DNA of 64,000 bases, from assembly GCA_947305795.1 (NCBI GenBank), contig CAMZEK010000008.1, positions 1-64,000 of the forward strand. The letters run 5' to 3'. Both the position numbers and the translations under genes were made by a program. Position 1 is the first letter of the stretch. Every line of letters begins with the position of its first letter. Under the pieces are notes generated by a model that worked only from the letters and a program-made list of their open reading frames with translations, was not told the DNA's origin and searched no databases. This DNA is from an uncultured Bacteroidales bacterium. GTDB lineage: Bacteria; Bacteroidota; Bacteroidia; Bacteroidales; F082. This document shows, piece after piece, positions 1 through 64,000 of this stretch.

Positions 1-1095
1 ATCGTCACCAACAACCACGTCGTGGAAGGTGCCGACGAGGTGGAGGTCACCTTTAATAATAAGGTGAAACGTACCGCTACCATCATCGGGACCGACCCGA
101 CTACCGATTTGGCCCTTATCAAGGTGGAAGCCAGCGACTTGGACTACCTCGTTTTCGGCGACTCCGACCAGGTGCGTATCGGTGAGTGGGTGCTGGCCGT
201 CGGCAATCCTTTCAACCTGACCTCGACTGTTACAGCAGGCATCGTGAGTGCCAAGGCGCGCAACCTTAGCATCTTGGGCGAAGGTACCTCCGTGGAGTCC
301 TTCATTCAGACCGATGCCGCTGTCAATCCAGGAAATAGTGGTGGCGCTTTGGTGAACACAAAGGGCGAACTGGTCGGCATTAATGCGGCAATTGCTTCGC
401 ATACAGGTTCTTACGAAGGTTATTCTTTCGCTATCCCTTCCAACATCGTCCGTAAGGTGGTTGATGACCTGCTCCTTTACGGTACGGCTCAACGTGGCTA
501 TCTTGGTGTGCAAATTGCCGAACTTACTCAAGAGTTGGCCGAGAAGGAAGGCTTGGAAAACATTGAAGGCGTGTATGTTGCGGAGGTCACGGAAGGAGGT
601 GCTGCAAAATTGGCAGGCATGAAAGCTGGTGATGTCATTACCGCCATCAACGGTAAAGCGGTGAACTCTACTACACAGCTTCGAGAAAGCGTTGGGCAAT
701 ACCGTCCTGGCGACCAAGTAGACGTGGAAGTGAACCGTAATGGGACTCACCATCACTACACGTTGACCCTGCTTAACGAGGCCGGCAACGTCGACGTTGT
801 GAAGAAGGGCGACAGCTTCTATAGCTCCGACCTTGGCCTGATGCTGCAACCTGTCAACCAAAACGACATGAGCCGTCTTGGGATAAAGAACGGATTGAAA
901 ATCATGGAGATACGTCAAGGCCGTTTCATGGGTTCAGGCATCAATGAAGGCTTTGTCATTACCACCGTGAACGGCAACCCTGTCAACAGCCGCGACGACC
1001 TCGAAAATGCTTTGAAAAACAACCGTTCGCGTCGCACCCGCATGGAGGGCGTTTATCCGAACGGCATGAAAGTGAGTTTTGAATATTTCGATTAA
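1..1095 (+). CDS. htrA: DegP/HtrA-family periplasmic serine protease, 5' end outside window
   Basis: An open frame from base 1 encodes 364 residues; signal peptide and start lie upstream. The trypsin-like triad is visible: His in TNNHVV near visible residue 6, Asp in DPTTDLAL near residue 35, and Ser in NPGNSGG near residue 115. Two PDZ domains follow, one starting around RGYLGVQIAEL and the second, more divergent, ending at the C terminus. This is the protease-PDZ1-PDZ2 layout of DegP/DegQ, which degrade or refold misfolded envelope proteins in the periplasm. All catalytic residues are present, so it should be active. rpoD follows on the same strand after 187 bases, which is probably a separate transcript. 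Family assignment is secure; the exact paralogue (DegP, DegQ or DegS) is not. Confidence 0.95.
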   Translation: MVTNNHVVEGADEVEVTFNNKVKRTATIIGTDPTTDLALIKVEASDLDYLVFGDSDQVRIGEWVLAVGNPFNLTSTVTAGIVSAKARNLSILGEGTSVESFIQTDAAVNPGNSGGALVNTKGELVGINAAIASHTGSYEGYSFAIPSNIVRKVVDDLLLYGTAQRGYLGVQIAELTQELAEKEGLENIEGVYVAEVTEGGAAKLAGMKAGDVITAINGKAVNSTTQLRESVGQYRPGDQVDVEVNRNGTHHHYTLTLLNEAGNVDVVKKGDSFYSSDLGLMLQPVNQNDMSRLGIKNGLKIMEIRQGRFMGSGINEGFVITTVNGNPVNSRDDLENALKNNRSRRTRMEGVYPNGMKVSFEYFD

Positions 1096-1158
1096 TCTTC
1101 GAAATTGTGTATTTTTAACTGAAATCCAGGGATTTCGGTACGGTTTTTGATAAGAATT

Positions 1159-1166
1159 TACTTTTG
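1159..1166 (+). promoter_or_regulatory. Possible -7 box (TACTTTTG) upstream of rpoD leader
   Basis: TACTTTTG matches the Bacteroidetes sigma-ABfr -7 consensus TAnnTTTG and lies 73 bases upstream of the leader-ORF start. No convincing -33 TTTG is seen about 20 bases upstream, so support is weak. Confidence 0.35.
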
Positions 1167-1225
1167 GATTGGGGGAAGTCGGCCTAAGTCGGCTCCCCAC
1201 GATTCGGGAGATTATGTAAAAAATC

Positions 1226-1231
1226 AGGAGG
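1226..1231 (+). promoter_or_regulatory. Strong Shine-Dalgarno (AGGAGG) before the rpoD leader ORF
   Basis: AGGAGG lies seven bases before the ATG at 1239. Most genes in this window have no recognisable Shine-Dalgarno, as is usual in Bacteroidetes, so this full-strength site is unusual. It serves the short leader ORF and not directly the rpoD start 57 bases downstream. Confidence 0.6.
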
Positions 1232-1238
1232 AGAAACG

Positions 1239-1286
1239 ATGAAGAGTGAACTTTTTGTAAAACAATTAAAAGATATGAAGATATGA
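1239..1286 (+). CDS. 15-codon leader ORF translationally coupled to rpoD
   Basis: ATG at 1239 opens a short frame encoding MKSELFVKQLKDMKI and stopping with TGA at 1284-1286. That stop overlaps the rpoD start in an ATGA junction (1283-1286), the classic arrangement for translational coupling. It has the strong AGGAGG seven bases upstream, whereas the rpoD ATG has only AT-rich sequence in front. I do not recognise the peptide. I infer that ribosomes loading on the leader feed rpoD, so leader translation could set sigma-factor output. The ORF could be fortuitous; the combination of a perfect SD and an ATGA overlap is what argues for it. Confidence 0.45.
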   Translation: MKSELFVKQLKDMKI

Positions 1287-2149
1287 GACAACTGAAAATT
1301 TCAAAACAAATCACGCAGCGCGACACGGGAACGTTGGACAAGTACCTGTCCGACATCGCCAAGGAGCATCTGCTGACCGCTGACGAGGAGGTACAACTGG
1401 CACAGCGCATCAAGGACGGCGACAAAGTGGCGCTCGACAAGCTGGTGCGAGCTAACCTGCGCTTTGTGGTGTCGGTGGCCAAGCAGTACCAAAACCAAGG
1501 CCTGAGCCTGCAAGACCTTATCAATGAAGGCAATCTGGGCTTGGTGAAGGCCGCCCAACGCTTTGACGAGACACGCGGCTTCAAGTTCATTTCCTATGCC
1601 GTGTGGTGGATCCGCCAGAGCATTCTTCAGGCCGTGGCTGAGCAGGCACGTATCATCCGCCTGCCCATGAACCAGGTGGGTGCCTTGGCCAAGGTGAAGA
1701 AGGCCGTTTCCATCTTGGAACAGAAGCTGGAACGCCGTCCGACGGTTAAGGAGATTGCCGATGCTGTGGGCATGGACGAAGACAAGGTGGAGCAGTTGCT
1801 GAGCCTTACCTCGCGTCATGTCTCCACCGACGCGCCCTTGGACGACAGCGAAGATGCCAGCTTTTTGGACATCTTTGTGCAAGAAGATGAGGTGCAGACC
1901 GATGCCGCAGTGGAGCAGGAGTCGGCTAACAGAGCCATCCGCAATTCACTCGACCGCCTTTCGGAGAAGGAACGCACCATCCTCTGCATGTACTTCGGTT
2001 TGGGTACACCACGAGAATACTCGTTGGAGGAAATCGCGATGAAGCTCGACATCTCGCGCGAGCGCACACGCCAAATCCGCGACCGCGCCTTGAAACGCCT
2101 GAAGGCCGAGCCGGACTCACCGCTCTATCAGATGTATATGAACCAATGA
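1283..2149 (+). CDS. rpoD: Primary sigma factor RpoD/SigA (short Bacteroidetes type)
   Basis: At 288 residues this matches the compact primary sigma factor of Bacteroidetes, which lacks the long N-terminal region of proteobacterial sigma70. Region 1.2 is at about residues 15-45, region 2 at 50-120 with the highly conserved segment FKFISYAVWWIRQSI in 2.4 that reads the -10/-7 element, region 3 at about 125-205, and region 4 with the HTH at about 225-280 (SLEEIAMKL, SRERTRQI). It directs RNA polymerase to housekeeping promoters, here the -33 TTTG/-7 TAnnTTTG class seen repeatedly in this window. The start is ATG 1283, overlapping the stop of a 15-codon leader. A hairpin with a T tract directly follows the stop. 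Confidence 0.98.
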   Translation: MRQLKISKQITQRDTGTLDKYLSDIAKEHLLTADEEVQLAQRIKDGDKVALDKLVRANLRFVVSVAKQYQNQGLSLQDLINEGNLGLVKAAQRFDETRGFKFISYAVWWIRQSILQAVAEQARIIRLPMNQVGALAKVKKAVSILEQKLERRPTVKEIADAVGMDEDKVEQLLSLTSRHVSTDAPLDDSEDASFLDIFVQEDEVQTDAAVEQESANRAIRNSLDRLSEKERTILCMYFGLGTPREYSLEEIAMKLDISRERTRQIRDRALKRLKAEPDSPLYQMYMNQ

Positions 2150-2156
2150 AAAATTC

Positions 2157-2185
2157 GGGGATTTCTGCAAAGGAATCCCTTTTTT
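2157..2185 (+). terminator. Rho-independent terminator after rpoD
   Basis: GGGATT (2158-2163) pairs with AATCCC (2174-2179), followed by a run of six T. It sits eight bases after the rpoD stop and directly before the promoter box of the superoxide dismutase gene. Confidence 0.75.
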
Positions 2186-2188
2186 CGT

Positions 2189-2196
2189 TATTTTTG
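2189..2196 (+). promoter_or_regulatory. -7 box (TATTTTTG) of sodB promoter
   Basis: TATTTTTG matches TAnnTTTG exactly and lies 28 bases before the superoxide dismutase start, immediately downstream of the rpoD terminator. The expected -33 TTTG is replaced by a weak TTCTG, so the box assignment rests on the -7 element and its position. Confidence 0.6.
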
Positions 2197-2224
2197 CCCT
2201 CACTAACAACCAAATCAAAACATC

Positions 2225-2803
2225 ATGAAGTACCAATTGATTCAACTGCCCTATGAGGCCAACGCTCTCGAACCTGTCATCAGCAAGGAAACCATCGCTT
2301 TCCATCACGGTAAGCACTTGCAAGGCTATGTGAACAATCTCAACGCCGCTATTGAAGGCACAAAGTATGAGGATATGCCCCTTGAGGAAATCGTGAAGAC
2401 CGCCGATGGTGGCGTGTTCAACAACGCTGGACAAATCCTCAACCACAACCTGTATTTCACACAGTTCTGCGCTCCAAAAGTCGACAACCAACCCACTGGT
2501 GTGATTGCCCAATGGATTGACCAACAATTCGGTAGCTTCGACGCCTTCAAAGAAGAGTTCGCCAAGAAAGGTGCTACCTTGTTTGGCTCCGGCTGGGTGT
2601 GGCTTTCCGTCGACAAGGACGGCAAACTCGTCATCACGCAGGAACCCAACGCCAACAATCCCGTGCAGCGCGGCCTTCGTCCCTTGTTGACTTTTGACGT
2701 GTGGGAGCACGCCTATTACCTTGACTATCAGAACCGTCGCCCCGACCATTTGGCTGCCCTTTGGCAGATTGTGGACTGGGACGTGGTGAATGGGAGGCTG
2801 TAA
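2225..2803 (+). CDS. sodB: Superoxide dismutase, Fe/Mn family
   Basis: This 192-residue protein is full length for the Fe/Mn superoxide dismutase family, cytoplasmic enzymes that convert superoxide to peroxide and oxygen. The four metal ligands are visible: His27 in FHHGKH, His74 in LNHN, and Asp158 and His162 in DVWEHAYY. Gln70 within NNAGQ lies in the segment that carries the active-site Gln in Fe-type enzymes, and Bacteroides homologues are Fe or cambialistic, so Fe is the likelier metal; sequence alone cannot settle this. It is monocistronic, with its own promoter box upstream and a convergent chromate-transporter pair ending two bases after its stop. Confidence 0.97.
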   Translation: MKYQLIQLPYEANALEPVISKETIAFHHGKHLQGYVNNLNAAIEGTKYEDMPLEEIVKTADGGVFNNAGQILNHNLYFTQFCAPKVDNQPTGVIAQWIDQQFGSFDAFKEEFAKKGATLFGSGWVWLSVDKDGKLVITQEPNANNPVQRGLRPLLTFDVWEHAYYLDYQNRRPDHLAALWQIVDWDVVNGRL

Positions 2804-2804
2804 T

Positions 2805-3344
2805 CTAATACACGATAAATCCGACAATTCCCGAAAGCACAATCAGCAAGATAGGGTTGGCTTTGAAGAAATAAGAGGCCACAAAGGCCAAGATGCAAAT
2901 GACGACGCTGATGTTGTATTGGCCGAGGCCGAAGTCGGGGAAGTTTTGCAGGTTCATCATGGAGAGACCGGCGGCGAAAATGAGCCCAGCAATGGCGGGT
3001 TTTAGACCTTTTAAGGTATTGTCCATCAATGCGTTGTTCTTCTTGCTCATGAAGAGTTTCAAGATGAGATAGACCATAATGACGGACGGCAGACAGAGTG
3101 CAAACGAGGCTAACAGTGAGCCGCTGAAGCCTGCTGCGGTATAACCCACGTAAGTCGCCAAATTGATGGAGATGGGGCCGGGTGTCATTTGCGAGATGGC
3201 CACCATGTCGGCAAACTCGGTCGTGGTCATCCAAGCGTAATGGTCGACGACCTCGTGCTGGATGAGCGATAGCATGGCATAGCCGCCACCGAAGCCTAAC
3301 ACTCCGATTTTGACGAAAACCCAAAGCAGTTGTAGGTAAATCAT
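2805..3344 (-). CDS. Chromate transporter family protein, second subunit
   Basis: The 179-residue membrane protein starts MIYLQLLWVFVKIG and carries the family signature GFGGGYAMLSLIQHEVV, followed by a conserved PGPISINLATYVGY segment and about five hydrophobic helices. It corresponds to one half of a long CHR protein; two half-length genes in tandem are the usual short-chain arrangement and probably form a heterodimer. The longer open frame upstream to 3554 is rejected: its first 70 residues lack family character and lie inside the preceding gene. The ATG at 3344 overlaps the stop of the upstream gene by ATGA, so the two are coupled. Many family members have no shown role in chromate export, so substrate is unproven. 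Confidence 0.88.
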   Translation of the reverse strand: MIYLQLLWVFVKIGVLGFGGGYAMLSLIQHEVVDHYAWMTTTEFADMVAISQMTPGPISINLATYVGYTAAGFSGSLLASFALCLPSVIMVYLILKLFMSKKNNALMDNTLKGLKPAIAGLIFAAGLSMMNLQNFPDFGLGQYNISVVICILAFVASYFFKANPILLIVLSGIVGFIVY

Positions 3345-3964
3345 GGCTTGACCTCCTGTTCTTTTTGACTGGGGACAGGGGACTGAGGACTGTGGACGTC
3401 CTCCGTTTTCTGTCCTCCGTCTTTTGTCTTCCGTCCTATGACGAGAGCGTAAATTAGGCTGCCTGCAATGGCGGCGAGAATGACGTAAGCGGGTGAAATC
3501 TTGCACCACCAGATGAGAAACACCGTAGCAATGGGGATGATGGCGGTTTTCCAAGTCACCTTGGCCGACTTAATCATTCGCAGGGAAGGGGCTAGGATGA
3601 GTGCCACCACACAGGGACGGATGCCCTTGAAAATGCGCTCCATCACAGGCTGGTCGCGGAACTCGCGGAAAACGGTGGCCAACAGCAAAATGATGGTGAT
3701 GGACGGGATGATGGCACCGAGCATAGCGGCAAAAGCGCCTTTCGTTCCAGCCACGCGATGCCCGACGTACAGCGCCGTATTGACAGCAAAAACGCCCGGA
3801 AGCGATTGAACCACAGCGATCATGTCCCAAAACTCGTCGTTGGGAATCCACTTCTTCTGGTCGACGACAGCCTTCTCCACCATCGAGAGCATGGCATAGC
3901 CGCCGCCGAGGGTAAATGCTCCGATTTTGAAGAAGGAGAGGAATAGTTCGAACGCTTTTTTCAT
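3341..3964 (-). CDS. Chromate transporter family protein, first subunit
   Basis: This 207-residue membrane protein has the CHR signature FTLGGGYAMLSMVEKAVVD near residues 17-35 and PGVFAVNTALYVGH near 56-69, then further hydrophobic helices to about residue 172. The paired gene downstream overlaps by four bases. The last 31 residues (about 177-207) are polar and compositionally unlike the family; they are encoded by two adjacent minisatellites (3368-3439) and look like repeat DNA captured as a C-terminal tail. Family homology covers only the part before that tail. Substrate is not established. Confidence 0.88.
   Translation of the reverse strand: MKKAFELFLSFFKIGAFTLGGGYAMLSMVEKAVVDQKKWIPNDEFWDMIAVVQSLPGVFAVNTALYVGHRVAGTKGAFAAMLGAIIPSITIILLLATVFREFRDQPVMERIFKGIRPCVVALILAPSLRMIKSAKVTWKTAIIPIATVFLIWWCKISPAYVILAAIAGSLIYALVIGRKTKDGGQKTEDVHSPQSPVPSQKEQEVKP
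3368..3439. repeat. Two adjacent minisatellites inside the chromate-transporter gene end
   Basis: Four 7-base units (ACTGGGG, ACAGGGG, ACTGAGG, ACTGTGG; 3368-3395) are followed by three 14-base units of consensus GTCCTCCGTYTTYT (3398-3411, 3412-3425, 3426-3439). They encode the polar C-terminal tail of the 3341-3964 gene. Copy-number change of the 7-base units would shift the frame just before the downstream coupled gene. Confidence 0.75.
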
Positions 3965-4007
3965 GGCGCAAAATTAGTGGTTTTTAGCTCACTAATTGAA
4001 AAATGAC

Positions 4008-4027
4008 TATATTTGCGGGCAAAAATA
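4008..4027. promoter_or_regulatory. Divergent -7 boxes between chromate transporter and ybjQ
   Basis: On the plus strand TATATTTG (4008-4015) lies 36 bases before the YbjQ-family start. On the minus strand TATTTTTG (complement of 4020-4027) points toward the chromate-transporter pair, whose start is about 55 bases away. Both match TAnnTTTG; -33 elements are not clear. Confidence 0.45.
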
Positions 4028-4051
4028 ATGATAACTTAAAACTAATGCACT

Positions 4052-4372
4052 ATGATTTTTACAACCACACCAAACATCGAAGGACGTACTATCTTGGAAT
4101 ACAAAGGCGTTGTATTCGGAGAAGTGATTGCTGGCGTTAATTTCATCAAAGACTTTGGAGCCAGTATCAGGAACGTAATTGGCGGACGTTCAGGCTCGTA
4201 TGAGTCGGAACTGATCACGGCACGTAACCAGGCTCTTAAGGAATTGGAAGAGAGAGCACTAAGGTTAGGTGCAAACGCTGTCGTTGGCATCGACATTGAT
4301 TATGAAGTGCTTGGCGCGAACAACGGAATGTTGATGGTGTCGGCATCGGGTACGGCCGTAGTAGTTTCATGA
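4052..4372 (+). CDS. YbjQ-family (DUF74) protein
   Basis: The 106-residue protein is full length for the YbjQ/UPF0145 family. The typical features are present: N-terminal [11 protein letters not shown], a central [10 protein letters not shown], and [16 protein letters not shown] toward the C terminus. Family members form a small beta-rich pentamer related in fold to dodecin-like proteins and have been annotated as putative heavy-metal-binding, without firm biochemical proof. No signal peptide or membrane segment is visible, so it is cytoplasmic. It has its own upstream promoter box and is followed after 40 bases by a transporter gene on the same strand, with which it may be co-transcribed. 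Function unknown. Confidence 0.9.
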
Positions 4373-4412
4373 TAGTAACAATTGAAAAGATAACCCTAAA
4401 AATCAATAGATT

Positions 4413-5825
4413 ATGCTTCTTTTGGACATGTCAGTAATGACCTTTGACGGGCCCGAGGCTTGGCAATGGTTAGTGCAATTCTGTATTTTGGCGACGGCTC
4501 TACTTTTGGGCAATGTGCTGCGAACGAAAGTACCGTTCCTCAATAAGAGCCTACTGCCCTCGGCCTTGTTGGGCGGCTTGCTATTACTCATTTTCAAGGC
4601 ATTCCCCAACTGCCAAGACTTTATCAATAAGCCTATGATGGAAATCGTGACCTATCACGCCTTGGGCTTGGGTTTTGTGGCCTTAGCGTTGAAATACAAC
4701 AAGATAGAATCAAAATCCACACCGATGAAGGTGATTGAGACTGGTGCTTTGACGGCCTCCACCTATGTCATCCAAGGCATCGTGGGTCTTATCGTTTCCA
4801 TCCTGTTTTTCTATTTTGGCAGGAAATTGTTCTATGCAGCAGGTTTGCTGTTACCGATGGGCTTCGGTCAGGGACCAGGGCAAGCCTTGAATTTCGGCAA
4901 GATTTACACGGGTTGGGCCACACAACAGGGCGTGGACTTCGCTGGTGCCGATTTCGGCCTTTCCATTGCTGCGATGGGTTTCATCGTCGGCAGTGTGGTC
5001 GGCGTAATCTACATGAACATACTGCGGAGAAAAGGCATACTATCAAGGAAGAAAATCGCTGATGCACAGGTAAATAAGTTGGAAGACTATGAAGGCGAGG
5101 GTGAGATCCCCGATGCCGAGTCCATCGATAAGCTCTCGGTACAGATTTGTATGGTGCTGTTCGTCTATTTCCTTGTCTATCTGTTCACTAACTGGATTCA
5201 AAACATGGAGTTGGGTAACTTCGGCACCAACACCCTGAAACCCATGCTTTGGGGCTTCAATTTCCTGATCGGCACGCTGTTCGGCATCTTGTTCAAGACC
5301 GTCCTGAAGCGTTTCAAGAAGGCCAAGCTGATGAGCCGCGAGTACATCAACAACTACATGCTGAACCGCATCAGCGGCTTCTGTTTCGATATCATGATTG
5401 TGGCGGGCACGGCAGCCATCAACTTTGAGGAGTTCGGCAAGTTCGTGTTGCCGTTCATCATTATTGTTACCTTGGGTACCGTCGTTACGTTTGCCTACGT
5501 GCTGTTCGTTTCCAAGCATCTGTATCCCAACTACAAATATGAAGGCTTCTTCTCGATGTTTGGGATGCTGACGGGTACGGCGAGCAATGGCATGATCCTG
5601 CTCCGCGAAATCGACCCGAAATTTGAGACACCTGCAGCCAACAACCTTGTTTTGCAGACTTTGGCCGCCATTGTCTTAGGCTTTCCCGTGTTGCTACTCA
5701 TGGGTTTCGCACCGCAAAGCCTGAAAGCCTCTTGGATTACCTTGGGTGTTTTGGTCGTCTTCTGGTCGGTATTGACGGTTTTCATGTTGCGAACGAAGAT
5801 CTTCAAGCGGAAGAAGAAAGAGTAA
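4413..5825 (+). CDS. GltS-like sodium/glutamate symporter family protein
   Basis: The 470-residue polytopic membrane protein has about ten to twelve hydrophobic segments in two halves separated by a charged cytoplasmic loop near residues 210-245. Glycine-rich conserved segments such as GFGQGPGQALNFG (about residues 149-161) and GMLTGTASNGM (about 386-396) are the inverted re-entrant hairpins typical of the ESS (glutamate:Na+ symporter) family. It probably imports an acidic amino acid or related anion with sodium. At 470 residues it is longer than E. coli GltS (about 400), consistent with the Bacteroidetes subfamily, so substrate should be held open. The start at 4413 is preferred; a second in-frame ATG lies at 4428. 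A terminator hairpin follows about 60 bases after the stop. Confidence 0.8.
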   Translation: MLLLDMSVMTFDGPEAWQWLVQFCILATALLLGNVLRTKVPFLNKSLLPSALLGGLLLLIFKAFPNCQDFINKPMMEIVTYHALGLGFVALALKYNKIESKSTPMKVIETGALTASTYVIQGIVGLIVSILFFYFGRKLFYAAGLLLPMGFGQGPGQALNFGKIYTGWATQQGVDFAGADFGLSIAAMGFIVGSVVGVIYMNILRRKGILSRKKIADAQVNKLEDYEGEGEIPDAESIDKLSVQICMVLFVYFLVYLFTNWIQNMELGNFGTNTLKPMLWGFNFLIGTLFGILFKTVLKRFKKAKLMSREYINNYMLNRISGFCFDIMIVAGTAAINFEEFGKFVLPFIIIVTLGTVVTFAYVLFVSKHLYPNYKYEGFFSMFGMLTGTASNGMILLREIDPKFETPAANNLVLQTLAAIVLGFPVLLLMGFAPQSLKASWITLGVLVVFWSVLTVFMLRTKIFKRKKKE

Positions 5826-5887
5826 AATGACTAGTCCTAAATAACCGTTGCAGGTTTTATAGGGCAAAAACAATGAGTTTCACTTAA

Positions 5888-5920
5888 CTGCCACGGGATT
5901 ATCTTGTGGCGGTTTTCTTT
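5888..5920 (+). terminator. Rho-independent terminator after the gltS-like gene
   Basis: CTGCCAC (5888-5894) pairs with GTGGCGG (5906-5912, one G-T pair), followed by TTTTCTTTT. Confidence 0.6.
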
Positions 5921-6025
5921 TGTAGGTTTTAATGGTCACATCTTTCTGAGAGTACATCCTTTCTTCTTTTTCCATCTTACGTTACTTTTTGTAGTAACGC
6001 TTTTTCAAGGCAAGACAACTAGAAC

Positions 6026-6061
6026 AAAAAAAAGCACCCCCCAGACGAGAGGTGCTTTTTT
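6026..6061. terminator. Bidirectional terminator, mainly for the TonB receptor gene
   Basis: AAAAAAGCACC (6028-6038) pairs perfectly with GGTGCTTTTTT (6051-6061) around a 12-base loop. It lies 20 bases beyond the stop of the minus-strand receptor gene and can also act on the plus strand. Confidence 0.85.
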
Positions 6062-6080
6062 GGTTTGAATTGAACTTCGA

Positions 6081-9000
6081 TTAGAAGTTGAAGCGCAGGT
6101 TCAGAGCAGCCGACCAAGTGGAGTAGGCGTTGGCGTAAGTGTTCCATTCAGGAGCGGTGAAGGTGTAGTTTGTGCCGTCCCATTTCAGGATGTCGCCTGT
6201 GTTCACGAGCTTGGCATTGCCCCAGCCTCTGTAGAACAGGTTGGCGAGGTTCTTGATGTCGATACCAGCGCTGATGCTCGGACCAGCCTTGAACTTATAG
6301 GTTCTCTCATACTTGAAGTTGAAGGTGTGTCTCCATGGAGCCACAATAGCACCGCGCTCGGCATAGTGGCCACGGTTGACGCTCAGATACTTGTCGTCAT
6401 TGATGAAGTTATTGTACTCAGCCTTGTTCTCTTCGCTGGTGAAAGGCATGTCAGCCAATTCGGCCTCGGTGGGGATGTAAACCAAGCTGTTCGAACCGCC
6501 GTCGCCATTCACATTGCTGGTCATGGTGTAGCTGTAGCGAGTGTAGCTATAGATGTTGTTGCCGGTACCATAGTAGCAGTGGTTATAGCCTTCGTAGTAG
6601 AGGCCAATGGTTTCGGTGGTGTGTTGACCTGTGTTCCAAGTCCAGCCAGCGTTGAAGAGCACGCGGTTGGGTGAGACATAGGAGCTGTAGCCAAGTTCGT
6701 GGCTGTTGGAGCCATGGATGCCAAAAGCGTTGGTGTTGTAAGCCGAGGTGACTTGGTCGCCAATACCATCGGTGACATTCTTGCCTTCAGCATAGGTGTA
6801 GGCAGCCATCAAGTAAAGACCGCACTTGAAGTCTTTGCTCAACTGACCAGTGATGCTGTAGTAATAACCATTTTTGTCGGTGTTGGTAATTAAATAAGGA
6901 GTGACAGCTCTGTTTTGGGAGTTGAGGATGCCTTCGCTAGTCCAGTGGTCTCTAGGTTCGGGTTCGCCAGGGAGTTGAATGGCTTCGTCCTTCGCGAGGC
7001 CGAGTTTGGTCACAGCCACGGAGGTGATGTCCTTGTTGAAGATGCCTTCAGCAGTGAATTTGATGTCGCCAGGGATAGTGATGTCGAAGGCCAAGCTGCT
7101 CTTCCAGGATTGAGGCATGCGGAGGTCCTTATCCATAAGAGTGGTGGCCTGAGGAGCCGGCAGGGCGCCTGTCAGCAGTAATTCGCTGTTGGCGGCGATG
7201 ATACCATCGGGGTTCGTTTGGCCCGCTTCCGGGAAGTGGATCTGAGTCTCAGTGTTGCTGTTGATGTACTGGTTCTGCAGGCAGTTGGAGTTACCCACGG
7301 TGGAGACGATCCACACGAAAGGCAGACGGCCAGTGTAGAGGCCAGAACCGCCGCGGATGATATACTTGCGCTCGCCGGTGAGGTCCCAGTTGAAGCCTAA
7401 GCGGGGCGAGAAGTTCACACGGGCCTTAGGCATGTCGGCAGTGGAGCGACCATAGATGGTGGAGGCAACGGCTTCGCCCTGAGCATTGGTGTAGAATGAC
7501 TCAACGGTAGCCAATGAGTCAAACTCCATATTGGTGTTGTAGCTAGCGATGGAAGGATAGTAAGGCATTTCGACACGGAGACCGAGGGTGAGTTTGAAGC
7601 GATCACTAAGGTTCATTTCGTCTTGAGCATAGAGTGAACCTTGCATATAGTTGAAAGAAGGATAAACCTGCTTGTGCTCATAGTTGTTACCATAGGTAAT
7701 GGCGAAAGCACGAGGATCCGCGTTGTTTACAAAATCATCCCATGAGTTGTACACATAATAGCCAGCACCACCTTGCATGAAGCCATTCTTGGTGTTGTCG
7801 AACTCGAATTGGGCACCGAAGGTGAGGTTGTTGAATCCGGCGAGGTAGCTCACTTCATCAGTGACGACAGCCGTCTGCACGTCACGGAGGTTGCCGTAGG
7901 TGAACGGGTCGGGACCGAAGCTGGTGTAGACTGCCGGGGTGCCATCCTCGAGGGGCTCGAGAATATCAACAGTGGGGAAGAGGTCGCCCACAAAGCTGCG
8001 AGGCTCGAATTGGTGCGAATAGGTGGCACGCAACATGTTGTTGCCGCGACCGCTCAGGAAGCTGTGGTTCCACTCGGCAGCGACTGAGCTGAAGTTCTGC
8101 TCTTGGAAATAACGGTTGCTCTCAAAATACATGGCGTATTGCGAAGTACGGCCGTAGAGGTTACGGTTGTAAACCGAGCTGGAAAGCGGGTTGATGGAGC
8201 TGGAAGGAGAAGTGGAATACTTGTTCTTCACCATGCTGTAGCGGATGTTGAACTTGTCCTTGTCAGTGATGTTCCAATCCAAACGGGCCAACAGTTTGTA
8301 GTCAGGAGTGCTGGCACTGTAGTTCTGGTAACGACCAGGGTTATAGCCGTAAGTGGTTTGTAGATAATTGCTGATTTCTTCCATCTTTTCGACGGTAGGA
8401 CGGTTGTATTGCGTACCGCTGCCATACGGATCATCCTCGCTCTCGCGGGCAAAATTGCTCTGGCCAGGGTCGATGTCGCTCTGATATTCGAAGTTCAAGA
8501 AGAAGAACAGTTTGTCCTTCACGATGGGGCCGCCGACGCTGACGCCAACGGTGTTGTCCAAGGATTTGTTGAGCTTCAGATGATTAGGATAGTTGCCGAG
8601 TTCGTCTTTCTTGCCGTACTTGGTGCCCATGAGACCGTCGTTGGTGAAGTAGTCATACACGCTGACGTGCCAGTTGTTGGTACCGCTCTTGGTGATGGCA
8701 TTGATGGCACCTCCAGTGAAGCCGCTGTGACGCACGTCGAAAGGAGTGATGTTGATGGTCATGGCTTCGATGGCGTCCAACGAGATGGGGCTACCGCCAG
8801 CAGGCAAGTTGCCGCCGATACCGAAGGCGTTGTTGAACGCGGCACCGTCAACGGTAACATACGACGAACGGTAGTTACCGCCGCCAATGGCCAGACCGTT
8901 GGAAGTAGTGGCAGCCTGAGGCGTCAGAGCCAGTACGTCATTGAGGCTGCGCGTGATGGTGGGCAGGGTGGTGATTTGCTCGCTACTCACTGAAGTGGTG

Positions 9001-9401
9001 GCACCAGCGCGGTCGCTGTCCATGCCGTTGCTGATGGCTTCGGCTGCGACGACGACTTCACCCAAGCCAATAGCTTCTTCGTTCAGGCGGACATTCAGGA
9101 TTTTGGTCTCACCCAAAGTGGTGGTGATGCCTTCTTGAATGGTGGTCTGGAAACCAACCATGCGGTACTCAATCTTGTAAGGACCGCCAGGACGGATGTT
9201 GAGTAAACGGTAGTTGCCATTCGCATCGGCTACAGAATAATACTGAGCACCTGAAGGAATGTGGGTTGCGACAACGGTGGCACCAGCAAGAGCACCTTTG
9301 GCATTGTCAGTGATCTTACCGCTGATGCTTGACGAAGTCACCTGCGCCATCATCGTGATGGAGGCAATCATTGCCACGAAAAAAGTAAGTAATTTTTTCA
9401 T
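6081..9401 (-). CDS. TonB-dependent outer-membrane receptor, Oar-like
   Basis: The 1106-residue protein begins with a signal peptide (residues 1-19, ending MMAQ), then a carboxypeptidase-regulatory-like beta-sandwich at about 24-112, a plug domain at about 125-240 (LPTITRSLNDVLALTPQA, GGAINAITKSG), and a long beta-barrel ending in the aromatic residue of LNLRFNF, as expected for BAM-inserted proteins. The domain order and barrel repeats such as FFFLNFEYQ resemble Oar-type receptors of Bacteroidetes and Myxobacteria more than SusC, and there is no adjacent SusD gene. It should import an unidentified ligand across the outer membrane using TonB energy, or act in envelope protein export as proposed for Oar. 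Monocistronic, with a terminator after the stop. Confidence 0.93.
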   Translation of the reverse strand: MKKLLTFFVAMIASITMMAQVTSSSISGKITDNAKGALAGATVVATHIPSGAQYYSVADANGNYRLLNIRPGGPYKIEYRMVGFQTTIQEGITTTLGETKILNVRLNEEAIGLGEVVVAAEAISNGMDSDRAGATTSVSSEQITTLPTITRSLNDVLALTPQAATTSNGLAIGGGNYRSSYVTVDGAAFNNAFGIGGNLPAGGSPISLDAIEAMTINITPFDVRHSGFTGGAINAITKSGTNNWHVSVYDYFTNDGLMGTKYGKKDELGNYPNHLKLNKSLDNTVGVSVGGPIVKDKLFFFLNFEYQSDIDPGQSNFARESEDDPYGSGTQYNRPTVEKMEEISNYLQTTYGYNPGRYQNYSASTPDYKLLARLDWNITDKDKFNIRYSMVKNKYSTSPSSSINPLSSSVYNRNLYGRTSQYAMYFESNRYFQEQNFSSVAAEWNHSFLSGRGNNMLRATYSHQFEPRSFVGDLFPTVDILEPLEDGTPAVYTSFGPDPFTYGNLRDVQTAVVTDEVSYLAGFNNLTFGAQFEFDNTKNGFMQGGAGYYVYNSWDDFVNNADPRAFAITYGNNYEHKQVYPSFNYMQGSLYAQDEMNLSDRFKLTLGLRVEMPYYPSIASYNTNMEFDSLATVESFYTNAQGEAVASTIYGRSTADMPKARVNFSPRLGFNWDLTGERKYIIRGGSGLYTGRLPFVWIVSTVGNSNCLQNQYINSNTETQIHFPEAGQTNPDGIIAANSELLLTGALPAPQATTLMDKDLRMPQSWKSSLAFDITIPGDIKFTAEGIFNKDITSVAVTKLGLAKDEAIQLPGEPEPRDHWTSEGILNSQNRAVTPYLITNTDKNGYYYSITGQLSKDFKCGLYLMAAYTYAEGKNVTDGIGDQVTSAYNTNAFGIHGSNSHELGYSSYVSPNRVLFNAGWTWNTGQHTTETIGLYYEGYNHCYYGTGNNIYSYTRYSYTMTSNVNGDGGSNSLVYIPTEAELADMPFTSEENKAEYNNFINDDKYLSVNRGHYAERGAIVAPWRHTFNFKYERTYKFKAGPSISAGIDIKNLANLFYRGWGNAKLVNTGDILKWDGTNYTFTAPEWNTYANAYSTWSAALNLRFNF

Positions 9402-9712
9402 AGATGATAATTTAATGTTAATAATTGAGTTGATTTAATTGAATTTCTTTGTGTTAGTATATTGCGTACTCTGTTTTCAAAACCGTTGCAAATATAGAGT
9501 TTTCCAACATATCGGGCCCCTGGTTTCGGATAAGATTTTTCGTTTTTTGGGTAAAAGAAATCAACAATAATTGTTTATAACTTGATAATCAATTGTCAAA
9601 TAGTTTGTTGTGCTTCATTTTGTCTGTGCTCAACGACACCTTAATTAATCAAGAGTGCGTGACATTCCATTTTTTTACCTATTTTTGAGGCCTCAAACTA
9701 AAGCTATTTGAT
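9402..9712. other. Divergent intergenic region, 311 bases
   Basis: AT-rich and without a supportable gene. On the minus strand, TATATTTG (complement of 9489-9496) is a candidate -7 box giving the receptor mRNA a leader of about 80 bases. On the plus strand, TATTTTTG near 9678-9685 is a candidate -7 box for the small lipoprotein gene at 9713. The stretch 9540-9640 has short A/T palindromes but no stable hairpin I can defend. Confidence 0.5.
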
Positions 9713-10084
9713 ATGAAGAAGATGGTATTGTATTTATTTGTAACCACTTTGTTATCAGTGTTTTGTGCTTGTGGGAATGGACATTCTAAGGTGTATTTGG
9801 GCTTGGAAAAAGATGAACTCAACATTGAAGGCCAAATCATGGAGACGGACAATTGTGATGACTTGCAGATGTTGGGTTTCAGCATTTTAGGCTTTCGTTC
9901 CGACCTTGAGAACGCTTTTCGTGACCAGTCCGTCACCGAAAAGGAATCCGAGGAACTGGGAAAAATGGCCGATCATCTTGAAGCCATATGGCAAAGCAAG
10001 TCCACCACGCTCGGCTGCGAGTTGTATGGCGAAGACGCGGACGAATTGATTACTTCTGAGGAAGACGACTACGACTCCTTTTAG
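9713..10084 (+). CDS. Small hypothetical lipoprotein
   Basis: The 123-residue product has a short positively charged N terminus, a hydrophobic core and a lipobox-like LSVFCACG, placing the lipidated Cys near residue 18-20. The mature part is acidic and ends in a run of Glu/Asp (SEEDDYDSF). I do not recognise a family. A predicted -7 box lies about 30 bases upstream. It is followed after 50 bases by another small envelope protein and then mutL, all on the same strand, so it may be the first gene of that transcript. Cell location (lipid-anchored in the envelope) is inferred from the N terminus only. Confidence 0.7.
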   Translation: MKKMVLYLFVTTLLSVFCACGNGHSKVYLGLEKDELNIEGQIMETDNCDDLQMLGFSILGFRSDLENAFRDQSVTEKESEELGKMADHLEAIWQSKSTTLGCELYGEDADELITSEEDDYDSF

Positions 10085-10134
10085 ATAGCCAGTTCGGTTC
10101 AACTTGTTATTTTTACAACAAAAATTATAAAGTC

Positions 10135-10443
10135 ATGGCATTCTTTTATAAACACAACCCGAAGAAATTCAACTACATACCTCGCTATTACGACCCCGAA
10201 AAAGAGGCCTGGGAACAGAAAAAAGCCGAGTTGGGCTATGATGCCAAGCTGAGCCATGAGGAGCAGTTTCGCGCCGAGATGCGCCGCAGATGGAGCGTCA
10301 AGGAGGTAGAAGAAAGTGCTGAGGAACGTCGCGCCAAGACCATCCGCCGAATTGCGCTTGGGGTGTTCGTCGTTGTCATATTTTACTTCATTTTCTGCAC
10401 TCCGCTGATGACCAACATCGTTAGCGGCTTGATGGGAAAATAG
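10135..10443 (+). CDS. Small single-pass membrane protein of unknown function
   Basis: The 102-residue protein has a charged cytoplasmic-looking N-terminal part (about residues 1-70, with a Glu/Arg-rich helix at 38-70) and one strong transmembrane segment at about 71-92 (IALGVFVVVIFYFIF), followed by a short tail. The N-terminal FYKHNPKKFNYIPRYYDPEKE is Tyr/Lys/Pro-rich and of a kind seen in conserved Bacteroidetes small proteins, but I cannot assign a function. Its stop is two bases before the mutL start, so the genes are very likely co-transcribed and perhaps translationally coupled. Confidence 0.75.
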   Translation: MAFFYKHNPKKFNYIPRYYDPEKEAWEQKKAELGYDAKLSHEEQFRAEMRRRWSVKEVEESAEERRAKTIRRIALGVFVVVIFYFIFCTPLMTNIVSGLMGK

Positions 10444-10445
10444 TT

Positions 10446-12263
10446 ATGTTGGATGTGATTAAGTTGCTGCCCGACAGCGTTGCCAATCAGATTGCGGCAG
10501 GGGAGGTGATACAACGTCCTGCCTCAGCCGTCAAAGAGCTGATGGAGAACGCTTTGGATGCCGGTGCTACCCAAATCGACTTGGTGGTGAAGGATGCTGG
10601 CAAATCGCTCATCATGGTCGTTGACAATGGTTGTGGTATGTCGGAAACCGACGCGCGCCTTTGCTTTGAACGTCACGCCACCTCGAAAATCAGCCGCGCC
10701 GAGGATTTGTTCGCCATCCGAACGATGGGTTTTCGCGGCGAGGCTTTGGCCAGCATTGCGGCTATCGCACAGGTGGAGTTGAAGACGCGCCGCAAGGAAG
10801 ACGAGGTAGGCACCAAAATCATCAACGAAGGCTCGGTGGTCAAGGAGCAAAGCCTGATTCCCATGTTGGCGGGCACGACTTTCAGCGTCAAGAACTTGTT
10901 TTTCAACGTCCCTGCGCGGCGCAACTTCCTCAAGTCACCGCAGGCCGAGATGCGTCATATTGTGGAGGAGTTCACCCGCGTCACGCTGATGAACCCTGAA
11001 ATCAGCTTTACGTTGACAGCCGACGGAAAGGAACTTTACCATCTTTATTCGGGCAACCTCAAACAGCGCATCATGGGCCTGTTCGGAAACAGCTACGAGT
11101 CGAAACTGCTGCCCGTTAACCAAGACTCGGAGAAGGTGCGCATCCACGGCTACATCGTCAAGGCGGAACACGCCCGAAAGACGCGTGGCGAGCAGTATTT
11201 CTTTGTGAACAAGCGTTTTATCAAACACGCCTATCTTCATCACGCCATTGAGAATGCCTTCATGGAGATGATTCCTAAGGACAGTTTTCCTGGTTATTTC
11301 ATTAATATTGAGGTCGATCCAGCGGACATCGACATCAACATCCATCCAACCAAAACAGAAGTCAACTTCTTGGATGTCAAGTTAGTGTACGCAATCCTTC
11401 ATGCTGCCGTGCGGAAGGCTATCGGACAGCATAACCTTTCGCCAACTATTGATTTCACCGAAACACCGAACTTGAATATTGACTTCGGAGAGGTGGCCAA
11501 GGCTTCGCGGCCTTTGGTGATGCCTGATGTGCCCATTGATGCTAATTACAATCCGTTCAGGCAAACGCCTTCAAATCAGGAATTTAAGCCAAAATGGAAC
11601 GAGTTTCCGCAACATCGCGACAGACCTTCTGGCGATTGGCGGCAGTTGTACGGCGAACGGACGGATATTAATAAAGGTGCAGAGACCGAAATGGAGGAAA
11701 CACCGACCAACAGCCAGTATCTGCAAGTAAATCAGTCCTATATCGTTACCACGGTGAAGTCGGGCATCTTGCTGATTGACCAGCACTTGGCCCATATACG
11801 GGTGTTGTTTGAGAAGTTCCTAAAGCAGTTGGAGAACCACAACGGCATTTCACAACAGGAGCTGTTTCCTCAGGCATTGTCGCTCAATATGAACGACGCC
11901 TCGTTGCTGAAGGAATTGCTCCCGGAGCTGGAAAACCTTGGATTTGTCATGGAACAGGCCAATCCGACAACCTTTATGATTAACGGCACGCCTGCCGATG
12001 CAACGGGATGCGATGCAGTACAGCTTTTGGAAAAGATTTTGGATAACTACAAAATAAACCGCACCGATTTGCAGTTGGATAGGAAGTTGAATTTGGCTAA
12101 GACCTTGGCCGCACAACTGTCCATCAAGGCGCAGACCCGACTCACTGAAGCGGAGATGCAGAATCTTGTGGATCAGTTGTTTGCGTGTAATGTGGCGGAG
12201 GTCGCGCCCAATGGGAAGAAAATTTATGTTTTATTAAATGTAGAGGAGTTTTTTGAAAAATGA
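10446..12263 (+). CDS. mutL: DNA mismatch repair protein MutL
   Basis: This 605-residue protein has the full GHKL ATPase: motif I around ELMENALDAGAT (about residues 32-43), DNGCGM (about 60-65) and GFRGEAL (about 95-101). The C-terminal dimerisation domain covers about 425-605. MutL couples MutS mismatch recognition to downstream strand processing. The endonuclease motif DQHA(X)2E(X)4E is degenerate here: DQHLAHIRVLFE near residue 444 lacks the first Glu, and the C-terminal CPHGRP motif is not recognisable. Strand incision by this MutL is therefore doubtful, as in other Bacteroidetes. Its stop overlaps the rhomboid start by four bases (ATGA). Confidence 0.97.
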   Translation: MLDVIKLLPDSVANQIAAGEVIQRPASAVKELMENALDAGATQIDLVVKDAGKSLIMVVDNGCGMSETDARLCFERHATSKISRAEDLFAIRTMGFRGEALASIAAIAQVELKTRRKEDEVGTKIINEGSVVKEQSLIPMLAGTTFSVKNLFFNVPARRNFLKSPQAEMRHIVEEFTRVTLMNPEISFTLTADGKELYHLYSGNLKQRIMGLFGNSYESKLLPVNQDSEKVRIHGYIVKAEHARKTRGEQYFFVNKRFIKHAYLHHAIENAFMEMIPKDSFPGYFINIEVDPADIDINIHPTKTEVNFLDVKLVYAILHAAVRKAIGQHNLSPTIDFTETPNLNIDFGEVAKASRPLVMPDVPIDANYNPFRQTPSNQEFKPKWNEFPQHRDRPSGDWRQLYGERTDINKGAETEMEETPTNSQYLQVNQSYIVTTVKSGILLIDQHLAHIRVLFEKFLKQLENHNGISQQELFPQALSLNMNDASLLKELLPELENLGFVMEQANPTTFMINGTPADATGCDAVQLLEKILDNYKINRTDLQLDRKLNLAKTLAAQLSIKAQTRLTEAEMQNLVDQLFACNVAEVAPNGKKIYVLLNVEEFFEK

Positions 12264-13192
12264 ATGAACAATATAGCCCAACAGGATTCAGAGTGCTGCC
12301 CACTGTGGTCAAGAACTTATTGATTATTAATGTTTTGATGTTTTTGGCCGACATCACCTTGCAGCGTTTCAACATCGATCTGACCAACATCCTTGGCCTA
12401 CATTTCTTCAAGGCCTCGGATTTCCATGTCTATCAGTTCATTACCTATATGTTCATGCATGGCAACTTCAGCCATCTGTTTTTCAACATGTTCGCCTTGT
12501 GGATGTTCGGCAACACGCTCGAAAACCTTTGGGGGTCGCAGCGTTTCCTGCTGTTTTATATGGTGTGTGGCATCGGGGCGGGCTTGTGCCAGGAGTTGGT
12601 GCAATACATTCAATATGCTACCACATTGGCTGATTATGCCAATGTGAACACGGGCGGCCAAATCATCCCGATGAGCAGCTACCTCAACATGTTGACCACC
12701 GTGGGTGCGTCAGGAGCCATCTACGGCCTACTGCTGGCTTTCGGCATGACGTTCCCTGATTCGCGGATTTATTTGTATTTCTTGTTACCTATTAAGGCCA
12801 AGTGGTTCGTGGTTGGTTATGCGGTCTTGGAACTGTTGCTCGGTTTCTTCGATGGTGGCAATGTGGCGCATTTTGCCCACCTCGGCGGTATGCTCTTTGG
12901 TTTGATTCTGATTTTGTATTGGAAGAAGCATGGCTTGAGCGGGCCGAGCTTTGATTTGAAGAGATGGAAGGGATGGTTTTGGAATATGAAGGAAAAAATG
13001 GGCAAAAAGGGAATGAAATACACCCGCTATGAAGAAGTCAAGGATGAAGTGCCGCGCGACGATGGAGAATACAACCGTCAACGGGCTGAAAAAGAGCGCG
13101 ATGTGGATGCTCTCCTGGACAAGATTTCCAAGAACGGCTATGCCAGCCTGACCGACGAGGAAAAAGAGTTTTTGTTCAAAAACAGCAAATGA
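12260..13192 (+). CDS. Rhomboid-family intramembrane serine protease
   Basis: This 310-residue membrane protein carries the rhomboid hallmarks: HGNFSHLFFNMFALWMFG in the second helix, the nucleophile Ser in GASGAIYG at about residue 150, and the catalytic His in AHFAHLGGMLFG at about 205. It should cleave transmembrane segments of client proteins within the inner membrane. The cytosolic C-terminal tail after about residue 235 is charged and helical and lacks recognised motifs. It overlaps mutL by four bases, and its stop is one base before the next ORF, making a tight three-gene unit (mutL, rhomboid, EEP protein). An insertion of about 35 residues near 105-140 separates helices 3 and 4. Confidence 0.93.
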   Translation: MNEQYSPTGFRVLPTVVKNLLIINVLMFLADITLQRFNIDLTNILGLHFFKASDFHVYQFITYMFMHGNFSHLFFNMFALWMFGNTLENLWGSQRFLLFYMVCGIGAGLCQELVQYIQYATTLADYANVNTGGQIIPMSSYLNMLTTVGASGAIYGLLLAFGMTFPDSRIYLYFLLPIKAKWFVVGYAVLELLLGFFDGGNVAHFAHLGGMLFGLILILYWKKHGLSGPSFDLKRWKGWFWNMKEKMGKKGMKYTRYEEVKDEVPRDDGEYNRQRAEKERDVDALLDKISKNGYASLTDEEKEFLFKNSK

Positions 13193-13193
13193 G

Positions 13194-14297
13194 ATGGCAC
13201 GAGAAAGAGGTTTTTTGGGTAAAGTAATGGTTTCCATCCTGACGCTTTTTGCAGTTATCGGATTGATAGCCATGGTTTTAAGTGTGATTAATCCCTATCT
13301 TAACCCTAAGCAATTCATCTGGACTTCGTTTTTCGGTTTGGCGTTTTGGGAGATTTTCCTTTTCAACGTATTGGTTTTCGGTGCGTTGCTGTTGCTTTGG
13401 TCGCGCATGGTATGGATTGCGGTGTTGGCTTTGATCGTGGCCGTTCCAGGCGTTCGGAAATCGTATTCCTTTGGCAAACCGAAGGAAGAAAGTGATTTTA
13501 TCCGCGTGATGAGTTATAATGTGCACATGTTTAATCATTTGGATGATGAAATAAGCAAAGAGGATTTTGCCTATAAGGTGATTAATATGGTTAGGGAGCA
13601 AAATCCGGATATTCTTTGTTGCCAGGAGTTTGATGCTTTTAAGCCAAAGACAAAACGTACAAAATGTATTGAAGATTTTGCGGAAAGTACTGGCTTCCAA
13701 TATGTTTATTACAATACGAAACGCAACTATGGAGGTAATGTCATCTTTTCGAAATATCCGCTGACAAAAGTTTCAGATGACATTGGAATGGGGAAAGAAG
13801 TCACCTCGGGCGTGATGGTCTCGGTGGATGCTGGCGAAAAGGGGAGATTTTACGTGGCCAACATGCACTTGCTCTCTTTCCAGCTTACGAACGATGAAAT
13901 TAGGGTTTTGACGAACTCGACAGAACATCGTGACCAATTGGATACCATTGGGATGACGGTCGCAAGGAAGCTGAAATACGCCTTCGAACGGCGTAGCGAT
14001 GAAATCGACGAGATTTTGGAATCCATGCCTATGTTCCATGGGCCGATTATTATGTGCGGCGATTTCAACGATACTCCTATGTCGTTCACCTACAGGCAGA
14101 TGCAGAAGGCAGGTTTTGTGGATAGTTTCACGAAGGTGGGGCGAGGTATCAAGCCCACCTACGCTGGTGAGTTGCCCTTGATGCGGATTGATTACATCTG
14201 GGGTAATGGTCAAATCAAACCGTTGAAATTCAATCGAATAAGACGTAAGTCCTCTGACCATTATCCCGTTGTGCTGGATTTTAAGATACAAAGATAA
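13194..14297 (+). CDS. Membrane-anchored endonuclease/exonuclease/phosphatase-family protein
   Basis: The 367-residue protein has three hydrophobic helices at about residues 10-30, 42-62 and 65-90, then an EEP (DNase I-like) domain at about 100-367. Catalytic landmarks are visible: MSYNVHMF, CCQEFD, MCGDFNDTP and the terminal SDHYPV. The family includes nucleases, sphingomyelinases and inositol phosphatases; the membrane anchor and Bacteroidetes context suggest an envelope phosphodiesterase, but the substrate cannot be read from sequence. It starts one base after the rhomboid stop. No terminator is obvious in the 118 bases before glmM. Confidence 0.88.
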   Translation: MARERGFLGKVMVSILTLFAVIGLIAMVLSVINPYLNPKQFIWTSFFGLAFWEIFLFNVLVFGALLLLWSRMVWIAVLALIVAVPGVRKSYSFGKPKEESDFIRVMSYNVHMFNHLDDEISKEDFAYKVINMVREQNPDILCCQEFDAFKPKTKRTKCIEDFAESTGFQYVYYNTKRNYGGNVIFSKYPLTKVSDDIGMGKEVTSGVMVSVDAGEKGRFYVANMHLLSFQLTNDEIRVLTNSTEHRDQLDTIGMTVARKLKYAFERRSDEIDEILESMPMFHGPIIMCGDFNDTPMSFTYRQMQKAGFVDSFTKVGRGIKPTYAGELPLMRIDYIWGNGQIKPLKFNRIRRKSSDHYPVVLDFKIQR

Positions 14298-14415
14298 TGA
14301 ATGATTGAGCTGGCTGATACACGGGCTTGAATTAATTGGGGCAAACAAACGGGCCTGATCTACGGAGAATGAAAAATGTAAAACATGAATTATTAACTCA
14401 TAACACTTAATTGAC

Positions 14416-15798
14416 ATGACACTAATCAAATCCATTTCTGGCATTCGCGGCACCATAGGTGGCCAGCCGGGCGATAACCTGACGCCGATTGATATGGTGA
14501 AATTCACTGCGGCTTTCGTCAAATTTGTACAACACAGAGGCATCAAACGACCCAAAATCGTGGTGGGACGCGATGCACGCCTCTCGGGATCCCTTGTGAA
14601 CCAGGTGGTTTGCGGCACTTTGCAGGCCATGGGTGTCGATGTTTTGGACATCGGCTTGAGCACTACACCGACCACCGAAATTGCTGTCACGGGACTGAAG
14701 GCCGACGCGGGTATCATCCTCACGGCCAGCCACAACCCCGCGCAGTGGAATGCCCTGAAACTTTTGAATGAGAAGGGCGAATTCATCTCAGCTGCCGAAG
14801 GCGCATGGCTGCTTGATGTGGCCGCCAAGGACGATTTCGAGTTTGTTCCGATTGAGGAAATCGGTAGTTATCAGCAAGTTGATGGCTGGATAGACAAGCA
14901 CGTTGAGATGGTGTGCCAACTGCCTTTGGTCAACAAGGAGGTGATTGCGAAGGCCAATTTCAAGGTGGCCGTGGATGCAGTCAACTCGACGGGCGGCATC
15001 GCCATTCCGAAGATGTTGCGTGCCTTGGGCGTGAAGGAAGTGCTCGAACTCAACTGCGAGCCGACGGGCAAGTTTGCCCATACGCCTGAGCCACTGGCCC
15101 AAAATCTGACAGACATTTGCCGTTACGTCAAGGAACAGGGTTGCGACTTCGGCGTGGTCGTTGACCCTGATGTGGACCGTCTGGTCTTCGTTAAAGAGGA
15201 CGGTGAACTGTTCGGCGAGGAGTACACTTTGGTCTCGGTAGCCGACTTCATCTTGAAGCATACTCCTGGCCCGACGGTGAGCAACTTGTCTTCAACCCGC
15301 GCTTTACGTGACGTGACGCAAAAGCATGGTCAACAATACTTTGCTGCGGCGGTAGGAGAGGTGAATGTGGTCGAGAAGATGAAAGAAGTCGGCGCGGTCA
15401 TCGGCGGAGAAGGCAATGGTGGCGTCATCTATCCTGAACTCCACTACGGTCGCGACGCGCTCGTCGGGACGGCCTTGTTCCTCACGGAACTGGCTGAAAA
15501 GAAGGTGAAATGCTCCGAGCTGAAGAAAGAATATCCAGCCTATTTCATGTCTAAGAACAAAATCCAGCTGACGCCCACCACCGATGTGGACGGCATCTTG
15601 GCCAAGTTCGCCGAGAAGTTCAAGAACGAACAAGTGACCACCATTGACGGTGTGAAAATCGACTTCACTGAAGGCTGGGTACATCTGCGCAAGTCAAATA
15701 CTGAGCCTATCGTCCGCATCTATTCCGAAGGCAAAACCGAGGCCGAGGCTGAGCGTTTTGCCAACATGATTTTGGAAGAAGCCAAGACTATGGTATAA
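14416..15798 (+). CDS. glmM: Phosphoglucosamine mutase-type phosphohexomutase
   Basis: The 460-residue protein has all four landmarks of the alpha-D-phosphohexomutase family: the phosphoserine loop TASHNP with Ser105, the metal loop DPDVDR near residues 250-255, the sugar-binding loop GGEGNGG near 330, and the phosphate-binding loop KSNTEP near 427 (SGTEP in many members). GlmM interconverts glucosamine-6-P and glucosamine-1-P for peptidoglycan and LPS precursors. Bacteroidetes proteins of this type are annotated as GlmM, but phosphomannomutase activity is possible because loop residues overlap. It is the last gene of the run beginning at mutL. Confidence 0.88.
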   Translation: MTLIKSISGIRGTIGGQPGDNLTPIDMVKFTAAFVKFVQHRGIKRPKIVVGRDARLSGSLVNQVVCGTLQAMGVDVLDIGLSTTPTTEIAVTGLKADAGIILTASHNPAQWNALKLLNEKGEFISAAEGAWLLDVAAKDDFEFVPIEEIGSYQQVDGWIDKHVEMVCQLPLVNKEVIAKANFKVAVDAVNSTGGIAIPKMLRALGVKEVLELNCEPTGKFAHTPEPLAQNLTDICRYVKEQGCDFGVVVDPDVDRLVFVKEDGELFGEEYTLVSVADFILKHTPGPTVSNLSSTRALRDVTQKHGQQYFAAAVGEVNVVEKMKEVGAVIGGEGNGGVIYPELHYGRDALVGTALFLTELAEKKVKCSELKKEYPAYFMSKNKIQLTPTTDVDGILAKFAEKFKNEQVTTIDGVKIDFTEGWVHLRKSNTEPIVRIYSEGKTEAEAERFANMILEEAKTMV

Positions 15799-15848
15799 AA
15801 ATAATAATCTATTGATTTTCATATAGATATCGTTTTTATAATATTTAT

Positions 15849-15888
15849 AATGTATCAGAATTGCGACATGTAGCGATTTTGATACATT
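15849..15888. promoter_or_regulatory. Long inverted repeat upstream of HTH gene, possible operator
   Basis: AATGTATCAGAATTGC (15849-15864) pairs with GCGATTTTGATACATT (15873-15888) over 16 positions with two G-T pairs and an 8-base loop. The outer nine bases are perfect. There is no T tract, so it is not a standard terminator. The right arm contains TTTGATACAT, repeated at 16212-16221 on the other side of the HTH gene. Confidence 0.55.
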
Positions 15889-15956
15889 ATTTATATTAAT
15901 GTAAACTATTATTCATTTTCTTTGCATTTCAAGAAAAGTTGAATAGTAGATTCATA

Positions 15957-16196
15957 ATGAAAGCAATACATATTGGAACCGAGATTAAATCAAAGGTCAA
16001 GATGCGTAAAATGACGGTTGTCAATTTTGCCAAGCAATTGGGCTGTCACCGCACGCACGTTTACCGCATTTTTGAGTCGTCATCCATCGACACGACCACG
16101 CTCTTGCATATTTCCGTCATTTTGGAGTATGACTTCTTTAAGCTTTATTCTGAAAAGGTTACTATGCGTTTGGCGAGTAAGGAACGGGATTCCTGA
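15957..16196 (+). CDS. Small HTH-type DNA-binding protein
   Basis: From ATG 15957 the product is 79 residues; an upstream in-frame TTG at 15939 is less likely because the conserved part begins MKAIHIGTEIKSKV. Residues 20-45 (VVNFAKQLGCHRTHVYRIFE) read as a helix-turn-helix with Cro/XRE character, followed by SSIDTTTLLHISVILEYDFF, a pattern common in short Bacteroidales regulators. There is no other domain. The gene lies between two TTTGATACAT motifs and directly before the FHA/kinase operon. I infer that it regulates itself and possibly that operon; no binding data exist. Confidence 0.8.
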   Translation: MKAIHIGTEIKSKVKMRKMTVVNFAKQLGCHRTHVYRIFESSSIDTTTLLHISVILEYDFFKLYSEKVTMRLASKERDS

Positions 16197-16211
16197 TTAA
16201 AGTGTAGTAAA

Positions 16212-16221
16212 TTTGATACAT
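16212..16221 (+). promoter_or_regulatory. TTTGATACAT motif between HTH gene and FHA operon
   Basis: An exact copy of the 10-base core found in the right arm of the inverted repeat at 15849-15888. It lies 85 bases before the first FHA gene. A TTTTCTTTGCA element follows each copy (15916-15926 and 16269-16279), so the two upstream regions resemble one another. Confidence 0.45.
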
Positions 16222-16305
16222 GTTCTATTTCTGCTACACCAAGGGCCATTATAGAAGGTCGGATTTTCTTTTCTTTGCACCAAGCATAACTAAATTCAGA
16301 TAAAT

Positions 16306-17058
16306 ATGTCACAAAACAAAACCAGATTCCCTGGCATGAACGAAGGCCAAGGGAGAGAAGCAAACAGCGTTTATTCAAGAGATGCCTATAATCCTCAAAA
16401 TGAGGGCGGTCGTCCTACAGGACGCGGTGAAAGAGCCACGCGCATCCCGGAGGTGGAAAACAGCCAAAAAGGGCAGAAGCAGCCAAGCAACAACGGCAAA
16501 CCCGTCAGAGGTTTCCTCTATTCGATTTCGAGAGGGGTGGTCGGAGAGTTTTGGCCGCTCCACCAAGGCAAGAACACGATAGGCTCGTCGCCGAAATGCG
16601 ACATCTGCCTGCCGGAAGCTACGGTTTCGGAGGAGCATGCCTCGCTGACCATTCGCATCCTTGAGAACCAAGAGAAGACTATCGCCTCATTGAAGGACAC
16701 AGATTCGACAAATGGCACCAAGATTAACGGCGAAGACGTGGATTTCGACGCCAACAAGTGCAAGGATGGCGACATCATCCGTTTTGGCTCAAGCTACGAA
16801 TGCCTCTTGATTCTCATCGACACCAAGGAAAGAGGTCTGAAAGTGGCCGAAAACTTCATTCCTGCTGATGAGGGAGCTCCCTCTGCCTCAGGTGGTTTTG
16901 TACCGGAAGACAACAACGAGCCGATTTTCTACCAAGAGCAGAGTCAGGGTGGCACTCGAGGAATGCAATCACCGCAAGGTGGTGGGGATGGCACCCGTGG
17001 AATGGACGGCGGCCCCTACTTCGGCGGCGACTCGCACCACCACACAGTAGGCATGTAA
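16306..17058 (+). CDS. FHA-domain protein, first gene of the signalling cluster
   Basis: The 250-residue soluble protein has one FHA (phosphothreonine-binding) domain at about residues 70-172: IGSSPKCDI, SEEHASL and DSTNGTKING mark the recognition loops. The position of the conserved FHA Arg after IG is Ser here, but the SxxH and TNGT elements are kept. Flanking regions are disordered, Gly/Pro-rich, and hold four Thr-Arg sites (KTRFPGM, ATRIPEV and GTRGM twice) that could be kinase targets. It probably acts as a cytoplasmic phospho-dependent adaptor for the two downstream kinases. The next gene starts 12 bases after its stop. TTTTCTTTGCA and TTTGATACAT lie upstream. Confidence 0.88.
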   Translation: MSQNKTRFPGMNEGQGREANSVYSRDAYNPQNEGGRPTGRGERATRIPEVENSQKGQKQPSNNGKPVRGFLYSISRGVVGEFWPLHQGKNTIGSSPKCDICLPEATVSEEHASLTIRILENQEKTIASLKDTDSTNGTKINGEDVDFDANKCKDGDIIRFGSSYECLLILIDTKERGLKVAENFIPADEGAPSASGGFVPEDNNEPIFYQEQSQGGTRGMQSPQGGGDGTRGMDGGPYFGGDSHHHTVGM

Positions 17059-17070
17059 TAGTTGAGAATC

Positions 17071-18783
17071 ATGGCCGTTATCAGATTACAAAACGAAACC
17101 GGCGACAGGAACGTTTACTATGAATTCGACCCGTCGTCGGCACCGCTTGGTGAGGGCGGCATGGGACGTGTTTTCCGTGGTGTGCGCGTTGACAGGAATG
17201 GCGCAACCCGCGACGTGGCCATCAAGGTGATGTTTGACGATCTTCCCGAACATGTCATCGAAAGGGCGCGTCGTGAGGCTTCCGTCAGGATTCTCAACGA
17301 CAACCTGCTGGAAATGATTGATTTCGTGGAAGTCAAGGAGAGGAATAGCTACGGCGAGGTGATGGCTACGCACTATCACGTGGTGAGCGAGTTTCTCAAT
17401 GGCGTGAACATCGATGACCTTCTTATTGGCAAGACGACCAATCACGATGGGCAGCCCAATCCGACAGCGGAACGGCTTTATCTCGAATACCAGAACAACC
17501 GTGCCAAATTTGTGGGCTACGTCTTCCGCAATATCCTTTCGGGCATCATGGCGTTGCATCTGGCGGGTTATATCCATCGCGACATCGACCCGTCCAACAT
17601 TATGGTTACTTCCGAAGGAAAAATCAAGTTGATTGACTTCGGTATCGCCCGTCAGGTGAGCACGTTGGGCACACAAGACAAGCACTTGACCAGCACGGGA
17701 CAATTCCTTGGAAAACCTTACTATGCAGCGCCAGAGTTGTTGTTGGGCGACATTGCGCATCAAGACGCTACCACTGACATTTATGCTCTGGGTATCATGC
17801 TGTTCCAGTTGATGGCGGGGCATTTGCCTTTTGATGGGCCGATGCACGAGGTGTATGACAAGCAACTGAAGTCGAACCTGCCGTTGAAGGAGATTTCGGA
17901 TTCGACAGTTGCGAAAATCATCGCCAAGGCGACCCAGAAGAAGCAGGAGAAACGCTATCAGACTGCTGCTGAGTTCATGGTCGACATCGACCGTTGGATG
18001 ATGAGCGTATCGAAATCCTCAGGTTCCAGCGACAAAGGCAACCTCATGAAAGTCGGTTTGATTGCGGCCAGCGTGGCGGTCATTGCTACGGCAGCCGTGC
18101 TTCTGGCCGGACGTTTCGGTTCGTCCGACAAGGTTGACTCCAACAATCCACGGGCGAATGATGTTATTGTTGAGAATACTGTCCAGCAACCAAAGGAGAC
18201 ACGGGAAGAGCCTCAACCTCAGCCACAGCCTGAGCCTGAACCTGAACCTGAGCCTGAGCCTGAACCAATCCAGGAAGTATCTCCACTGCCGAATCAGCAG
18301 TTGGCAATCAACAGCATAGCACAGGTCGAGAGCCTTTTGATGGACAAGCGTACGGCGCAGGAAGGATTCCAGCAACTCAAAGCTATGGTTGACGCAGGGA
18401 ACTATGATGCCACGTATCTGATGAGCCGACTCTATTTCAATCCTTCGGACAAGGACACGGCTTTCTACCAAAAGGAATGGAAAACCATGCGCGAAAACAG
18501 CGGCATCAGTGCAGACAATATCAAGGCACACCAGTTGCTCTTTGATGCCTTTGAAAAGAACGACACCGATTGTGAGATGCTTTACCAGTTGGGCTGCGAC
18601 TTCATGTCAGGTTCGGCAAGAGGTTGTGAGCGCGACACGAAACAAGCCGCATGGTGCTTCAATCAAGCCAATAACTCGCTTAAGAATTTTGGCGGAAATA
18701 ACGCCGACCGATACAAAAGCGAGATTCAGAACAAGATGCAACGATTGGCCAATGCCAATCCCCAGCGTCCCGTGAAGCCTTAA
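17071..18783 (+). CDS. Transmembrane Ser/Thr protein kinase with periplasmic repeat-like region
   Basis: From ATG 17071 the product is 570 residues (a TTG at 17062 would add three). The kinase domain spans about 15-310: glycine loop GEGGMG (28-33), VAIK Lys52, Glu69, HRD at 169-171 and DFG at 189-191. The catalytic loop reads HRDIDPSN: the Lys normal at HRDxK in Ser/Thr kinases is Asp, which may lower or alter activity. A transmembrane helix lies at about 328-347, then a periplasmic Pro/Gln/Glu-rich linker (Pro-Glu dipeptides near residues 386-403) and a helical Sel1/TPR-like region to the end. This is a PknB-like topology without PASTA domains. It is followed by a second kinase after 13 bases. 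Confidence 0.93.
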   Translation: MAVIRLQNETGDRNVYYEFDPSSAPLGEGGMGRVFRGVRVDRNGATRDVAIKVMFDDLPEHVIERARREASVRILNDNLLEMIDFVEVKERNSYGEVMATHYHVVSEFLNGVNIDDLLIGKTTNHDGQPNPTAERLYLEYQNNRAKFVGYVFRNILSGIMALHLAGYIHRDIDPSNIMVTSEGKIKLIDFGIARQVSTLGTQDKHLTSTGQFLGKPYYAAPELLLGDIAHQDATTDIYALGIMLFQLMAGHLPFDGPMHEVYDKQLKSNLPLKEISDSTVAKIIAKATQKKQEKRYQTAAEFMVDIDRWMMSVSKSSGSSDKGNLMKVGLIAASVAVIATAAVLLAGRFGSSDKVDSNNPRANDVIVENTVQQPKETREEPQPQPQPEPEPEPEPEPEPIQEVSPLPNQQLAINSIAQVESLLMDKRTAQEGFQQLKAMVDAGNYDATYLMSRLYFNPSDKDTAFYQKEWKTMRENSGISADNIKAHQLLFDAFEKNDTDCEMLYQLGCDFMSGSARGCERDTKQAAWCFNQANNSLKNFGGNNADRYKSEIQNKMQRLANANPQRPVKP

Positions 18784-18796
18784 TAACCAATCTGCT

Positions 18797-19732
18797 ATGG
18801 AACAAAGGACGATATTCCAGCGTGAGGGCGACCCCTACCTTTATTTATATGTAATGGGGGAGTGGTATTGCTATGATCCGGAATCGGAGCCTTTGGGTAG
18901 CGGTGCCATGGGAACGGTGTATCTTGGGTTTCGTGTGAAGAATGGCGATAAAATCGCCGTCAAACGTGTGAAGGATGCTTTTGCCAACAACAAGATGATT
19001 CGTGATCGTGCGCGGCAGGAAGCCTCGCTCGCGTTCCGCCATCCCAATCTCGTAGAGATGATTGGCTGCTGTATGACATCACCCGACTCGGGGCCGATTT
19101 TTCTGTTAAGCAAATTCGTCTCCGGCCAGGATATTGACAAGTTCATCAAACAGTTTCCTGAAGGCTCTGCAAAGGTGGAAAAGACCTGCATGGCCATGTA
19201 CCAAGTGCTTGATGCTTTGGAATACGTGCATTCGAAGGGCATTGTGCACCGCGACATCAAACCGTCGAACATTATGGTGGAGAATGAGTCGAATGTCAGG
19301 CTGATGGACTTGGGCATCGCCCGCATGAACGGAGGCAACCGCTTTTCGATGGCAGGTTTTATCGGCACTCCGCAATATGCCGCACCCGAGCAGATCGCCC
19401 GTAATGACAAAAACAGTCTACCCATCAATGCTGCAACCGACATTTACGCCTTGGGTGTCACGTTTTATGAGTTGTTGACGGGTTACAATCCTTTCGACAG
19501 CGAAAGTGAGATGGAAACCTTGACCCGACAGATGCGTGACCCGCTGCCCAAAAACGAACATGTTCCGAAACGGTTAATGCAGGTGTTGTTGAAGGCCACT
19601 GAGAAGGACCAGTCGAAGCGCTTTCAAACGGCCGCCGAGTTCAAGCGGGCCATTGAAACTGCGATGGTGGGCCCTGTAACCTTCAAAGAGAAGGTAATGA
19701 ATGCGTTTTTATATTTAGGATTAAAGAAATAA
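18797..19732 (+). CDS. Soluble Ser/Thr protein kinase
   Basis: The 311-residue protein is essentially a kinase domain: GSGAMG loop (34-39), AVK Lys56, Glu75, HRDIKPSN (151-158) with the catalytic Asp and Lys, and an activation segment beginning DLG (171-173) in place of DFG, then GTPQYAAPEQ (190-199). All residues needed for phosphotransfer are present, so of the two adjacent kinases this one looks the more canonical. There is no transmembrane segment; a short hydrophobic C terminus (FLYLGLKK) might associate with membranes. It likely phosphorylates Thr in neighbouring FHA partners. A PP2C phosphatase gene follows after 20 bases. Confidence 0.95.
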   Translation: MEQRTIFQREGDPYLYLYVMGEWYCYDPESEPLGSGAMGTVYLGFRVKNGDKIAVKRVKDAFANNKMIRDRARQEASLAFRHPNLVEMIGCCMTSPDSGPIFLLSKFVSGQDIDKFIKQFPEGSAKVEKTCMAMYQVLDALEYVHSKGIVHRDIKPSNIMVENESNVRLMDLGIARMNGGNRFSMAGFIGTPQYAAPEQIARNDKNSLPINAATDIYALGVTFYELLTGYNPFDSESEMETLTRQMRDPLPKNEHVPKRLMQVLLKATEKDQSKRFQTAAEFKRAIETAMVGPVTFKEKVMNAFLYLGLKK

Positions 19733-19752
19733 AGACAGATAAGCCTTAATAA

Positions 19753-20952
19753 ATGGATTTACATCAAGTTAAAACAGAACTGCCCATCATCGGCTATTGT
19801 GAGTCGCGCATCGGAGGACGTTCCGAGAATCAGGACTCGTATGGCTACCAGGACACGCCCTTTGGGTTGTTGGTCACCGTATGCGACGGCATGGGTGGCG
19901 GACCGGGGGGCAAGACGGCATCTTCCATTGCGGTACGCGAAATCCTTGGTGGCGTGATGGAAGCCAACGGGGACAATAGTCCGGAGAACGTCTTGTTGCA
20001 GGCCATACACCGTGCTAATCTCGCCATCTTGGATGCAGGTGCTGAGAATCCGAAATTGCAAGGTATGGGAACGACCTGCACGGCAGTACTCTTTTCCAAG
20101 AAATCGGCCATTGTTGCCCATGTGGGCGACAGCCGCGTGTACCAATTGCGTCGGCATAGCAAGATATTCCGCACCTTCGACCATTCCATGGTGTTCGAGT
20201 TGGTGAAGCAGAAAGTCATTACCGAAGAGCAGGCACGCCTTTCGGAGCAGTCCAACTACATCACCCGAGCGTTGGGCATCAAGCCTGAATTGAGCATTGA
20301 TGTCGTGGAACGGCCTTACGAGAAAGGCGACCGTTTCCTGCTCTGTACTGATGGTATTCATGGCGCTATGCCTGAGAACGAGCTTTTGGTCATGGCCACG
20401 AAATCTGGCAACTTGGGCAAAGTGGTTGACGACATCGCCACTGCCGTGGACGGTCAGGGTCGCTCGAAAGGTGGCGGGCATGACAATCTCACTTTGGCAA
20501 TGATAGAGACTCAGTCGAAATCGGAGTTGAAGGAAAGAATGAACCTGAGGACAAAACTCATCATGGCAGGCATCGTTGTCCTTGTAATAGCTGGAGGTTT
20601 GGTTTTCGGCATCAGCCAATGTTCCAAGAAACTCAAGAAAGAGTTGCCTAAAATCGAAAAACCTGTTGATACAGTTGTCCAACCTGAACAGAAAATCGAC
20701 ACGCCTATGGAAAAACCTGATGACGTCAAGGTGATGGAACAGCCGAATACTGAGCAAAACCTTAATCCGTCTCCAGAGGATCCGGTTGGAACTGAATTAC
20801 CTGTTGAAACAGAGGGGAAAGAACAGCAGCCTACGCCTGAAGAGGAGCCTGTCCCCGCATTCGATAAAGAAATAGAATTAACAAATAACAATAATTCCAT
20901 AAATATCCATTATTATGAAAAGTTACTCGATTGGAAGAGACATGGGCTGTGA
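19753..20952 (+). CDS. PP2C-family protein phosphatase with transmembrane anchor
   Basis: The 399-residue protein has a PP2C domain at about 8-255 with all metal-binding motifs: ENQDSYG (25-31), VCDGMGGG (43-50), HVGDSRVY (123-130), CTDGIHG (198-204) and GGHDN (241-245). PP2C enzymes remove phosphate from Ser/Thr and typically oppose a partner kinase encoded nearby, here the two preceding kinases. A transmembrane helix at about 267-288 is followed by a periplasmic tail rich in Pro, Glu and Gln, like those of the first kinase and the next FHA protein. The last 12 codons overlap the start of the next gene in another frame (20915-20952), so translation may be coupled. Confidence 0.95.
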   Translation: MDLHQVKTELPIIGYCESRIGGRSENQDSYGYQDTPFGLLVTVCDGMGGGPGGKTASSIAVREILGGVMEANGDNSPENVLLQAIHRANLAILDAGAENPKLQGMGTTCTAVLFSKKSAIVAHVGDSRVYQLRRHSKIFRTFDHSMVFELVKQKVITEEQARLSEQSNYITRALGIKPELSIDVVERPYEKGDRFLLCTDGIHGAMPENELLVMATKSGNLGKVVDDIATAVDGQGRSKGGGHDNLTLAMIETQSKSELKERMNLRTKLIMAGIVVLVIAGGLVFGISQCSKKLKKELPKIEKPVDTVVQPEQKIDTPMEKPDDVKVMEQPNTEQNLNPSPEDPVGTELPVETEGKEQQPTPEEEPVPAFDKEIELTNNNNSINIHYYEKLLDWKRHGL

Positions 20953-21601
20953 TATCGTGATGAATGACAATACGGATGTCATCAGCAGGCGTCACGCCGT
21001 TCTCACAGTGTCATCGTCAGGGAAAATGACCATTACCGACCAAAGTAGCAATGGAACCTACGTCAACGGCATCAAAATCTCGCCCAATGTGGCGGTGCCT
21101 GTTACGCGTAAAGATTCCGTTTCGTTCGCGCATGTGGCCACCCTCGACTGGAATATGATTCCAAAAACGAACAATTGGATTACTTATCTTATTGTGGGAC
21201 TGATCGTTGCCGCCATCGCCGCATTGCTGGTGCTTTGGCTCACACGAGAAAAGAATCCTAACAATCCGCCGACGGAGAATCCTCCCGTTCAAGTGATTGA
21301 CACGGTTCAGCAACCCCAACCCGAAGTCATTGAAAAACAGGAACCTGAAGTGAAACCGGCACCTGAGGAAATCCAAGAACCTGCTCCCGAGACCGAACGT
21401 CCCGACACGATCAATCCAACTGAAGGAGGCTCAAAAGACGAAACTCCAGAAAACGTCAGTCCCGACGAAGACAAGCCGGATGGCGATTCGGGCAAGAAGC
21501 CAAAGGATAACCAAGGCAAGAAAAAGTCCAAGAAAGGCAACAAAAAGGAAGAAGAACCCAAAAAGGATGACAATTCCAATACTCGTCCTGTTGGGGTATA
21601 A
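20915..21601 (+). CDS. FHA-domain membrane protein
   Basis: The 228-residue protein starts directly in an FHA domain (about 1-80) with canonical phosphothreonine contacts: IGR (6-8), SRRH (24-27) and SSNGTYVNG (44-52). A transmembrane helix lies at about 88-109, then a periplasmic tail of about 115 residues that is Pro/Glu-rich and finally Lys-rich, with no folded domain. Of the FHA modules in this cluster it has the most complete binding site, so it is the best candidate reader of the kinases' mark at the membrane. It overlaps the phosphatase gene by 38 bases, supporting co-production. Confidence 0.9.
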   Translation: MKSYSIGRDMGCDIVMNDNTDVISRRHAVLTVSSSGKMTITDQSSNGTYVNGIKISPNVAVPVTRKDSVSFAHVATLDWNMIPKTNNWITYLIVGLIVAAIAALLVLWLTREKNPNNPPTENPPVQVIDTVQQPQPEVIEKQEPEVKPAPEEIQEPAPETERPDTINPTEGGSKDETPENVSPDEDKPDGDSGKKPKDNQGKKKSKKGNKKEEEPKKDDNSNTRPVGV

Positions 21602-21640
21602 TTAGTAAAAAGGAAGTATTAATCAATAAAACATAGTCTT

Positions 21641-23266
21641 ATGAAATTACTTAAAATTGGCAGCAACCCGCAAAATGACATTGTTTATAACAGTAACAAA
21701 GTCAGTGGCATGCATGCAGAAATCATCCTCCTCAACAATGGTGACATCCTGCTCGAAGACAAGAACAGTCTCAATGGCACGTATGTCATGAACCAAAGAA
21801 TCAAACCCGCTACGGCGGTGACCATCAGACGCGGCGATGCCGTGCGTTTCGCCGACACGGAACTGCAATGGAATCAGGTGCCTTATCCTGAGGACAACAG
21901 CATGTATTCCAAGGTCTTAGGTATCGGTAGCAACTTCCGCAACGAGATTCAGGTGACGGGCAACACGGTAAGCCGTTTCCACGCCACTCTCAAAGTGGAC
22001 AAACAAGGCAAGGCTTACATCGAGGACCACAGCATGAACGGCACTACGGTGAACGGTCAACGCATTGCCTCGCACCAGAATGTCCGCGTGAAACCCAGTG
22101 ACGCTGTGGCCGTGGGCGGTGTGCCGATTAATCTAAAGAACTACATATCTGCTGACACCAAGTCAATCATGCTAAAAGTGTTAGGTGGTCTCTTGGCCGT
22201 GGCAGCAGTGGTTGCCATAGTGCTTTTGCTGAGGAAGCCCGATACAGGCAAACCGTCGACACAACAACCTGTTGCAATTGCGACCGACACCACAAGACAA
22301 CAAATTGCTCCCGCTAACAAAGTGAGCAACAATCCTTCCATAGATGCTCTTTGGGATGCTACAGTTTTTGTGTATGGCGCGTTCAAGGTTGATTTGACCA
22401 TCAAGAACGATCCGTTCAAAGGCCGTCAGGGATGGCCCCAGGTATGGACATTTGGTTTTAACCAGAATGGTGCTTGGGAGCTTTTCGGAGAAAACGCTTG
22501 CTGGTATTCAGGTACCGCGTTTTTCGTTTCCCCTTATGGTGAAATGGCTACCAATCGTCACGTCGCTTATCCTTGGCTTGCCGGTGTTGTTGACGACGTG
22601 AGTGTGGTGACCGAGATTAAAGCCCAGATGATTGCAGTGTTCAACCGTCTCTTAAACAACGATTTCTTCCAAAGCAATCTTGGCATCGATTATAACAATG
22701 AGGGAGACAGAGCTAAAATGCAGCTCTTGCTCCAATCCGATTTCGAGGTCTCAGGTCACCACGAGTTCCTTGGTGTGTTGCTGCCTCATCAGAACTTCAG
22801 TTCTACCAATGACTTTATGTCATGCAAGCCCGTTGCTGAATCCGGTGACCCCAAGAAAGACGTGGCTCTTTTGAGGTTGAACTCTCAACAGACCCCCCCC
22901 AGCATTGTTAGGAATGGATATTATCGGCTTGAGACTGCCCGTGCTGACCAAAGTACTATTGGGTTGAATGAACCATTGACCAGCATCGGTTATCCTACAG
23001 GACAGTTCTTGAGTACATTTATCGGTAATTCCAATGAAAGTACACCTACCTACACTAACCTCACGGTGAGCAAAAGACCCGACGAATACCAGTTCCAGGC
23101 CCAAGGTCTCTCCATTGGCGGAGCTAGCGGCTCTCCTGTTTTAGACAAAGACCGCAACCTTGTTGGTGTGCTTTGGGGACGCGCAGGTGCTTCCGACCAA
23201 GTTGTGTTTATATGTAACATCAAGCATTTTATTGAAATCTACGAAAAACACAAGGTGACGAAATGA
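21641..23266 (+). CDS. Membrane-anchored FHA-FHA-trypsin-like serine protease fusion
   Basis: Two FHA domains (about 1-80 and 88-165) precede a transmembrane helix at about 175-197 and a trypsin-like protease domain at about 235-541 that should lie in the periplasm. The protease triad is visible: His307 in ATNRHV, Asp407 in KKDVALLRL and Ser496 in GGASGSPV. The FHA modules keep SLNGT and SMNGT but both lack the IGR Arg; the second keeps SRFH. A cytoplasmic phospho-reader directly fused across the membrane to a protease suggests that cytoplasmic phosphorylation controls periplasmic cleavage. No PDZ domain is present, unlike HtrA. A C8 tract lies in the protease coding region upstream of the Ser codon. 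Confidence 0.92.
   Translation: MKLLKIGSNPQNDIVYNSNKVSGMHAEIILLNNGDILLEDKNSLNGTYVMNQRIKPATAVTIRRGDAVRFADTELQWNQVPYPEDNSMYSKVLGIGSNFRNEIQVTGNTVSRFHATLKVDKQGKAYIEDHSMNGTTVNGQRIASHQNVRVKPSDAVAVGGVPINLKNYISADTKSIMLKVLGGLLAVAAVVAIVLLLRKPDTGKPSTQQPVAIATDTTRQQIAPANKVSNNPSIDALWDATVFVYGAFKVDLTIKNDPFKGRQGWPQVWTFGFNQNGAWELFGENACWYSGTAFFVSPYGEMATNRHVAYPWLAGVVDDVSVVTEIKAQMIAVFNRLLNNDFFQSNLGIDYNNEGDRAKMQLLLQSDFEVSGHHEFLGVLLPHQNFSSTNDFMSCKPVAESGDPKKDVALLRLNSQQTPPSIVRNGYYRLETARADQSTIGLNEPLTSIGYPTGQFLSTFIGNSNESTPTYTNLTVSKRPDEYQFQAQGLSIGGASGSPVLDKDRNLVGVLWGRAGASDQVVFICNIKHFIEIYEKHKVTK
22893..22900 (+). repeat. Poly-C (C8) tract within protease gene
   Basis: Eight consecutive C residues encode part of Gln-Thr-Pro-Pro at about residues 417-420 of the FHA-FHA-protease. 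Gain or loss of one base would shift the frame before the catalytic Ser496. Confidence 0.9.
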
Positions 23267-24783
23267 TGAAACGTGTCCTATTGCTGGTTTTTGGTGTTTT
23301 GGTCATTGTTCCGGTTGTGCATGCCCAGACTGCGAAGTGGAAGATGCATCCAGAATACGACAAAATCAGCTATTACAGTAACGACATGTTCAAGTGTTGG
23401 GAAGACGGCAAGTTGCAGCTTCTCGACTGGAACGGAAATAATGTGTTGCCTCATGTCGTGGATTCCGTCACCGATTATGCTGACGGTTATGCCCTCGTCC
23501 TTGAGAGATCAGGTTCGTATTTTAGAATCGCTGGCTTTCTTATGGAAAAAGGTCACCAATTCCAGACCTTGAGCGGTGAGTATTACACAAATCGTTATTC
23601 TCATTTTTCGGAGGGCATGTTGTCTGTCATTGATGCCCAAGGGAAAGCTGGTTATCTTGACAAGAAGGGGAATCTCGTCATTCCCTGCCGTTACGCTGAA
23701 GCCCGTCCTTTCTTGAAAGGATGGGCCTCGGTGAAAGGCGACGACAAGAAGGTCAACTACATCGACCAGGTGGGGCGTGTGATGGTCATCAAGTTCCATT
23801 ATGGTGATTTGACCGTGGGCACGAGTTTCAACCAAAAGGGAGAGGCTATGGTGGCCAATTTTCAGGATTGCGCCATCATCAATGTGAGCGGCGAAGTGAC
23901 CGGGAAATACAGGAAAAGCAAGAAAATGCCAGTGCGCTCCTATGACTATTCCTTCGATGAAGACTTTGAGGATACCCCTGGCCCAACCAATGCCAAACCT
24001 GTTTATGAGAAGGGTGTGGAAGTCTTTTCCTATGGCAACAAGTTAGGTTACAAGGAAGGGGAGAAGGTGATGCTGAAGCCCCAATTTACCGATGCGAAGC
24101 CTTTTGCTGACGGTATGGCCATTGCAGCCCTCGATGGCAAGTATGGCATCTTGACTCGTGTCAACGGTAATGTTTCATCAGATGTCAACGGCAAAAACAT
24201 CATGTATGTATCGAGCAAGTCTGTGAGCAATTTTACCTTCAATTTGGATTTGCCTTCGGGAATAGATCCGTCTTCAGTGTCGGTGAATCTGGATAGCGGT
24301 GATGGCACCATGAATCCCATTGAGCTGAAAAATGGCAAATATACTTTCAAGCCTGTTTTCGATGCGAGCGCTGAAGCTGAAAGGTTCACGGTAAAGGCGG
24401 AGGTCTATTACGACGGGCTTTTGCTGAGCGATCTTGAAAAGGATTTCGAGGTGAATTACGTCCGCGTCAGCGTTGCGAAGCCGAAAGTCACCAAGGAATA
24501 TGCCGATGACAAGGACAACCAGAAAGTCGTAGCGTATGTCACGAACAACTCGAAAGCCGAACTCAATGTTTCGGTGACGATGACTGCATCCGTCACAGCA
24601 GTGGGCAATAGTGTACAACCCGTGACACGTGAGTTGAAAATCAATGCTGGCGAAACGAAAGAAGTGTCGGTGACCTTCAAGGTGGCCGAACAGGAAAGCG
24701 TCAAGGTAAAAGCAACGGCTACAGTCCAAGGCGTTACTTGTGGCAGTAGCGAATCAACTGTTACATTGAAACCATTTTATTAA
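23263..24783 (+). CDS. Exported WG-repeat protein
   Basis: The 506-residue product has a signal peptide (about 1-22, ending VVHAQ). Residues about 40-290 hold WG-type repeats: LLDWNGNNVLP, GYLDKKGNLVIPCRYAEARPF, NYIDQVGRV and MLKPQFTDAKPFADGMA. These repeats usually form beta-rich surfaces of unclear function. The C-terminal part (about 310-506) is beta-sandwich-like with Val/Thr-rich strands resembling bacterial immunoglobulin-like folds. The ATG at 23263 overlaps the protease stop (ATGA), so it belongs to the same operon; an alternative Met follows immediately. It is likely a periplasmic or surface partner of the protease. Confidence 0.85.
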   Translation: MMKRVLLLVFGVLVIVPVVHAQTAKWKMHPEYDKISYYSNDMFKCWEDGKLQLLDWNGNNVLPHVVDSVTDYADGYALVLERSGSYFRIAGFLMEKGHQFQTLSGEYYTNRYSHFSEGMLSVIDAQGKAGYLDKKGNLVIPCRYAEARPFLKGWASVKGDDKKVNYIDQVGRVMVIKFHYGDLTVGTSFNQKGEAMVANFQDCAIINVSGEVTGKYRKSKKMPVRSYDYSFDEDFEDTPGPTNAKPVYEKGVEVFSYGNKLGYKEGEKVMLKPQFTDAKPFADGMAIAALDGKYGILTRVNGNVSSDVNGKNIMYVSSKSVSNFTFNLDLPSGIDPSSVSVNLDSGDGTMNPIELKNGKYTFKPVFDASAEAERFTVKAEVYYDGLLLSDLEKDFEVNYVRVSVAKPKVTKEYADDKDNQKVVAYVTNNSKAELNVSVTMTASVTAVGNSVQPVTRELKINAGETKEVSVTFKVAEQESVKVKATATVQGVTCGSSESTVTLKPFY

Positions 24784-24801
24784 TATTAAAAAACTATTCT
24801 T

Positions 24802-25437
24802 ATGCGCAAACATGTATTACTATTCTTGCTTGCAGTATTAAGCTGCAGCTGTCTGTTCGCCCAAGATGAAGACTGGGGCCTTGACAGATCATTCAGAATT
24901 GCGTTAGGCCCTAAAGTCGGCGCAGGCGTGGCCGTGGGTAGCGATTCGAAAAACTACAACCTCAATCTGGGTGCCGGCCTTGGTTTCCAAGGCGGTCTGG
25001 CACTTAATGCCCACTTAGGTCGTCGTCATCCGGCGAGCGAAGGCGGCACAGGTTTGATTGGCATCGAAGTGGAAGGCCTTTATGGCATCAGGACCATTGC
25101 CGTTGAAGGCGAAGCCATGGGAATGAGCTGTTTGGAATTCCCCGTGCTTCTCCAAATCTATCCCATCCCAACCCTCGCCATCGAAGCAGGTGCCACTATG
25201 GTCAAGGGATTGAAAACCGTACCGGGAAGTCTCGAAGTGAACAATATGGTGCTGGGTGTAGGCGAAATGAAATCCAATGATGTGATGATTTCTTTCGGTG
25301 CCAGCTTCAATGCTCGTTTTGGCCTTTCGGTTGGCTTGCGTTACAATTTGGGTATGAGTAATTTAGCAGGCAACTTCGACAGCAAGGCTAGCTCCTTGAT
25401 GTTTTCGTTGGCCTATTTGTTCAAGATTGTCAAATAA
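24802..25437 (+). CDS. Outer-membrane beta-barrel protein
   Basis: The 211-residue product has a signal peptide (about 1-20, ending CLFAQ) followed by alternating amphipathic strands with frequent Gly (FRIALGPKVGAGVAV, LNLGAGLGFQGGLAL, MISFGASFNARFGLSVGLRY), the pattern of small eight-stranded barrels of the PorT/OmpA-like outer-membrane superfamily. It ends in a strand with FSLAYLFKIVK, which lacks a terminal aromatic residue. It starts 18 bases after the WG-repeat gene and precedes a lipoprotein gene by 18 bases, so it is part of the run. The role in this pathway is unknown. Confidence 0.85.
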   Translation: MRKHVLLFLLAVLSCSCLFAQDEDWGLDRSFRIALGPKVGAGVAVGSDSKNYNLNLGAGLGFQGGLALNAHLGRRHPASEGGTGLIGIEVEGLYGIRTIAVEGEAMGMSCLEFPVLLQIYPIPTLAIEAGATMVKGLKTVPGSLEVNNMVLGVGEMKSNDVMISFGASFNARFGLSVGLRYNLGMSNLAGNFDSKASSLMFSLAYLFKIVK

Positions 25438-25455
25438 CCAAGAAAGGAGAGAAAA

Positions 25456-26442
25456 ATGAAAAAGTATATCATTATGGCAACTGTGGCCGTGGCCATGCTG
25501 TTTGTCTCATGCAAGAACGAAGACATCAAAGTATCAAGAAACGTGAACTTCAAGATCAACCCGTACGAGGTCATCAGTGGCTTCGACTACGAGGTCGAAG
25601 AGGGTGAATTGGAGTCGTTCAGCTCTGATTATAAGCTCCGTATACACTTATTGGTTTACGATGAGAGCGGTTTCCTCCAAGGGACGGATGTACAGTTCCT
25701 CACCAACTACCAAAGCCTCATGAACTCTACAGTAGCTCTTACCGAAGGCAAATACACCGCTGTCGCAATTTCCGATGTGGTCAAATACGATGGCAGCAGT
25801 ATTACGATGAATTACTGGGACATTACCGGAACAGATCGTCTTTCCGACCTTAAGGTGGCTGACGCCGGGTATATTGGAGGCAAGTACAAAATCCTCGGCA
25901 TCTCCAATTATGATTTCGAGGTTAAGGAAGGCTCCGTTGACCATACCATTCATGTGAAGCCTGCGGGTGCCCTTATTCTCAGATTCGCATGGAACATCCA
26001 TTACTATAACATTGAGGAATATGAACTTGATATGAACAAAACGTCGGATTTCTGCACCTTCAACAATGACGGCACCTATGAAGTGGCTATCGAGAACCAT
26101 GGTGGAGACTATGACTGGCGTTTGTGCTATTTCGATCCGAAAGACTATTCTGACTACAATGGTTGCTATGGCTATTATTTCGTGCTGCCTTTGGGTAGGA
26201 CTTCTTTCCAATGGTACGGAAAGAGCGACAACTCATGGTATTATGTTGGTGACGAGATGTCGGCCAATATCAAGTTCGGTGAGGAATACTTGGCCTATCT
26301 TGAATTGGGCAGCGATATCATTGCTACGATGGAACTTGTGAACGGAACCAAAGCGGTTAGCTTGCCTGTGAATGCCAAAGAGGCAGTTCAAATCCAGTAC
26401 GGAAACGAATCCAACGTTGAGAACCCCCAACCTCTCAAGTAA
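25456..26442 (+). CDS. Lipoprotein with fimbrial-anchor-like features
   Basis: The 328-residue protein has a lipobox at MLFVSC with Cys19. The mature part is beta-rich and starts with a segment reminiscent of FimB/Mfa2 fimbrial anchor proteins (NFKINPY, then LRIHLLVYDESGFL and ALTEGKYTAVAISD), which tether and cap Bacteroidales fimbriae. The likeness is in pattern only, and no fimbrial subunit gene is nearby, so the function is open. A Shine-Dalgarno-like AAGGAGAG lies seven to ten bases before the start, one of few in this window. Its stop is eight bases before the next gene. Confidence 0.75.
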   Translation: MKKYIIMATVAVAMLFVSCKNEDIKVSRNVNFKINPYEVISGFDYEVEEGELESFSSDYKLRIHLLVYDESGFLQGTDVQFLTNYQSLMNSTVALTEGKYTAVAISDVVKYDGSSITMNYWDITGTDRLSDLKVADAGYIGGKYKILGISNYDFEVKEGSVDHTIHVKPAGALILRFAWNIHYYNIEEYELDMNKTSDFCTFNNDGTYEVAIENHGGDYDWRLCYFDPKDYSDYNGCYGYYFVLPLGRTSFQWYGKSDNSWYYVGDEMSANIKFGEEYLAYLELGSDIIATMELVNGTKAVSLPVNAKEAVQIQYGNESNVENPQPLK

Positions 26443-26450
26443 AGATAACG

Positions 26451-27722
26451 ATGAGAAAACTTTTGATATTAATAACTGTAGCTTTCGCTTTCTTTATTCC
26501 AGCAAAGGCTCAAGTTGTGCAGACGCTGAACCTGAAAGACGGGTCGGTGCTTTATGGCTTCATGAGAAGCCAGAAACCCGGCAGCAACTGCTTCTTCCAA
26601 ACGGAGAAGGCGGTCATCGTCATGGAAGGCAAGAAGGTGAAGGACATCACGACAAAGAAAGTGCTTTACAAAAACCTGTCGGACGAATGGAAGCAATGGG
26701 CGGAAGAGCATGAGGTGCTGTATGGCCTCGGCGACAACCGCGAAATGACCATGAGCACCCTCATCTGCACCGACGGTAAGCAGGTCAACGATGTCTATAT
26801 CCTTGAGAAAGGGCAAACGGTGAAATACGTTGAAAACGCCCCCAACAGCTATGCCTTGAGCTGGGACGACATTGTCTCCATCCAGCAACCGTGGAGGACG
26901 AACACATTGCTGAGCGGCATCAACCGTTCGTTCACCGTGAAAAAAGGCAACACGACCAGAGTGGTGGATGGCCAGTACATCAAGGAAATCCCTGGGAAGA
27001 CCATCTATCTCTATGAGGAAGACGGTGTTGTGGAGTCGTTTGACATTTTCGACCTCATCAAGGATAAATCCATAAAGAACAACCCCAACCAGAGTCTCTT
27101 CGAGCAAAGCATGTTGCTTGACGAAATCGAGATGAAGAATGGCACCACCTACAAGGGCATCATCACGGAGCGCAACTACGAGTATGGCTCCAAGTTGAAT
27201 GAGAGTTATCTGCTGATGACTTCGCTCACAGGTGGTGTGGAGTCCACCACGAGCATCAAGATGTCGGATGTGGCCGAATATCGCAAGCTGCGGAACACGG
27301 ACTACAAGCCTGTTTACGACATCCTGCTCCGTCCGGGTGACATGGTCATCAACCGCGAGGAAGCCGTTAAGGTCAAGCTTGATGAAGATGACAACAAGTT
27401 CATCGTCGAAGAGGAGATGGCCGAGAAGAGCATGAAGGTCAATCGAAGCACCCAAAAGGACAACCTCGTGGTGGAAGCCAACTTCCAGGACGAGAAGGAA
27501 GGCTTGAACTACATCCTTGTCCAAGCCAAGAAAGTCAGCAAGAAAAAGTCGAACCATTACGAGTTCGATTATGCCGACTTAATCAAGTCAAGCGTAGTTC
27601 CCACTGAGGTCGTCACCAGCATGAACCACACGACTAAACTTGCGTTCTGCCTTTCTGACGTGGGCCTTTATGTTTTGTTTAACAAAGTCACGAAGGACGC
27701 TGTCATTATTATGGTGGAATAG
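26451..27722 (+). CDS. Exported protein of unknown family, last gene of the signalling run
   Basis: The 423-residue product has a signal peptide (about 1-20, ending PAKAQ). The mature region is beta-rich with repeated short modules of the form DGSVLYGFM, NGTTYKGIITERN and SDEWKQW, and many charged Lys/Glu pairs. Similar GxxxxGxI modules occur in uncharacterised Bacteroidetes secreted proteins, but I cannot name a family. It begins eight bases after the lipoprotein gene, ending a ten-gene co-directional run. A convergent PfkB kinase gene ends six bases after its stop, so the run must terminate here. Function unknown; likely periplasmic or surface-exposed. Confidence 0.8.
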   Translation: MRKLLILITVAFAFFIPAKAQVVQTLNLKDGSVLYGFMRSQKPGSNCFFQTEKAVIVMEGKKVKDITTKKVLYKNLSDEWKQWAEEHEVLYGLGDNREMTMSTLICTDGKQVNDVYILEKGQTVKYVENAPNSYALSWDDIVSIQQPWRTNTLLSGINRSFTVKKGNTTRVVDGQYIKEIPGKTIYLYEEDGVVESFDIFDLIKDKSIKNNPNQSLFEQSMLLDEIEMKNGTTYKGIITERNYEYGSKLNESYLLMTSLTGGVESTTSIKMSDVAEYRKLRNTDYKPVYDILLRPGDMVINREEAVKVKLDEDDNKFIVEEEMAEKSMKVNRSTQKDNLVVEANFQDEKEGLNYILVQAKKVSKKKSNHYEFDYADLIKSSVVPTEVVTSMNHTTKLAFCLSDVGLYVLFNKVTKDAVIIMVE

Positions 27723-27728
27723 TCTTTT

Positions 27729-28622
27729 TTATCGCCGCAGGCCCAAATTCACCGGCCCAACGCATTCTAAGGTCATCCTGGCCGCCTCCAAACCAATGGG
27801 GACGGCCAGTTTGCCTTTTTTACCAAAGGAATGCGCATGGATGATGCCTGCAAAGAAGGCATCGCCCGAACCAGTTACGTTCACCACATGGGCGGGAAGG
27901 GCGGGGAAATGTATTGTCTCGGATGTGGAACTGAAAATGGCACCTTGTTCGCCCAAAGTGAGATAGATTTCTTTTATCCCATTGGCGTTCAGTGCTTTTG
28001 CAGCTTCAAAAGGGACGGAATTGTTTGTTAAAGCTTGGGCCTCCGATAGGGTGCATTTCAGGGCGAAGAATGCCCTTTTTTTGGACATTTCCATGGCTTC
28101 GGCAAGGCGCATGGCCCTTTTGGGCGAGACCGAATCAATGTAAAGCGGCACGGTGACATGGTCGATGAGATGGGCGAGGGCTTCAGCACTCAATAGTGTA
28201 TCGGCGACGACAATTTCCGAGCGGTTGATTTCGTTCATTTTGCCCTTCAGCCAGTCCAAACTCATGCGATTGTTCAGTTCGATGTCGGAATGAGCGGATT
28301 GCATGTTTCCCTTTGTATCGTTGAAACTGAGGAAAATGGGACTTTTGGCCTCATGAAACTGCGTAGAAAGCGACAAGTCCATGCCGATGGTTTTGCAGTC
28401 GTCGATGAGGCGTGCGGCAAAGTCATCGTTGCCGAAAATCGTCATTAGGCGTACGTCGTGACCCATCAGACAGAGGTTGTGGGCGATGTTGCGTGCTACG
28501 CCACCGTGGTGGAAACTGATGTGGCTGGGCGTGCAGATTCTTGTGGCTTCATGCGATGTATTCCTGCCAATGGGTTGCACAAAAATGTCGATGTTGGCTT
28601 CTCCAATGACCGTGATGCTCAT
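27729..28622 (-). CDS. PfkB-family carbohydrate or nucleoside kinase
   Basis: From ATG 28622 the protein is 297 residues; a TTG six codons upstream is less likely because the conserved core begins MSITVIGEANIDI. It has the N-terminal PfkB signature (HHGGVARNIAHNL, about residues 38-50) and the C-terminal anion-hole and catalytic base motif NVTGSGDAFFAG near residues 245-256. The family phosphorylates ribose, fructose-type sugars, adenosine or pseudouridine. The length and the GGVARNIA form are compatible with pseudouridine kinase, but no pseudouridine-5'-phosphate glycosidase gene is adjacent, so the substrate is left open. Confidence 0.88.
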   Translation of the reverse strand: MSITVIGEANIDIFVQPIGRNTSHEATRICTPSHISFHHGGVARNIAHNLCLMGHDVRLMTIFGNDDFAARLIDDCKTIGMDLSLSTQFHEAKSPIFLSFNDTKGNMQSAHSDIELNNRMSLDWLKGKMNEINRSEIVVADTLLSAEALAHLIDHVTVPLYIDSVSPKRAMRLAEAMEMSKKRAFFALKCTLSEAQALTNNSVPFEAAKALNANGIKEIYLTLGEQGAIFSSTSETIHFPALPAHVVNVTGSGDAFFAGIIHAHSFGKKGKLAVPIGLEAARMTLECVGPVNLGLRR

Positions 28623-28713
28623 TCTGTAAAATTTGTCCAAAAGTAAGAAACTTTCGTGAGAATTTTGAAGTTACAGTTTATTTTTGTTACTTTGTGCGTC
28701 AAATCAATGCGTT

Positions 28714-28959
28714 ATGGGACAGCAGCAAAACAAGAAAAGGAAGCGTCGCAACTACAAGTATCATGCGATTACGTTCAAACTGTCGGCAGGCCAGTACCGT
28801 TCGTTGCGCAACTATTGCAAGGCGCGAAGGACAACCCCCATTAAGCTGATTAAGAGAAACATAGAACGGTTTATCTCCACTTATGAGTATGAGGTGCCAC
28901 AGGAACTATACCTGACGGAAAACCAGTTGGAGTTGTTCTCCGAAACGCAGAAACCGTAG
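28714..28959 (+). CDS. Conserved small basic protein
   Basis: From ATG 28714 the product is 81 residues, very basic at the N terminus (KKRKRRNYKYHAITFKL) and helical later. The pattern of a basic start followed by ITFKLS, a TPIKLIKRNI helix and a short acidic tail looks like a conserved Bacteroidales family of unknown function; the middle could be a ribbon-helix-helix-like DNA-binding fold, which is speculative. An upstream start at 28684 overlaps the promoter-like TATTTTTG at 28679-28686 and is rejected. The gene ends one base before the convergent recR stop. Confidence 0.7.
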   Translation: MGQQQNKKRKRRNYKYHAITFKLSAGQYRSLRNYCKARRTTPIKLIKRNIERFISTYEYEVPQELYLTENQLELFSETQKP

Positions 28960-29571
28960 TTATTTTTGGCTGAACGGAATGCGGTTCTGAATCGAGCGAC
29001 CCAAAGTAATCTCGTCGACAAATTCGAGTGCGTCGCCGACGGCAATTCCTTTTGAAATAACCGAGATCTTCCCCTTGAAGTCACTCAGTTGGCGGAAGAT
29101 GTAGAAGTTGGTCGTGTCGCCTTCGATGGTGGCGGGCAAGGCCAGAATGATTTCCTTAATTTCTTCTTTTTGTGTGCGTTGCACGAGTTCTGCAATCTTC
29201 AGGTCGTTGGGCGAGATGCCTTCAATCGGGCTGATGACCCCACCGAGAACATGGTAGAGTCCATTGAACGATGCCGTCCGCTCGATGGCCAACACATCGC
29301 GCATGTCGGCAACCACGCATAATGTGTTCTCATCGCGACGTGGATTGCCACAAATGGAGCAAACTCGCGTGTCGCTGATGTTGAAGCAACGCTCACAAAG
29401 CATGATGTTATGCTTCATTTTCAGTAGAGAATCAGCGAGTTGCTCGGTCTCCATCTGGTCTTCGGCGAGCAGGTGTAAAGCCAAGCGCAAAGCGGTCTTC
29501 TTGCCGATACCTGGCAGCTTCGACAGCGCTTCGACAGCGTTCTCCAATAATAATGATGAATACTCTCCCAT
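28960..29571 (-). CDS. recR: Recombination protein RecR
   Basis: The 203-residue protein is full length for RecR. It shows the helix-hairpin-helix LSKLPGIGKKTALRLA (about 16-31), the zinc finger Cys59-x2-Cys62-x8-Cys71-x2-Cys74, and the TOPRIM domain from about residue 83 (TLCVVADMRDVLAIE) to about 180, followed by a Walker-B-like C-terminal segment. With RecF and RecO it loads RecA at gapped DNA. It is divergently transcribed from the YwqK/MORN-type gene, with promoter boxes between them. Confidence 0.97.
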   Translation of the reverse strand: MGEYSSLLLENAVEALSKLPGIGKKTALRLALHLLAEDQMETEQLADSLLKMKHNIMLCERCFNISDTRVCSICGNPRRDENTLCVVADMRDVLAIERTASFNGLYHVLGGVISPIEGISPNDLKIAELVQRTQKEEIKEIILALPATIEGDTTNFYIFRQLSDFKGKISVISKGIAVGDALEFVDEITLGRSIQNRIPFSQK

Positions 29572-29582
29572 AATATCGGGCG

Positions 29583-29609
29583 CAAATTTACGTTATTTCC
29601 GTAGATTTG
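29583..29609. promoter_or_regulatory. Closely spaced divergent -7 boxes between recR and MORN-type gene
   Basis: Minus-strand TAAATTTG (complement of 29583-29590) is 12 bases from the recR start. Plus-strand TAGATTTG (29602-29609) is 22 bases before ATG 29631. The two transcription starts must overlap, so polymerase at one would compete with the other. Leaders would be very short. Confidence 0.55.
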
Positions 29610-29630
29610 CAGCCTCAAAACCCAAAAATC

Positions 29631-30299
29631 ATGAAGAGATGTTTCATTATCGTCGCCATGCTGCTGCTTACACTGTCGGCGTGGGCGCAAGATTACAATA
29701 AGACCGACTCGAAAGGCCGCCGTCAAGGCATTTGGATGGACTTTTACTCCAACGGGCAGAAACGCTATGAAGGGAAGTTCAAGAACGACAAATGTACGGG
29801 TGAGTTCCGTTATTACGACGAACAAGGCAATTTGAAGGCCACCAACACTTTTGACAAGTCGGGAGAGAAGGCGTTGAACAAGACTTACGCGCCCAATGGT
29901 CGCATGATTGCCACAGGCTATTACGTCAATCAAAAGAAGGAAGGCGAATGGTGCTATTTCGACAAGGATTCAGGGCAACTGCTTCTTGCCGAGGATAATA
30001 CGAACGGAAAAGTGAATGGCTGGTCGAGGCTTTATAATCCGAACAACGGTAAATTGGCTGAGGAAACACAGTATGTGAACGGTGTTCCCGAAGGCCAGTG
30101 CCAAAAGTTTTCCGACACGGGCACTTTGCTCATGGAGTGTCAATACCACGATGGCCTGTTGGACGGCCCTACAAAGACCTATTATCCCAACACAGCCCTT
30201 AAGGAAGAAGGCCAGTATGCGAAAGGGGAGAAAGTCGGAGTGTGGAAAACCTACAACGAGGAAGGCGATCTCATCGCGGAGGACGCTTTCGGTGATTAG
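29631..30299 (+). CDS. Exported YwqK/MORN-repeat protein
   Basis: From ATG 29631 the product is 222 residues with a signal peptide (about 1-20, ending SAWAQ). The body has repeated MORN-type units such as GIWMDFYSNGQKRYEGKF, GEFRYYDEQGNL, GEWCYFDKDSGQL and GVWKTYNEEGDLI, the layout of YwqK antitoxin-like proteins of Bacteroidetes. These proteins are usually surface or periplasmic and their role is not known; toxin neutralisation is documented only for Bacillus YwqK. Translation from the longer in-frame start upstream is rejected because it would cross the promoter box. Stop codons overlap those of the convergent TPR gene. Confidence 0.85.
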   Translation: MKRCFIIVAMLLLTLSAWAQDYNKTDSKGRRQGIWMDFYSNGQKRYEGKFKNDKCTGEFRYYDEQGNLKATNTFDKSGEKALNKTYAPNGRMIATGYYVNQKKEGEWCYFDKDSGQLLLAEDNTNGKVNGWSRLYNPNNGKLAEETQYVNGVPEGQCQKFSDTGTLLMECQYHDGLLDGPTKTYYPNTALKEEGQYAKGEKVGVWKTYNEEGDLIAEDAFGD

Positions 30300-30706
30300 T
30301 TGCAGCGTCGCAGGTAGTCATCAAGGTTGGGACGACCGTATTTCTTAGCCAATTTGTAATATTCGCAAGCCTTGTCCTCATTGTTGAGGAGGACGTAGGT
30401 GCGCCCCATGTTGAAATAGGCGTCAGCGTAGTCGGGTTTCAGTTCGATGGCCTGCTCCAAATCGTCGAGGGCTTCCACATATTTCTTTTGATTGATTTTG
30501 ACGCAGCCGCGATAATAGTAGGCCTCATAATTGTTTTTGTCATATTTTATGGCCTTGTCCAAAGACTCTTCCGCATCCTTGAACTTGCTGTAATTGAGCA
30601 TCAGTTTGACGCCTTCGTCCATGTAAAGTCGTGATTTGGCGGGGTCTTGGCAACCCGAAAGGCATAGACCAATCAGCGCAAGCATTATAAAAACGAGGTT
30701 TTTCAT
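30296..30706 (-). CDS. TPR-repeat lipoprotein
   Basis: From ATG 30706 the product is 136 residues. A longer frame to 30796 is rejected because it crosses the terminator of the upstream gene. The N terminus MKNLVFIMLALIGLCLSGC is a lipoprotein signal with lipobox LSGC (Cys19). Three tetratricopeptide repeats follow (ESLDKAIKYDKNNYEAYYYRG, then DDLEQAIELKPDYADAYFNMG and a third), so it is a periplasmic scaffold. A -7 box (TACTTTTG, complement of 30723-30730) lies just upstream of the start, inside the terminator-proximal spacer. Function unknown. Confidence 0.88.
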   Translation of the reverse strand: MKNLVFIMLALIGLCLSGCQDPAKSRLYMDEGVKLMLNYSKFKDAEESLDKAIKYDKNNYEAYYYRGCVKINQKKYVEALDDLEQAIELKPDYADAYFNMGRTYVLLNNEDKACEYYKLAKKYGRPNLDDYLRRCN

Positions 30707-30732
30707 GAGTTTAATATTTGCGCAAAAGTACG

Positions 30733-30769
30733 AAAAAAGTCCGAAAGCACAAGGCCTCCGGACTTTTTC
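30733..30769 (-). terminator. Rho-independent terminator after the giant repeat gene
   Basis: On the minus strand AAAAAGTCCG (complement of 59-68) pairs with CGGACTTTTT (34-43) around a 15-base loop, then T-rich sequence. It lies 21 bases beyond the stop at 30790 and directly upstream of the next minus-strand gene. Confidence 0.8.
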
Positions 30770-30789
30770 GTTTCCTCTAAAGGATTCAT

Positions 30790-33700
30790 TTACCAAGCTA
30801 TCACCTTGACGGTGACCTGATTCTTGTTGTTCTGCAAGTTGATGAGGTACACACCTTTGGAGAGGCTATGGCTGACGCGCTGTGTGCTGCCGGCGTTGAT
30901 TTGCTGTTGCATCATCGGCTGACCGAGGATGTTGTAGACGGTCATTTGGTAATGGTCGTTGTCGCCGTTTTCGATGACAAACTCATGGTCGGCGCTCCAA
31001 ACCTTGATGTTGGCTTCGGCAACTTCTTCAACGTCATTGTAAGTGAGGTCGATGAAGATAGGCTCGTTGAGGCCGTTGGTCGGGTTGATGGTGTTGGCTT
31101 CGGGATACCATTGGCCGTTTTCGGAGGAGAACTCGTGGACGGTTTGGGCATCCATCGATGACGTCACGATGAGAGTGATGCCTGATTCGTTCACGTTGGG
31201 CAGGATGCCACCAAACCAGCCGTCGTTGCCAGCTACATGTTCCTTGTAGAAGTCGGCATACTGGTTGATATTGCCATAGTCTACGCCAGTGGTCTCGATA
31301 CTGGTGGTATAGACGGGACGTTCCTCATTAAGGTCGCCGTACATCAAGGCAAAGCTCATGGGAGCCTCGTCGCTCTTGACATAGAAGGCCGATCCGCTGT
31401 ATTCGTCGTTTTCGGTACCGAAATTGAGCACGGTGGCATAGTCCTCAGAGGTGAAGGTGTAAAGAACGTTTACTCCGTAGGCGCCGTCGTTGAGACGGAC
31501 ACGAAGATAGACATGGTTGCCGGGAGTGAAGCGGGCGTTGGCCGTGGTCTCGTTCATGAGCCAAACGAGGGCATAGCCTTCATCATCAGTAGTGAACACA
31601 CCATAGCTGCCTTCGGTGGAGAGGCTTGGGCTGGTGCTGCGGTAGAAACCTTCAGGGTTGACGTAGATTACATTGCCTGCGCCAGCGGTCTCGGGACCGT
31701 CGTCGCTGACCACGAATTGGTTGGTGTAGTGGTAGGTGGTGTTAGGATAGAGGTTGGCAAACTGTACCGGGACTGCAACAGGCACGCGGTTGTTGTTGGA
31801 ACCGTTGTTGCCTTGGATGTAAAGCGGCATCATGGCATTCATCATTGGCTCGTTATCGGAATGGACGGCACCAGATACGTTGACGGCCACATTTGCATAG
31901 TCGTTTTCGTAAGCGTATGAATTGGCGATGTAAACTCCGTCGTAGGTATTAGGCTCAAGGCCTTCCATCATACGGACATAGATGGTTGCTGGCAGCTCGG
32001 TGCATGGAAATTCGAGCACTCCGGTAAATGTTTCATCATCCAAAGAAATCTCGTACCATGAGCATGAAACAATATTGATTACGCCTTCATTTTCGAGGTT
32101 GACACCTGACAAAATGTAGCTCTGTGATTCTGACGGACCATGGCCTACCACATAGCTGAAGTCACCAAGATAATTCGGTGTGGCGATGAGGGTGGGGGTG
32201 GGCGAAGTGCTTCCAGAGGCAAGCCTGATGTCGTCGACTTCCCAACCGGCGGCTTCATCGTCGGTGCATTGGTATTTGAAACCGATATAGCAGTTCGAGC
32301 CATTGAAACCGTTCAGGCTGATTTCGCCGGATGCTACCCAGTTCCAACCGCCTTGTGAGAGTTCACATTCGAGGGCTTCCCAAGTGGCCGTGGTCGGGTC
32401 TTGGCCGTCGTAGTCGTTGGAGAAGTAAACCTCGATGTCGGGACCGTTGTAGTTGCGAGCCGTGACGAAGGTCAGCACCACATCGTTGTAACTGTCAAGG
32501 TCGAAGGCAGGCGAGATGAGCCAGTCGATGGTGGCAGGGTGGTTGTAGCCGTTGGCGTAGGCATAATGGTTGCCGCCGTATGAGGCAACGTGCCAGAGCG
32601 AATCGCCCTCTTGACAGACTTCAGTCCAGCCGTGCCAAGGATCCCAGTCGTCCTCCCATTCTTGCCAGAAGATGATGGTAAGGTCGTTTTGGATGATGTA
32701 ATCTGCGCTGACGACGGGGCTGTCGTTGCAGCCTTCCTTCAAGGCGTATGCCCAAATGGTCATGTTTTCATCCACGGTGATGGCTTCTCCATATTCGTTC
32801 CAAGGACCGATTTCGGAGTCGAGGCTGTAATAGATAGTGGCACCTTCAGTGGCGCAGTTGATGGTGATTTCCTGAATTTCATAATAGGTGCCGCTAGCGG
32901 GGTTGAAGGTTGGGGCTGCCACGGTGCAAGTGCCGCCTTCGCCTTGCATGAAGATGTCAAGGAAGAAGTTGTAATTCTCGCTGGCTATGTTTTGCGTATG
33001 GTAGGGGCCGAAGTTGTGGTTGCCGTTCAAAGCGAAAGCTCTTACAGGATTGTTGGCATTGGCGATGATGAAGCCCGTGTAGTTGGGTACCATGGCAGTC
33101 TCCTCCGAAGTGCCGATTTCGATGCTCCAAGCCGTGTTGTCACCGTTGGAGGCGAAGTTGGTGCTCGAAGTGTAGCCAATCATGTCGCCAGCGGCATTGG
33201 TGAAGGTGTAGCCGTCAGCTGTGATATTCACTGTCCAATAGAAGCTGTCTTCCTCGTTGAGGATGGAAGCGGGCAGGATTTCGTCACTGCCAGAAGTAGC
33301 AGAGGTGAACAAAACGCCTTCAGGCTTGCCAGAAGCAGCATTGCTCATGGCGTAATAGTCAGTAGCGCTCTCATCAAAACGGGCGGCAAAGACGATGCGG
33401 TTGCCGGCATTGAGTTGGCTCACATCGCTAATGCGGATGTAATTGTCGCCCGGAACGGGTTGCGCCGTGACGGTGCCGTTGCAGGTCACATCGATGTCGT
33501 CAAGTTCCGAATCAATAATCAGTGTTGTGGAATATGTGCCCACTGCAAGGCCTGCAGCCATCCTCACGTAGATGGTCTGGCTGATGATACCGTTTACTGG
33601 GTAAATCGTAATGTTCGGTTCATTCGAAAAACCATTTCCCGAAATGAGCGAAGTCTGGAAGCTGGAGCTGGTGTTACCCACGATAACGGGTGCTTCTATG

Positions 33701-36700
33701 TTCATTCCTGTGATGACGAACGACTGTTCGGCTGAGGGGCCATTGCCTTCAATATAGGTGAATCCCGACAAGTTAAGCGGAGTAACGGAAAGTACGGGGG
33801 TTGATGTGGATCCCATGAGTTGAATGTCATCGACTTCCCAACCGGCAGCGCCTTCATCAGTGCAGGTGTACTTGAAGCCGATGTAACAGTTCGTTCCGCT
33901 GAAACCGCCTAGAGCAATGTCGCCCGATTCAACCCAGTTCCAACTGCCTTGCGAAAGGTTGCAAACCAAAGGAACCCAAATGGCATTGGTGGGGTCTTCG
34001 CCGTCATAGTCGTTGGAGAAGAAGACTTCCAAATCGGGACCAGTGTAGTTCTTGGCTGTCCTGAAACTCAAAACGGGGTTGCTGATGTTGTCCAAATTGA
34101 AGGCGGGTGAGATGCACCAGTCTTCGTTGGCGCCGTGGTTGTAGCCGTTGGCGTAAGCATAGTGGTTGCCTTGGTAAGAGGCAACATTCCAGGTCATTTC
34201 GCCTTCCACGTCGACGAAGGTCCAGCCGTTCATTTCGCCTTCCCAGTCTTGGTTGAAGATGGTGGCTACACCGACTTGGATGATATAGGTGGCCTCAGCG
34301 ATGGCGCTGTTGTTGTAGTCTTCTTTCACGGCCATTGCCTTGATGGTGGTGGTCTCGCTGATGGTCAAAGGCGAGCTGTAAATGGGACTGCTCTCGCTCG
34401 GGTCGCTGCCATCAAGAGTGTAATGGATGGTAGCACCTTGGGTGGAGCAACTGATGGCCACGGTTTGGGCCTCAGAGTAGGTGCCGGCGGCGGGACTGAA
34501 GGTGGGTGTGGCTACGGTAGGCGTGGGTGGGTCGCCGCCATCCGATTTCACGAAGAGGTCAAGGTAGAAGTTGTAGCCATTGTTGTTGATATTGTTGGTG
34601 TGGTAGGGACCGAAATTGTGGTTGCTGTTTAAGGCAAAGCATCTTGCCTCGTTGTTCACATTGTTGATGACGAATCCCGTGTAGTTGGGCACCATGGTTC
34701 CATCGCCAGCAGTGTCGAGAGTGATGGCCCATTCGGTGTTGTCGCCGCCCGTGGCGAAGTTGGTGCTGCTTGTGTAACCAATCAACTCACCGAGGGCATT
34801 GGTGAAGGTATAGCCGTTGCTGGTCACGCCAACCGTCCAATAGTAGCTGTTTTCTTCATCAGTAATGCTGGCAGGCAGGATCTCGTTACCATCCGAGGTC
34901 GTCGAGGTGAACAAAACGCCTGTGGGTTTGCCTGATGAGGCATTGCTCATGGCATAGTAACTTGTGGCATTGTCATCGAAGCGGGCGGCAAAAACGATGC
35001 GGTTGCCGGCAGCGAGTGTGCTTACGTCACTGATACGGATGTAGTCGTCGCCTGGAACGGGTTGCCCGATGACGTTGCCGCTGCAAGTGACTTCCACGGA
35101 GGTAGCATCAGTCGAGGCGATCACGATGTTTTCGTTGTTGTAGTTGCCGATGTTGAGGCCAGCTTTCATGCGGACGTAGAGGGTAGTTGTCTCTACATTG
35201 CCGTCAATAGGAGTGAGGTTGATAACGCTTTGGGCGTTGAAACCGCTGCCGCCTGTTGTCGAAATCTCGAAGTGTGAGGTCTCACTGATGACCAAGTCGG
35301 CATTCAGGTGAAGGGCTGAGACGGAGAAGCTCTGTTGCGTTGACGGGCCATTGCCTTCAATATAGCTGAATCCTGTGAGGCTCAATGGACTGGCCGTGAT
35401 GACAGGAGCAGAGGTTTGGTCGAAGAGCAAGATGTCGTCGACTTCCCATCCTGCGGCGCTTCCATCGGTGCAAGTGTATTTGAAGCCGATGTAACAGTTG
35501 CTGCCACTGAAGTCGCTTAGGTCAATGTCGCCAGATTCCGTCCAAGTCCAGCTCCCGGTGGAGAGGTTGCAGGGCAAGGCCGTCCATGTGGCTGTCGTGG
35601 GGTCTTCGCCGTCGTAGTCGTTGGAGAAATAGACTTCCATGTCGTTGCCGTTGTAGTTTTTGGCTGTACTGAAGCTCAAGGTCGGATTGCTAAAGATGTT
35701 GAGGTCGAAGGCAGGGGAGATGCACCAGTCTTCGTTGGCGCCGTGGTTGTAGCCGTTGGCGTAGGCGTAGTGGTTGCCTTGATAGCTGGCAACGGTCCAA
35801 GTCATTTCACCCTCCACGTCGACGAAGGTCCAGCCGTTCATTTCGCCTTCCCAGTCTTGGTTGAAGATGGTGGCTACACCGACTTGGATGATATAGGTGG
35901 CCTCAGCGATGGCACTGTTGTTATAGTCTTCTTTCACAGCCATCGCCTTGAGGGTGGTGGTCTCGCTGATGGTCAAAGGCGTGCTGTAGATAAGGCTGTT
36001 TTCTGTCGGGTCGCTGCCATCAAGAGTGTAATGGATGGTAGCACCTTGGGTGTTGCAACTGATGGTCACGGTTTGGGCCTCAGAGTAAGTGCCGGCGGCG
36101 GGACTGAAGGTGGGTGTGGCTACGGTAGGTGTGGGCGGGTCACCGCCATCCGATTTCACGAAGAGGTCAAGGTAGAAGTTGTAGCCACTGTTGTTGAGGT
36201 TGTTGGTATGGTAGGGGCCAAAGTTGTAGTTACTGTTCAAAGCGAAGCATCTCACAATGTTGTTCACATTGTTGATGACGAATCCCGTGTAGTTGGGCAC
36301 CATGGTTCCATCGCCAGCAGTGTTGAGAGAGATGGCCCATTCAGTGTTGTCGCCGCCTGTAGCAAAGTTGGTGCTGCTCGTGTAGCCAATCAATTCACCG
36401 AGGGCATTGGTGAAGGTATAGCCGTTGCTGGTCACGCCGACGGTCCAATAGTAGCTGTTTTCCTCATCAGTAATGCTGGCAGGCAGGATCTCGTTACCAT
36501 CTGAGGTCGTCGAAGTGAACAAAACGCCTGTGGGTTTGCCTGATGAGGCGTTGCTCATGGCATAGTAGCTTGTGGCATTGTCATCGAAGCGGGCGGCGAA
36601 GACTACTCGGCTCCCTGCCGTGAGTTGGCCGAGGTCGTTGATGCGAACGTAATCGCCCAAAGTAGGCGTGACTGGGGGCAATGGATCACCGCCGGTAACA

Positions 36701-37164
36701 GAGCCGCTCACTGCAACGTGAATGTCGGTGGCATTTGCAGATGAAATGGTCAGTTGCTCGGCGTAGGTGGCAGACTCAAGACCGGATTTCAGCCGTACAT
36801 AGATGGGAAAGTCATAGAAGTGGTTCGCTGCTGAGGCCACAATAGCTGGATTCTCGGGACGGAACAAGTCGCCTCCGAAGGTGGATACCTCGAAATGCTC
36901 TGACGGATAGATGCTGACCTGCCCAACTATATTGTCGGCGTAGAGCAGGAAACTCTGGATTTCCGACGGACCCTCCGACTCATACTCGTAATCCATGCCC
37001 GAGAGGCTGTTCGGGTTCACCGATAGCGTGGGAACGGTTGTCTGTTCGCTACCATTACTATAGGTAACGGCATCTGCCTTGACACGATGGTGTCCAACGT
37101 CCCATGACGTCATTCCCGTCAGCAGCAAAATGGCTGTCAACAATACAGATAAATTTCGTTTCAT
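30790..37164 (-). CDS. Giant secreted repeat protein with T9SS sorting domain
   Basis: The 2124-residue protein starts with a signal peptide (about 1-31) and is built from four module types. A: about 110-residue beta-sandwich (starts LSVNPNSLSGMDY). B: about 175 residues (AGSRVVFAARFDD). C: a CHB_HEX_C-like sandwich with FSPAAGTYSEAQTV. D: a choice-of-anchor-J-like module (WEGEMNGWTFVDVEGEMTW ... GWEVDD). B-C-D-A is repeated three times with a period of about 1.6 kb. A unique region near 1850-2040 and a T9SS type A C-terminal domain (NGDNDHYQMTVYNILGQPMM, ending KGVYLINLQNNKNQVTVKVIAW-like) complete it. It should be exported by the type IX system and anchored on the cell surface. Binding target unknown. 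Confidence 0.9.
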   Translation of the reverse strand: MKRNLSVLLTAILLLTGMTSWDVGHHRVKADAVTYSNGSEQTTVPTLSVNPNSLSGMDYEYESEGPSEIQSFLLYADNIVGQVSIYPSEHFEVSTFGGDLFRPENPAIVASAANHFYDFPIYVRLKSGLESATYAEQLTISSANATDIHVAVSGSVTGGDPLPPVTPTLGDYVRINDLGQLTAGSRVVFAARFDDNATSYYAMSNASSGKPTGVLFTSTTSDGNEILPASITDEENSYYWTVGVTSNGYTFTNALGELIGYTSSTNFATGGDNTEWAISLNTAGDGTMVPNYTGFVINNVNNIVRCFALNSNYNFGPYHTNNLNNSGYNFYLDLFVKSDGGDPPTPTVATPTFSPAAGTYSEAQTVTISCNTQGATIHYTLDGSDPTENSLIYSTPLTISETTTLKAMAVKEDYNNSAIAEATYIIQVGVATIFNQDWEGEMNGWTFVDVEGEMTWTVASYQGNHYAYANGYNHGANEDWCISPAFDLNIFSNPTLSFSTAKNYNGNDMEVYFSNDYDGEDPTTATWTALPCNLSTGSWTWTESGDIDLSDFSGSNCYIGFKYTCTDGSAAGWEVDDILLFDQTSAPVITASPLSLTGFSYIEGNGPSTQQSFSVSALHLNADLVISETSHFEISTTGGSGFNAQSVINLTPIDGNVETTTLYVRMKAGLNIGNYNNENIVIASTDATSVEVTCSGNVIGQPVPGDDYIRISDVSTLAAGNRIVFAARFDDNATSYYAMSNASSGKPTGVLFTSTTSDGNEILPASITDEENSYYWTVGVTSNGYTFTNALGELIGYTSSTNFATGGDNTEWAITLDTAGDGTMVPNYTGFVINNVNNEARCFALNSNHNFGPYHTNNINNNGYNFYLDLFVKSDGGDPPTPTVATPTFSPAAGTYSEAQTVAISCSTQGATIHYTLDGSDPSESSPIYSSPLTISETTTIKAMAVKEDYNNSAIAEATYIIQVGVATIFNQDWEGEMNGWTFVDVEGEMTWNVASYQGNHYAYANGYNHGANEDWCISPAFNLDNISNPVLSFRTAKNYTGPDLEVFFSNDYDGEDPTNAIWVPLVCNLSQGSWNWVESGDIALGGFSGTNCYIGFKYTCTDEGAAGWEVDDIQLMGSTSTPVLSVTPLNLSGFTYIEGNGPSAEQSFVITGMNIEAPVIVGNTSSSFQTSLISGNGFSNEPNITIYPVNGIISQTIYVRMAAGLAVGTYSTTLIIDSELDDIDVTCNGTVTAQPVPGDNYIRISDVSQLNAGNRIVFAARFDESATDYYAMSNAASGKPEGVLFTSATSGSDEILPASILNEEDSFYWTVNITADGYTFTNAAGDMIGYTSSTNFASNGDNTAWSIEIGTSEETAMVPNYTGFIIANANNPVRAFALNGNHNFGPYHTQNIASENYNFFLDIFMQGEGGTCTVAAPTFNPASGTYYEIQEITINCATEGATIYYSLDSEIGPWNEYGEAITVDENMTIWAYALKEGCNDSPVVSADYIIQNDLTIIFWQEWEDDWDPWHGWTEVCQEGDSLWHVASYGGNHYAYANGYNHPATIDWLISPAFDLDSYNDVVLTFVTARNYNGPDIEVYFSNDYDGQDPTTATWEALECELSQGGWNWVASGEISLNGFNGSNCYIGFKYQCTDDEAAGWEVDDIRLASGSTSPTPTLIATPNYLGDFSYVVGHGPSESQSYILSGVNLENEGVINIVSCSWYEISLDDETFTGVLEFPCTELPATIYVRMMEGLEPNTYDGVYIANSYAYENDYANVAVNVSGAVHSDNEPMMNAMMPLYIQGNNGSNNNRVPVAVPVQFANLYPNTTYHYTNQFVVSDDGPETAGAGNVIYVNPEGFYRSTSPSLSTEGSYGVFTTDDEGYALVWLMNETTANARFTPGNHVYLRVRLNDGAYGVNVLYTFTSEDYATVLNFGTENDEYSGSAFYVKSDEAPMSFALMYGDLNEERPVYTTSIETTGVDYGNINQYADFYKEHVAGNDGWFGGILPNVNESGITLIVTSSMDAQTVHEFSSENGQWYPEANTINPTNGLNEPIFIDLTYNDVEEVAEANIKVWSADHEFVIENGDNDHYQMTVYNILGQPMMQQQINAGSTQRVSHSLSKGVYLINLQNNKNQVTVKVIAW
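31860..36650 (-). repeat. Three tandem 1.6-kb supermodules in the giant gene
   Basis: Copy boundaries fall near 36650, 35045, 33440 and 31860. Corresponding landmarks are 1608 bases apart between the first two copies (for example at 34112 and 35720) and 1596 between the second and third. The first two are nearly identical in DNA sequence, the third more divergent. High similarity over 1.6 kb invites copy-number change by recombination. Confidence 0.9.
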
Positions 37165-37280
37165 TGAATTTAGATTTAATTATTTGATACTTATTATTTT
37201 GCTTCTATTTGCGCATATATGAAAGTAGGTGTCAAAATTAGGGAATTGCCCTCTATACGAAAAGGCTCGCCAACAAGAAT

Positions 37281-37303
37281 TTATCAACATCTATTGTTGA
37301 TAA
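37281..37303. repeat. Perfect inverted repeat upstream of SDR gene
   Basis: TTATCAAC (37281-37288) and GTTGATAA (37296-37303) are perfect 8-base arms around a 7-base spacer, 62 bases before the SDR start. No T tract follows. It could be an operator. Confidence 0.45.
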
Positions 37304-37365
37304 CTCATTCGGATGGTGCGGATAGTTTTGCTAATTTTGCCACACGATTCCAATTTGATGTATTT

Positions 37366-38205
37366 ATGAAAGCGAAACGGAAGAAAGTCATCCTCATCAC
37401 TGGTGCGAGTAGCGGCATTGGCTTTGATGCGGCACAGATGCTTGCAAAACAAGGACATAAAGTGTATGCTGCGGCTCGGCGAACCGACCTTATGCAACCT
37501 TTGTGTGAATTGGGCGTTGTGACTCTGAAAATGGATGTCACTGATGAGACTTTAATGGAGGAAGGCGTTCAAACCATCCTTAACGCGGAAGGCCACATCG
37601 ATGTTTTGATTAATAATGCAGGCTATGGCTATTTTGGCGCTATTGAGAATGTCACGATGGATGAGGCACGCAGACAGTTGGAAGTCAACGTGTTCGGCAT
37701 GGCAAGGCTTTGCCAGTTAGTGCTGCCTTCCATGCGGTCACAAGGCTCGGGACGCATTGTCAACACTTCTTCGGTGGTGGGCAAGGCCGTGTTGTATTTC
37801 GGCGGTTGGTACCACGTGAGCAAGTATTCCGTTGAGGCGTTCAGCGACGCGCTTCGCATTGAGATGAATCCTTTCGGCATCGACGTCTCAATGATTGAGC
37901 CAGGCGGTATCAAGACCAATTGGGGCTTTATCGCGGCAGACCATTTGGCAGAAAGTTCAAAAGGCACGCCTTACGAGCCTGATGCCATGCGCGAAGCCGA
38001 TATGATGCGTAAGGTTTATTCGATGAACTTTCTTTCCAAACCTATAGTGGTGGCCAAAGCCATCAGTCGAGCCGTCAACAGTCGTCGACCCAAAGCGCGG
38101 TATCGTGTGGGTCTTGCTTCAAATACCATCGTGTTTTTCCATTGGCTGCTGCCTACCCGCTGGTGGGATGCCTTCATGCGATGGTTCTGGAGGATTAGGA
38201 TTTGA
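37366..38205 (+). CDS. Short-chain dehydrogenase/reductase
   Basis: From ATG 37366 the product is 279 residues; the longer frame from 37219 adds 49 residues without family similarity and is rejected. It has the SDR cofactor motif TGASSGIG (12-19), NNAG (about 85-88), the catalytic Ser in NTSSVVG and the Tyr-x3-Lys pair in YHVSK (about 149-153), so it should be an NAD(P)-dependent oxidoreductase. It resembles the classical SDRs that reduce ketone or hydroxysteroid-type substrates, but the substrate is not readable. A C-terminal hydrophobic Trp-rich stretch (IVFFHWLLPTRWWDAF) is unusual and may be membrane-associated. Promoter-like TAATTTTG lies 27 bases upstream. Confidence 0.92.
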   Translation: MKAKRKKVILITGASSGIGFDAAQMLAKQGHKVYAAARRTDLMQPLCELGVVTLKMDVTDETLMEEGVQTILNAEGHIDVLINNAGYGYFGAIENVTMDEARRQLEVNVFGMARLCQLVLPSMRSQGSGRIVNTSSVVGKAVLYFGGWYHVSKYSVEAFSDALRIEMNPFGIDVSMIEPGGIKTNWGFIAADHLAESSKGTPYEPDAMREADMMRKVYSMNFLSKPIVVAKAISRAVNSRRPKARYRVGLASNTIVFFHWLLPTRWWDAFMRWFWRIRI

Positions 38206-38217
38206 TTTTTTGCTGTT

Positions 38218-38249
38218 TTTGGCATATTTGAAAAAAAGCGTTATTTTTG
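38218..38249 (+). promoter_or_regulatory. Full Bacteroidetes promoter (TTTG-20-TATTTTTG) for lipoprotein/radical SAM pair
   Basis: TTTG at 38218-38221 is the -33 element and TATTTTTG at 38242-38249 the -7, with a 20-base spacer. This is the closest match to consensus in the window and lies 25 bases before ATG 38274. Confidence 0.75.
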
Positions 38250-38273
38250 CACCGTTATATAACCAACTGAATC

Positions 38274-38774
38274 ATGAAAAAAGTAGTACGTACCGTTTGG
38301 ATTGGCACTTTGTCGGGTTTGGCGTTTTTGGCCGCTTGCTGCACCACCAAGGGTGGTATTTCGAAGGCTGAGCGCAAGCAACTTATCAATGAGCGCGACT
38401 CCATCCAAGAGATTCTCAGCAGGCGCGAAGGAGCTGCTATTTATGGCACACCAGAAATCATGCAGCGCTATGGCCTGGAAACTTTGCGTCTCCGCAACAA
38501 ATTGGACTCCATCAACTACAAGTTAGGTGAAGACGTGAACTTGGAGGAAAGTGCGCAACGGTTGAAAGACAAAGAGCTGAAAGTTGAAAAGATGCAGAGA
38601 ATCAGCGAAATGAGGGAAAGACTCGAAATCCTTCAGAACACCATCCGCGAGCGCGAAGGTTCCTGTGTCTATGGCTCGCCCGAAATCATCGAGGAGTACG
38701 GCCGCGAGACTCAGCGTTTGAGGGACCAGGCCAACGAGCTTGAATTGCAGATCCGAGAAATGGAGAATGAGTAA
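38274..38774 (+). CDS. Coiled-coil lipoprotein with two YG(T/S)PE repeats
   Basis: The 166-residue product has a lipoprotein signal ending near FLAACC (Cys22 or 23). The mature part is almost all charged helix, probably coiled coil, interrupted by two copies of one module: EGAAIYGTPEIMQRYGLET (about 52-70) and EGSCVYGSPEIIEEYGRET (about 128-146), each followed by a helix. Each copy has a YG(T/S)PE segment; one preserves a Cys. The gene overlaps the next by eight bases (38767-38774), and the next gene encodes a radical SAM/SPASM enzyme, as in the radical SAM/lipoprotein pairs known in Bacteroidetes. I infer that the repeats could be modification sites. Confidence 0.85.
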   Translation: MKKVVRTVWIGTLSGLAFLAACCTTKGGISKAERKQLINERDSIQEILSRREGAAIYGTPEIMQRYGLETLRLRNKLDSINYKLGEDVNLEESAQRLKDKELKVEKMQRISEMRERLEILQNTIREREGSCVYGSPEIIEEYGRETQRLRDQANELELQIREMENE

Positions 38775-39843
38775 CAAACTTGGCTTTCAGAAGAGAGTGA
38801 TGCTCGAACTCAACCGTGCCGTGCTGCAAGATCGGGTTGAGAAGCACGAGCTTCATCAGCTTTTTTGGGAATGTACCTTGCGATGCAACCTCAACTGTCG
38901 GCATTGCGGCTCCGACTGCCGTATGCTCTCCGAGACCGCCGACATGCCACTCGAGGACTTCTTGAAAGTGCTCGACGAGATTAAGCAACACGAAGACCCG
39001 TCGAAGGTGATGGTCATCACCACGGGCGGTGAGCCGATGATGCGTCGCGACTTGGCACTTTGTGGTGGCGAGATTTCAAAACGAGGTTTCGTGTGGGGCA
39101 TGGTTACCAATGGAATGATGCTCGCTCCAGAGAAGCTTAACAAGTTTGTGGCCAATGGGTTAAAGTCCATTGCAGTCAGCTTCGACGGCTTCGAGGACGA
39201 CCACAACTGGATGCGTGGCAACCCCAACAGCTACAAGAACGTGTTGGTGGCTGTGAAAGCTTTGAAACAGCATCCGAGCCTTACTTGGGATGTCATCACC
39301 TGCGTCAACCAAAGGACTATCTTGTATTTGCCGAAGTTTCGCGACTTCTTGATTTCGTTGGGCATCAAGCGATGGAGGCTCTTCACGGTGTTTCCCTTTG
39401 GACGTGCTGCCAATGAGCCTGATTTCAAGCTTTCCAATAGCCAATTTGTTGAGATGCTGGAATTTATAAAGCAAACACGCTTGGAAGGGAGAATTCGTGC
39501 CGACTATGGCTGCGACGGCTTCCTCGGCAAGTACGAAGGCGAAGTGCGCAACCATTACTATTCGTGTAGCGCGGGCATCAACGTTGCCTCGGTGCTGGCC
39601 GATGGTGCCATTTCGGGCTGCCTCAGTATCCGCAGTGACTACCACCAAGGCAATATCTACAAGGACAGCTTTTGGGATGTGTGGCAGAACAAGTTCGGCG
39701 TTTACCGTGACCGCAACTGGATGAAGACCGACCGTTGTGCCGACTGCAAGATGTGGCGCTATTGTCAAGGCAACGGCTTCCACCTCCGCGATGGCGACGG
39801 AAAGATTCAAGTGTGCCAGTATAATATGATAGTTGAAAGTTAG
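38767..39843 (+). CDS. Radical SAM/SPASM protein paired with lipoprotein
   Basis: From ATG 38767 the protein is 358 residues; the longer frame from 38740 is rejected. The radical SAM cluster motif Cys40-x3-Cys44-x2-Cys47 (CNLNCRHC) lies near the N terminus, with an extra Cys36, followed by GGEPMMRRD (the SAM-binding GGE). The C-terminal SPASM region has CSAGINVAS, ISGCLSI and CADCKMWRYC, for auxiliary Fe-S clusters. SPASM enzymes typically modify a peptide or protein encoded beside them. The eight-base overlap with the upstream lipoprotein points to that product as the substrate. The enzyme belongs with the class of radical SAM proteins found beside lipoproteins in Bacteroidetes. Confidence 0.9.
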   Translation: MSNKLGFQKRVMLELNRAVLQDRVEKHELHQLFWECTLRCNLNCRHCGSDCRMLSETADMPLEDFLKVLDEIKQHEDPSKVMVITTGGEPMMRRDLALCGGEISKRGFVWGMVTNGMMLAPEKLNKFVANGLKSIAVSFDGFEDDHNWMRGNPNSYKNVLVAVKALKQHPSLTWDVITCVNQRTILYLPKFRDFLISLGIKRWRLFTVFPFGRAANEPDFKLSNSQFVEMLEFIKQTRLEGRIRADYGCDGFLGKYEGEVRNHYYSCSAGINVASVLADGAISGCLSIRSDYHQGNIYKDSFWDVWQNKFGVYRDRNWMKTDRCADCKMWRYCQGNGFHLRDGDGKIQVCQYNMIVES

Positions 39844-39865
39844 GTGCTTAAAGCTTAAAGCCAAC

Positions 39866-39915
39866 GAAATCTTGGAATTACAAATCTTGAAATCTTGAAT
39901 TTTTGAATCTTGAAT
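39866..39915. repeat. AAATCTTGAAT-type short repeats before aroK
   Basis: Five imperfect copies of (A/G)AATCTTG(A/G)A(A/T) fill the spacer and run into the TTG start of the shikimate kinase gene. Confidence 0.7.
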
Positions 39916-40428
39916 ACCAAAATTTACATCGTCGGCTACATGGGCGCAGGCAAAACCACCGCCGCGAAGCGCATCGCCAACCGTTTGGGTTGGGAAGTGG
40001 CCGATACTGATGCCTTGTTTGAGGAGAAGTACCGCATTTCCGTCCACGATTTTTTCCATAAATACGACGAGACACTGTTCCGGAAACTGGAATCAGAGGT
40101 GTTGAAAAGTACTGAGAATATGAAACATACGGTCATTTCGACTGGCGGTGGACTGGCTTGCTTTTTGGACAACATGGAATGGATGAACCAGCATGGCCTG
40201 ACGGTTTTCATGCACATCAGCCCCGAGGCCGCTGCCGACCGCATTCTGCACTCGAAGCGCAAGCGCCCTCTGACCGAAAACAAAACTGAAGCGGAGCTGG
40301 CTGAATACATACAACAGCATTATGCTTCACGGCTGCCGTTCTATGAGCAAGCCCAAATCACCGTGAAGTCTGAAGATTTTGATTTGGATAGCCTAATTCA
40401 ATTAATTGAAAATGAAAAAGATAATTAA
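39910..40428 (+). CDS. aroK: Shikimate kinase (TTG start)
   Basis: The 172-residue protein has the Walker A motif GYMGAGKTT (9-17), the shikimate-binding Asp pair DTD near 32-34, the GGG motif ISTGGGL near 76-82 and the lid with RKRPL near 116-120. It phosphorylates shikimate at O3 for aromatic amino acid synthesis. The only start that keeps the N-terminal strand IYIVGYMG is TTG at 39910, because a TGA stop lies two codons upstream and the next ATG is inside the Walker A segment. This start is embedded in a repeat of TCTTGAA. aroE lies about 5 kb away on the other strand. The stop overlaps the DUF3089 gene start by 17 bases. Confidence 0.93.
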   Translation: MNTKIYIVGYMGAGKTTAAKRIANRLGWEVADTDALFEEKYRISVHDFFHKYDETLFRKLESEVLKSTENMKHTVISTGGGLACFLDNMEWMNQHGLTVFMHISPEAAADRILHSKRKRPLTENKTEAELAEYIQQHYASRLPFYEQAQITVKSEDFDLDSLIQLIENEKDN

Positions 40429-41389
40429 CCTATTGATGCTTTCGGCCTTCCTTTCGGCATGCGCTGAAAAGCCATCCACTGAAACAGCCACCTCTATTAA
40501 TTATGCCGACACCACGTATTGGTATGCCTTCGGCGAAAGCGACAAAGCTGCTGACGTGTTTTACGTATATCCCACCGTGTCAACGATTTCATACGCTGAT
40601 AACGGTTCCTCATGGTTTGCCGACATCACCTTACGCGAGGTGAGGGAGGAAGCCAATGGAAACCAACGCTTTAACAAGATTCTGTATGACGACTATAACT
40701 TTTACGCGCCTTATTACCGTCAGATGATTTTCGAGTCTTATTCTCAGAATGACAGCATTTTGCGTGAAAACACCGCTATCGCCGCTAATGATGTGAAAGC
40801 CGCCTTCCAATACTACATGGCGCACGGCAATGGTGGTCGTCCGTTTTTTCTCGTTGGGCATAGCCAAGGCTCACAAATGCTCATCGAACTGCTGAAATCG
40901 GGGATGACGGAGGAGCAAAGGAAGCTAATGGTGGCTGCGTATTGTATTGGCTATCATGTTTCTGCGGATGAATTGGCGCAATACTCCGAGCAGCTTTGTC
41001 CAGCCCAAGACAGCATCGAGACAGGCAAACTCCTCATCTTCAACTCCGTGACCGACACGACCGCCATTGGAATGGTGTCGCGTGGCGATGTCGTTGGTGT
41101 CAATCCGACAACATGGACGATGGCCATGGATACGGTTCCAGCTGAATATCAATTAGGTATGGCCAAATACAACGAAGCCCGAGACTGCGTCCTGATAGTG
41201 CCTTGTCCGACAAAGACTTATCTCTATAAACACAACACTATTTGTCCCGACCTTGACCCAGAAATGGTCTTCATTTCTGCCTATCAGGACATGTTCCCAA
41301 AAGGTAATCTTCATTTCGCTGATTCATGGCTCTTTGCGGGCAACGTGAAGCAAAATATGGCGTGCCGATTGAGGCATTTCAAGAAATAA
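40412..41389 (+). CDS. DUF3089 alpha/beta-hydrolase lipoprotein
   Basis: From ATG 40412 the product is 325 residues with a lipoprotein signal (MKKIINLLMLSAFLSAC, Cys17). The body fits the DUF3089 family of lipid-hydrolase-like proteins: a catalytic-Ser motif GHSQGSQ at about residue 148-154, upstream DVFYVYPTVS, and a C-terminal His within LHFADSWLF. It is predicted to sit in the envelope and hydrolyse an ester, substrate unknown. The gene overlaps the end of aroK by 17 bases, so the two are probably co-transcribed although not functionally linked. Confidence 0.85.
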   Translation: MKKIINLLMLSAFLSACAEKPSTETATSINYADTTYWYAFGESDKAADVFYVYPTVSTISYADNGSSWFADITLREVREEANGNQRFNKILYDDYNFYAPYYRQMIFESYSQNDSILRENTAIAANDVKAAFQYYMAHGNGGRPFFLVGHSQGSQMLIELLKSGMTEEQRKLMVAAYCIGYHVSADELAQYSEQLCPAQDSIETGKLLIFNSVTDTTAIGMVSRGDVVGVNPTTWTMAMDTVPAEYQLGMAKYNEARDCVLIVPCPTKTYLYKHNTICPDLDPEMVFISAYQDMFPKGNLHFADSWLFAGNVKQNMACRLRHFKK

Positions 41390-41461
41390 CTCTTTTTTAT
41401 GGCAAAGATGTTATTTATTGCTTACTTTTGCCACCTAATAAATTATTTAAACAACATTAAA

Positions 41462-43309
41462 ATGAAAAAGGTTTTTATTTTCTTCATGGGCTTGGTCTTG
41501 TCCTCTGCATTGATGGCAAAAGACTTTGTAATAATTTCTTATTCAGGGATTTCTGAATTGGAAAGACTCTTTTCCGACCAGAATCTGAAGATACATTACT
41601 ACACAGATTCTGAGGTTTTCGCCACAGCGGAACACTTTGATGCCCGAACGATGGTTTTGCTTGACCATCAAGCTTTTGAACAAAACGAGGTCTATACCTT
41701 GGTGTATTGTCCGCAAACAGAGCAACAGGCTTATATCGGAGATGGTGAGGCTCTGTTGCAAACCGCTGACTATGTAGTTGTTAAAGGTGGTGTGTTGCCC
41801 TACAAAAACGACGGGGCGGTGGCCATTTTCAACAAGGAGGCTCGCTTGCCTCGCTTGACCCGTGACTTCCCCACGGTGACTGAGGTGAACCCGACCATTA
41901 GCGAGATGCTGAATCAGGTAAATAGAGATTCATTGGAGGCCATCGTGCAGCACCTACAGGACTACGGCAGCCGTGTGTGGAACTCTGAAAACGCTTTCGC
42001 CGCATCAGATTGGATAGCAGGTAGAATGCAGGCACTTGGACTGGAAGTGGAGCAACAGCCTTTCTATGCCCAAACATGGTTGGGCAGTGGTCAGGCAGCA
42101 CCTAATGTTATTGGCATTCAGCGTGGTACGCTCTATCCCGATACTTATGTGGTCTGCGGTAGCCACTTCGATTCGTTCTCCTGGGAAGCCTATTACGGCG
42201 GTCAAGCTCCTGGTGCCGACGACAATGCTACGGGTGTGGCCAGCGTGTTGGAGAGTGCGAGAATTATGACGCAGTACGAGTTTGAGTACAGCATTATCTA
42301 TTGTGCCTACGGCTGCGAGGAAATGGGTCTCTATGGCAGCGAGGCATACGCTTCACGTTGCCAACAGGAAGGCATGGACATCATTGGCTACTTCAACAAC
42401 GATATGAACGGCTATCTCTATGGTGATCAGATACATATCGACTGCATCTATCCTAATTCCGTTGCTCCTATCGGCACCTATTACATGAATGTCGGCGAAG
42501 TGTATTATCCCGAGTTGCCCATCCGTCATGTCAACTTCAACGAGGGCGACAGCGACCACACTTCGTTCAACAACCATGGCTACATGGGCATTTATCCTTT
42601 CGAGGATTACCAAAACTACAGCCCTTACATCCACACACCCAACGACTTGATAGGAACAAGTGTGAACAGCTTTGAGATGTCGCAACAATACTGCCAGATG
42701 AATATCGCTTGCCTTGCGGAGATTGCCAATCCAATGGGTGAAATGGGAACGTTGACATTCGATGTGGATACTTTGTTGGTGTCTCATTCTGCGACTTTGA
42801 CAATCTTTAACAATACTGAAATGGATATTGTAACCTTGAAAAAGATTACTATCGATGAGGAGTATGCTGGTTTTTATTCTTTTGAATATGCTGGTCAGCA
42901 TTTTGAACTTGATGAAGAAGTGAGTATTGATATCAATAGAGGTGAAAGTATTCAACTTGAGGTGATTGAGGAATTGGTTGGTAAAAATTCCTTTGTATAC
43001 CCTGTATTGTATTTTGAGAACACCCTTGAAACGGTTTCTCTCATCACAAGAGTTGATCTTGCCGCAGTTTCGGAACAGGGTGCGTCTTGTGTTCAGTTAT
43101 TCCCGAATCCTGTTGAAAACCAGTTGAATATCAAAGCAGACGGATTGCAAAGAATCATCGTTTACAATGCGATGGGGCAGTTGGTCGAGATGAAAAAAAT
43201 GGATGGCGATCAGCGTGTGCTTTCAGTTGGGAACTATAAGGCAGGGCTATACACGATACATATCGTTACCGCCGATGGCGTGGTGATAAGGAGTGTCGTA
43301 GTGAAATGA
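41462..43309 (+). CDS. Secreted M28-family zinc peptidase with T9SS domain
   Basis: From ATG 41462 the protein is 615 residues (the longer frame from 41399 is rejected: no signal-like start). A signal peptide covers about 1-19. The M28 peptidase domain (about 155-430) shows the zinc ligands: CGSHFDS (about 233), PGADDNATG (about 251), CEEMGLYGSEA (about 283), NNDMNG (about 314) and HTPND (about 391). It is therefore an aminopeptidase-type enzyme. The C terminus (about 540-615), with SCVQLFPNPVENQLNI and GLYTIHIVTADGVVIRSVVVK-type strands, is a T9SS sorting domain. It is expected on the cell surface or outside. Its stop codon lies inside a perfect terminator stem. Confidence 0.92.
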   Translation: MKKVFIFFMGLVLSSALMAKDFVIISYSGISELERLFSDQNLKIHYYTDSEVFATAEHFDARTMVLLDHQAFEQNEVYTLVYCPQTEQQAYIGDGEALLQTADYVVVKGGVLPYKNDGAVAIFNKEARLPRLTRDFPTVTEVNPTISEMLNQVNRDSLEAIVQHLQDYGSRVWNSENAFAASDWIAGRMQALGLEVEQQPFYAQTWLGSGQAAPNVIGIQRGTLYPDTYVVCGSHFDSFSWEAYYGGQAPGADDNATGVASVLESARIMTQYEFEYSIIYCAYGCEEMGLYGSEAYASRCQQEGMDIIGYFNNDMNGYLYGDQIHIDCIYPNSVAPIGTYYMNVGEVYYPELPIRHVNFNEGDSDHTSFNNHGYMGIYPFEDYQNYSPYIHTPNDLIGTSVNSFEMSQQYCQMNIACLAEIANPMGEMGTLTFDVDTLLVSHSATLTIFNNTEMDIVTLKKITIDEEYAGFYSFEYAGQHFELDEEVSIDINRGESIQLEVIEELVGKNSFVYPVLYFENTLETVSLITRVDLAAVSEQGASCVQLFPNPVENQLNIKADGLQRIIVYNAMGQLVEMKKMDGDQRVLSVGNYKAGLYTIHIVTADGVVIRSVVVK

Positions 43310-43340
43310 AAAAAGCGCCAGATGGCGCTTTTTTCATTTC
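43303..43340. terminator. Perfect bidirectional terminator with both stop codons inside
   Basis: A 17-base perfect stem (43303-43319 with 43324-43340) around the loop AGAT, with six A on one side and six T on the other. The M28 stop (TGA 43307-43309) and the rlmD stop (complement of 43334-43336) lie within the two arms. Confidence 0.9.
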
Positions 43341-44770
43341 AGCTCCAGCAAACATACATTCTCCACATGTTGCGTGTGCGGGAACATGTCCACAGGCTGC
43401 ACGGCCATGACTTGGTAGGCCGAATCAAGCAACTGTAGGTCACGGGCTTGTGTGGCGGGGTTGCAACTGACGTAGACGATTTTCTTGGCGTGGATTTTCA
43501 GCAGTTGTTCAACGACTTTCTCCGCCATGCCTGCACGTGGCGGGTCTGTGACGATGAGGTCGGGTTGACCGTTGCTTTCAATGAAGTCGTCAGTGAAGAC
43601 CTTGGCCATATCGCCGGCATAGAATGTGCAATTGGTGATGCCGTTGATTTCCGCATTGACCTTGGCATCGGCGATGGCGGCCTCAACGTACTCAATGCCA
43701 ACGACTTTCTTCACGAACCGTGAGAAATACTGCGCGATGGTACCCGTGCCCGTGTAGAGGTCGTACATCAGCTCGTCGCCTTGCACATCGGCAAGATTGA
43801 AAGCGGTGCGATAGAGTCTTTCCGCTTGATATACATTGGTTTGGAAGAACGACACTGGCCCAATTCTGAATTTCAAGTTGTCGAAACCAGGGCGGGGAGA
43901 GGCCATCGTTTCTATCAGGTAGGGTTCTCCTTTCAGACATTCAAAGGGCAGGTCGTTGATGATGTCGTTCAGCTTCGGGTTGACGACCAACAGCAGTGAC
44001 ACGATTTGCGGGAAGGCCATCTCCAAGGCAGGAATCAGCTCGTGGCGTACCACAGCATTTTCCTCACTGACGACCAAAATGACCATGAACTCGCCCTTTG
44101 AGTTGCAGCGGATGACGAGGTTGCGCATCAGTCCTTCGTGGCTGCGGAAATTGTAGTAGGGGAGCTTCCGTTCTATCGTGAACCGCTTGACAAACAGCCG
44201 AATGTCGTTTGACGGGTCGGCTTGCAGGTGGCATTTCTCAATGTCAACCACTCGGTCGAAGAGCTGGGGCAGGTGGAAACCGAGACCCTTGCAGGCTTCT
44301 TCGTCATGGGTGCCCGTGGGTGCGCCGTCGGTGAGCCATTTACGATTGGAGAAGGTGTATTCCAACTTGTTGCGGTAGTGGAATTGCCGCTCGCAGCCCA
44401 AAATCGGGCGGATTTCGGGGTATTCGATTTTCCCGATGCGGTCGAAGTTGTCCTTCACCTGCTTCTGCTTGTAGTAGGTCTGCCACTCGTAGGCCATCTG
44501 TTGCCACTTGCAGCCTCCACAAAGGCCGAAATGCTGACAGACAGGCTCGGTTCGCTTGTCGGACATCTTCTTGAAATTCAATATCTTACCTTCAAAGAAG
44601 TTCTTTTTTCGCTTGTAGACTTCAATATCGACCACATCGCCAGGCACGCCAAAGGGGATGAACACCACGCGACCTTCGGGCTTGGCCACCGACATGCCCT
44701 CGGAGCCGGCGTCGATGATTTCGACGTCTTCCAAGTATTCGGGTTCTCGTTTTACTTTATTTCTCACCAT
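43334..44770 (-). CDS. rlmD: 23S rRNA (uracil-C5)-methyltransferase, RlmD/RumA type
   Basis: The 478-residue protein has an N-terminal TRAM domain (about 15-75), then the Fe-S cysteines Cys78, Cys84 and Cys87 (CQHFGLCGGC) with a fourth Cys near residue 195. The methyltransferase domain shows DLYTGTGTIAQYF (SAM loop), TDPPRAG near residue 411, and the nucleophile Cys in YVSCNPATQARD near residue 437. These are the signatures of the RumA/RlmD/TrmA family, which transfers methyl from SAM to U1939 of 23S rRNA or U54 of tRNA. The presence of the TRAM and Fe-S cluster favours RlmD/RlmCD over TrmA. The 3' end lies within a shared terminator stem. Confidence 0.93.
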   Translation of the reverse strand: MVRNKVKREPEYLEDVEIIDAGSEGMSVAKPEGRVVFIPFGVPGDVVDIEVYKRKKNFFEGKILNFKKMSDKRTEPVCQHFGLCGGCKWQQMAYEWQTYYKQKQVKDNFDRIGKIEYPEIRPILGCERQFHYRNKLEYTFSNRKWLTDGAPTGTHDEEACKGLGFHLPQLFDRVVDIEKCHLQADPSNDIRLFVKRFTIERKLPYYNFRSHEGLMRNLVIRCNSKGEFMVILVVSEENAVVRHELIPALEMAFPQIVSLLLVVNPKLNDIINDLPFECLKGEPYLIETMASPRPGFDNLKFRIGPVSFFQTNVYQAERLYRTAFNLADVQGDELMYDLYTGTGTIAQYFSRFVKKVVGIEYVEAAIADAKVNAEINGITNCTFYAGDMAKVFTDDFIESNGQPDLIVTDPPRAGMAEKVVEQLLKIHAKKIVYVSCNPATQARDLQLLDSAYQVMAVQPVDMFPHTQHVENVCLLELK

Positions 44771-44783
44771 ATTTTCTTTTTTG

Positions 44784-44931
44784 TCACAAAACCTTCAAAA
44801 CTTCATTTTGGTGTGGGCGGCTACGCAACCGCGTCGCCGCCGGAAAGCCGCCGTTCCGAATCAAGTTCGGAATGATGGGCGTGCTTTCCTCAACTAAAGA
44901 AGCCATTTTGAGGGTTTTGTATGTTTTGTGA
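44784..44931. mobile_element. MITE-like palindromic element between aroE and rlmD
   Basis: The 148-base spacer is bounded by TCACAAAAC (44784-44792) and its inverted copy GTTTTGTGA (44923-44931), with weaker complementarity continuing inward. A second palindrome TTCCGAA-TCAAG-TTCGGAA (44854-44872) and a GC-rich CGCCGCCGG core lie inside. It encodes nothing recognisable. No target duplication is visible, so it could equally be a REP-like structure. Confidence 0.4.
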
Positions 44932-45663
44932 TTATTCATTGAACAATTCCCATGACCGCTTCGCCTGTTCCTCAAACATTTGCATTCCATTGTACACCTT
45001 GGCACCCCATGTCTGGCCCAGCTCCATGAAAGCGGTTTCTTTCGGGTTGTAAATCAAGTCGATAAGGGTGTGCTTTCGCGTCAGACCTTGATAATGTAGG
45101 TCAGGGAAGTTGTCGATTTGCGGGAACATGCCTAAAGGTGTCGCGTTGATAATCAAAGGGTTAGTTCTTAGAATTTCATCGGTTAAGGTGTCATAGGTAT
45201 AATCGCCCTTCGTTGCGTCGCGACTGACAGTGGAATAGGGGATGCCCTTTTGTCGTAAAACGTATTGTACGGCTTTCGACGCGCCGCCCGTGCCGAGGAT
45301 CAGGACATGGCTGGTGTCGCGGCCTTTGATGGCTCTTTCAAGGAGTTGTTCGAATCCGTAAACGTCTGTGTTATAGCCTTTCAGCTTGTCGTTTGTGATG
45401 GTCACCACATTGACTGCACCGACTTCCTTGGCAATGGGGTCTATCTCGTCCAACATCGGAATGATGCTTTCCTTGTAGGGGATGGTGACGTTGAATCCGC
45501 AGAGGTCGGGATATTTTGTGATGATGTCGTGAAGCTCCTCCAACGATTTGATGTCAAAATGCTGATAGAGGCAGTCCAAGCCCTCGTATTCAAATCTCTC
45601 GTTGAAGTAGAACCTGGATTGCGAGTGCTTTAGCGGGTGTCCAATAAGTCCGTAACGTTTCAT
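44932..45663 (-). CDS. aroE: Shikimate dehydrogenase
   Basis: The 243-residue protein has the shikimate-binding N-terminal domain with GLIGHPLKHSQS (5-16), the catalytic-Lys motif NVTIPYKE near 58-65, and the Rossmann motif ILGTGGASKA near 121-130, then NATPLGMFP near residue 175. It reduces 3-dehydroshikimate with NADPH in the aromatic pathway, one step before aroK, encoded nearby on the other strand. At 243 residues it is slightly shorter than E. coli AroE (272), typical of Bacteroidetes. It starts three bases after the stop of the small-multidrug-export-type gene, so those genes share a transcript. Confidence 0.94.
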   Translation of the reverse strand: MKRYGLIGHPLKHSQSRFYFNERFEYEGLDCLYQHFDIKSLEELHDIITKYPDLCGFNVTIPYKESIIPMLDEIDPIAKEVGAVNVVTITNDKLKGYNTDVYGFEQLLERAIKGRDTSHVLILGTGGASKAVQYVLRQKGIPYSTVSRDATKGDYTYDTLTDEILRTNPLIINATPLGMFPQIDNFPDLHYQGLTRKHTLIDLIYNPKETAFMELGQTWGAKVYNGMQMFEEQAKRSWELFNE

Positions 45664-45666
45664 GTC

Positions 45667-46155
45667 TTATCCGATTCCAAATATGGCTCCAAATCCCAAA
45701 GTGCAAATCACGCCCACAATCACGCTGGCCAACACGACGCCGCCAACGACTGCTACGACGCTTTTCTTGAAGTCCATGTCCAAAAAACTCGCAGCGAGGG
45801 TACCTGTCCACGCACCTGTGCCGGGCAGCGGGATGCCGACGAAAAGTAGCAAGGCCCAATAGAGTCCGCGTCCTGCTTTGGATTGGAGCTTTTGGCCGCC
45901 TTTCTCGCCTTTTTCGAGGCACCAAGTGAAGAAACGCCCGATGTAGCGTTTGTCCTTGCCCCATTCCAACACCTTGCGGGCGAAGAAATAGATGAATGGC
46001 ACGGGCAGCATGTTGCCGATGGCGATGACGATATAGGCCATCAAGAGGTTGAAGTCAGGGTTGGCGGTATGGATGCCGTAGGCCACGGGCAGTGCGCCAC
46101 GCAGCTCAATGAGTGGCACCATGGCGATAAGGAAAATATAGATGTAATTCTTCAT
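45667..46155 (-). CDS. COG2426 small multi-drug export family membrane protein
   Basis: The 162-residue protein has about four hydrophobic segments, with N-terminal PLIELRGALPVAYG and a central GIPLPGTGAWTGTLAA, which are the conserved patterns of the COG2426/Sm_multidrug_ex family. The annotated name is historical; the family belongs to the DedA-like fold group, and export of drugs is not well shown. It sits between a TPR-repeat gene (upstream, nine bases) and aroE (downstream, three bases) on the minus strand, so it is in the middle of a four-gene run ending with rlmD. Confidence 0.88.
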   Translation of the reverse strand: MKNYIYIFLIAMVPLIELRGALPVAYGIHTANPDFNLLMAYIVIAIGNMLPVPFIYFFARKVLEWGKDKRYIGRFFTWCLEKGEKGGQKLQSKAGRGLYWALLLFVGIPLPGTGAWTGTLAASFLDMDFKKSVVAVVGGVVLASVIVGVICTLGFGAIFGIG

Positions 46156-46164
46156 TCGGAGGTT

Positions 46165-47619
46165 TTATTCGTTGGTTGAGTCGGAAATAGGTTTTTGGTT
46201 TTGGCTGTGTTGTTGTATTAAAGCGATGATTTCCACATCGTTGGCAAGCAGTTCGCGATCGAAGTCAAGGAAGTCGGGATAGGCCTCGAAGTCGGCTTCC
46301 AAGGCACGGTCGAGGTTTTCCAACCCCAGATTTCGGCTGCCTTTGACGAAATAGGCATAGGCCAAGAGATACAACAGCGCAGAGTCGTCTTCGGTTTGTT
46401 GCAGGCCATAGATCAAGGTATTGATGGCCTCGTCGATTTTATCCATTGCGCCATAGAGGTCGGCAATATAATAATAGGCGTCAGCGTCGTTAGGTGTCAT
46501 TTCCTGGATTTTGCGCAGGTATTCCATCGAGAGGTCAAGTTCGTTCATCTTGCGGTATTCGGCAGCGATGGAGTAGAGATGGTCGGTTTCCCAAGGCTCC
46601 AAGTCAAAGGCCTTTTCGAAGAAACGGATGGCTTTCTTGCTTTGGTTACGGTCGCTGAGCACATAGCCCAAGCCAGCCCAACCACTACCTACCATCGGGT
46701 TGATTTCCACAGCTTTATGGAAGTTCTCTTCTGCGGTTTGCAGGTCTTCGAGGCGGTAATAGCAGTCACCGAGTGCAGCGTGAATCATGGAGGTCTCCAC
46801 GCCGTTGCGCAGGGCTTCTTCCAGCGTGTCTACGGCTTCCTTGTAACGGCCAAGGTCGTAGTAGATGTCGGAGAGATGGGTGTTGGTCCAGATGTCGGTA
46901 GGGTCGATGCTGAGGGCGAATTCGTATGGGTCGATGGCGTCTTCATACTGTCCCATCATGCGATAGCAGTCGCCAATGCCAGCCCAGGCCTTGCTGTTGT
47001 GCGGGTTGTCGTCGACCAACTTCTGGAAGAAGGCGACGGCTTCCTTGTCACGTTGGGCACTGAAATAGCAACAGCGGATGTCGTGGTATATGGTGTCGTG
47101 CTCGTTGGCGAAAGGCAGGGCTTTCATGTAGAACGCGAGTGCAAGGTCGAACTTTTCAAGTCGCTGGTATTCGTAGGCGATGGCGTTGTAGAGGTCAAAT
47201 TTCTCGTCTTCGTCGAAGTAGGGCAGGGCGTTGCAATAGTTCTCGATGGCTTCCTTCGATTTTCCAAGCAGGGCGAGGCATGAACCGAGGGTGAGGAAGT
47301 AATCGGGTTCCTCTTCATCGTGGTCGATGTGCTGCAATAGGTCAAAAGCACGTTGGGCGTCGTTTTCTAAAAGGTATTGACGTGCTTCCTTGATTTTCAG
47401 CAAATTGCTTTCAGGATGCTGCGCCATGGCGATTTCCACGGCCTGCCGTGATTTCTTCAACTCGTTCTGCTCCGTGTAGTGGTCGATGATGTATTCAAAC
47501 TCCTCGCTATCGAAGTAGACCGAGTTGTGCGCCTTCAGCATGGACTCATACTTTTCGACGGCGGCTTTTCGGTCTTGTTCCTCTTCAAAATAGTCTTCGA
47601 AATCTTCGTCCTCAAACAT
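46165..47619 (-). CDS. Large TPR-repeat protein
   Basis: The 484-residue protein is made of about ten tetratricopeptide repeats without signal peptide or membrane segment, beginning with a very acidic stretch (FEDEDFEDYFEEEQD). Clear repeats include AWAGIGDCYRMMGQYEDAIDPYEFALSIDP-type units and WAGLGYVLSDRNQSKKAIRFFEKAF-type units. It is a cytoplasmic protein-interaction scaffold, common in Bacteroidetes in this neighbourhood, of unknown partner. It heads a minus-strand run (TPR, COG2426, aroE, rlmD), and a -7 box lies about 20 bases upstream of its start. Confidence 0.88.
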   Translation of the reverse strand: MFEDEDFEDYFEEEQDRKAAVEKYESMLKAHNSVYFDSEEFEYIIDHYTEQNELKKSRQAVEIAMAQHPESNLLKIKEARQYLLENDAQRAFDLLQHIDHDEEEPDYFLTLGSCLALLGKSKEAIENYCNALPYFDEDEKFDLYNAIAYEYQRLEKFDLALAFYMKALPFANEHDTIYHDIRCCYFSAQRDKEAVAFFQKLVDDNPHNSKAWAGIGDCYRMMGQYEDAIDPYEFALSIDPTDIWTNTHLSDIYYDLGRYKEAVDTLEEALRNGVETSMIHAALGDCYYRLEDLQTAEENFHKAVEINPMVGSGWAGLGYVLSDRNQSKKAIRFFEKAFDLEPWETDHLYSIAAEYRKMNELDLSMEYLRKIQEMTPNDADAYYYIADLYGAMDKIDEAINTLIYGLQQTEDDSALLYLLAYAYFVKGSRNLGLENLDRALEADFEAYPDFLDFDRELLANDVEIIALIQQHSQNQKPISDSTNE

Positions 47620-47639
47620 AGGTAATCAGAAATTTGGTG

Positions 47640-47684
47640 CAAAAATAATAAAAAGTACGGGAATGGGTGTTTTTTGTATCTTTG
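47640..47684. promoter_or_regulatory. Divergent -7 boxes between TPR and TPM genes
   Basis: Minus-strand TATTTTTG (complement of 47640-47647) faces the TPR gene and plus-strand TATCTTTG (47677-47684) faces the TPM-domain gene, each about 20 bases from its start. Confidence 0.55.
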
Positions 47685-47704
47685 TTCGCTCAAATATTTT
47701 GCAG

Positions 47705-49273
47705 ATGAGACGGATTACCTTATTAATATTCCTGTTTTTCGCCACTTTTCCCGCTACGGTGAACGGGCAGTGGACCATAGAAACTGTGCCCAACACGCGC
47801 CTGCAAAGCAACGAAATCCACATTTCCGATCCTGATGACTACCTCTCGGACAGCGCGGAAATGAACATCAACACGGCACTTTGCGCCATCCGCGACCAAG
47901 CTGATGTTTTTGTGGTGACCTTGTCCTCCATTGGCGAGGTTGAGCCGAAACGCTTTGCTACCCAGTTGTTTAACCATTGGGGTATTGGCGATGCAGAAAC
48001 CGACAACGGGGTGCTGTTGCTCTTTGTGGAAGACCAACACGCTTTGGAGTTTGAGACCGGCTATGGGGCCGAAGCCACCCTTACCGATGCCAAGTGCGAA
48101 CGCATTTTCACCAAGACCATCGTGCCATATTTTCGAGAAGGCGATTACGAAGGCGGACTTTGTGCCGGTGTGGGCGAAATCGTTTCCGTTTACGGCGGCG
48201 AGATTCCCATGGGACTGATAACGATCTTGCCCAGTGATAGCAATGAAGGCTCGGGCAAACTTGACGAAGACTTTAGTCCCATTTTTTTGCTGTTTGCGCT
48301 GATTATGTTTGTCATGCCTATTCTCGGCATTGTGTTTTGGTTGTATAAACGAAACAAAAAGAGTGCTGTTTCAGATACTTATCATTCGTTTGATGAAGGT
48401 GGTGCCACTTATGTCGATGGCTTGAAGACCACATGGTCGGGGTCGCCGTGGGAAGGCAAGGGCTGTCTCGGCGGCCTGACGCTCGGTTTTTCCATCTTTG
48501 TCATTTTGTTCGTCGTCATCATTTTTATGACTTTCCGTTTCCCCGACCTTGAAGAGAAGCGGCAATACGATTGGATATCTGTCATCACTTTGCTTCTGTA
48601 TCTCACCTGGATTTGTTTCCGCCAGAACCATCGCGCGTTGAAGACGGCCGATAAGTTGGCGAAACTGACGATTTACCCAAAAGAAGTTTATAAAGCGGCG
48701 TATAACAACACGGGCACCAAAATCGCCACTTGGATGGCTCCTTGGTTGGGTTGGGTTTATCGGCAGGTTTTCAAGAAACGAATAAAGCAAAGTGATGATT
48801 TTCAGTGTCCTATGTGCCATTTGGAGCTGAAGAAGGATGGCGGTTATGCTTTGCCCGAGGTACACGCGTTGGAGAATAGGTTGGGAGCTTTGAAGTTTAC
48901 GCCTTACTGTTGCTCCAATGGCCATAAGGTCGTGTTAAAAGAACATGGGAGTCAGTATTCGAAGTTCCAAGCTTGCCCTACATGCGGTGCGTTTGCATCT
49001 AAATTAGTGAATACCAAGACCATCCGCGAGGCTAACTATTCGCAAAGCGGTGAGAAGGAGTTGACCTACGAATGCCAGCATTGCGGAAACAGCTTCAAGA
49101 AAGCGGTGACGATTCCCATGTTGTACCATTATTCAGGTGGCAGCAGTTATTCTTCTGGATCTTCAAGCGGCAGAAGCTATTCGAGCCATTCTTCAAGCCA
49201 TTCCTCAAGCCGTTCGTCTGGTTCGTTTGGCGGCGGAAGAAGTGGAGGAGGTGGATATTCGGGGAGGTGGTAG
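47705..49273 (+). CDS. TPM-domain membrane protein with zinc ribbons and Ser/Gly tail
   Basis: From ATG 47705 the protein is 522 residues. A signal peptide (about 1-22) precedes a TPM (YgcG-type) domain at about 40-180, in which NHWGIGDAETDNGVLLLF and ETGYGAEATLTD are typical. Transmembrane segments lie at about 190-215 and 255-305. The C-terminal half is unusual: zinc-ribbon-like Cys pairs (CPMCHLELK, CPTCGAF, CQHCGNSF) and then a Ser-rich tail that ends in a Gly/Arg-rich GGGRSGGGGYSGRW. TPM proteins have been linked to photosystem repair in plants and to phosphatase activity, but their bacterial role is unclear. The zinc ribbons suggest nucleic-acid or protein binding on the cytoplasmic side. 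Confidence 0.85.
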   Translation: MRRITLLIFLFFATFPATVNGQWTIETVPNTRLQSNEIHISDPDDYLSDSAEMNINTALCAIRDQADVFVVTLSSIGEVEPKRFATQLFNHWGIGDAETDNGVLLLFVEDQHALEFETGYGAEATLTDAKCERIFTKTIVPYFREGDYEGGLCAGVGEIVSVYGGEIPMGLITILPSDSNEGSGKLDEDFSPIFLLFALIMFVMPILGIVFWLYKRNKKSAVSDTYHSFDEGGATYVDGLKTTWSGSPWEGKGCLGGLTLGFSIFVILFVVIIFMTFRFPDLEEKRQYDWISVITLLLYLTWICFRQNHRALKTADKLAKLTIYPKEVYKAAYNNTGTKIATWMAPWLGWVYRQVFKKRIKQSDDFQCPMCHLELKKDGGYALPEVHALENRLGALKFTPYCCSNGHKVVLKEHGSQYSKFQACPTCGAFASKLVNTKTIREANYSQSGEKELTYECQHCGNSFKKAVTIPMLYHYSGGSSYSSGSSSGRSYSSHSSSHSSSRSSGSFGGGRSGGGGYSGRW

Positions 49274-49320
49274 ATTTCAGTCGGTAGTTTTTTGCGATAA
49301 ATATCACAAAATCAATAGAA

Positions 49321-49509
49321 ATGGGTAAGAAATCCAAAAGGAACAAAAAGCGCCAATTCAGCAGCGTGAAGGCATTGCTCAAGGCTGACCGGGAGAAGGA
49401 GATCGAGCAGTACGGCAAGCAGGTCAGCATGAGGCCGTCGAAGGTGCATAAGTCGAAGAAGGACTACGACAGGAAACGAAACAAAGTCGATGAAATTGAG
49501 ATGGAATGA
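49321..49509 (+). CDS. Small highly basic protein
   Basis: The 62-residue protein is rich in Lys and Arg (KKSKRNKKRQFSSVKALLK) with a C-terminal KKDYDRKRNKVDEIEME. It has no membrane segment. I do not recognise it; the composition suggests an RNA- or ribosome-associated protein. It lies between the TPM gene and the transketolase genes on the plus strand, and its codon pattern is ordinary. Because it is short and basic, a chance ORF cannot be fully excluded. Confidence 0.6.
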   Translation: MGKKSKRNKKRQFSSVKALLKADREKEIEQYGKQVSMRPSKVHKSKKDYDRKRNKVDEIEME

Positions 49510-49561
49510 TTTTTTTCCGTAGCTTTGCAGTCAGAATTAATTTAATCAAAACGCTTTCAAT

Positions 49562-50404
49562 ATGACCATCAACGAATTGGAAAGAATCGCCTCTCAGGTG
49601 CGTCGCGACATCATTCGCATGACACATGGCTGTCAGTCGGGGCATCCGGGCGGCTCTTTGGGCGCAACTGACGTTGTCACAGCCCTTTACTTCGACCAAA
49701 TGCAAATCGATCCCGCGCAGTTCCGCATAGACGGCAACGGCGAGGATCTGTTCTTCCTCTCCAACGGCCACATCAGCCCGATGCTGTACAGCATTTTGGC
49801 ACGGCGTGGCTATTTCCCCGTAAGCGAGTTGGCCACTTTCCGCCGTCTCGGTACCCGACTGCAAGGACATCCCACGCCGATGGAAGGCTTGCCAGGCATT
49901 CGCATCGCTTCAGGCTCGTTGGGACAAGGACTTTCCGTTGCCATCGGTGCGGCCCAGGCCAAGAAACTGAACGGTGACCAGCACCTTGTCTTCGTCCTCA
50001 TGGGCGATGGCGAGCAGGAGGAAGGCCAGATTTGGGAGGCCGCCATGTATGCGCCTGCCAAGGGCGTGGATAACCTCGTCGCCATCATCGACTACAACAA
50101 AAAGCAAATCGACGGCTCGACCGACGACGTGATGAACCTCGGTGATCTGCGTGCCAAGTACGAGTCCTTCGGCTGGATGGTGCTTGAAATGAATGGCAAC
50201 AAGATACAGGAAGTCGTTGACACCCTGAATCTTGCCCGCAAGAACGCCCATCAAGGCAAACCGCAACTCATATTGGCGCACACGGTTATGGGCAAAGGCG
50301 TCGATTTCATGGAGAACAATCACAAATGGCACGGCACGCCGCCCAACGACGAGCAAGCAGCCAACGCACTTTCGCAACTCACTGAAACATTAGGAGATTA
50401 TTGA
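49562..50404 (+). CDS. tktA: Transketolase, N-terminal subunit
   Basis: The 280-residue protein corresponds to the thiamine-diphosphate-binding N-terminal third of transketolase: the GHPGGSLGATD motif (about 24-34), HISPMLYSILAR, SGSLGQGLSVA (about 120-130) and the TPP motif GDGEQEEGQ (about 149-157) with downstream IDYNKKQ. With the next gene it makes a split transketolase, as found in many anaerobes. The enzyme moves two-carbon units in the pentose phosphate pathway. A -7 box (TAGCTTTG, 49520-49527) lies about 35 bases upstream. Symbol is by function; the split form is sometimes named tktN. Confidence 0.93.
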   Translation: MTINELERIASQVRRDIIRMTHGCQSGHPGGSLGATDVVTALYFDQMQIDPAQFRIDGNGEDLFFLSNGHISPMLYSILARRGYFPVSELATFRRLGTRLQGHPTPMEGLPGIRIASGSLGQGLSVAIGAAQAKKLNGDQHLVFVLMGDGEQEEGQIWEAAMYAPAKGVDNLVAIIDYNKKQIDGSTDDVMNLGDLRAKYESFGWMVLEMNGNKIQEVVDTLNLARKNAHQGKPQLILAHTVMGKGVDFMENNHKWHGTPPNDEQAANALSQLTETLGDY

Positions 50405-50405
50405 T

Positions 50406-51359
50406 ATGGACTTCACAATTCAAAACCAGAAAGATACAAGATCGGGATTCGGAGAGGGTCTGCTTGAGGCGGGTCGCCGCAATCCCAAGGTGGTGGCTTT
50501 TTGCGCCGACCTCACGCCTTCGGTCAAAATGAGTGACTTCGCCAAGGCGTTCCCCGACCGTTTCTTCCAGACGGGCATCGCCGAGGCCAACATGATTGAC
50601 ATGGCGGCGGGCATGGCCATGAGCGGCTTTGTGCCGTTCACGGGCACCTTCGCGGCTTTTGCCACAGGGCGTGTCTACGACCAAATCCGCATGTGCGTGG
50701 CCTATTCCAACAAAAACGTGAAAATCGCGGGGTCACATGCCGGTCTCACCACGGGCGAAGACGGCGCGACGCACCAAATCATCGAGGATATCGGCCTGAT
50801 GAAAATGCTGCCCAACATGACGGTCATCGTACCCTGCGACTTCAACCAGACCAAGAACGCCACCATCGCTGCTGCCGAATATGATGGCCCCGTATACCTG
50901 CGTTTCGGTCGCCCGAAAGTGCCGAACTTCACTCCTGAGGACGAGAAGTTCGTCATCGGCAAGGCGCAAATGCTACAAGAAGGCACCGATGTAACCATCT
51001 TTGCCTGCGGACACCTTGTTTGGAAAGCTGTGCAAGCTCTTCCCATTTTGAAGGAAATGGGCATCAACGCGGAACTGATTAACATCCACACCATCAAGCC
51101 GTTGGATGTGGAAGCCGTGCTGAAATCGGTGGGGAAGACCCGTTGTGTGGTCACCGCCGAGGAACACCAACGCAACGGCGGCTTGGGTGACAGCATTGCA
51201 CAGGTCTTGGCCTTGAACATGCCTTGCCCGATGGAGATGGTGGCCGTCAATGACGTGTTTGGTCAGAGCGGCACGCCCGACGAACTGCTGAAAGCCTATC
51301 ACTTAGACACTCCCGACATCGTGGAAGCCGTGAAAAAAGTTGTGGCACGTAAACAATAA
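50406..51359 (+). CDS. tktB: Transketolase, C-terminal subunit
   Basis: The 317-residue protein has the pyrimidine-binding and C-terminal domains of transketolase: FQTGIAEANMIDMAAGMA (about 57-74), the segment HAGLTTGEDGATHQIIEDI (about 113-131), and LINIHTIKPLD (about 226-236). It starts one base after the stop of the N-terminal subunit, so the two form one functional enzyme from coupled translation. The same organisation also occurs in 1-deoxyxylulose-5-phosphate synthase-like proteins, but the combination and lengths fit transketolase. An alkaline phosphatase gene follows after 27 bases. Confidence 0.93.
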   Translation: MDFTIQNQKDTRSGFGEGLLEAGRRNPKVVAFCADLTPSVKMSDFAKAFPDRFFQTGIAEANMIDMAAGMAMSGFVPFTGTFAAFATGRVYDQIRMCVAYSNKNVKIAGSHAGLTTGEDGATHQIIEDIGLMKMLPNMTVIVPCDFNQTKNATIAAAEYDGPVYLRFGRPKVPNFTPEDEKFVIGKAQMLQEGTDVTIFACGHLVWKAVQALPILKEMGINAELINIHTIKPLDVEAVLKSVGKTRCVVTAEEHQRNGGLGDSIAQVLALNMPCPMEMVAVNDVFGQSGTPDELLKAYHLDTPDIVEAVKKVVARKQ

Positions 51360-51386
51360 AACGCTGAAATCAAGATTAATGCTAAT

Positions 51387-52559
51387 ATGAAGAAACTAAC
51401 TATTTTATCCCTTGTTGCCCTTGTTATGATGGGCTTGTTGCCGTCTTGCTGCAACAAAAAAGAAGAGCCACAAGAACCTGCTAAAGCCTTGAATGTCATT
51501 TATATGATTGGTGATGGTATGGCCCTGCCTCAGGTGTATGCAGCTATGTTGGCATCGGGTGAAGACCTGACCTTCTCGCAGTTTCCGTACATTGGCGTGG
51601 TCGATACGCATTCGGCCGGCAACGACATCACCGACTCGGCGGCGGGCGGTACGGCATTGGCCAGCGACCACAAAACCAAGAACGGTATGGTTGGCATGAA
51701 CCCTGACACCATTCCAGTGAAGACGATTCTCGACGTGTTTGCCGAGCAAGGCAAGGAGACAGGCATCGTGGTTTCGTGCTACGTCACCCACGCCACGCCA
51801 GCCACGTTTTATGCTAAGGTGCCGGCGCGCAAGCAGTATGAGGATATTGCTGTGCAGATGGCTGAAAGCGAATATCTTAACCTTATCATCGGAGGCGGAA
51901 TGAAGCATTTCAACCAGCGCAAGGACAGCCTCAACCTTGTCGAGCGCATGGAGAACGAACTGGGTTGGAAGGTCTATGACACCCTCGCCGACATCGACAT
52001 GACCTGCAAGAAATATGCAGTCATGGCCAACGCGGACCACATGCCTCCAGCGGCTGAGCGTGGCGACTTCCTGCCTCGTGCCGTGAAGACAGCCTTGAAG
52101 TCCTTGGACGGTGCTGAAAACGGTTTCTTCCTCATGGTGGAAGGCTCGCAAATCGATTTCGCTTGCCATGCCAACGACTCCACTTGGATGATGGATGAGA
52201 TGATGGACTTCGACTACGCTGTCAAGGTGGCCTTGGATTATGCCAAGGAGAAGGGCAACACGCTTGTGGTGGTCACGGCGGATCATGAGACTGGTGGCCT
52301 GACTTTGCCTGATCCACAAGGCAAGTATACCAATGTTGTGTTCGACTATTCCACGGGCAGCCACACCTGTCTGCCTGTGTTGGTATATGCCTACGGACCT
52401 GGTGCAGAACGGTTTACGGGCTGGATGCAAAACAGAGACCTCAAAGGCAAAATCCTGAACGCCTGCGGCTTGGAGAATATCAGCGACACCCTTCGGGAAA
52501 AAGAGGGCATGAAAATCAAGGCTGTGAAGGTCAATCTTGACTCCAACCGAAACAACTGA
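51387..52559 (+). CDS. Alkaline phosphatase family lipoprotein
   Basis: The 390-residue protein has a lipobox MMGLLPSC (Cys21). The alkaline phosphatase fold is clear: the metal-binding GDGM (42-45), nucleophile Ser84 in DSAAGGTALA, HATPATF near 138, metal ligands in EGSQIDFACHAND (about 250-262), and ADHETGGL (about 300-307). It should be lipid-anchored and periplasmic or surface-exposed, releasing phosphate from monoesters. The length is close to that of the short Bacteroidetes members. It lies between transketolase and a glycosyltransferase gene, 11 bases before the latter. Confidence 0.93.
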   Translation: MKKLTILSLVALVMMGLLPSCCNKKEEPQEPAKALNVIYMIGDGMALPQVYAAMLASGEDLTFSQFPYIGVVDTHSAGNDITDSAAGGTALASDHKTKNGMVGMNPDTIPVKTILDVFAEQGKETGIVVSCYVTHATPATFYAKVPARKQYEDIAVQMAESEYLNLIIGGGMKHFNQRKDSLNLVERMENELGWKVYDTLADIDMTCKKYAVMANADHMPPAAERGDFLPRAVKTALKSLDGAENGFFLMVEGSQIDFACHANDSTWMMDEMMDFDYAVKVALDYAKEKGNTLVVVTADHETGGLTLPDPQGKYTNVVFDYSTGSHTCLPVLVYAYGPGAERFTGWMQNRDLKGKILNACGLENISDTLREKEGMKIKAVKVNLDSNRNN

Positions 52560-52570
52560 TTCCAACCCCG

Positions 52571-54529
52571 ATGAAACTCTCTGTCGTCATCGTCAACTAC
52601 AACGTCGAGTATTTCCTCGAACAATGCCTCCATTCGGTGCGTCGCGCCATGCAAGGCATTGAAGGTGAGGTGTTTGTCGTGGACAACAACTCCGTCGACG
52701 GCTCGTTGAAGATGCTGGCGCAGAAGTTTCCTGAAGTGAAGGTCATCGCCAACAAGGAAAATGTAGGCTTCAGTCGGGCCAATAATCAGGCCATTCGCGT
52801 TTCGATAGGGGAGTACGTGCTCCTGTTGAATCCCGACACGGTGGTTGAGGACGACACCTTCAGCAAATGTCTTGCCTTCATGGACAGCCATCCCGATGCG
52901 GGCGGCCTCGGCGTGAAGATGGTGGACGGCAAGGGACAGTTTCTGCCTGAGTCGAAGCGCGGACTGCCCACGGCCAAAACTGCGTTCTACAAGATGTTTG
53001 GTTTGGCCAAGCTCTTCCCGCACAGCAAGCGTTTCGCAAGATATTACATGGGCCATCTCTCCAACGACGAGACCAATGAGGTGGAAATCCTTGCTGGCGC
53101 TTTTATGTTGATGCGCAAAGAGACACTTGACAAGGTCGGGCTTTTGGACGAGACCTTTTTCATGTACGGCGAGGACATCGACCTGTCATATCGCATCACG
53201 CAGGGTGGCTATAAGAACTATTATTTCCCCGAGACACGCATCATCCATTACAAGGGTGAGAGCACCAAGAAGACCAGCGTAAATTACGTTTTCGTGTTCT
53301 ATCGCGCGATGGAGATTTTCGCCAAGAAGCATTTTGGCCAGTCGTGGGCCAAGTCGTTTTCTTTCCTTATTAATATGGCGATTTATCTCAAGGCGTTTTT
53401 CGCTTTGGTGTCGCAGTTTTTCCACAAGGTGGCGGTTCCTTTCCTCGATGCGGTGTTGGGTTATGGCGGCTTGGCGACCATCAGTTACCTTTGGGGACGC
53501 GGCACCATTTACGAAGGCGTGGGCACTTACCCGACCTTGCTCTTTGCTGCCGTGTTGCCCGCCTATATCCTGATTTGGCTGTTAAGCACTTATTTCACTG
53601 GAGGTTACGACAAGCCCTACAATATCGGGAAAGCCGTTCTCGGCGTGGCTTTTGGCAGCGCGATTATCTTGGTTTTGTATGCTTTGTTGCCTGAAAGTCT
53701 GCGTTTTTCGCGTGCCTTGATTCTCTTCGGTATGATTTGGTTAGCCTTGGAGATGAGTCTCACGCGCTTCATCGGCATTCTGTTGGGCAACGAGAACTTC
53801 CAATCGAAACGGACGGAGAAGAAACGTTTCCTCGTCATCGGCAGTCCCGAGGAGACGCAGCGCGTCAATTCCATTTTGGAGAGTACGTCCATCAAGCCGG
53901 ATTTCATCGGTTTGGTGAGTTCGGAGGCGCAAGGTGAGGCCCCTGAGGGCTTCATCGGCAACCTCGCGCAAGTGCCTGACATCATTGAAATTTACAAGAT
54001 TACCGAGGTCATTTTCTGCTCGAAAAACGTGCCGCACCAGGTCATCATCGACAAGATGGTGGACTGGCACGCCACCAATGTTGATTACAAGATTGCGCCT
54101 GAAGATAGTCTGTCCATCATCGGTAGCAATAGCATCAACACACGTGGCGACCTCTATACCGTTGACATTAAGGCGATTGACACAGTGGCCAACCGTCGCA
54201 ACAAACGCCTTTTCGACATGGTGATGAGTCTGTTCAGCATCGTTTTTTGGCTGCCTTTGGCATTGGTGGTGAAACAGCCTGTCAAATTCTTGAAAAACGC
54301 TGTTTTGGTGTTGTTAGGCCGTAAGACCTGGGTGGGGTATTGCTCGCCCGCCGATGAGACCCAAAAACTGCCCAAGATTCGTAAGGGCGTTTACAGTCCA
54401 GCCTCGCATTTGGACAAGGACAGCCCCACCGACCCTGATTTCGTCAACCAGCTGAACTTGCTTTATGCCCGCGATTACACCGTTTGGAAAGACGCGGAGA
54501 TTTTCTTCAGATCGGTGGCGGCGAAATGA
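52571..54529 (+). CDS. Glycosyltransferase family 2 fused to a degenerate sugar-phosphotransferase-like region
   Basis: The 652-residue protein starts with a GT2 domain (about 1-250): VVIVNYNVEYF, VDNNSVDGS, LLNPDT and the EDIDLSYR catalytic-loop region. It is followed by about five transmembrane segments (about 255-400), a Rossmann-like CoA-binding type segment (KKRFLVIGSPEETQRV, about 417-432), and a C-terminal region at about 540-652. That last region echoes the polyprenyl-phosphate sugar transferase family (NKRLFDMVMSLFSIVFW, then RDYTVWKDAEIFFRSV) but lacks the conserved catalytic core. I infer a membrane glycosyltransferase acting in surface-polysaccharide assembly. The fusion is unusual. 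Hairpin sequence follows the stop. Confidence 0.85.
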   Translation: MKLSVVIVNYNVEYFLEQCLHSVRRAMQGIEGEVFVVDNNSVDGSLKMLAQKFPEVKVIANKENVGFSRANNQAIRVSIGEYVLLLNPDTVVEDDTFSKCLAFMDSHPDAGGLGVKMVDGKGQFLPESKRGLPTAKTAFYKMFGLAKLFPHSKRFARYYMGHLSNDETNEVEILAGAFMLMRKETLDKVGLLDETFFMYGEDIDLSYRITQGGYKNYYFPETRIIHYKGESTKKTSVNYVFVFYRAMEIFAKKHFGQSWAKSFSFLINMAIYLKAFFALVSQFFHKVAVPFLDAVLGYGGLATISYLWGRGTIYEGVGTYPTLLFAAVLPAYILIWLLSTYFTGGYDKPYNIGKAVLGVAFGSAIILVLYALLPESLRFSRALILFGMIWLALEMSLTRFIGILLGNENFQSKRTEKKRFLVIGSPEETQRVNSILESTSIKPDFIGLVSSEAQGEAPEGFIGNLAQVPDIIEIYKITEVIFCSKNVPHQVIIDKMVDWHATNVDYKIAPEDSLSIIGSNSINTRGDLYTVDIKAIDTVANRRNKRLFDMVMSLFSIVFWLPLALVVKQPVKFLKNAVLVLLGRKTWVGYCSPADETQKLPKIRKGVYSPASHLDKDSPTDPDFVNQLNLLYARDYTVWKDAEIFFRSVAAK

Positions 54530-54537
54530 TTGTTGTT

Positions 54538-54559
54538 GAGATGCAATGCTTTGCATCTC
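54538..54559. repeat. Hairpin after the glycosyltransferase gene
   Basis: GAGATGCAA (54538-54546) and TTGCATCTC (54551-54559) form a perfect nine-base stem with loop TGCT, eight bases beyond the stop. No T tract follows, so it may stabilise mRNA and not terminate. Confidence 0.5.
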
Positions 54560-54698
54560 ATTATATGCGACGATTTGTTTTGATGTGTAAGGTATTGCTT
54601 CTTTACAATTTGATAAATCCATTGATCCTCGCAACAACGTAAAGCGTTTCTCCATCAAAAAATCTGGCAACGTTGTGTCAACGATTGCATTTTATCGT

Positions 54699-54706
54699 TA
54701 TTTTTG
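54699..54706 (+). promoter_or_regulatory. -7 box (TATTTTTG) for C10 protease gene
   Basis: TATTTTTG lies 45 bases before ATG 54752. A TTG at 54673-54675 gives a spacing of 23 bases, slightly long for a -33 element. Confidence 0.5.
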
Positions 54707-54751
54707 CCACACTAATTGCATAATTGTATTTATTCACAAAAACACATACCT

Positions 54752-57700
54752 ATGAAAAGATTTACAATCATCATGGCATTGACCTTGCTCTTTGCCATGC
54801 CGGGTTTTGCAGAGCACGTGAGACCCGAGACGGCCCAGAAAGCGGCTAAGACCTTCTTGAGCGCCAAGTTGGTCAACCAACCTCAAATCAGCCTGGTTGA
54901 CTTTGTTGACCGGGCCTTGTTCCCCAATCTCTATGTCTACGGCAACGACCACTGCTTCGTCATCATGGCGGCGGACGACCGAGTACAGCCTGTGTTGGGC
55001 TACTCGCTGACGAGCACTTTCGGCACAGAAAGCCTTCCTGACAACGTGAGATATTGGCTCCAAGGTTATAACGACGAAATCCAGTATGTAACGGACAACT
55101 TTACACAAGCCACCTACGAAGTGACCCGCCAATGGGAAGACCTCGTCAGTGGAACACCAGCTCCAGAAAGGTCAAGAATTGTTGTCGGCCCACTGATTAC
55201 CACTGCCTGGGACCAAACCTATCCCTATAACTATTATTGCCCCAGTACATCGGGTGGTTCAGGCGGCCATTCCTATACGGGATGCGTGGCCACAGCCATG
55301 GCTCAGGTCATCAAGTATTACAACGCTCCCGTACACGGCATCGGTTCACATACCTACACACATAGCATCTATGGAGAACAAACTGCCAACTTCGGCGAGA
55401 CCACCTACCAATGGAACAACATGCCCACGCAAATCTTTTCCAATTCGTCGCAAGCACAAATCTATGCTGTGGCCACACTGATATATCAATGTGGCGTCGG
55501 TGTTGACATGAACTATGGCACAGGCACAAACGGAAGTGGAGCCTCTTCCATAAAAATAGCCCCTGCTTTGAGGAATTACTTCAATTTCAGCCAAAGTACC
55601 ACATACGTACAGCGCGAAGACTATTCCAACAACCAGTGGATTACCTTGATAAGAACGGAGTTGAACGCTTCAAGGCCTGTGGTCTACAACGGTTCATATA
55701 CCTCTGGCCATTCTTTCGTTTGTGACGGTTACGACTCTGGCACATACGGCAGTTATTATTTCCATTTCAACTGGGGATGGAGTGGCTCATATAACGGCTA
55801 CTTCAGTATTGACAACATGACTCCTGGAGGTAGTGGAGCTGGCGGCGGAGGTCACAACTACAGTTATAACCAAGACGCGGTGATTGGCATCAAGCCTTCA
55901 ACAAACACGGCCATTCCCACCAATTTGACCTATACCCAAAACGGCCGTAACGTCACACTCAGTTGGACGGGCGCTTCGGGAGCATCAAGCTACAACATCT
56001 ATTGCGACAACAACTACATTGGCAATTCTACGATAAACTCTTACACTACGACAGCTCCTTATGGCTCTAGTGTCTATTATGTCCGCAGTGTCAACTCTGA
56101 TGGAGAGTTGTCCTTGTCTTCCAATAGTATTACGGTTACCGTTGCATACCCAATGCCGATCGTCGATGACCTTCAGGCCTCGGTCTCAGGCAACAATGTG
56201 AACCTCTCTTGGACTGCTCCCGAATGGTGCTACCCCCAAACGCCTACGGCTACAGTTTCATACGGAGACGGGAACACCAATTACTCATGGAATTCCATTT
56301 ATTACGCCCATAGGTATTTGGCTGCGGACTTGGCCCAATATGCCAACAAAGCGGTGTACAAGGTCTCGACCTACGTGCAATACCCGGGAACATATTCTGC
56401 ATACGTTTACGTCGGCTCAACAAGTAGCGGGCAACCTAATTCCAGCGGCTTGTCCATGAGCATGTTGAGCATTGATGTGCAATCGGTTGGTTGGTACGAC
56501 TTTGAGGCGGACAATCCGATTATCCTTTCAGGAACACAAGACCTTTGGGTGGTGATGAAGCAAGAAAATACAGGACAAGCTTTTCCCACACCCAGTTTCG
56601 ACCTGACGCAGCACAATATCAACGCTTTTTATGCGGGGAGTTCTCCCACTTATTTCTACGACGCCAATCCCAATTATAATTGTGCATGGCGCATAAAGAC
56701 CTACATCACTGACGGCACTTACACTTACAACATTTATCGCAACGGATCGAGCATTGCAAACAATGTGAGTAACACAAGCTATAATGACAACAACCTTGCC
56801 ACAGGCGGCTACACCTACTACGTTAAAACGAACTATTATGGCGGCGAAACAGAGGCCTCCAATTCGGCGAGTGTGGTGATTGGTAATGTCAATTATTACA
56901 CCATAACTGCCACGGCCAACCCGACTAATGGCGGCACGGTGAGCGGCGGCGGCTCCTATGCCCAAGGTTCGACATGCACCTTGGTGGCTACAGCAAACCA
57001 AGGTTTCGAGTTTACTAACTGGACCAAGAACGGTCAACAGATGTCAACGAATTCCACCTATAGTTTCACGGTGAACGGTAATGCTACTTATGTGGCTAAT
57101 TTCACAGAAGTCACGCCGCCTGAACCAACAGTCATTGCCGAATACTATCCCGATGTCAACAACCAGAACAGCCAGTATGTGAGGGTGCGTTGGAATGAAT
57201 CTGTTTCAGGAGGAGGATCCAGTGGCAACAATTACAGCATCTATCGCGCCAACTGTGACGGCAGCAATGCCACAATTATTGCTCAAAATGTAACAGGCAA
57301 TCAGTACATTGACCAAACGTGGGCCAGCCTTGCCCAAGGTGAATATAAGTATGGTGTCAGTGTTGTAAATGGTAGGGGGGAGAGTGAAATCCATTGGGAC
57401 AATACACCTGCCCCGCTGAACAACCATGCCATTGACGTTTCAGCTTTTGTTGCCCCCGTCGCCAACAATAGCAATGCTAACGAGTCTCCGATGGTGAATT
57501 ACAACCGAGGTTGGATTTATTATGACGATGGCACTTATGGCACCAGCATTGGTGTTGGCGGTGGCACTATCTACTGGGGTACCATGTTCCCGGCCAGCAT
57601 GATTACCGAAAACAGACTGACGAAAGTCGCTTTGTACGAGAATGATTACAATACCAACACGATTACGGTTTACATCTATCAAGGTGGAACCTCTGCTCCT

Positions 57701-59428
57701 GGTACATTGGTTTACACTCAGACTGTGACCCCCGTGGGAGGCGATGCTTTCCATGAGATTACGCTTTCCAGCCCTGTTACCATCGATCCTTCACAGAATT
57801 TGTGGGTTGTGTTCGGTGAGTATGGCACATATCCCGCCAATGCTTGTGTTGATTCTGGCGTTGCCAACAACCGTTGGGTGAGCCTTGATGGTAGTGAATG
57901 GATGGATGTTGCCGAAGCTGGTGTTCCCGGCTATGGTTGGATGATTCGCGCATATGTTGAAGTTAGTGGTGGTGGCGGTGGCGATTCTCCGATTTGGTCG
58001 AACTGTCTTGTCAAACCAAGTCCAGTCGAATACTACGCCATCACGGCCACGGCTAACCCGACAGCCGGTGGCACGGTGACGGGCGGCGGCACCTACGAGG
58101 CAGGCCAGACCTGCACCTTGACCGCCACGGCCAACACTGGCTATCACTTCGTCAGATGGACGAAAAACGGGACCCAAGTCTCGACAAGCTCGACCTACAG
58201 CTTCACGGTGAACGGCAACGGTGCCTATGTCGCCAACTTCGCGTCAAACGGCGGGGAAGTCACCCAAACGTCAAACTTCACCTCCGGCTGGAACTGGTGG
58301 AACACCTATATCGAGCAGGGAGGCATGGACGGCCTGCAGATGCTGGAGGACGGCCTTGGCTCGAACGGCATCCAGATCAAGTCGCAGCAGCAGTACACGA
58401 ACTATTACGAAGGCATGGGCTGGATGGGTATGCTCTCGGCCATCGACAACGAGTCGACGTACAAGATCAAGACCAATGCGGCATGCACGGTGGACATGGT
58501 CGGTTTGGAGACGACTTCAGGGCAGCATCCCATCACGGTTGGCCCAGGCTGGAACTGGATTGGCTATCCCGTCAACTCGTCCATGAGCGTAGCCACGGCG
58601 TTCTCAAACGTCACGCCTGCCAGCGGCGACCAGGTGAAGGCCCAGAACGGCTATGCCAACTACTACGATGGCATGGGTTGGGTGGGCACCCTGTCGACCA
58701 TCGAACCGGGTATGGGATTGCTCTACAAGTCGAACGGCAGCGAAACCTTCACGCTTATCTATCCCGAAGGGGCAAAGAGTGAGAACCTTGTGGAGAACGT
58801 CACCGCCGACAACAACCACTGGGTGCCCGACATGTACGCCTATCCCGACAACATGACCGTCACCGCTGTGGTGGAGCTTGACGGAACAGAGCTGGCCCCT
58901 GAGCCTGTCGAAGGGCCAGCCAACTACGAGCTGGCCGCCTTCGCCAACGGTGAGTGCCGTGGCAGCGTAAGACCGATGTATGTGGAACCCATCAACCGCC
59001 ACATCGCCTTCCTGACCATTACCGGTGAAGAGGTTACCTCGCTCAGCTTCAGCCTCTATGACGCGCAAACGGGCGAAGAGATCCATGGTGCGAACGAGCA
59101 GATTAATTTCAGCAACAACGCCACCGTTGGCGACGTGAGAGAACCTTACGTCCTCCATTTCCGTGGCATTACGGGCGTGGACGAATGGGCCAACAGGCTG
59201 AACGTATTCCCGAATCCCGTGGCATGTGGCGAGGTTTTGAACATCGTCGTGCCTGCCGAAGACCTTGGCGAGATGCGTGTGGAAATCATCAACGCCCTCG
59301 GCGTGGTGGAGACGTGCCATGGTGCGTCTCTACAGACGATTACCGCACCTGATGTTGCTGGTGTTTACACGTTGCACATCACCGTGGAAGGCAAGGGAAC
59401 GTGTTACAGGAAACTGGTGGTAAGATAA
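54752..59428 (+). CDS. Secreted C10 (streptopain-like) cysteine protease with repeats and T9SS domain
   Basis: From ATG 54752 the protein is 1558 residues; the start at 54716 would place 12 odd residues before the signal peptide. Signal peptide about 1-20, then a Spi-like propeptide (about 21-135). The C10 protease domain shows the catalytic Cys178 (YTGCVATAMAQV), His320 (SGHSFVCDGY) and the FHFNWGWSG segment (Asn340 region). Downstream come FN3-like modules (about 395-480 and 490-680), two bacterial-repeat modules (about 717-785 and 1092-1163), further beta domains including an AFANGECRGSVRP module, and a T9SS type A sorting domain (about 1485-1558). It is a surface or extracellular protease. 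From about 58020 the G+C content rises sharply inside the gene. Confidence 0.93.
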   Translation: MKRFTIIMALTLLFAMPGFAEHVRPETAQKAAKTFLSAKLVNQPQISLVDFVDRALFPNLYVYGNDHCFVIMAADDRVQPVLGYSLTSTFGTESLPDNVRYWLQGYNDEIQYVTDNFTQATYEVTRQWEDLVSGTPAPERSRIVVGPLITTAWDQTYPYNYYCPSTSGGSGGHSYTGCVATAMAQVIKYYNAPVHGIGSHTYTHSIYGEQTANFGETTYQWNNMPTQIFSNSSQAQIYAVATLIYQCGVGVDMNYGTGTNGSGASSIKIAPALRNYFNFSQSTTYVQREDYSNNQWITLIRTELNASRPVVYNGSYTSGHSFVCDGYDSGTYGSYYFHFNWGWSGSYNGYFSIDNMTPGGSGAGGGGHNYSYNQDAVIGIKPSTNTAIPTNLTYTQNGRNVTLSWTGASGASSYNIYCDNNYIGNSTINSYTTTAPYGSSVYYVRSVNSDGELSLSSNSITVTVAYPMPIVDDLQASVSGNNVNLSWTAPEWCYPQTPTATVSYGDGNTNYSWNSIYYAHRYLAADLAQYANKAVYKVSTYVQYPGTYSAYVYVGSTSSGQPNSSGLSMSMLSIDVQSVGWYDFEADNPIILSGTQDLWVVMKQENTGQAFPTPSFDLTQHNINAFYAGSSPTYFYDANPNYNCAWRIKTYITDGTYTYNIYRNGSSIANNVSNTSYNDNNLATGGYTYYVKTNYYGGETEASNSASVVIGNVNYYTITATANPTNGGTVSGGGSYAQGSTCTLVATANQGFEFTNWTKNGQQMSTNSTYSFTVNGNATYVANFTEVTPPEPTVIAEYYPDVNNQNSQYVRVRWNESVSGGGSSGNNYSIYRANCDGSNATIIAQNVTGNQYIDQTWASLAQGEYKYGVSVVNGRGESEIHWDNTPAPLNNHAIDVSAFVAPVANNSNANESPMVNYNRGWIYYDDGTYGTSIGVGGGTIYWGTMFPASMITENRLTKVALYENDYNTNTITVYIYQGGTSAPGTLVYTQTVTPVGGDAFHEITLSSPVTIDPSQNLWVVFGEYGTYPANACVDSGVANNRWVSLDGSEWMDVAEAGVPGYGWMIRAYVEVSGGGGGDSPIWSNCLVKPSPVEYYAITATANPTAGGTVTGGGTYEAGQTCTLTATANTGYHFVRWTKNGTQVSTSSTYSFTVNGNGAYVANFASNGGEVTQTSNFTSGWNWWNTYIEQGGMDGLQMLEDGLGSNGIQIKSQQQYTNYYEGMGWMGMLSAIDNESTYKIKTNAACTVDMVGLETTSGQHPITVGPGWNWIGYPVNSSMSVATAFSNVTPASGDQVKAQNGYANYYDGMGWVGTLSTIEPGMGLLYKSNGSETFTLIYPEGAKSENLVENVTADNNHWVPDMYAYPDNMTVTAVVELDGTELAPEPVEGPANYELAAFANGECRGSVRPMYVEPINRHIAFLTITGEEVTSLSFSLYDAQTGEEIHGANEQINFSNNATVGDVREPYVLHFRGITGVDEWANRLNVFPNPVACGEVLNIVVPAEDLGEMRVEIINALGVVETCHGASLQTITAPDVAGVYTLHITVEGKGTCYRKLVVR

Positions 59429-59452
59429 ACGGAAACATACGTGCTTTTTATT

Positions 59453-59494
59453 CCGCAAACGGTCGCCTCAATTTTCGGGGCGACCTTTTTTGCG
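59453..59494 (+). terminator. Rho-independent terminator after C10 protease gene
   Basis: GGTCGCC (59461-59467) pairs with GGCGACC (59479-59485), followed by six T. Flanking GCAAA and TTTTGC extend the stem. Confidence 0.8.
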
Positions 59495-59553
59495 GGAAAC
59501 GAATTGTTTCAACGTAGTCAGTCTCGGGAACCCATGTTTTCCATTTTTTTTCC

Positions 59554-59584
59554 TTGCAAAAAAGGATTTTTCCCTATAAATTTG
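59554..59584 (+). promoter_or_regulatory. Promoter (TTG-20-TAAATTTG) for the terminal giant gene
   Basis: TTG (59554-59556) and TAAATTTG (59577-59584) are separated by exactly 20 bases, close to consensus, and lie 43 bases before ATG 59627. Confidence 0.65.
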
Positions 59585-59626
59585 CAGCCAATAAATCAAA
59601 CAAAAGTATAATAAAATTTAAACACT

Positions 59627-62600
59627 ATGAAAAACAGGTATTTAAAATTGAAAAGGGTGTTTCGTGCAGTCCTATTTATCCTACTATTAAGTGTAGTGGG
59701 AATGACGAAAGCCAATTCCGTTGATTGTGATGCAAGCGGTATCTGCAACCAACCACCTTACTTCGATGACTTCGAATCACAAGTAACTTTGACGGCCACG
59801 CCTAACGAAGGTTACAGTTTTGGCAAGTGGACCACCTCGGATCAAGCAGGTGTACCTGTGGATGTTTCCATCAACTCTACTTACACCTTCACTGTGAACG
59901 ATGAAACGGCCGTAGGTGGCGATGAGAAAGAATATGTGGCCCAATTTGCATTGTCGGGTTCATGGGAATCCCACTGGCCAGGTTTTGATTTTCATGACTA
60001 TGATGATCAAGGTGGCTTAGTTGCCGCCATTATGATTAATGGACAAATTGTCAATGTCACAGACAACAATTGGAACGCCTTAGAGGTTGCTGCTTTCGTC
60101 GGCGATGAATGCAGAGGCAACGACAACTATCTGGTGGACACCTATATGGTAGAGTATGGCGATCCCTACCCAACCCTCGAAGGCATCCCGATATATTTCA
60201 CTACTGCGGGTGAACAGGTCTCCTTCAGGATGTACGACCACATGAACGACATCGAATTTGTCAATTGCGATGTTCTCTATCTCGGTGAACCCATCACCAT
60301 CCTCACTGGTGAAGAACACTATGAAGGCTGGGACGACCCCGAAAATCCTATTATCTTAAGCTTCACAACTCTGACACCAAACACCTACCAAATCGCAGTC
60401 ACAGCCAATCCATCTGAAGGCGGTGTGGTGACAGGCGCGGGCACTTACAGCCATGGCGAAACGGCCACCCTGACAGCCACGGCTAACACAGGCTATACCT
60501 TCGTGAACTGGACAAGGGACGGCCAGCAAGTCTCGACGAGTGCGAGCTACAGCTTCACGGTGACGGAGTCGGGCAACTATGTCGCCAACTTCAGCCTGAA
60601 CAGCTACACCATCTCGGCCACGGCCAACCCGTCCGACGGAGGTACGGTGACCGGTGCGGGCACCTACAGCCACGGAGAGACAGCGACCCTGACGGCCACG
60701 GCCAATAGTGGCTATACGTTTACTAGCTGGACGGAGGGTGGCCAGCAGGTGTCTGACGACGCGACCTACAGTTTCACGGTGAGCGGCGACAGGACTCTTG
60801 TGGCCAACTTCAGCGCAGCGGGAGGCGAGTACCATTGGACGCCCAATTCAGGTCCGTATGCCAACACAGCCATTGTGATAGGCGTCGTACAGATAGATGG
60901 GGAGGAACAGGCGTTGACGACGCTTGAAGTCGGCGCGTTCTGTGGGGACGAGTGCCGAGGTCGTGAGAGGCCGATGCATGTGTCTCAGATGGATCGCTAC
61001 ATCCTGTTCATGACCCTCTACGGCAATGACGGGGACGAGATAGCCTTCCGCCTCTACGACCACACAATCGGTCAGGAGCTGGATCTGACCTGTACGAGCA
61101 CGGTGACCTTCGTTTCGAACACCACGTTTGGCTCTCCGACGAGTCCTTGTGTGCTGAATTTCGTAGGCAATGCGACCACATACACCATCTCGGCCACGGC
61201 CACCCCGTCCGACGGAGGTACGGTGACCGGCGCGGGCGCCTACAGCCACGGAGAGACAGCGACCCTGACCGCGACGGCCAACGCAGGCTACACCTTTGTC
61301 AGTTGGACGGAGGGCGGTCAGCAGGTGTCCGACGACGCGACCTACAGTTTCACGGTGAGCGGCGACAGGACCCTTGTGGCCAACTTTGCCATAGAGGGAG
61401 GCGACTACCACTGGACACCCAACGATGGCCCATACGCCACCACGGCCACGGTGATCGGCGTCATCCAGATAGACGGTGAGGAGCAGTCTTTGACGACGCT
61501 TGAGGTGGGCGCGTTCTGCGGTGACGAGTGCCGCGGTCGCGAGAGGCCGATGCATGTGTCTCAGATGGATCGCTACATCCTGTTCATGACCCTCTACGGC
61601 AACGACGGGGACGAGATGACCTTCCGCCTCTACGACCACACGCTCAACCAGGAGCTGGACCTGACCTGCGCGAGCACGGTGACCTTTATTTCGAACGACA
61701 TGTTCGGCTTACCGACGAGTCCCCATGTGCTGAATTTCGAGGGCAATGTGGCCACATACGACATCACCGTGACTGCGAACCCGTCCGATGGCGGCATAGT
61801 GAGTGGTGCAGGCACATACAGCCACGGTTCCAATTGTACTTTGACAGCGACGGCGAATGAAGGCTACACCTTTACGAATTGGACAAAGGACGGGGTGGTA
61901 GTCTCTACCGCTGCCACTTATAGCTTTATTGTTACCGAGAATTGCACTTTTGTGGCCAATTTCACCAATGCTAACGGCACAGGCCAATTGAATGGCGTGT
62001 TTTCCGTGAGTGACAGCACTCAAGTGTACATCTCGCAAGGCAACCTGCAATACCAAGCCAGTGCCAATATATGGCGTTTTGCCACGAACCAATGGGATTA
62101 TGTTGGCTACGATAATGCCAATGTCTCTGCAACTTATGATGGCTGGATTGACCTCTTCGGCTGGGGCACAAGTGGATATGACCATGGCGCAGTGTGCTAC
62201 CAACCTTATAGCACCAGTACTTCGTACAACGATTATAAGGTATACGGCGGCGATGCTTACAACCTTTTCGACCAAACTGGTCAGGCCGATTGGGGCTATA
62301 ATGCCATCAGCAATGGCGGTAACCAAAGTGGAATGTGGCACACTCCCACCCATGAGGAATGGGCGTATCTGTTCAATACTAGGAACACGGCATCAGGTGT
62401 CCGTTATGCCAAAGCCACGGTAAATGGAGTGGGTGGCGTGATCCTGTTACCTGACGACTGGAACAGCGACTATTACAGTTTGAACAATCCCAATACCACC
62501 GATGCAAGTTATAACTCCAATGTTATTAGCATGTCTGTATGGGATAGCGATTTGGAAGCTCACGGGGCGGCTTTCCTGCCTTACACTGGTTTCCGTGCTG

Positions 62601-64000
62601 GAACCACGTACTATACGGTTTCGGCTGGAGGCGGCTATTGGACCTCATCTTGTTGCGGCAGCAATTATGCTTATAATGTGGGTTTTGGCGATTCGAGTTT
62701 TTCTGCCGATAGTTACGGCAACCGCTACAGTGGGTTTGCCGTGCGCCTTGTTGCCCCAGTTCGTTTCATTACTGCCAGTGTCAATCCAGCCGATGGCGGC
62801 ACAGTGACAGGTATGGGCACCTATATGCAAAGTCAGAATTGTACACTTACCGCCACGGCCAACGAGGGCTACACTTTTGTTAATTGGACCGAGAACGGCG
62901 AAGAGATTTCTACCGAGGCTACATATAGTTTCATTGTCATAGGAGAACGTACATTGGTTGCCAATTTCGAGCTGAACACATACCAAATCACTGCGACAGC
63001 AAATCCAAGCGATGGCGGCACGGTAACAGGCGCGGGCACCTACGACCACGGTGCGACAGCCACCCTGACTGCGACAGCCAACGAGGGCTACACGTTTATC
63101 AACTGGACGGAAAACGGCACCCAAGTCTCAGCGGATGCCGGCTATTCGTTCACTGTCACAGGCGCCAGGAGCCTGGTGGCGAACTTCGAGGAGGTTCTGC
63201 CCAACACCTACGTCATCATTGCATCGGCCAACCCGAGCGAAGGCGGAGCGGTGACGGGCAGTGGCTCGTACACGGAAGGCGTCACGTGTACCTTGACGGC
63301 GACGCCCAACGAGGGCTACACCTTCGTGAACTGGACAAGGGACGGCGAGCAGGTCTCGACGAGCGCGACTTACAGCTTCACGGTGACGGAGGATGCGGGC
63401 TACGTGGCCAACTTCACGTTGAACACCTACCAGATTTCGGCCACGGCGAACCCGAGCGCAGGCGGCACGGTGACCGGCGCGGGCACCTACAGCCATGGCG
63501 AAACGGTCACCCTGACGGCCACGGCCACCACAGGCTACACCTTCGGGAACTGGACGAAGGGAGGCGAGGAAGTCTCGACGAGTGCGACTTACAGCTTCAC
63601 GGTGACGGAGGATGCGAGCTACGTGGCTAACTTCACGTTGAACACCTACCAGATCACGGCCACGGCCACCCCGTCCGACGGAGGTACGGTGACCGGTGCG
63701 GGCACATACAGCCATGGCGAAACGGCCACCCTGACGGCCACGGCCAATGCAGGCTACACCTTTGTCAGCTGGACGGAGGGCGGCCAGCAGGTGTCCGATG
63801 ACGTGACCTACAGCTTCACGGTGAGCGGCGACAGGACGCTTGTGGCCAACTTCAGCGCAGCGGGAGGCGAGTACCACTGGACGCCGAACTCAGGCCCGTA
63901 TGCCAACACGTCCACGCTGATTGGCATCATCCAGATAGACGGTGTGGAGCAGACGTTGACGACGCTTGAGGTCGGCGCGTTCTGCGAGGACGAGTGCCGA
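59627..64000 (+). CDS. Giant secreted repeat protein, 3' end outside window
   Basis: An unbroken frame of 1458 codons runs from ATG 59627 to the window edge. A signal peptide (about 1-31, ending GMTKA) is followed by a degenerate repeat, then nine bacterial-repeat modules of about 70 residues (TATANxGYTFxxWT and YSFTV...VANF signatures) starting near bases 60386, 60605, 61181, 61757, 62761, 62981, 63209, 63428 and 63647. Three are followed by a longer module with EYHWTPNSGPYA and VGAFCGDECRGRERPM, also hinted at in the preceding protease. Residues about 785-1043 are a C-type-lectin-like domain of the Fib_succ_major type (GNLQYQASANIWRFATNQWD, ending GFAVRLVAP). Surface adhesin is likely, probably T9SS-exported, but its C terminus is not visible. 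Confidence 0.85.
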   Translation, partial: MKNRYLKLKRVFRAVLFILLLSVVGMTKANSVDCDASGICNQPPYFDDFESQVTLTATPNEGYSFGKWTTSDQAGVPVDVSINSTYTFTVNDETAVGGDEKEYVAQFALSGSWESHWPGFDFHDYDDQGGLVAAIMINGQIVNVTDNNWNALEVAAFVGDECRGNDNYLVDTYMVEYGDPYPTLEGIPIYFTTAGEQVSFRMYDHMNDIEFVNCDVLYLGEPITILTGEEHYEGWDDPENPIILSFTTLTPNTYQIAVTANPSEGGVVTGAGTYSHGETATLTATANTGYTFVNWTRDGQQVSTSASYSFTVTESGNYVANFSLNSYTISATANPSDGGTVTGAGTYSHGETATLTATANSGYTFTSWTEGGQQVSDDATYSFTVSGDRTLVANFSAAGGEYHWTPNSGPYANTAIVIGVVQIDGEEQALTTLEVGAFCGDECRGRERPMHVSQMDRYILFMTLYGNDGDEIAFRLYDHTIGQELDLTCTSTVTFVSNTTFGSPTSPCVLNFVGNATTYTISATATPSDGGTVTGAGAYSHGETATLTATANAGYTFVSWTEGGQQVSDDATYSFTVSGDRTLVANFAIEGGDYHWTPNDGPYATTATVIGVIQIDGEEQSLTTLEVGAFCGDECRGRERPMHVSQMDRYILFMTLYGNDGDEMTFRLYDHTLNQELDLTCASTVTFISNDMFGLPTSPHVLNFEGNVATYDITVTANPSDGGIVSGAGTYSHGSNCTLTATANEGYTFTNWTKDGVVVSTAATYSFIVTENCTFVANFTNANGTGQLNGVFSVSDSTQVYISQGNLQYQASANIWRFATNQWDYVGYDNANVSATYDGWIDLFGWGTSGYDHGAVCYQPYSTSTSYNDYKVYGGDAYNLFDQTGQADWGYNAISNGGNQSGMWHTPTHEEWAYLFNTRNTASGVRYAKATVNGVGGVILLPDDWNSDYYSLNNPNTTDASYNSNVISMSVWDSDLEAHGAAFLPYTGFRAGTTYYTVSAGGGYWTSSCCGSNYAYNVGFGDSSFSADSYGNRYSGFAVRLVAPVRFITASVNPADGGTVTGMGTYMQSQNCTLTATANEGYTFVNWTENGEEISTEATYSFIVIGERTLVANFELNTYQITATANPSDGGTVTGAGTYDHGATATLTATANEGYTFINWTENGTQVSADAGYSFTVTGARSLVANFEEVLPNTYVIIASANPSEGGAVTGSGSYTEGVTCTLTATPNEGYTFVNWTRDGEQVSTSATYSFTVTEDAGYVANFTLNTYQISATANPSAGGTVTGAGTYSHGETVTLTATATTGYTFGNWTKGGEEVSTSATYSFTVTEDASYVANFTLNTYQITATATPSDGGTVTGAGTYSHGETATLTATANAGYTFVSWTEGGQQVSDDVTYSFTVSGDRTLVANFSAAGGEYHWTPNSGPYANTSTLIGIIQIDGVEQTLTTLEVGAFCEDECR
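60386..64000 (+). repeat. Array of bacterial-repeat modules, some near-identical in DNA
   Basis: The pair 60605-61166 and 61181-61741 is a 576-base tandem duplication (192 residues) of repeat plus HWTP module with few differences. A third copy begins near 63647 and runs off the window. Shorter repeats (60386, 61757, 62761, 62981, 63209, 63428) are more divergent. The pattern favours unequal recombination. Related modules at about 56900 and 58030 occur in the neighbouring protease gene. Confidence 0.85.

Follow-up and report, generated by a model that had tools for sequence, protein, structure and literature searches.

A ten-gene operon of gut and rumen Bacteroidales appears to couple the phosphorylation of proteins in the cytoplasm to a protease on the far side of the inner membrane. 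In the window (the whole 64,000-nucleotide stretch that was analyzed), the genes, called A to J here, lie at positions 16306 to 27722, and we give roughly even chances to their being a trans-envelope phospho-switch that is complete in itself and whose periplasmic protease can be exchanged. The gene set and order, the catalytic residues, the co-occurrence of the genes, the modeled fold of lipoprotein I, and the exchange of the protease domain of F are established. The initial annotation had remarked on neither the exchangeable protease domain, J as an obligate partner of F, nor the fimbrillin-like fold of I; protease-domain exchange on a fixed FHA-FHA-transmembrane (TM) base is new here.

Mapping of open reading frames (ORFs) in the window placed all ten genes on the plus strand, with spacings from A to J of 12, 13, 20, −38, 39, −4, 18, 18, and 8 bp, in agreement with the earlier description of ten co-oriented genes with small gaps or overlaps (its start, 15849, lies about 450 bases upstream of A). 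The domain content given there was likewise recovered with Pfam. Gene A (16306 to 17058) encodes a soluble FHA adaptor with Ser in place of the FHA Arg; B (17071 to 18783) a Hanks-type kinase (Pkinase) with one TM segment; C (18797 to 19732) a soluble Hanks-type kinase (Pkinase; HRDxK and DLG motifs); D (19753 to 20952) a PP2C phosphatase with a TM segment and a charged C-terminal tail; and E (20915 to 21601) an FHA domain, a TM segment, and a Lys/Pro/Glu-rich tail. F comprises tandem FHA domains (two Pfam FHA matches; residues 1 to 170, 21641 to 22150), a TM helix and linker (residues 171 to 237, 22151 to 22351), and a trypsin-like domain of type T1 (22352 to 23266; Trypsin_2, E value of 1.6e-10). 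Downstream lie G (23263 to 24783), a predicted exported protein with Pfam WG repeats; H (24802 to 25437), a putative small outer-membrane beta-barrel (weak matches, with the Pfam OMP beta-barrel below the cutoff); I (25456 to 26442), a lipoprotein; and J (26451 to 27722), a beta-rich protein that is predicted to be exported. A hydropathy scan found a single hydrophobic segment each in B (residues 327 to 345), D (269 to 287), E (89 to 107), and F (178 to 196); in G, H, I, and J such a segment lies at the N terminus, and A and C have none.

Upstream of A, an eleventh ORF on the plus strand (15957 to 16196) encodes a small helix-turn-helix (HTH)-like protein of 79 amino acids, possibly a local regulator. 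It had no Pfam match of its own; its counterpart in locus L047 matched HTH_26, and comparable small ORFs lie 5′ of A in 3 of the 15 loci inspected by eye (L029, L030, and L047). An unstranded inverted repeat of 18 pairs with GATACAT/ATGTATC half sites (15847 to 15890) may be a terminator or an operator; the motif occurs at 15850, 15881, and 16215. TANNTTTGY, which we take to be the Bacteroidetes −7 promoter motif, had no plus-strand match within the ten-gene run, and a sigma-70 promoter scan was near chance (18 observed versus 14.0 expected).

B has a Pro/Glu-rich linker and ~220 residues beyond its TM segment. Its catalytic loop reads HRDxD, not HRDxK, and this Asp-for-Lys replacement is the exception among the catalytic residues counted, which were otherwise invariant. 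The metal-site Asp of D was kept in 23/23. D is the only PP2C found in the source assembly (80% complete), and all FHA domains found in that assembly sit within the operon; B, C, and D would form a cognate kinase/phosphatase set. The proposal in the initial annotation that FHA modules read the kinase signal holds in part. In the window, only E has the conserved FHA Arg, and its motif G-R-S-H-N-G, predicted to bind phosphothreonine, was kept in 22/22. In F of the window, Ser occupies that position in each of the two FHA domains, and FHA2 lacks the Arg in 22/22; the loss of the Arg from the domains fused to the protease weakens the case for direct phospho-control of F.

The triad of the predicted protease (H307-D407-S496), previously flagged for checking, was intact in 22/22, and the trypsin-like domain would lie on the periplasmic face, bound to the inner membrane. 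Sequence comparisons indicate that this domain has been exchanged repeatedly between strains, independently of its own FHA half. For one locus pair, the FHA halves of F were 96% identical, versus 22% for the protease domains; identity between protease types breaks off in the TM helix and linker; 10 changes of protease type were needed on the core tree; and AU tests rejected five core clades. Since the protease domain is swapped while the rest of the operon stays constant, its targets may differ from strain to strain. Co-variation of the protease domain with 12 partners was measured as partial correlation given gene C, which controls for relatedness in part: I gave the largest value (r = 0.37, permutation P = 0.003, n = 19), followed by the outer part of B (0.22, 0.002), H (0.20, 0.026), the kinase half of B (0.18, 0.019), J (0.18, 0.0075), the FHA half of F (0.15, 0.047), the cytoplasmic part of E (0.14, 0.041), G (0.14, 0.064), the outer part of E (0.13, 0.043), the cytoplasmic part of D (0.10, 0.14), A (0.02, 0.37), and the tail of D (−0.04, 0.70). 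Because of this partial control, and because L036 and L037 share protease type T2 (60%) and have I proteins only 32% identical, we claim no co-varying partner.

Searches found no sequence relative of known function for I or J. The lipobox Cys of I (Cys19) is invariant in 16/16. Although it belongs to no Pfam family and its sequence similarity to known structures is negligible (best PDB profile match, E value of 0.37), its structure model (mean pLDDT of 84) resembles the FimA/Mfa2 fold (PDB 5nfi, 3gf8, and 4qdg; Foldseek and VIA), and Mfa2 Pfam matches occurred in 2 of 16 members. I is modeled as a fimbrillin fold with a lipobox, as in type V pili. J, also without a Pfam family, had no PDB match at an E value of ≤0.001; its Ig-like C-terminal part reached a middling Z of 5.7, and the remaining matches, Tudor-like and small barrel, were weak.

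The modeled fold of I, which is like that of the type V pilus anchor Mfa2 and FimA, leads to a tentative alternative in which the operon controls a surface fimbria and F serves as the maturation or shedding protease for I, G, H, and J, timed by phosphorylation, much as arginine gingipains act on FimA and Mfa1. Mfa1 polymerization depends on gingipain according to PMC5954841, and the correlation between the protease and I points in the same direction. Nevertheless, a Pfam search recognized no second fimbrillin among the ten genes, neither the shaft nor the tip of a type V pilus; I was unrecognized in three loci that retain F and J (L121, L122, and L193); the L036-L037 pair speaks against matched change of protease and I; and F would be held at the inner membrane rather than at the surface. 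The folds closest to I also include that of Mfa2, an anchor that is reportedly not processed by gingipain. It is also conceivable, though doubtful, that the operon serves in an envelope arms race: I and its partners would sense an attacker (a phage, a contact toxin, or a competitor), the relay would signal inward, and F would cut the intruder or a self target, with its catalytic domain traded between strains as a cartridge in response to shifting targets. The traded catalytic domain would then be comparable to the ends of polymorphic toxins.

DegS and MarP are membrane-anchored trypsin-like proteases, and F resembles them as a TM-tethered trypsin-like domain with a full triad; it also gave a weak match to MarP (E value of 0.0035). 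We nevertheless think it unlikely that F is an envelope-stress regulator whose substrate is a cell-wall enzyme or an anti-sigma factor and to which phosphorylation adds a further input. Unlike proteases of the DegS/HtrA type, F has a cytoplasmic FHA pair and no PDZ match (Pfam, E value cutoff of 0.1); it has one TM segment, whereas MarP has several; no sigma or anti-sigma family was found among the ten genes with Pfam; and swapping of the catalytic domain among lineages would be unexpected for a housekeeping protease.

Described phospho-relays offer partial parallels. As set out in PMC12133291, the threonine phosphorylation pathway of the Pseudomonas aeruginosa H1 type VI secretion system (PpkA, PppA, Fha1, and TagQRST) includes a kinase that reads an envelope event and, like the operon, places envelope proteins in a single circuit with a membrane-bound kinase, a phosphatase, and an FHA protein. 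B would qualify as the transmembrane Hanks-type kinase of such a pathway save for its Asp, D as the PP2C, and E alone as the FHA protein. The operon differs in its likely output, a periplasmic protease rather than a contractile machine, in its two kinases, and in envelope genes G to J, one of them fimbrillin-like. Consistent with the earlier statement that type VI genes are absent, the sheath gene searched for, VipB (PF05943), was not found in the source genome (80% complete; E. coli control positive), and a type VI context was rejected. Kinase-kinase-phosphatase (KKP) modules have kinases that carry cold-shock and FHA domains (PMC11341870); the operon shares their one PP2C and two kinases, but proteins other than the kinases bear its FHA domains, and neither B nor C had a cold-shock or FHA match in Pfam. 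PADLOC completed no named anti-phage system; the matches listed were to models of kinases (PD-T4-6, MAD6, and others) and to a single model of PP2C, along with weak ones for proteases. The literature search, whose reach left out most subscription papers, found no paper on the ten-gene operon, but the circuit is not entirely undescribed: the FHA-FHA-Tryp architecture itself was already tabulated in 2008 for NP_811686.1 of Bacteroides thetaiotaomicron (PMC2605481), judged from that architecture to be probably an orthologue of F. The accessible part of that source lists the architecture, with nothing on the operon, J, or protease-domain exchange, and its main text does not contain the word "kinase."

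The ten genes form a conserved unit, and J is an obligate partner of F. Across 28 distinct loci, D, E, and F are always adjacent (28/28), and all but one of these loci (27) have J in that run as well. J and the full F fusion were found in identical genomes, 8 of 99 in the genus set and 6 of 393 in the order set (the sets overlap in a few genomes), a patchy distribution within the genus. Beyond close relatives, where co-occurrence had been left to check, the genes occur together in records named Muribaculaceae, Bacteroides, Prevotella, Paraprevotella, and Alistipes and in further families. Records of named species (Bacteroides rodentium, Prevotella communis, and Phocaeicola massiliensis) carry the locus, and with the B. 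thetaiotaomicron architecture listed in PMC2605481, the proposal is testable now. H, like I, was unrecognized in L121, L122, and L193, so the two are not required everywhere. That A to F are a phospho-signaling unit lying by chance beside an unrelated envelope operon, G to J, is very improbable: these three loci, the Prevotella-type loci with J beside F and G-H-I farther downstream, and the five f136 loci in which F was called but G, H, I, and J were not (L150 to L154) would fit it, but J and F share identical genome sets, and G-H-I keep to the run where J is displaced (L042, L046, L048, and L050).

In 5 of 6 relatives, the gene 3′ of what we take to be glmM is presumably threonine-aldolase-like; in the window, the HTH-like gene and then the operon follow glmM. 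The threonine-aldolase-like gene was not found in the source genome in a search run without a positive control on the 80% complete assembly. Given the replaced neighbor and this result, the operon was likely inserted 3′ of glmM. A mobile element was considered and rejected: F had no match in 50,697 phage records, none of 110 IMG/VR pattern matches was confirmed, and the sole long plasmid-record match was a 140-kb Phocaeicola record typed as non-mobilizable.

For the trans-envelope phospho-switch, we infer the topology, the direction of signaling, the phospho-reading step, and the cleavage as follows. The outer part of B, jointly with G to J, would sense a surface or envelope event, and the cytoplasmic balance of kinases B and C against phosphatase D would shift. 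Phosphothreonine would be read by E, the sole FHA protein with a canonical binding site, while those FHA domains that belong to A and F would chiefly have an assembly role, bringing F together. Gathering may cluster or free the trypsin-like domain on the periplasmic face, and F would then cleave an envelope target. J would be dedicated to F as a substrate, a cofactor, or a brake. On the conserved FHA-FHA-TM base, the protease domain is an interchangeable cartridge, so that targets probably vary between strains.

Hanks-type kinases, PP2C phosphatases, and FHA domains are widespread in bacteria, and to our knowledge the best-known outputs of such relays are cytoplasmic or secretion machines. The exchange of protease domains on a fixed base points to changing targets. 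If the proposed switch is correct, a phosphorylation signal would cross the inner membrane by proteolysis.

Ten genes (A to J, 16306-27722) were located as ORFs on the plus strand, at the place and in the single orientation reported by the initial annotation. Successive spacings from A to J are 12, 13, 20, -38, 39, -4, 18, 18, and 8 bp, the 38-bp overlap joining D and E (20915-20952). Pfam assigned FHA to A, kinase to B and C, PP2C to D, FHA to E, FHA-FHA-Trypsin_2 to F, WG repeats to G and, weakly, an outer-membrane barrel to H, while the lipoprotein I and the exported protein J of the window matched no Pfam family. A hydropathy scan placed one membrane segment apiece in B, D, E, and F. The segment separates the kinase, phosphatase, and FHA parts from the tails and protease; domain content suggests that these proteins are oriented cytoplasm-in. 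The D tail of the window (110 residues) is the longest among 28 compared. In E from L030, L036, L037, and L047 (loci from other genomes), repeats beyond the membrane segment that end in LYAQW or LYAKW, InlB-B/Flg_new-like as judged by eye, replace a Lys/Pro/Glu-rich tail. Three of the seven copies of GATACAT/ATGTATC in the 64-kb window (15850, 15881, and 16215) flank a small HTH gene and are possible operator sites. A 2,124-aa minus-strand protein (30790-37164) carries chitobiase C-terminal repeats and a type IX sorting tail.

A profile of three F sequences was run in a single scan against an 84,980-species collection. The scan depended on a pair of short peptide patterns, which makes its yield of at least 352 stretches and at least 121 relatives a lower bound. 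Among the best 80 of 121 relatives, which were retained, 21 loci (L029 to L048 and L050) encode the complete FHA-FHA-TM-trypsin protein; L049 and L052 are truncated by contig ends, and most others match only the FHA domains. Gene calling with HMMs derived from three loci identified the same operon in records titled Muribaculaceae, Bacteroides, Prevotella, Paraprevotella, and Alistipes. One record titled Pseudoflavonifractor (L045), whose FHA half is 90% identical to that of a Muribaculaceae record, was counted as probably a mislabelled genome. We compared 28 distinct loci: those from the scan, others from additional genomes of the order, and that of one Phocaeicola record. D, E, and F were adjacent in all 28; C preceded D in 26 (an intact C was not called in L041 or L193); and J lay within the same run in 27, the exception (L031) stopping at a contig end. 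The genes of the proposed circuit therefore occur together beyond close relatives, as the initial annotation required. The most frequent order was A-B-C-D-E-F-G-H-I-(x)-J, x being an S41 peptidase in L032, the sole case checked. In Prevotella-type loci, J comes directly after F; an additional PP2C is next, and G-H-I lie beyond it, frequently with a B-type kinase in between. Neither H nor I was recognised among the gene calls of L121, L122, and L193.

Within the genus, the F and J profiles matched the identical 8 of 99 genomes (Fisher P = 6e-12). Within the order, J matched 6 of 393 genomes and F matched those 6 plus 3 that fit only part of the profile (P = 2e-13, or 2e-11 with the 3 partials counted against). 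Because of this same-genome co-occurrence, J is an obligate partner of F in the genomes sampled. The distribution of the system is patchy. Across the phylum, 13 of 395 genomes matched F at an E value of 1e-20, several only partially, and 8 of the 13 belong to one family, f136, which we take to be green sulfur bacteria from a BchL-like protein start in L155. Six of these eight were fetched: L150 to L154 have an F call beside FHA, PP2C, and kinase genes, with no G, H, I, or J call, and the sole match in L155 is protease-like, with none of those neighbours. Pfam found two FHA domains and Trypsin_2 in F of L150, the one of the five run. Two Acidobacteria records encode one FHA plus Trypsin_2 adjoining PP2C and kinase genes.

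The protease domain of F has been exchanged. Protease domains fall into three types (T1 to T3; window F is T1) and one singleton at 38 to 42% identity, T1 and T2 fusing at 33%. Two loci from records titled Prevotella, L042 and L048, have 96% identity across the FHA half and 87, 88, and 89% in A, C, and J, respectively, but 22% across the protease domain; this pair also differs in G (25%) and H (32%). L030 shares 95% of the FHA half and 28% of the protease with L036 (G, 60%; H, 84%; J, 72%), and 93% and 26%, respectively, with L037. The window and L047 show the reverse pattern, with 67% in the FHA half and 88% in the protease. Along F, sliding identity breaks near residues 160 to 180, the membrane helix, and climbs near residues 220 to 240 in the window/L047 pair. 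I is hypervariable too (32% for L036/L037 and 37% for L034/L045, other parts there being 46 to 93%).

On a core tree built for 27 loci from C together with the cytoplasmic portions of D, E, and F, the protease types require 10 changes, against a possible minimum of 3; the branches with good support by themselves impose 5 for T1, 4 for T2, and 3 for T3. The labels are still somewhat clustered (9 of 200 shuffles gave a count this low), which fits exchange that is frequent yet not free. In the protease tree, T1 and T3 each form one clade and T2 is unresolved, and AU tests on the protease domain reject five core-tree clades (P = 2e-4 to 4e-62). Between the window and G018, the genome holding L047, synonymous divergence is 1.23 for the protease, level with a single chromosomal marker, glmM (1.22), 1.77 for the short F linker, and ≥2.5 or saturated for every other part computed (C, D, E, the FHA half, G, H, and J). 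Rapid divergence alone is insufficient to account for the protease pattern, since the types recur across unrelated core backgrounds.

The protease triad (H307, D407, and S496), on whose activity the initial annotation had staked its circuit, is intact in all 22 F sequences. All 21 C sequences keep the kinase motifs, and all 23 D sequences keep the PP2C metal-site residues. In B (17071-18783 in the window), motifs are invariant across 27 sequences apart from the catalytic-loop Lys, which is Asp in 26, giving an unusual HRDxD in place of HRDxK, and Ser in 1. The FHA Arg contacts phosphate, for example in Rad53. It is present in E (22/22), in the first FHA domain of F in 16 of 22, in the second in 0 of 22, and in A in 5 of 21; Ser replaces it in the window in A and the first FHA domain of F. 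The remaining FHA residues counted (Gly, Ser, His, Asn, and Gly) are invariant save one Asn in A. Given this Arg retention, the canonical phospho-reader would be E rather than the protease-fused FHA domains, and the direct form of the earlier proposal, that the latter read the kinase signal, is weakened. In the window's genome assembly (80% complete), all four FHA matches, the only PP2C, and two of four kinases sit in this locus.

From these parts, their residues, linkage, and exchange, we infer a closed phospho-circuit whose output is the protease: signals would arrive from the envelope side, E would read phosphorylation, and kinase activity would alter protease activity. The circuit had been put forward as a candidate undescribed one; the FHA-FHA-Tryp architecture itself appears in a 2008 tabulation (PMC2605481), and the literature searched yielded no paper on the operon, partner J, or the protease exchange. 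The closest working analogy, as outlined in PMC12133291, is the type VI secretion threonine phosphorylation pathway, here minus the secretion machine; we do not assign the operon to it because no type VI sheath gene was found in the 80% complete assembly.

Separate kinase/FHA clusters occur in other genomes of the window's genus (L018:2758-15873, which also has PP2C, and L019). That of L018 adjoins an FHA-FtsK/SpoIIIE ATPase and a weak WXG100 match, resembling a type VII secretion relative in Bacteroidota. Another kinase/FHA/PP2C cluster (L020:7703-18597) includes a fusion of three FHA domains to an ABC transporter, similar to mycobacterial Rv1747. The same relay seems to be coupled to different outputs.
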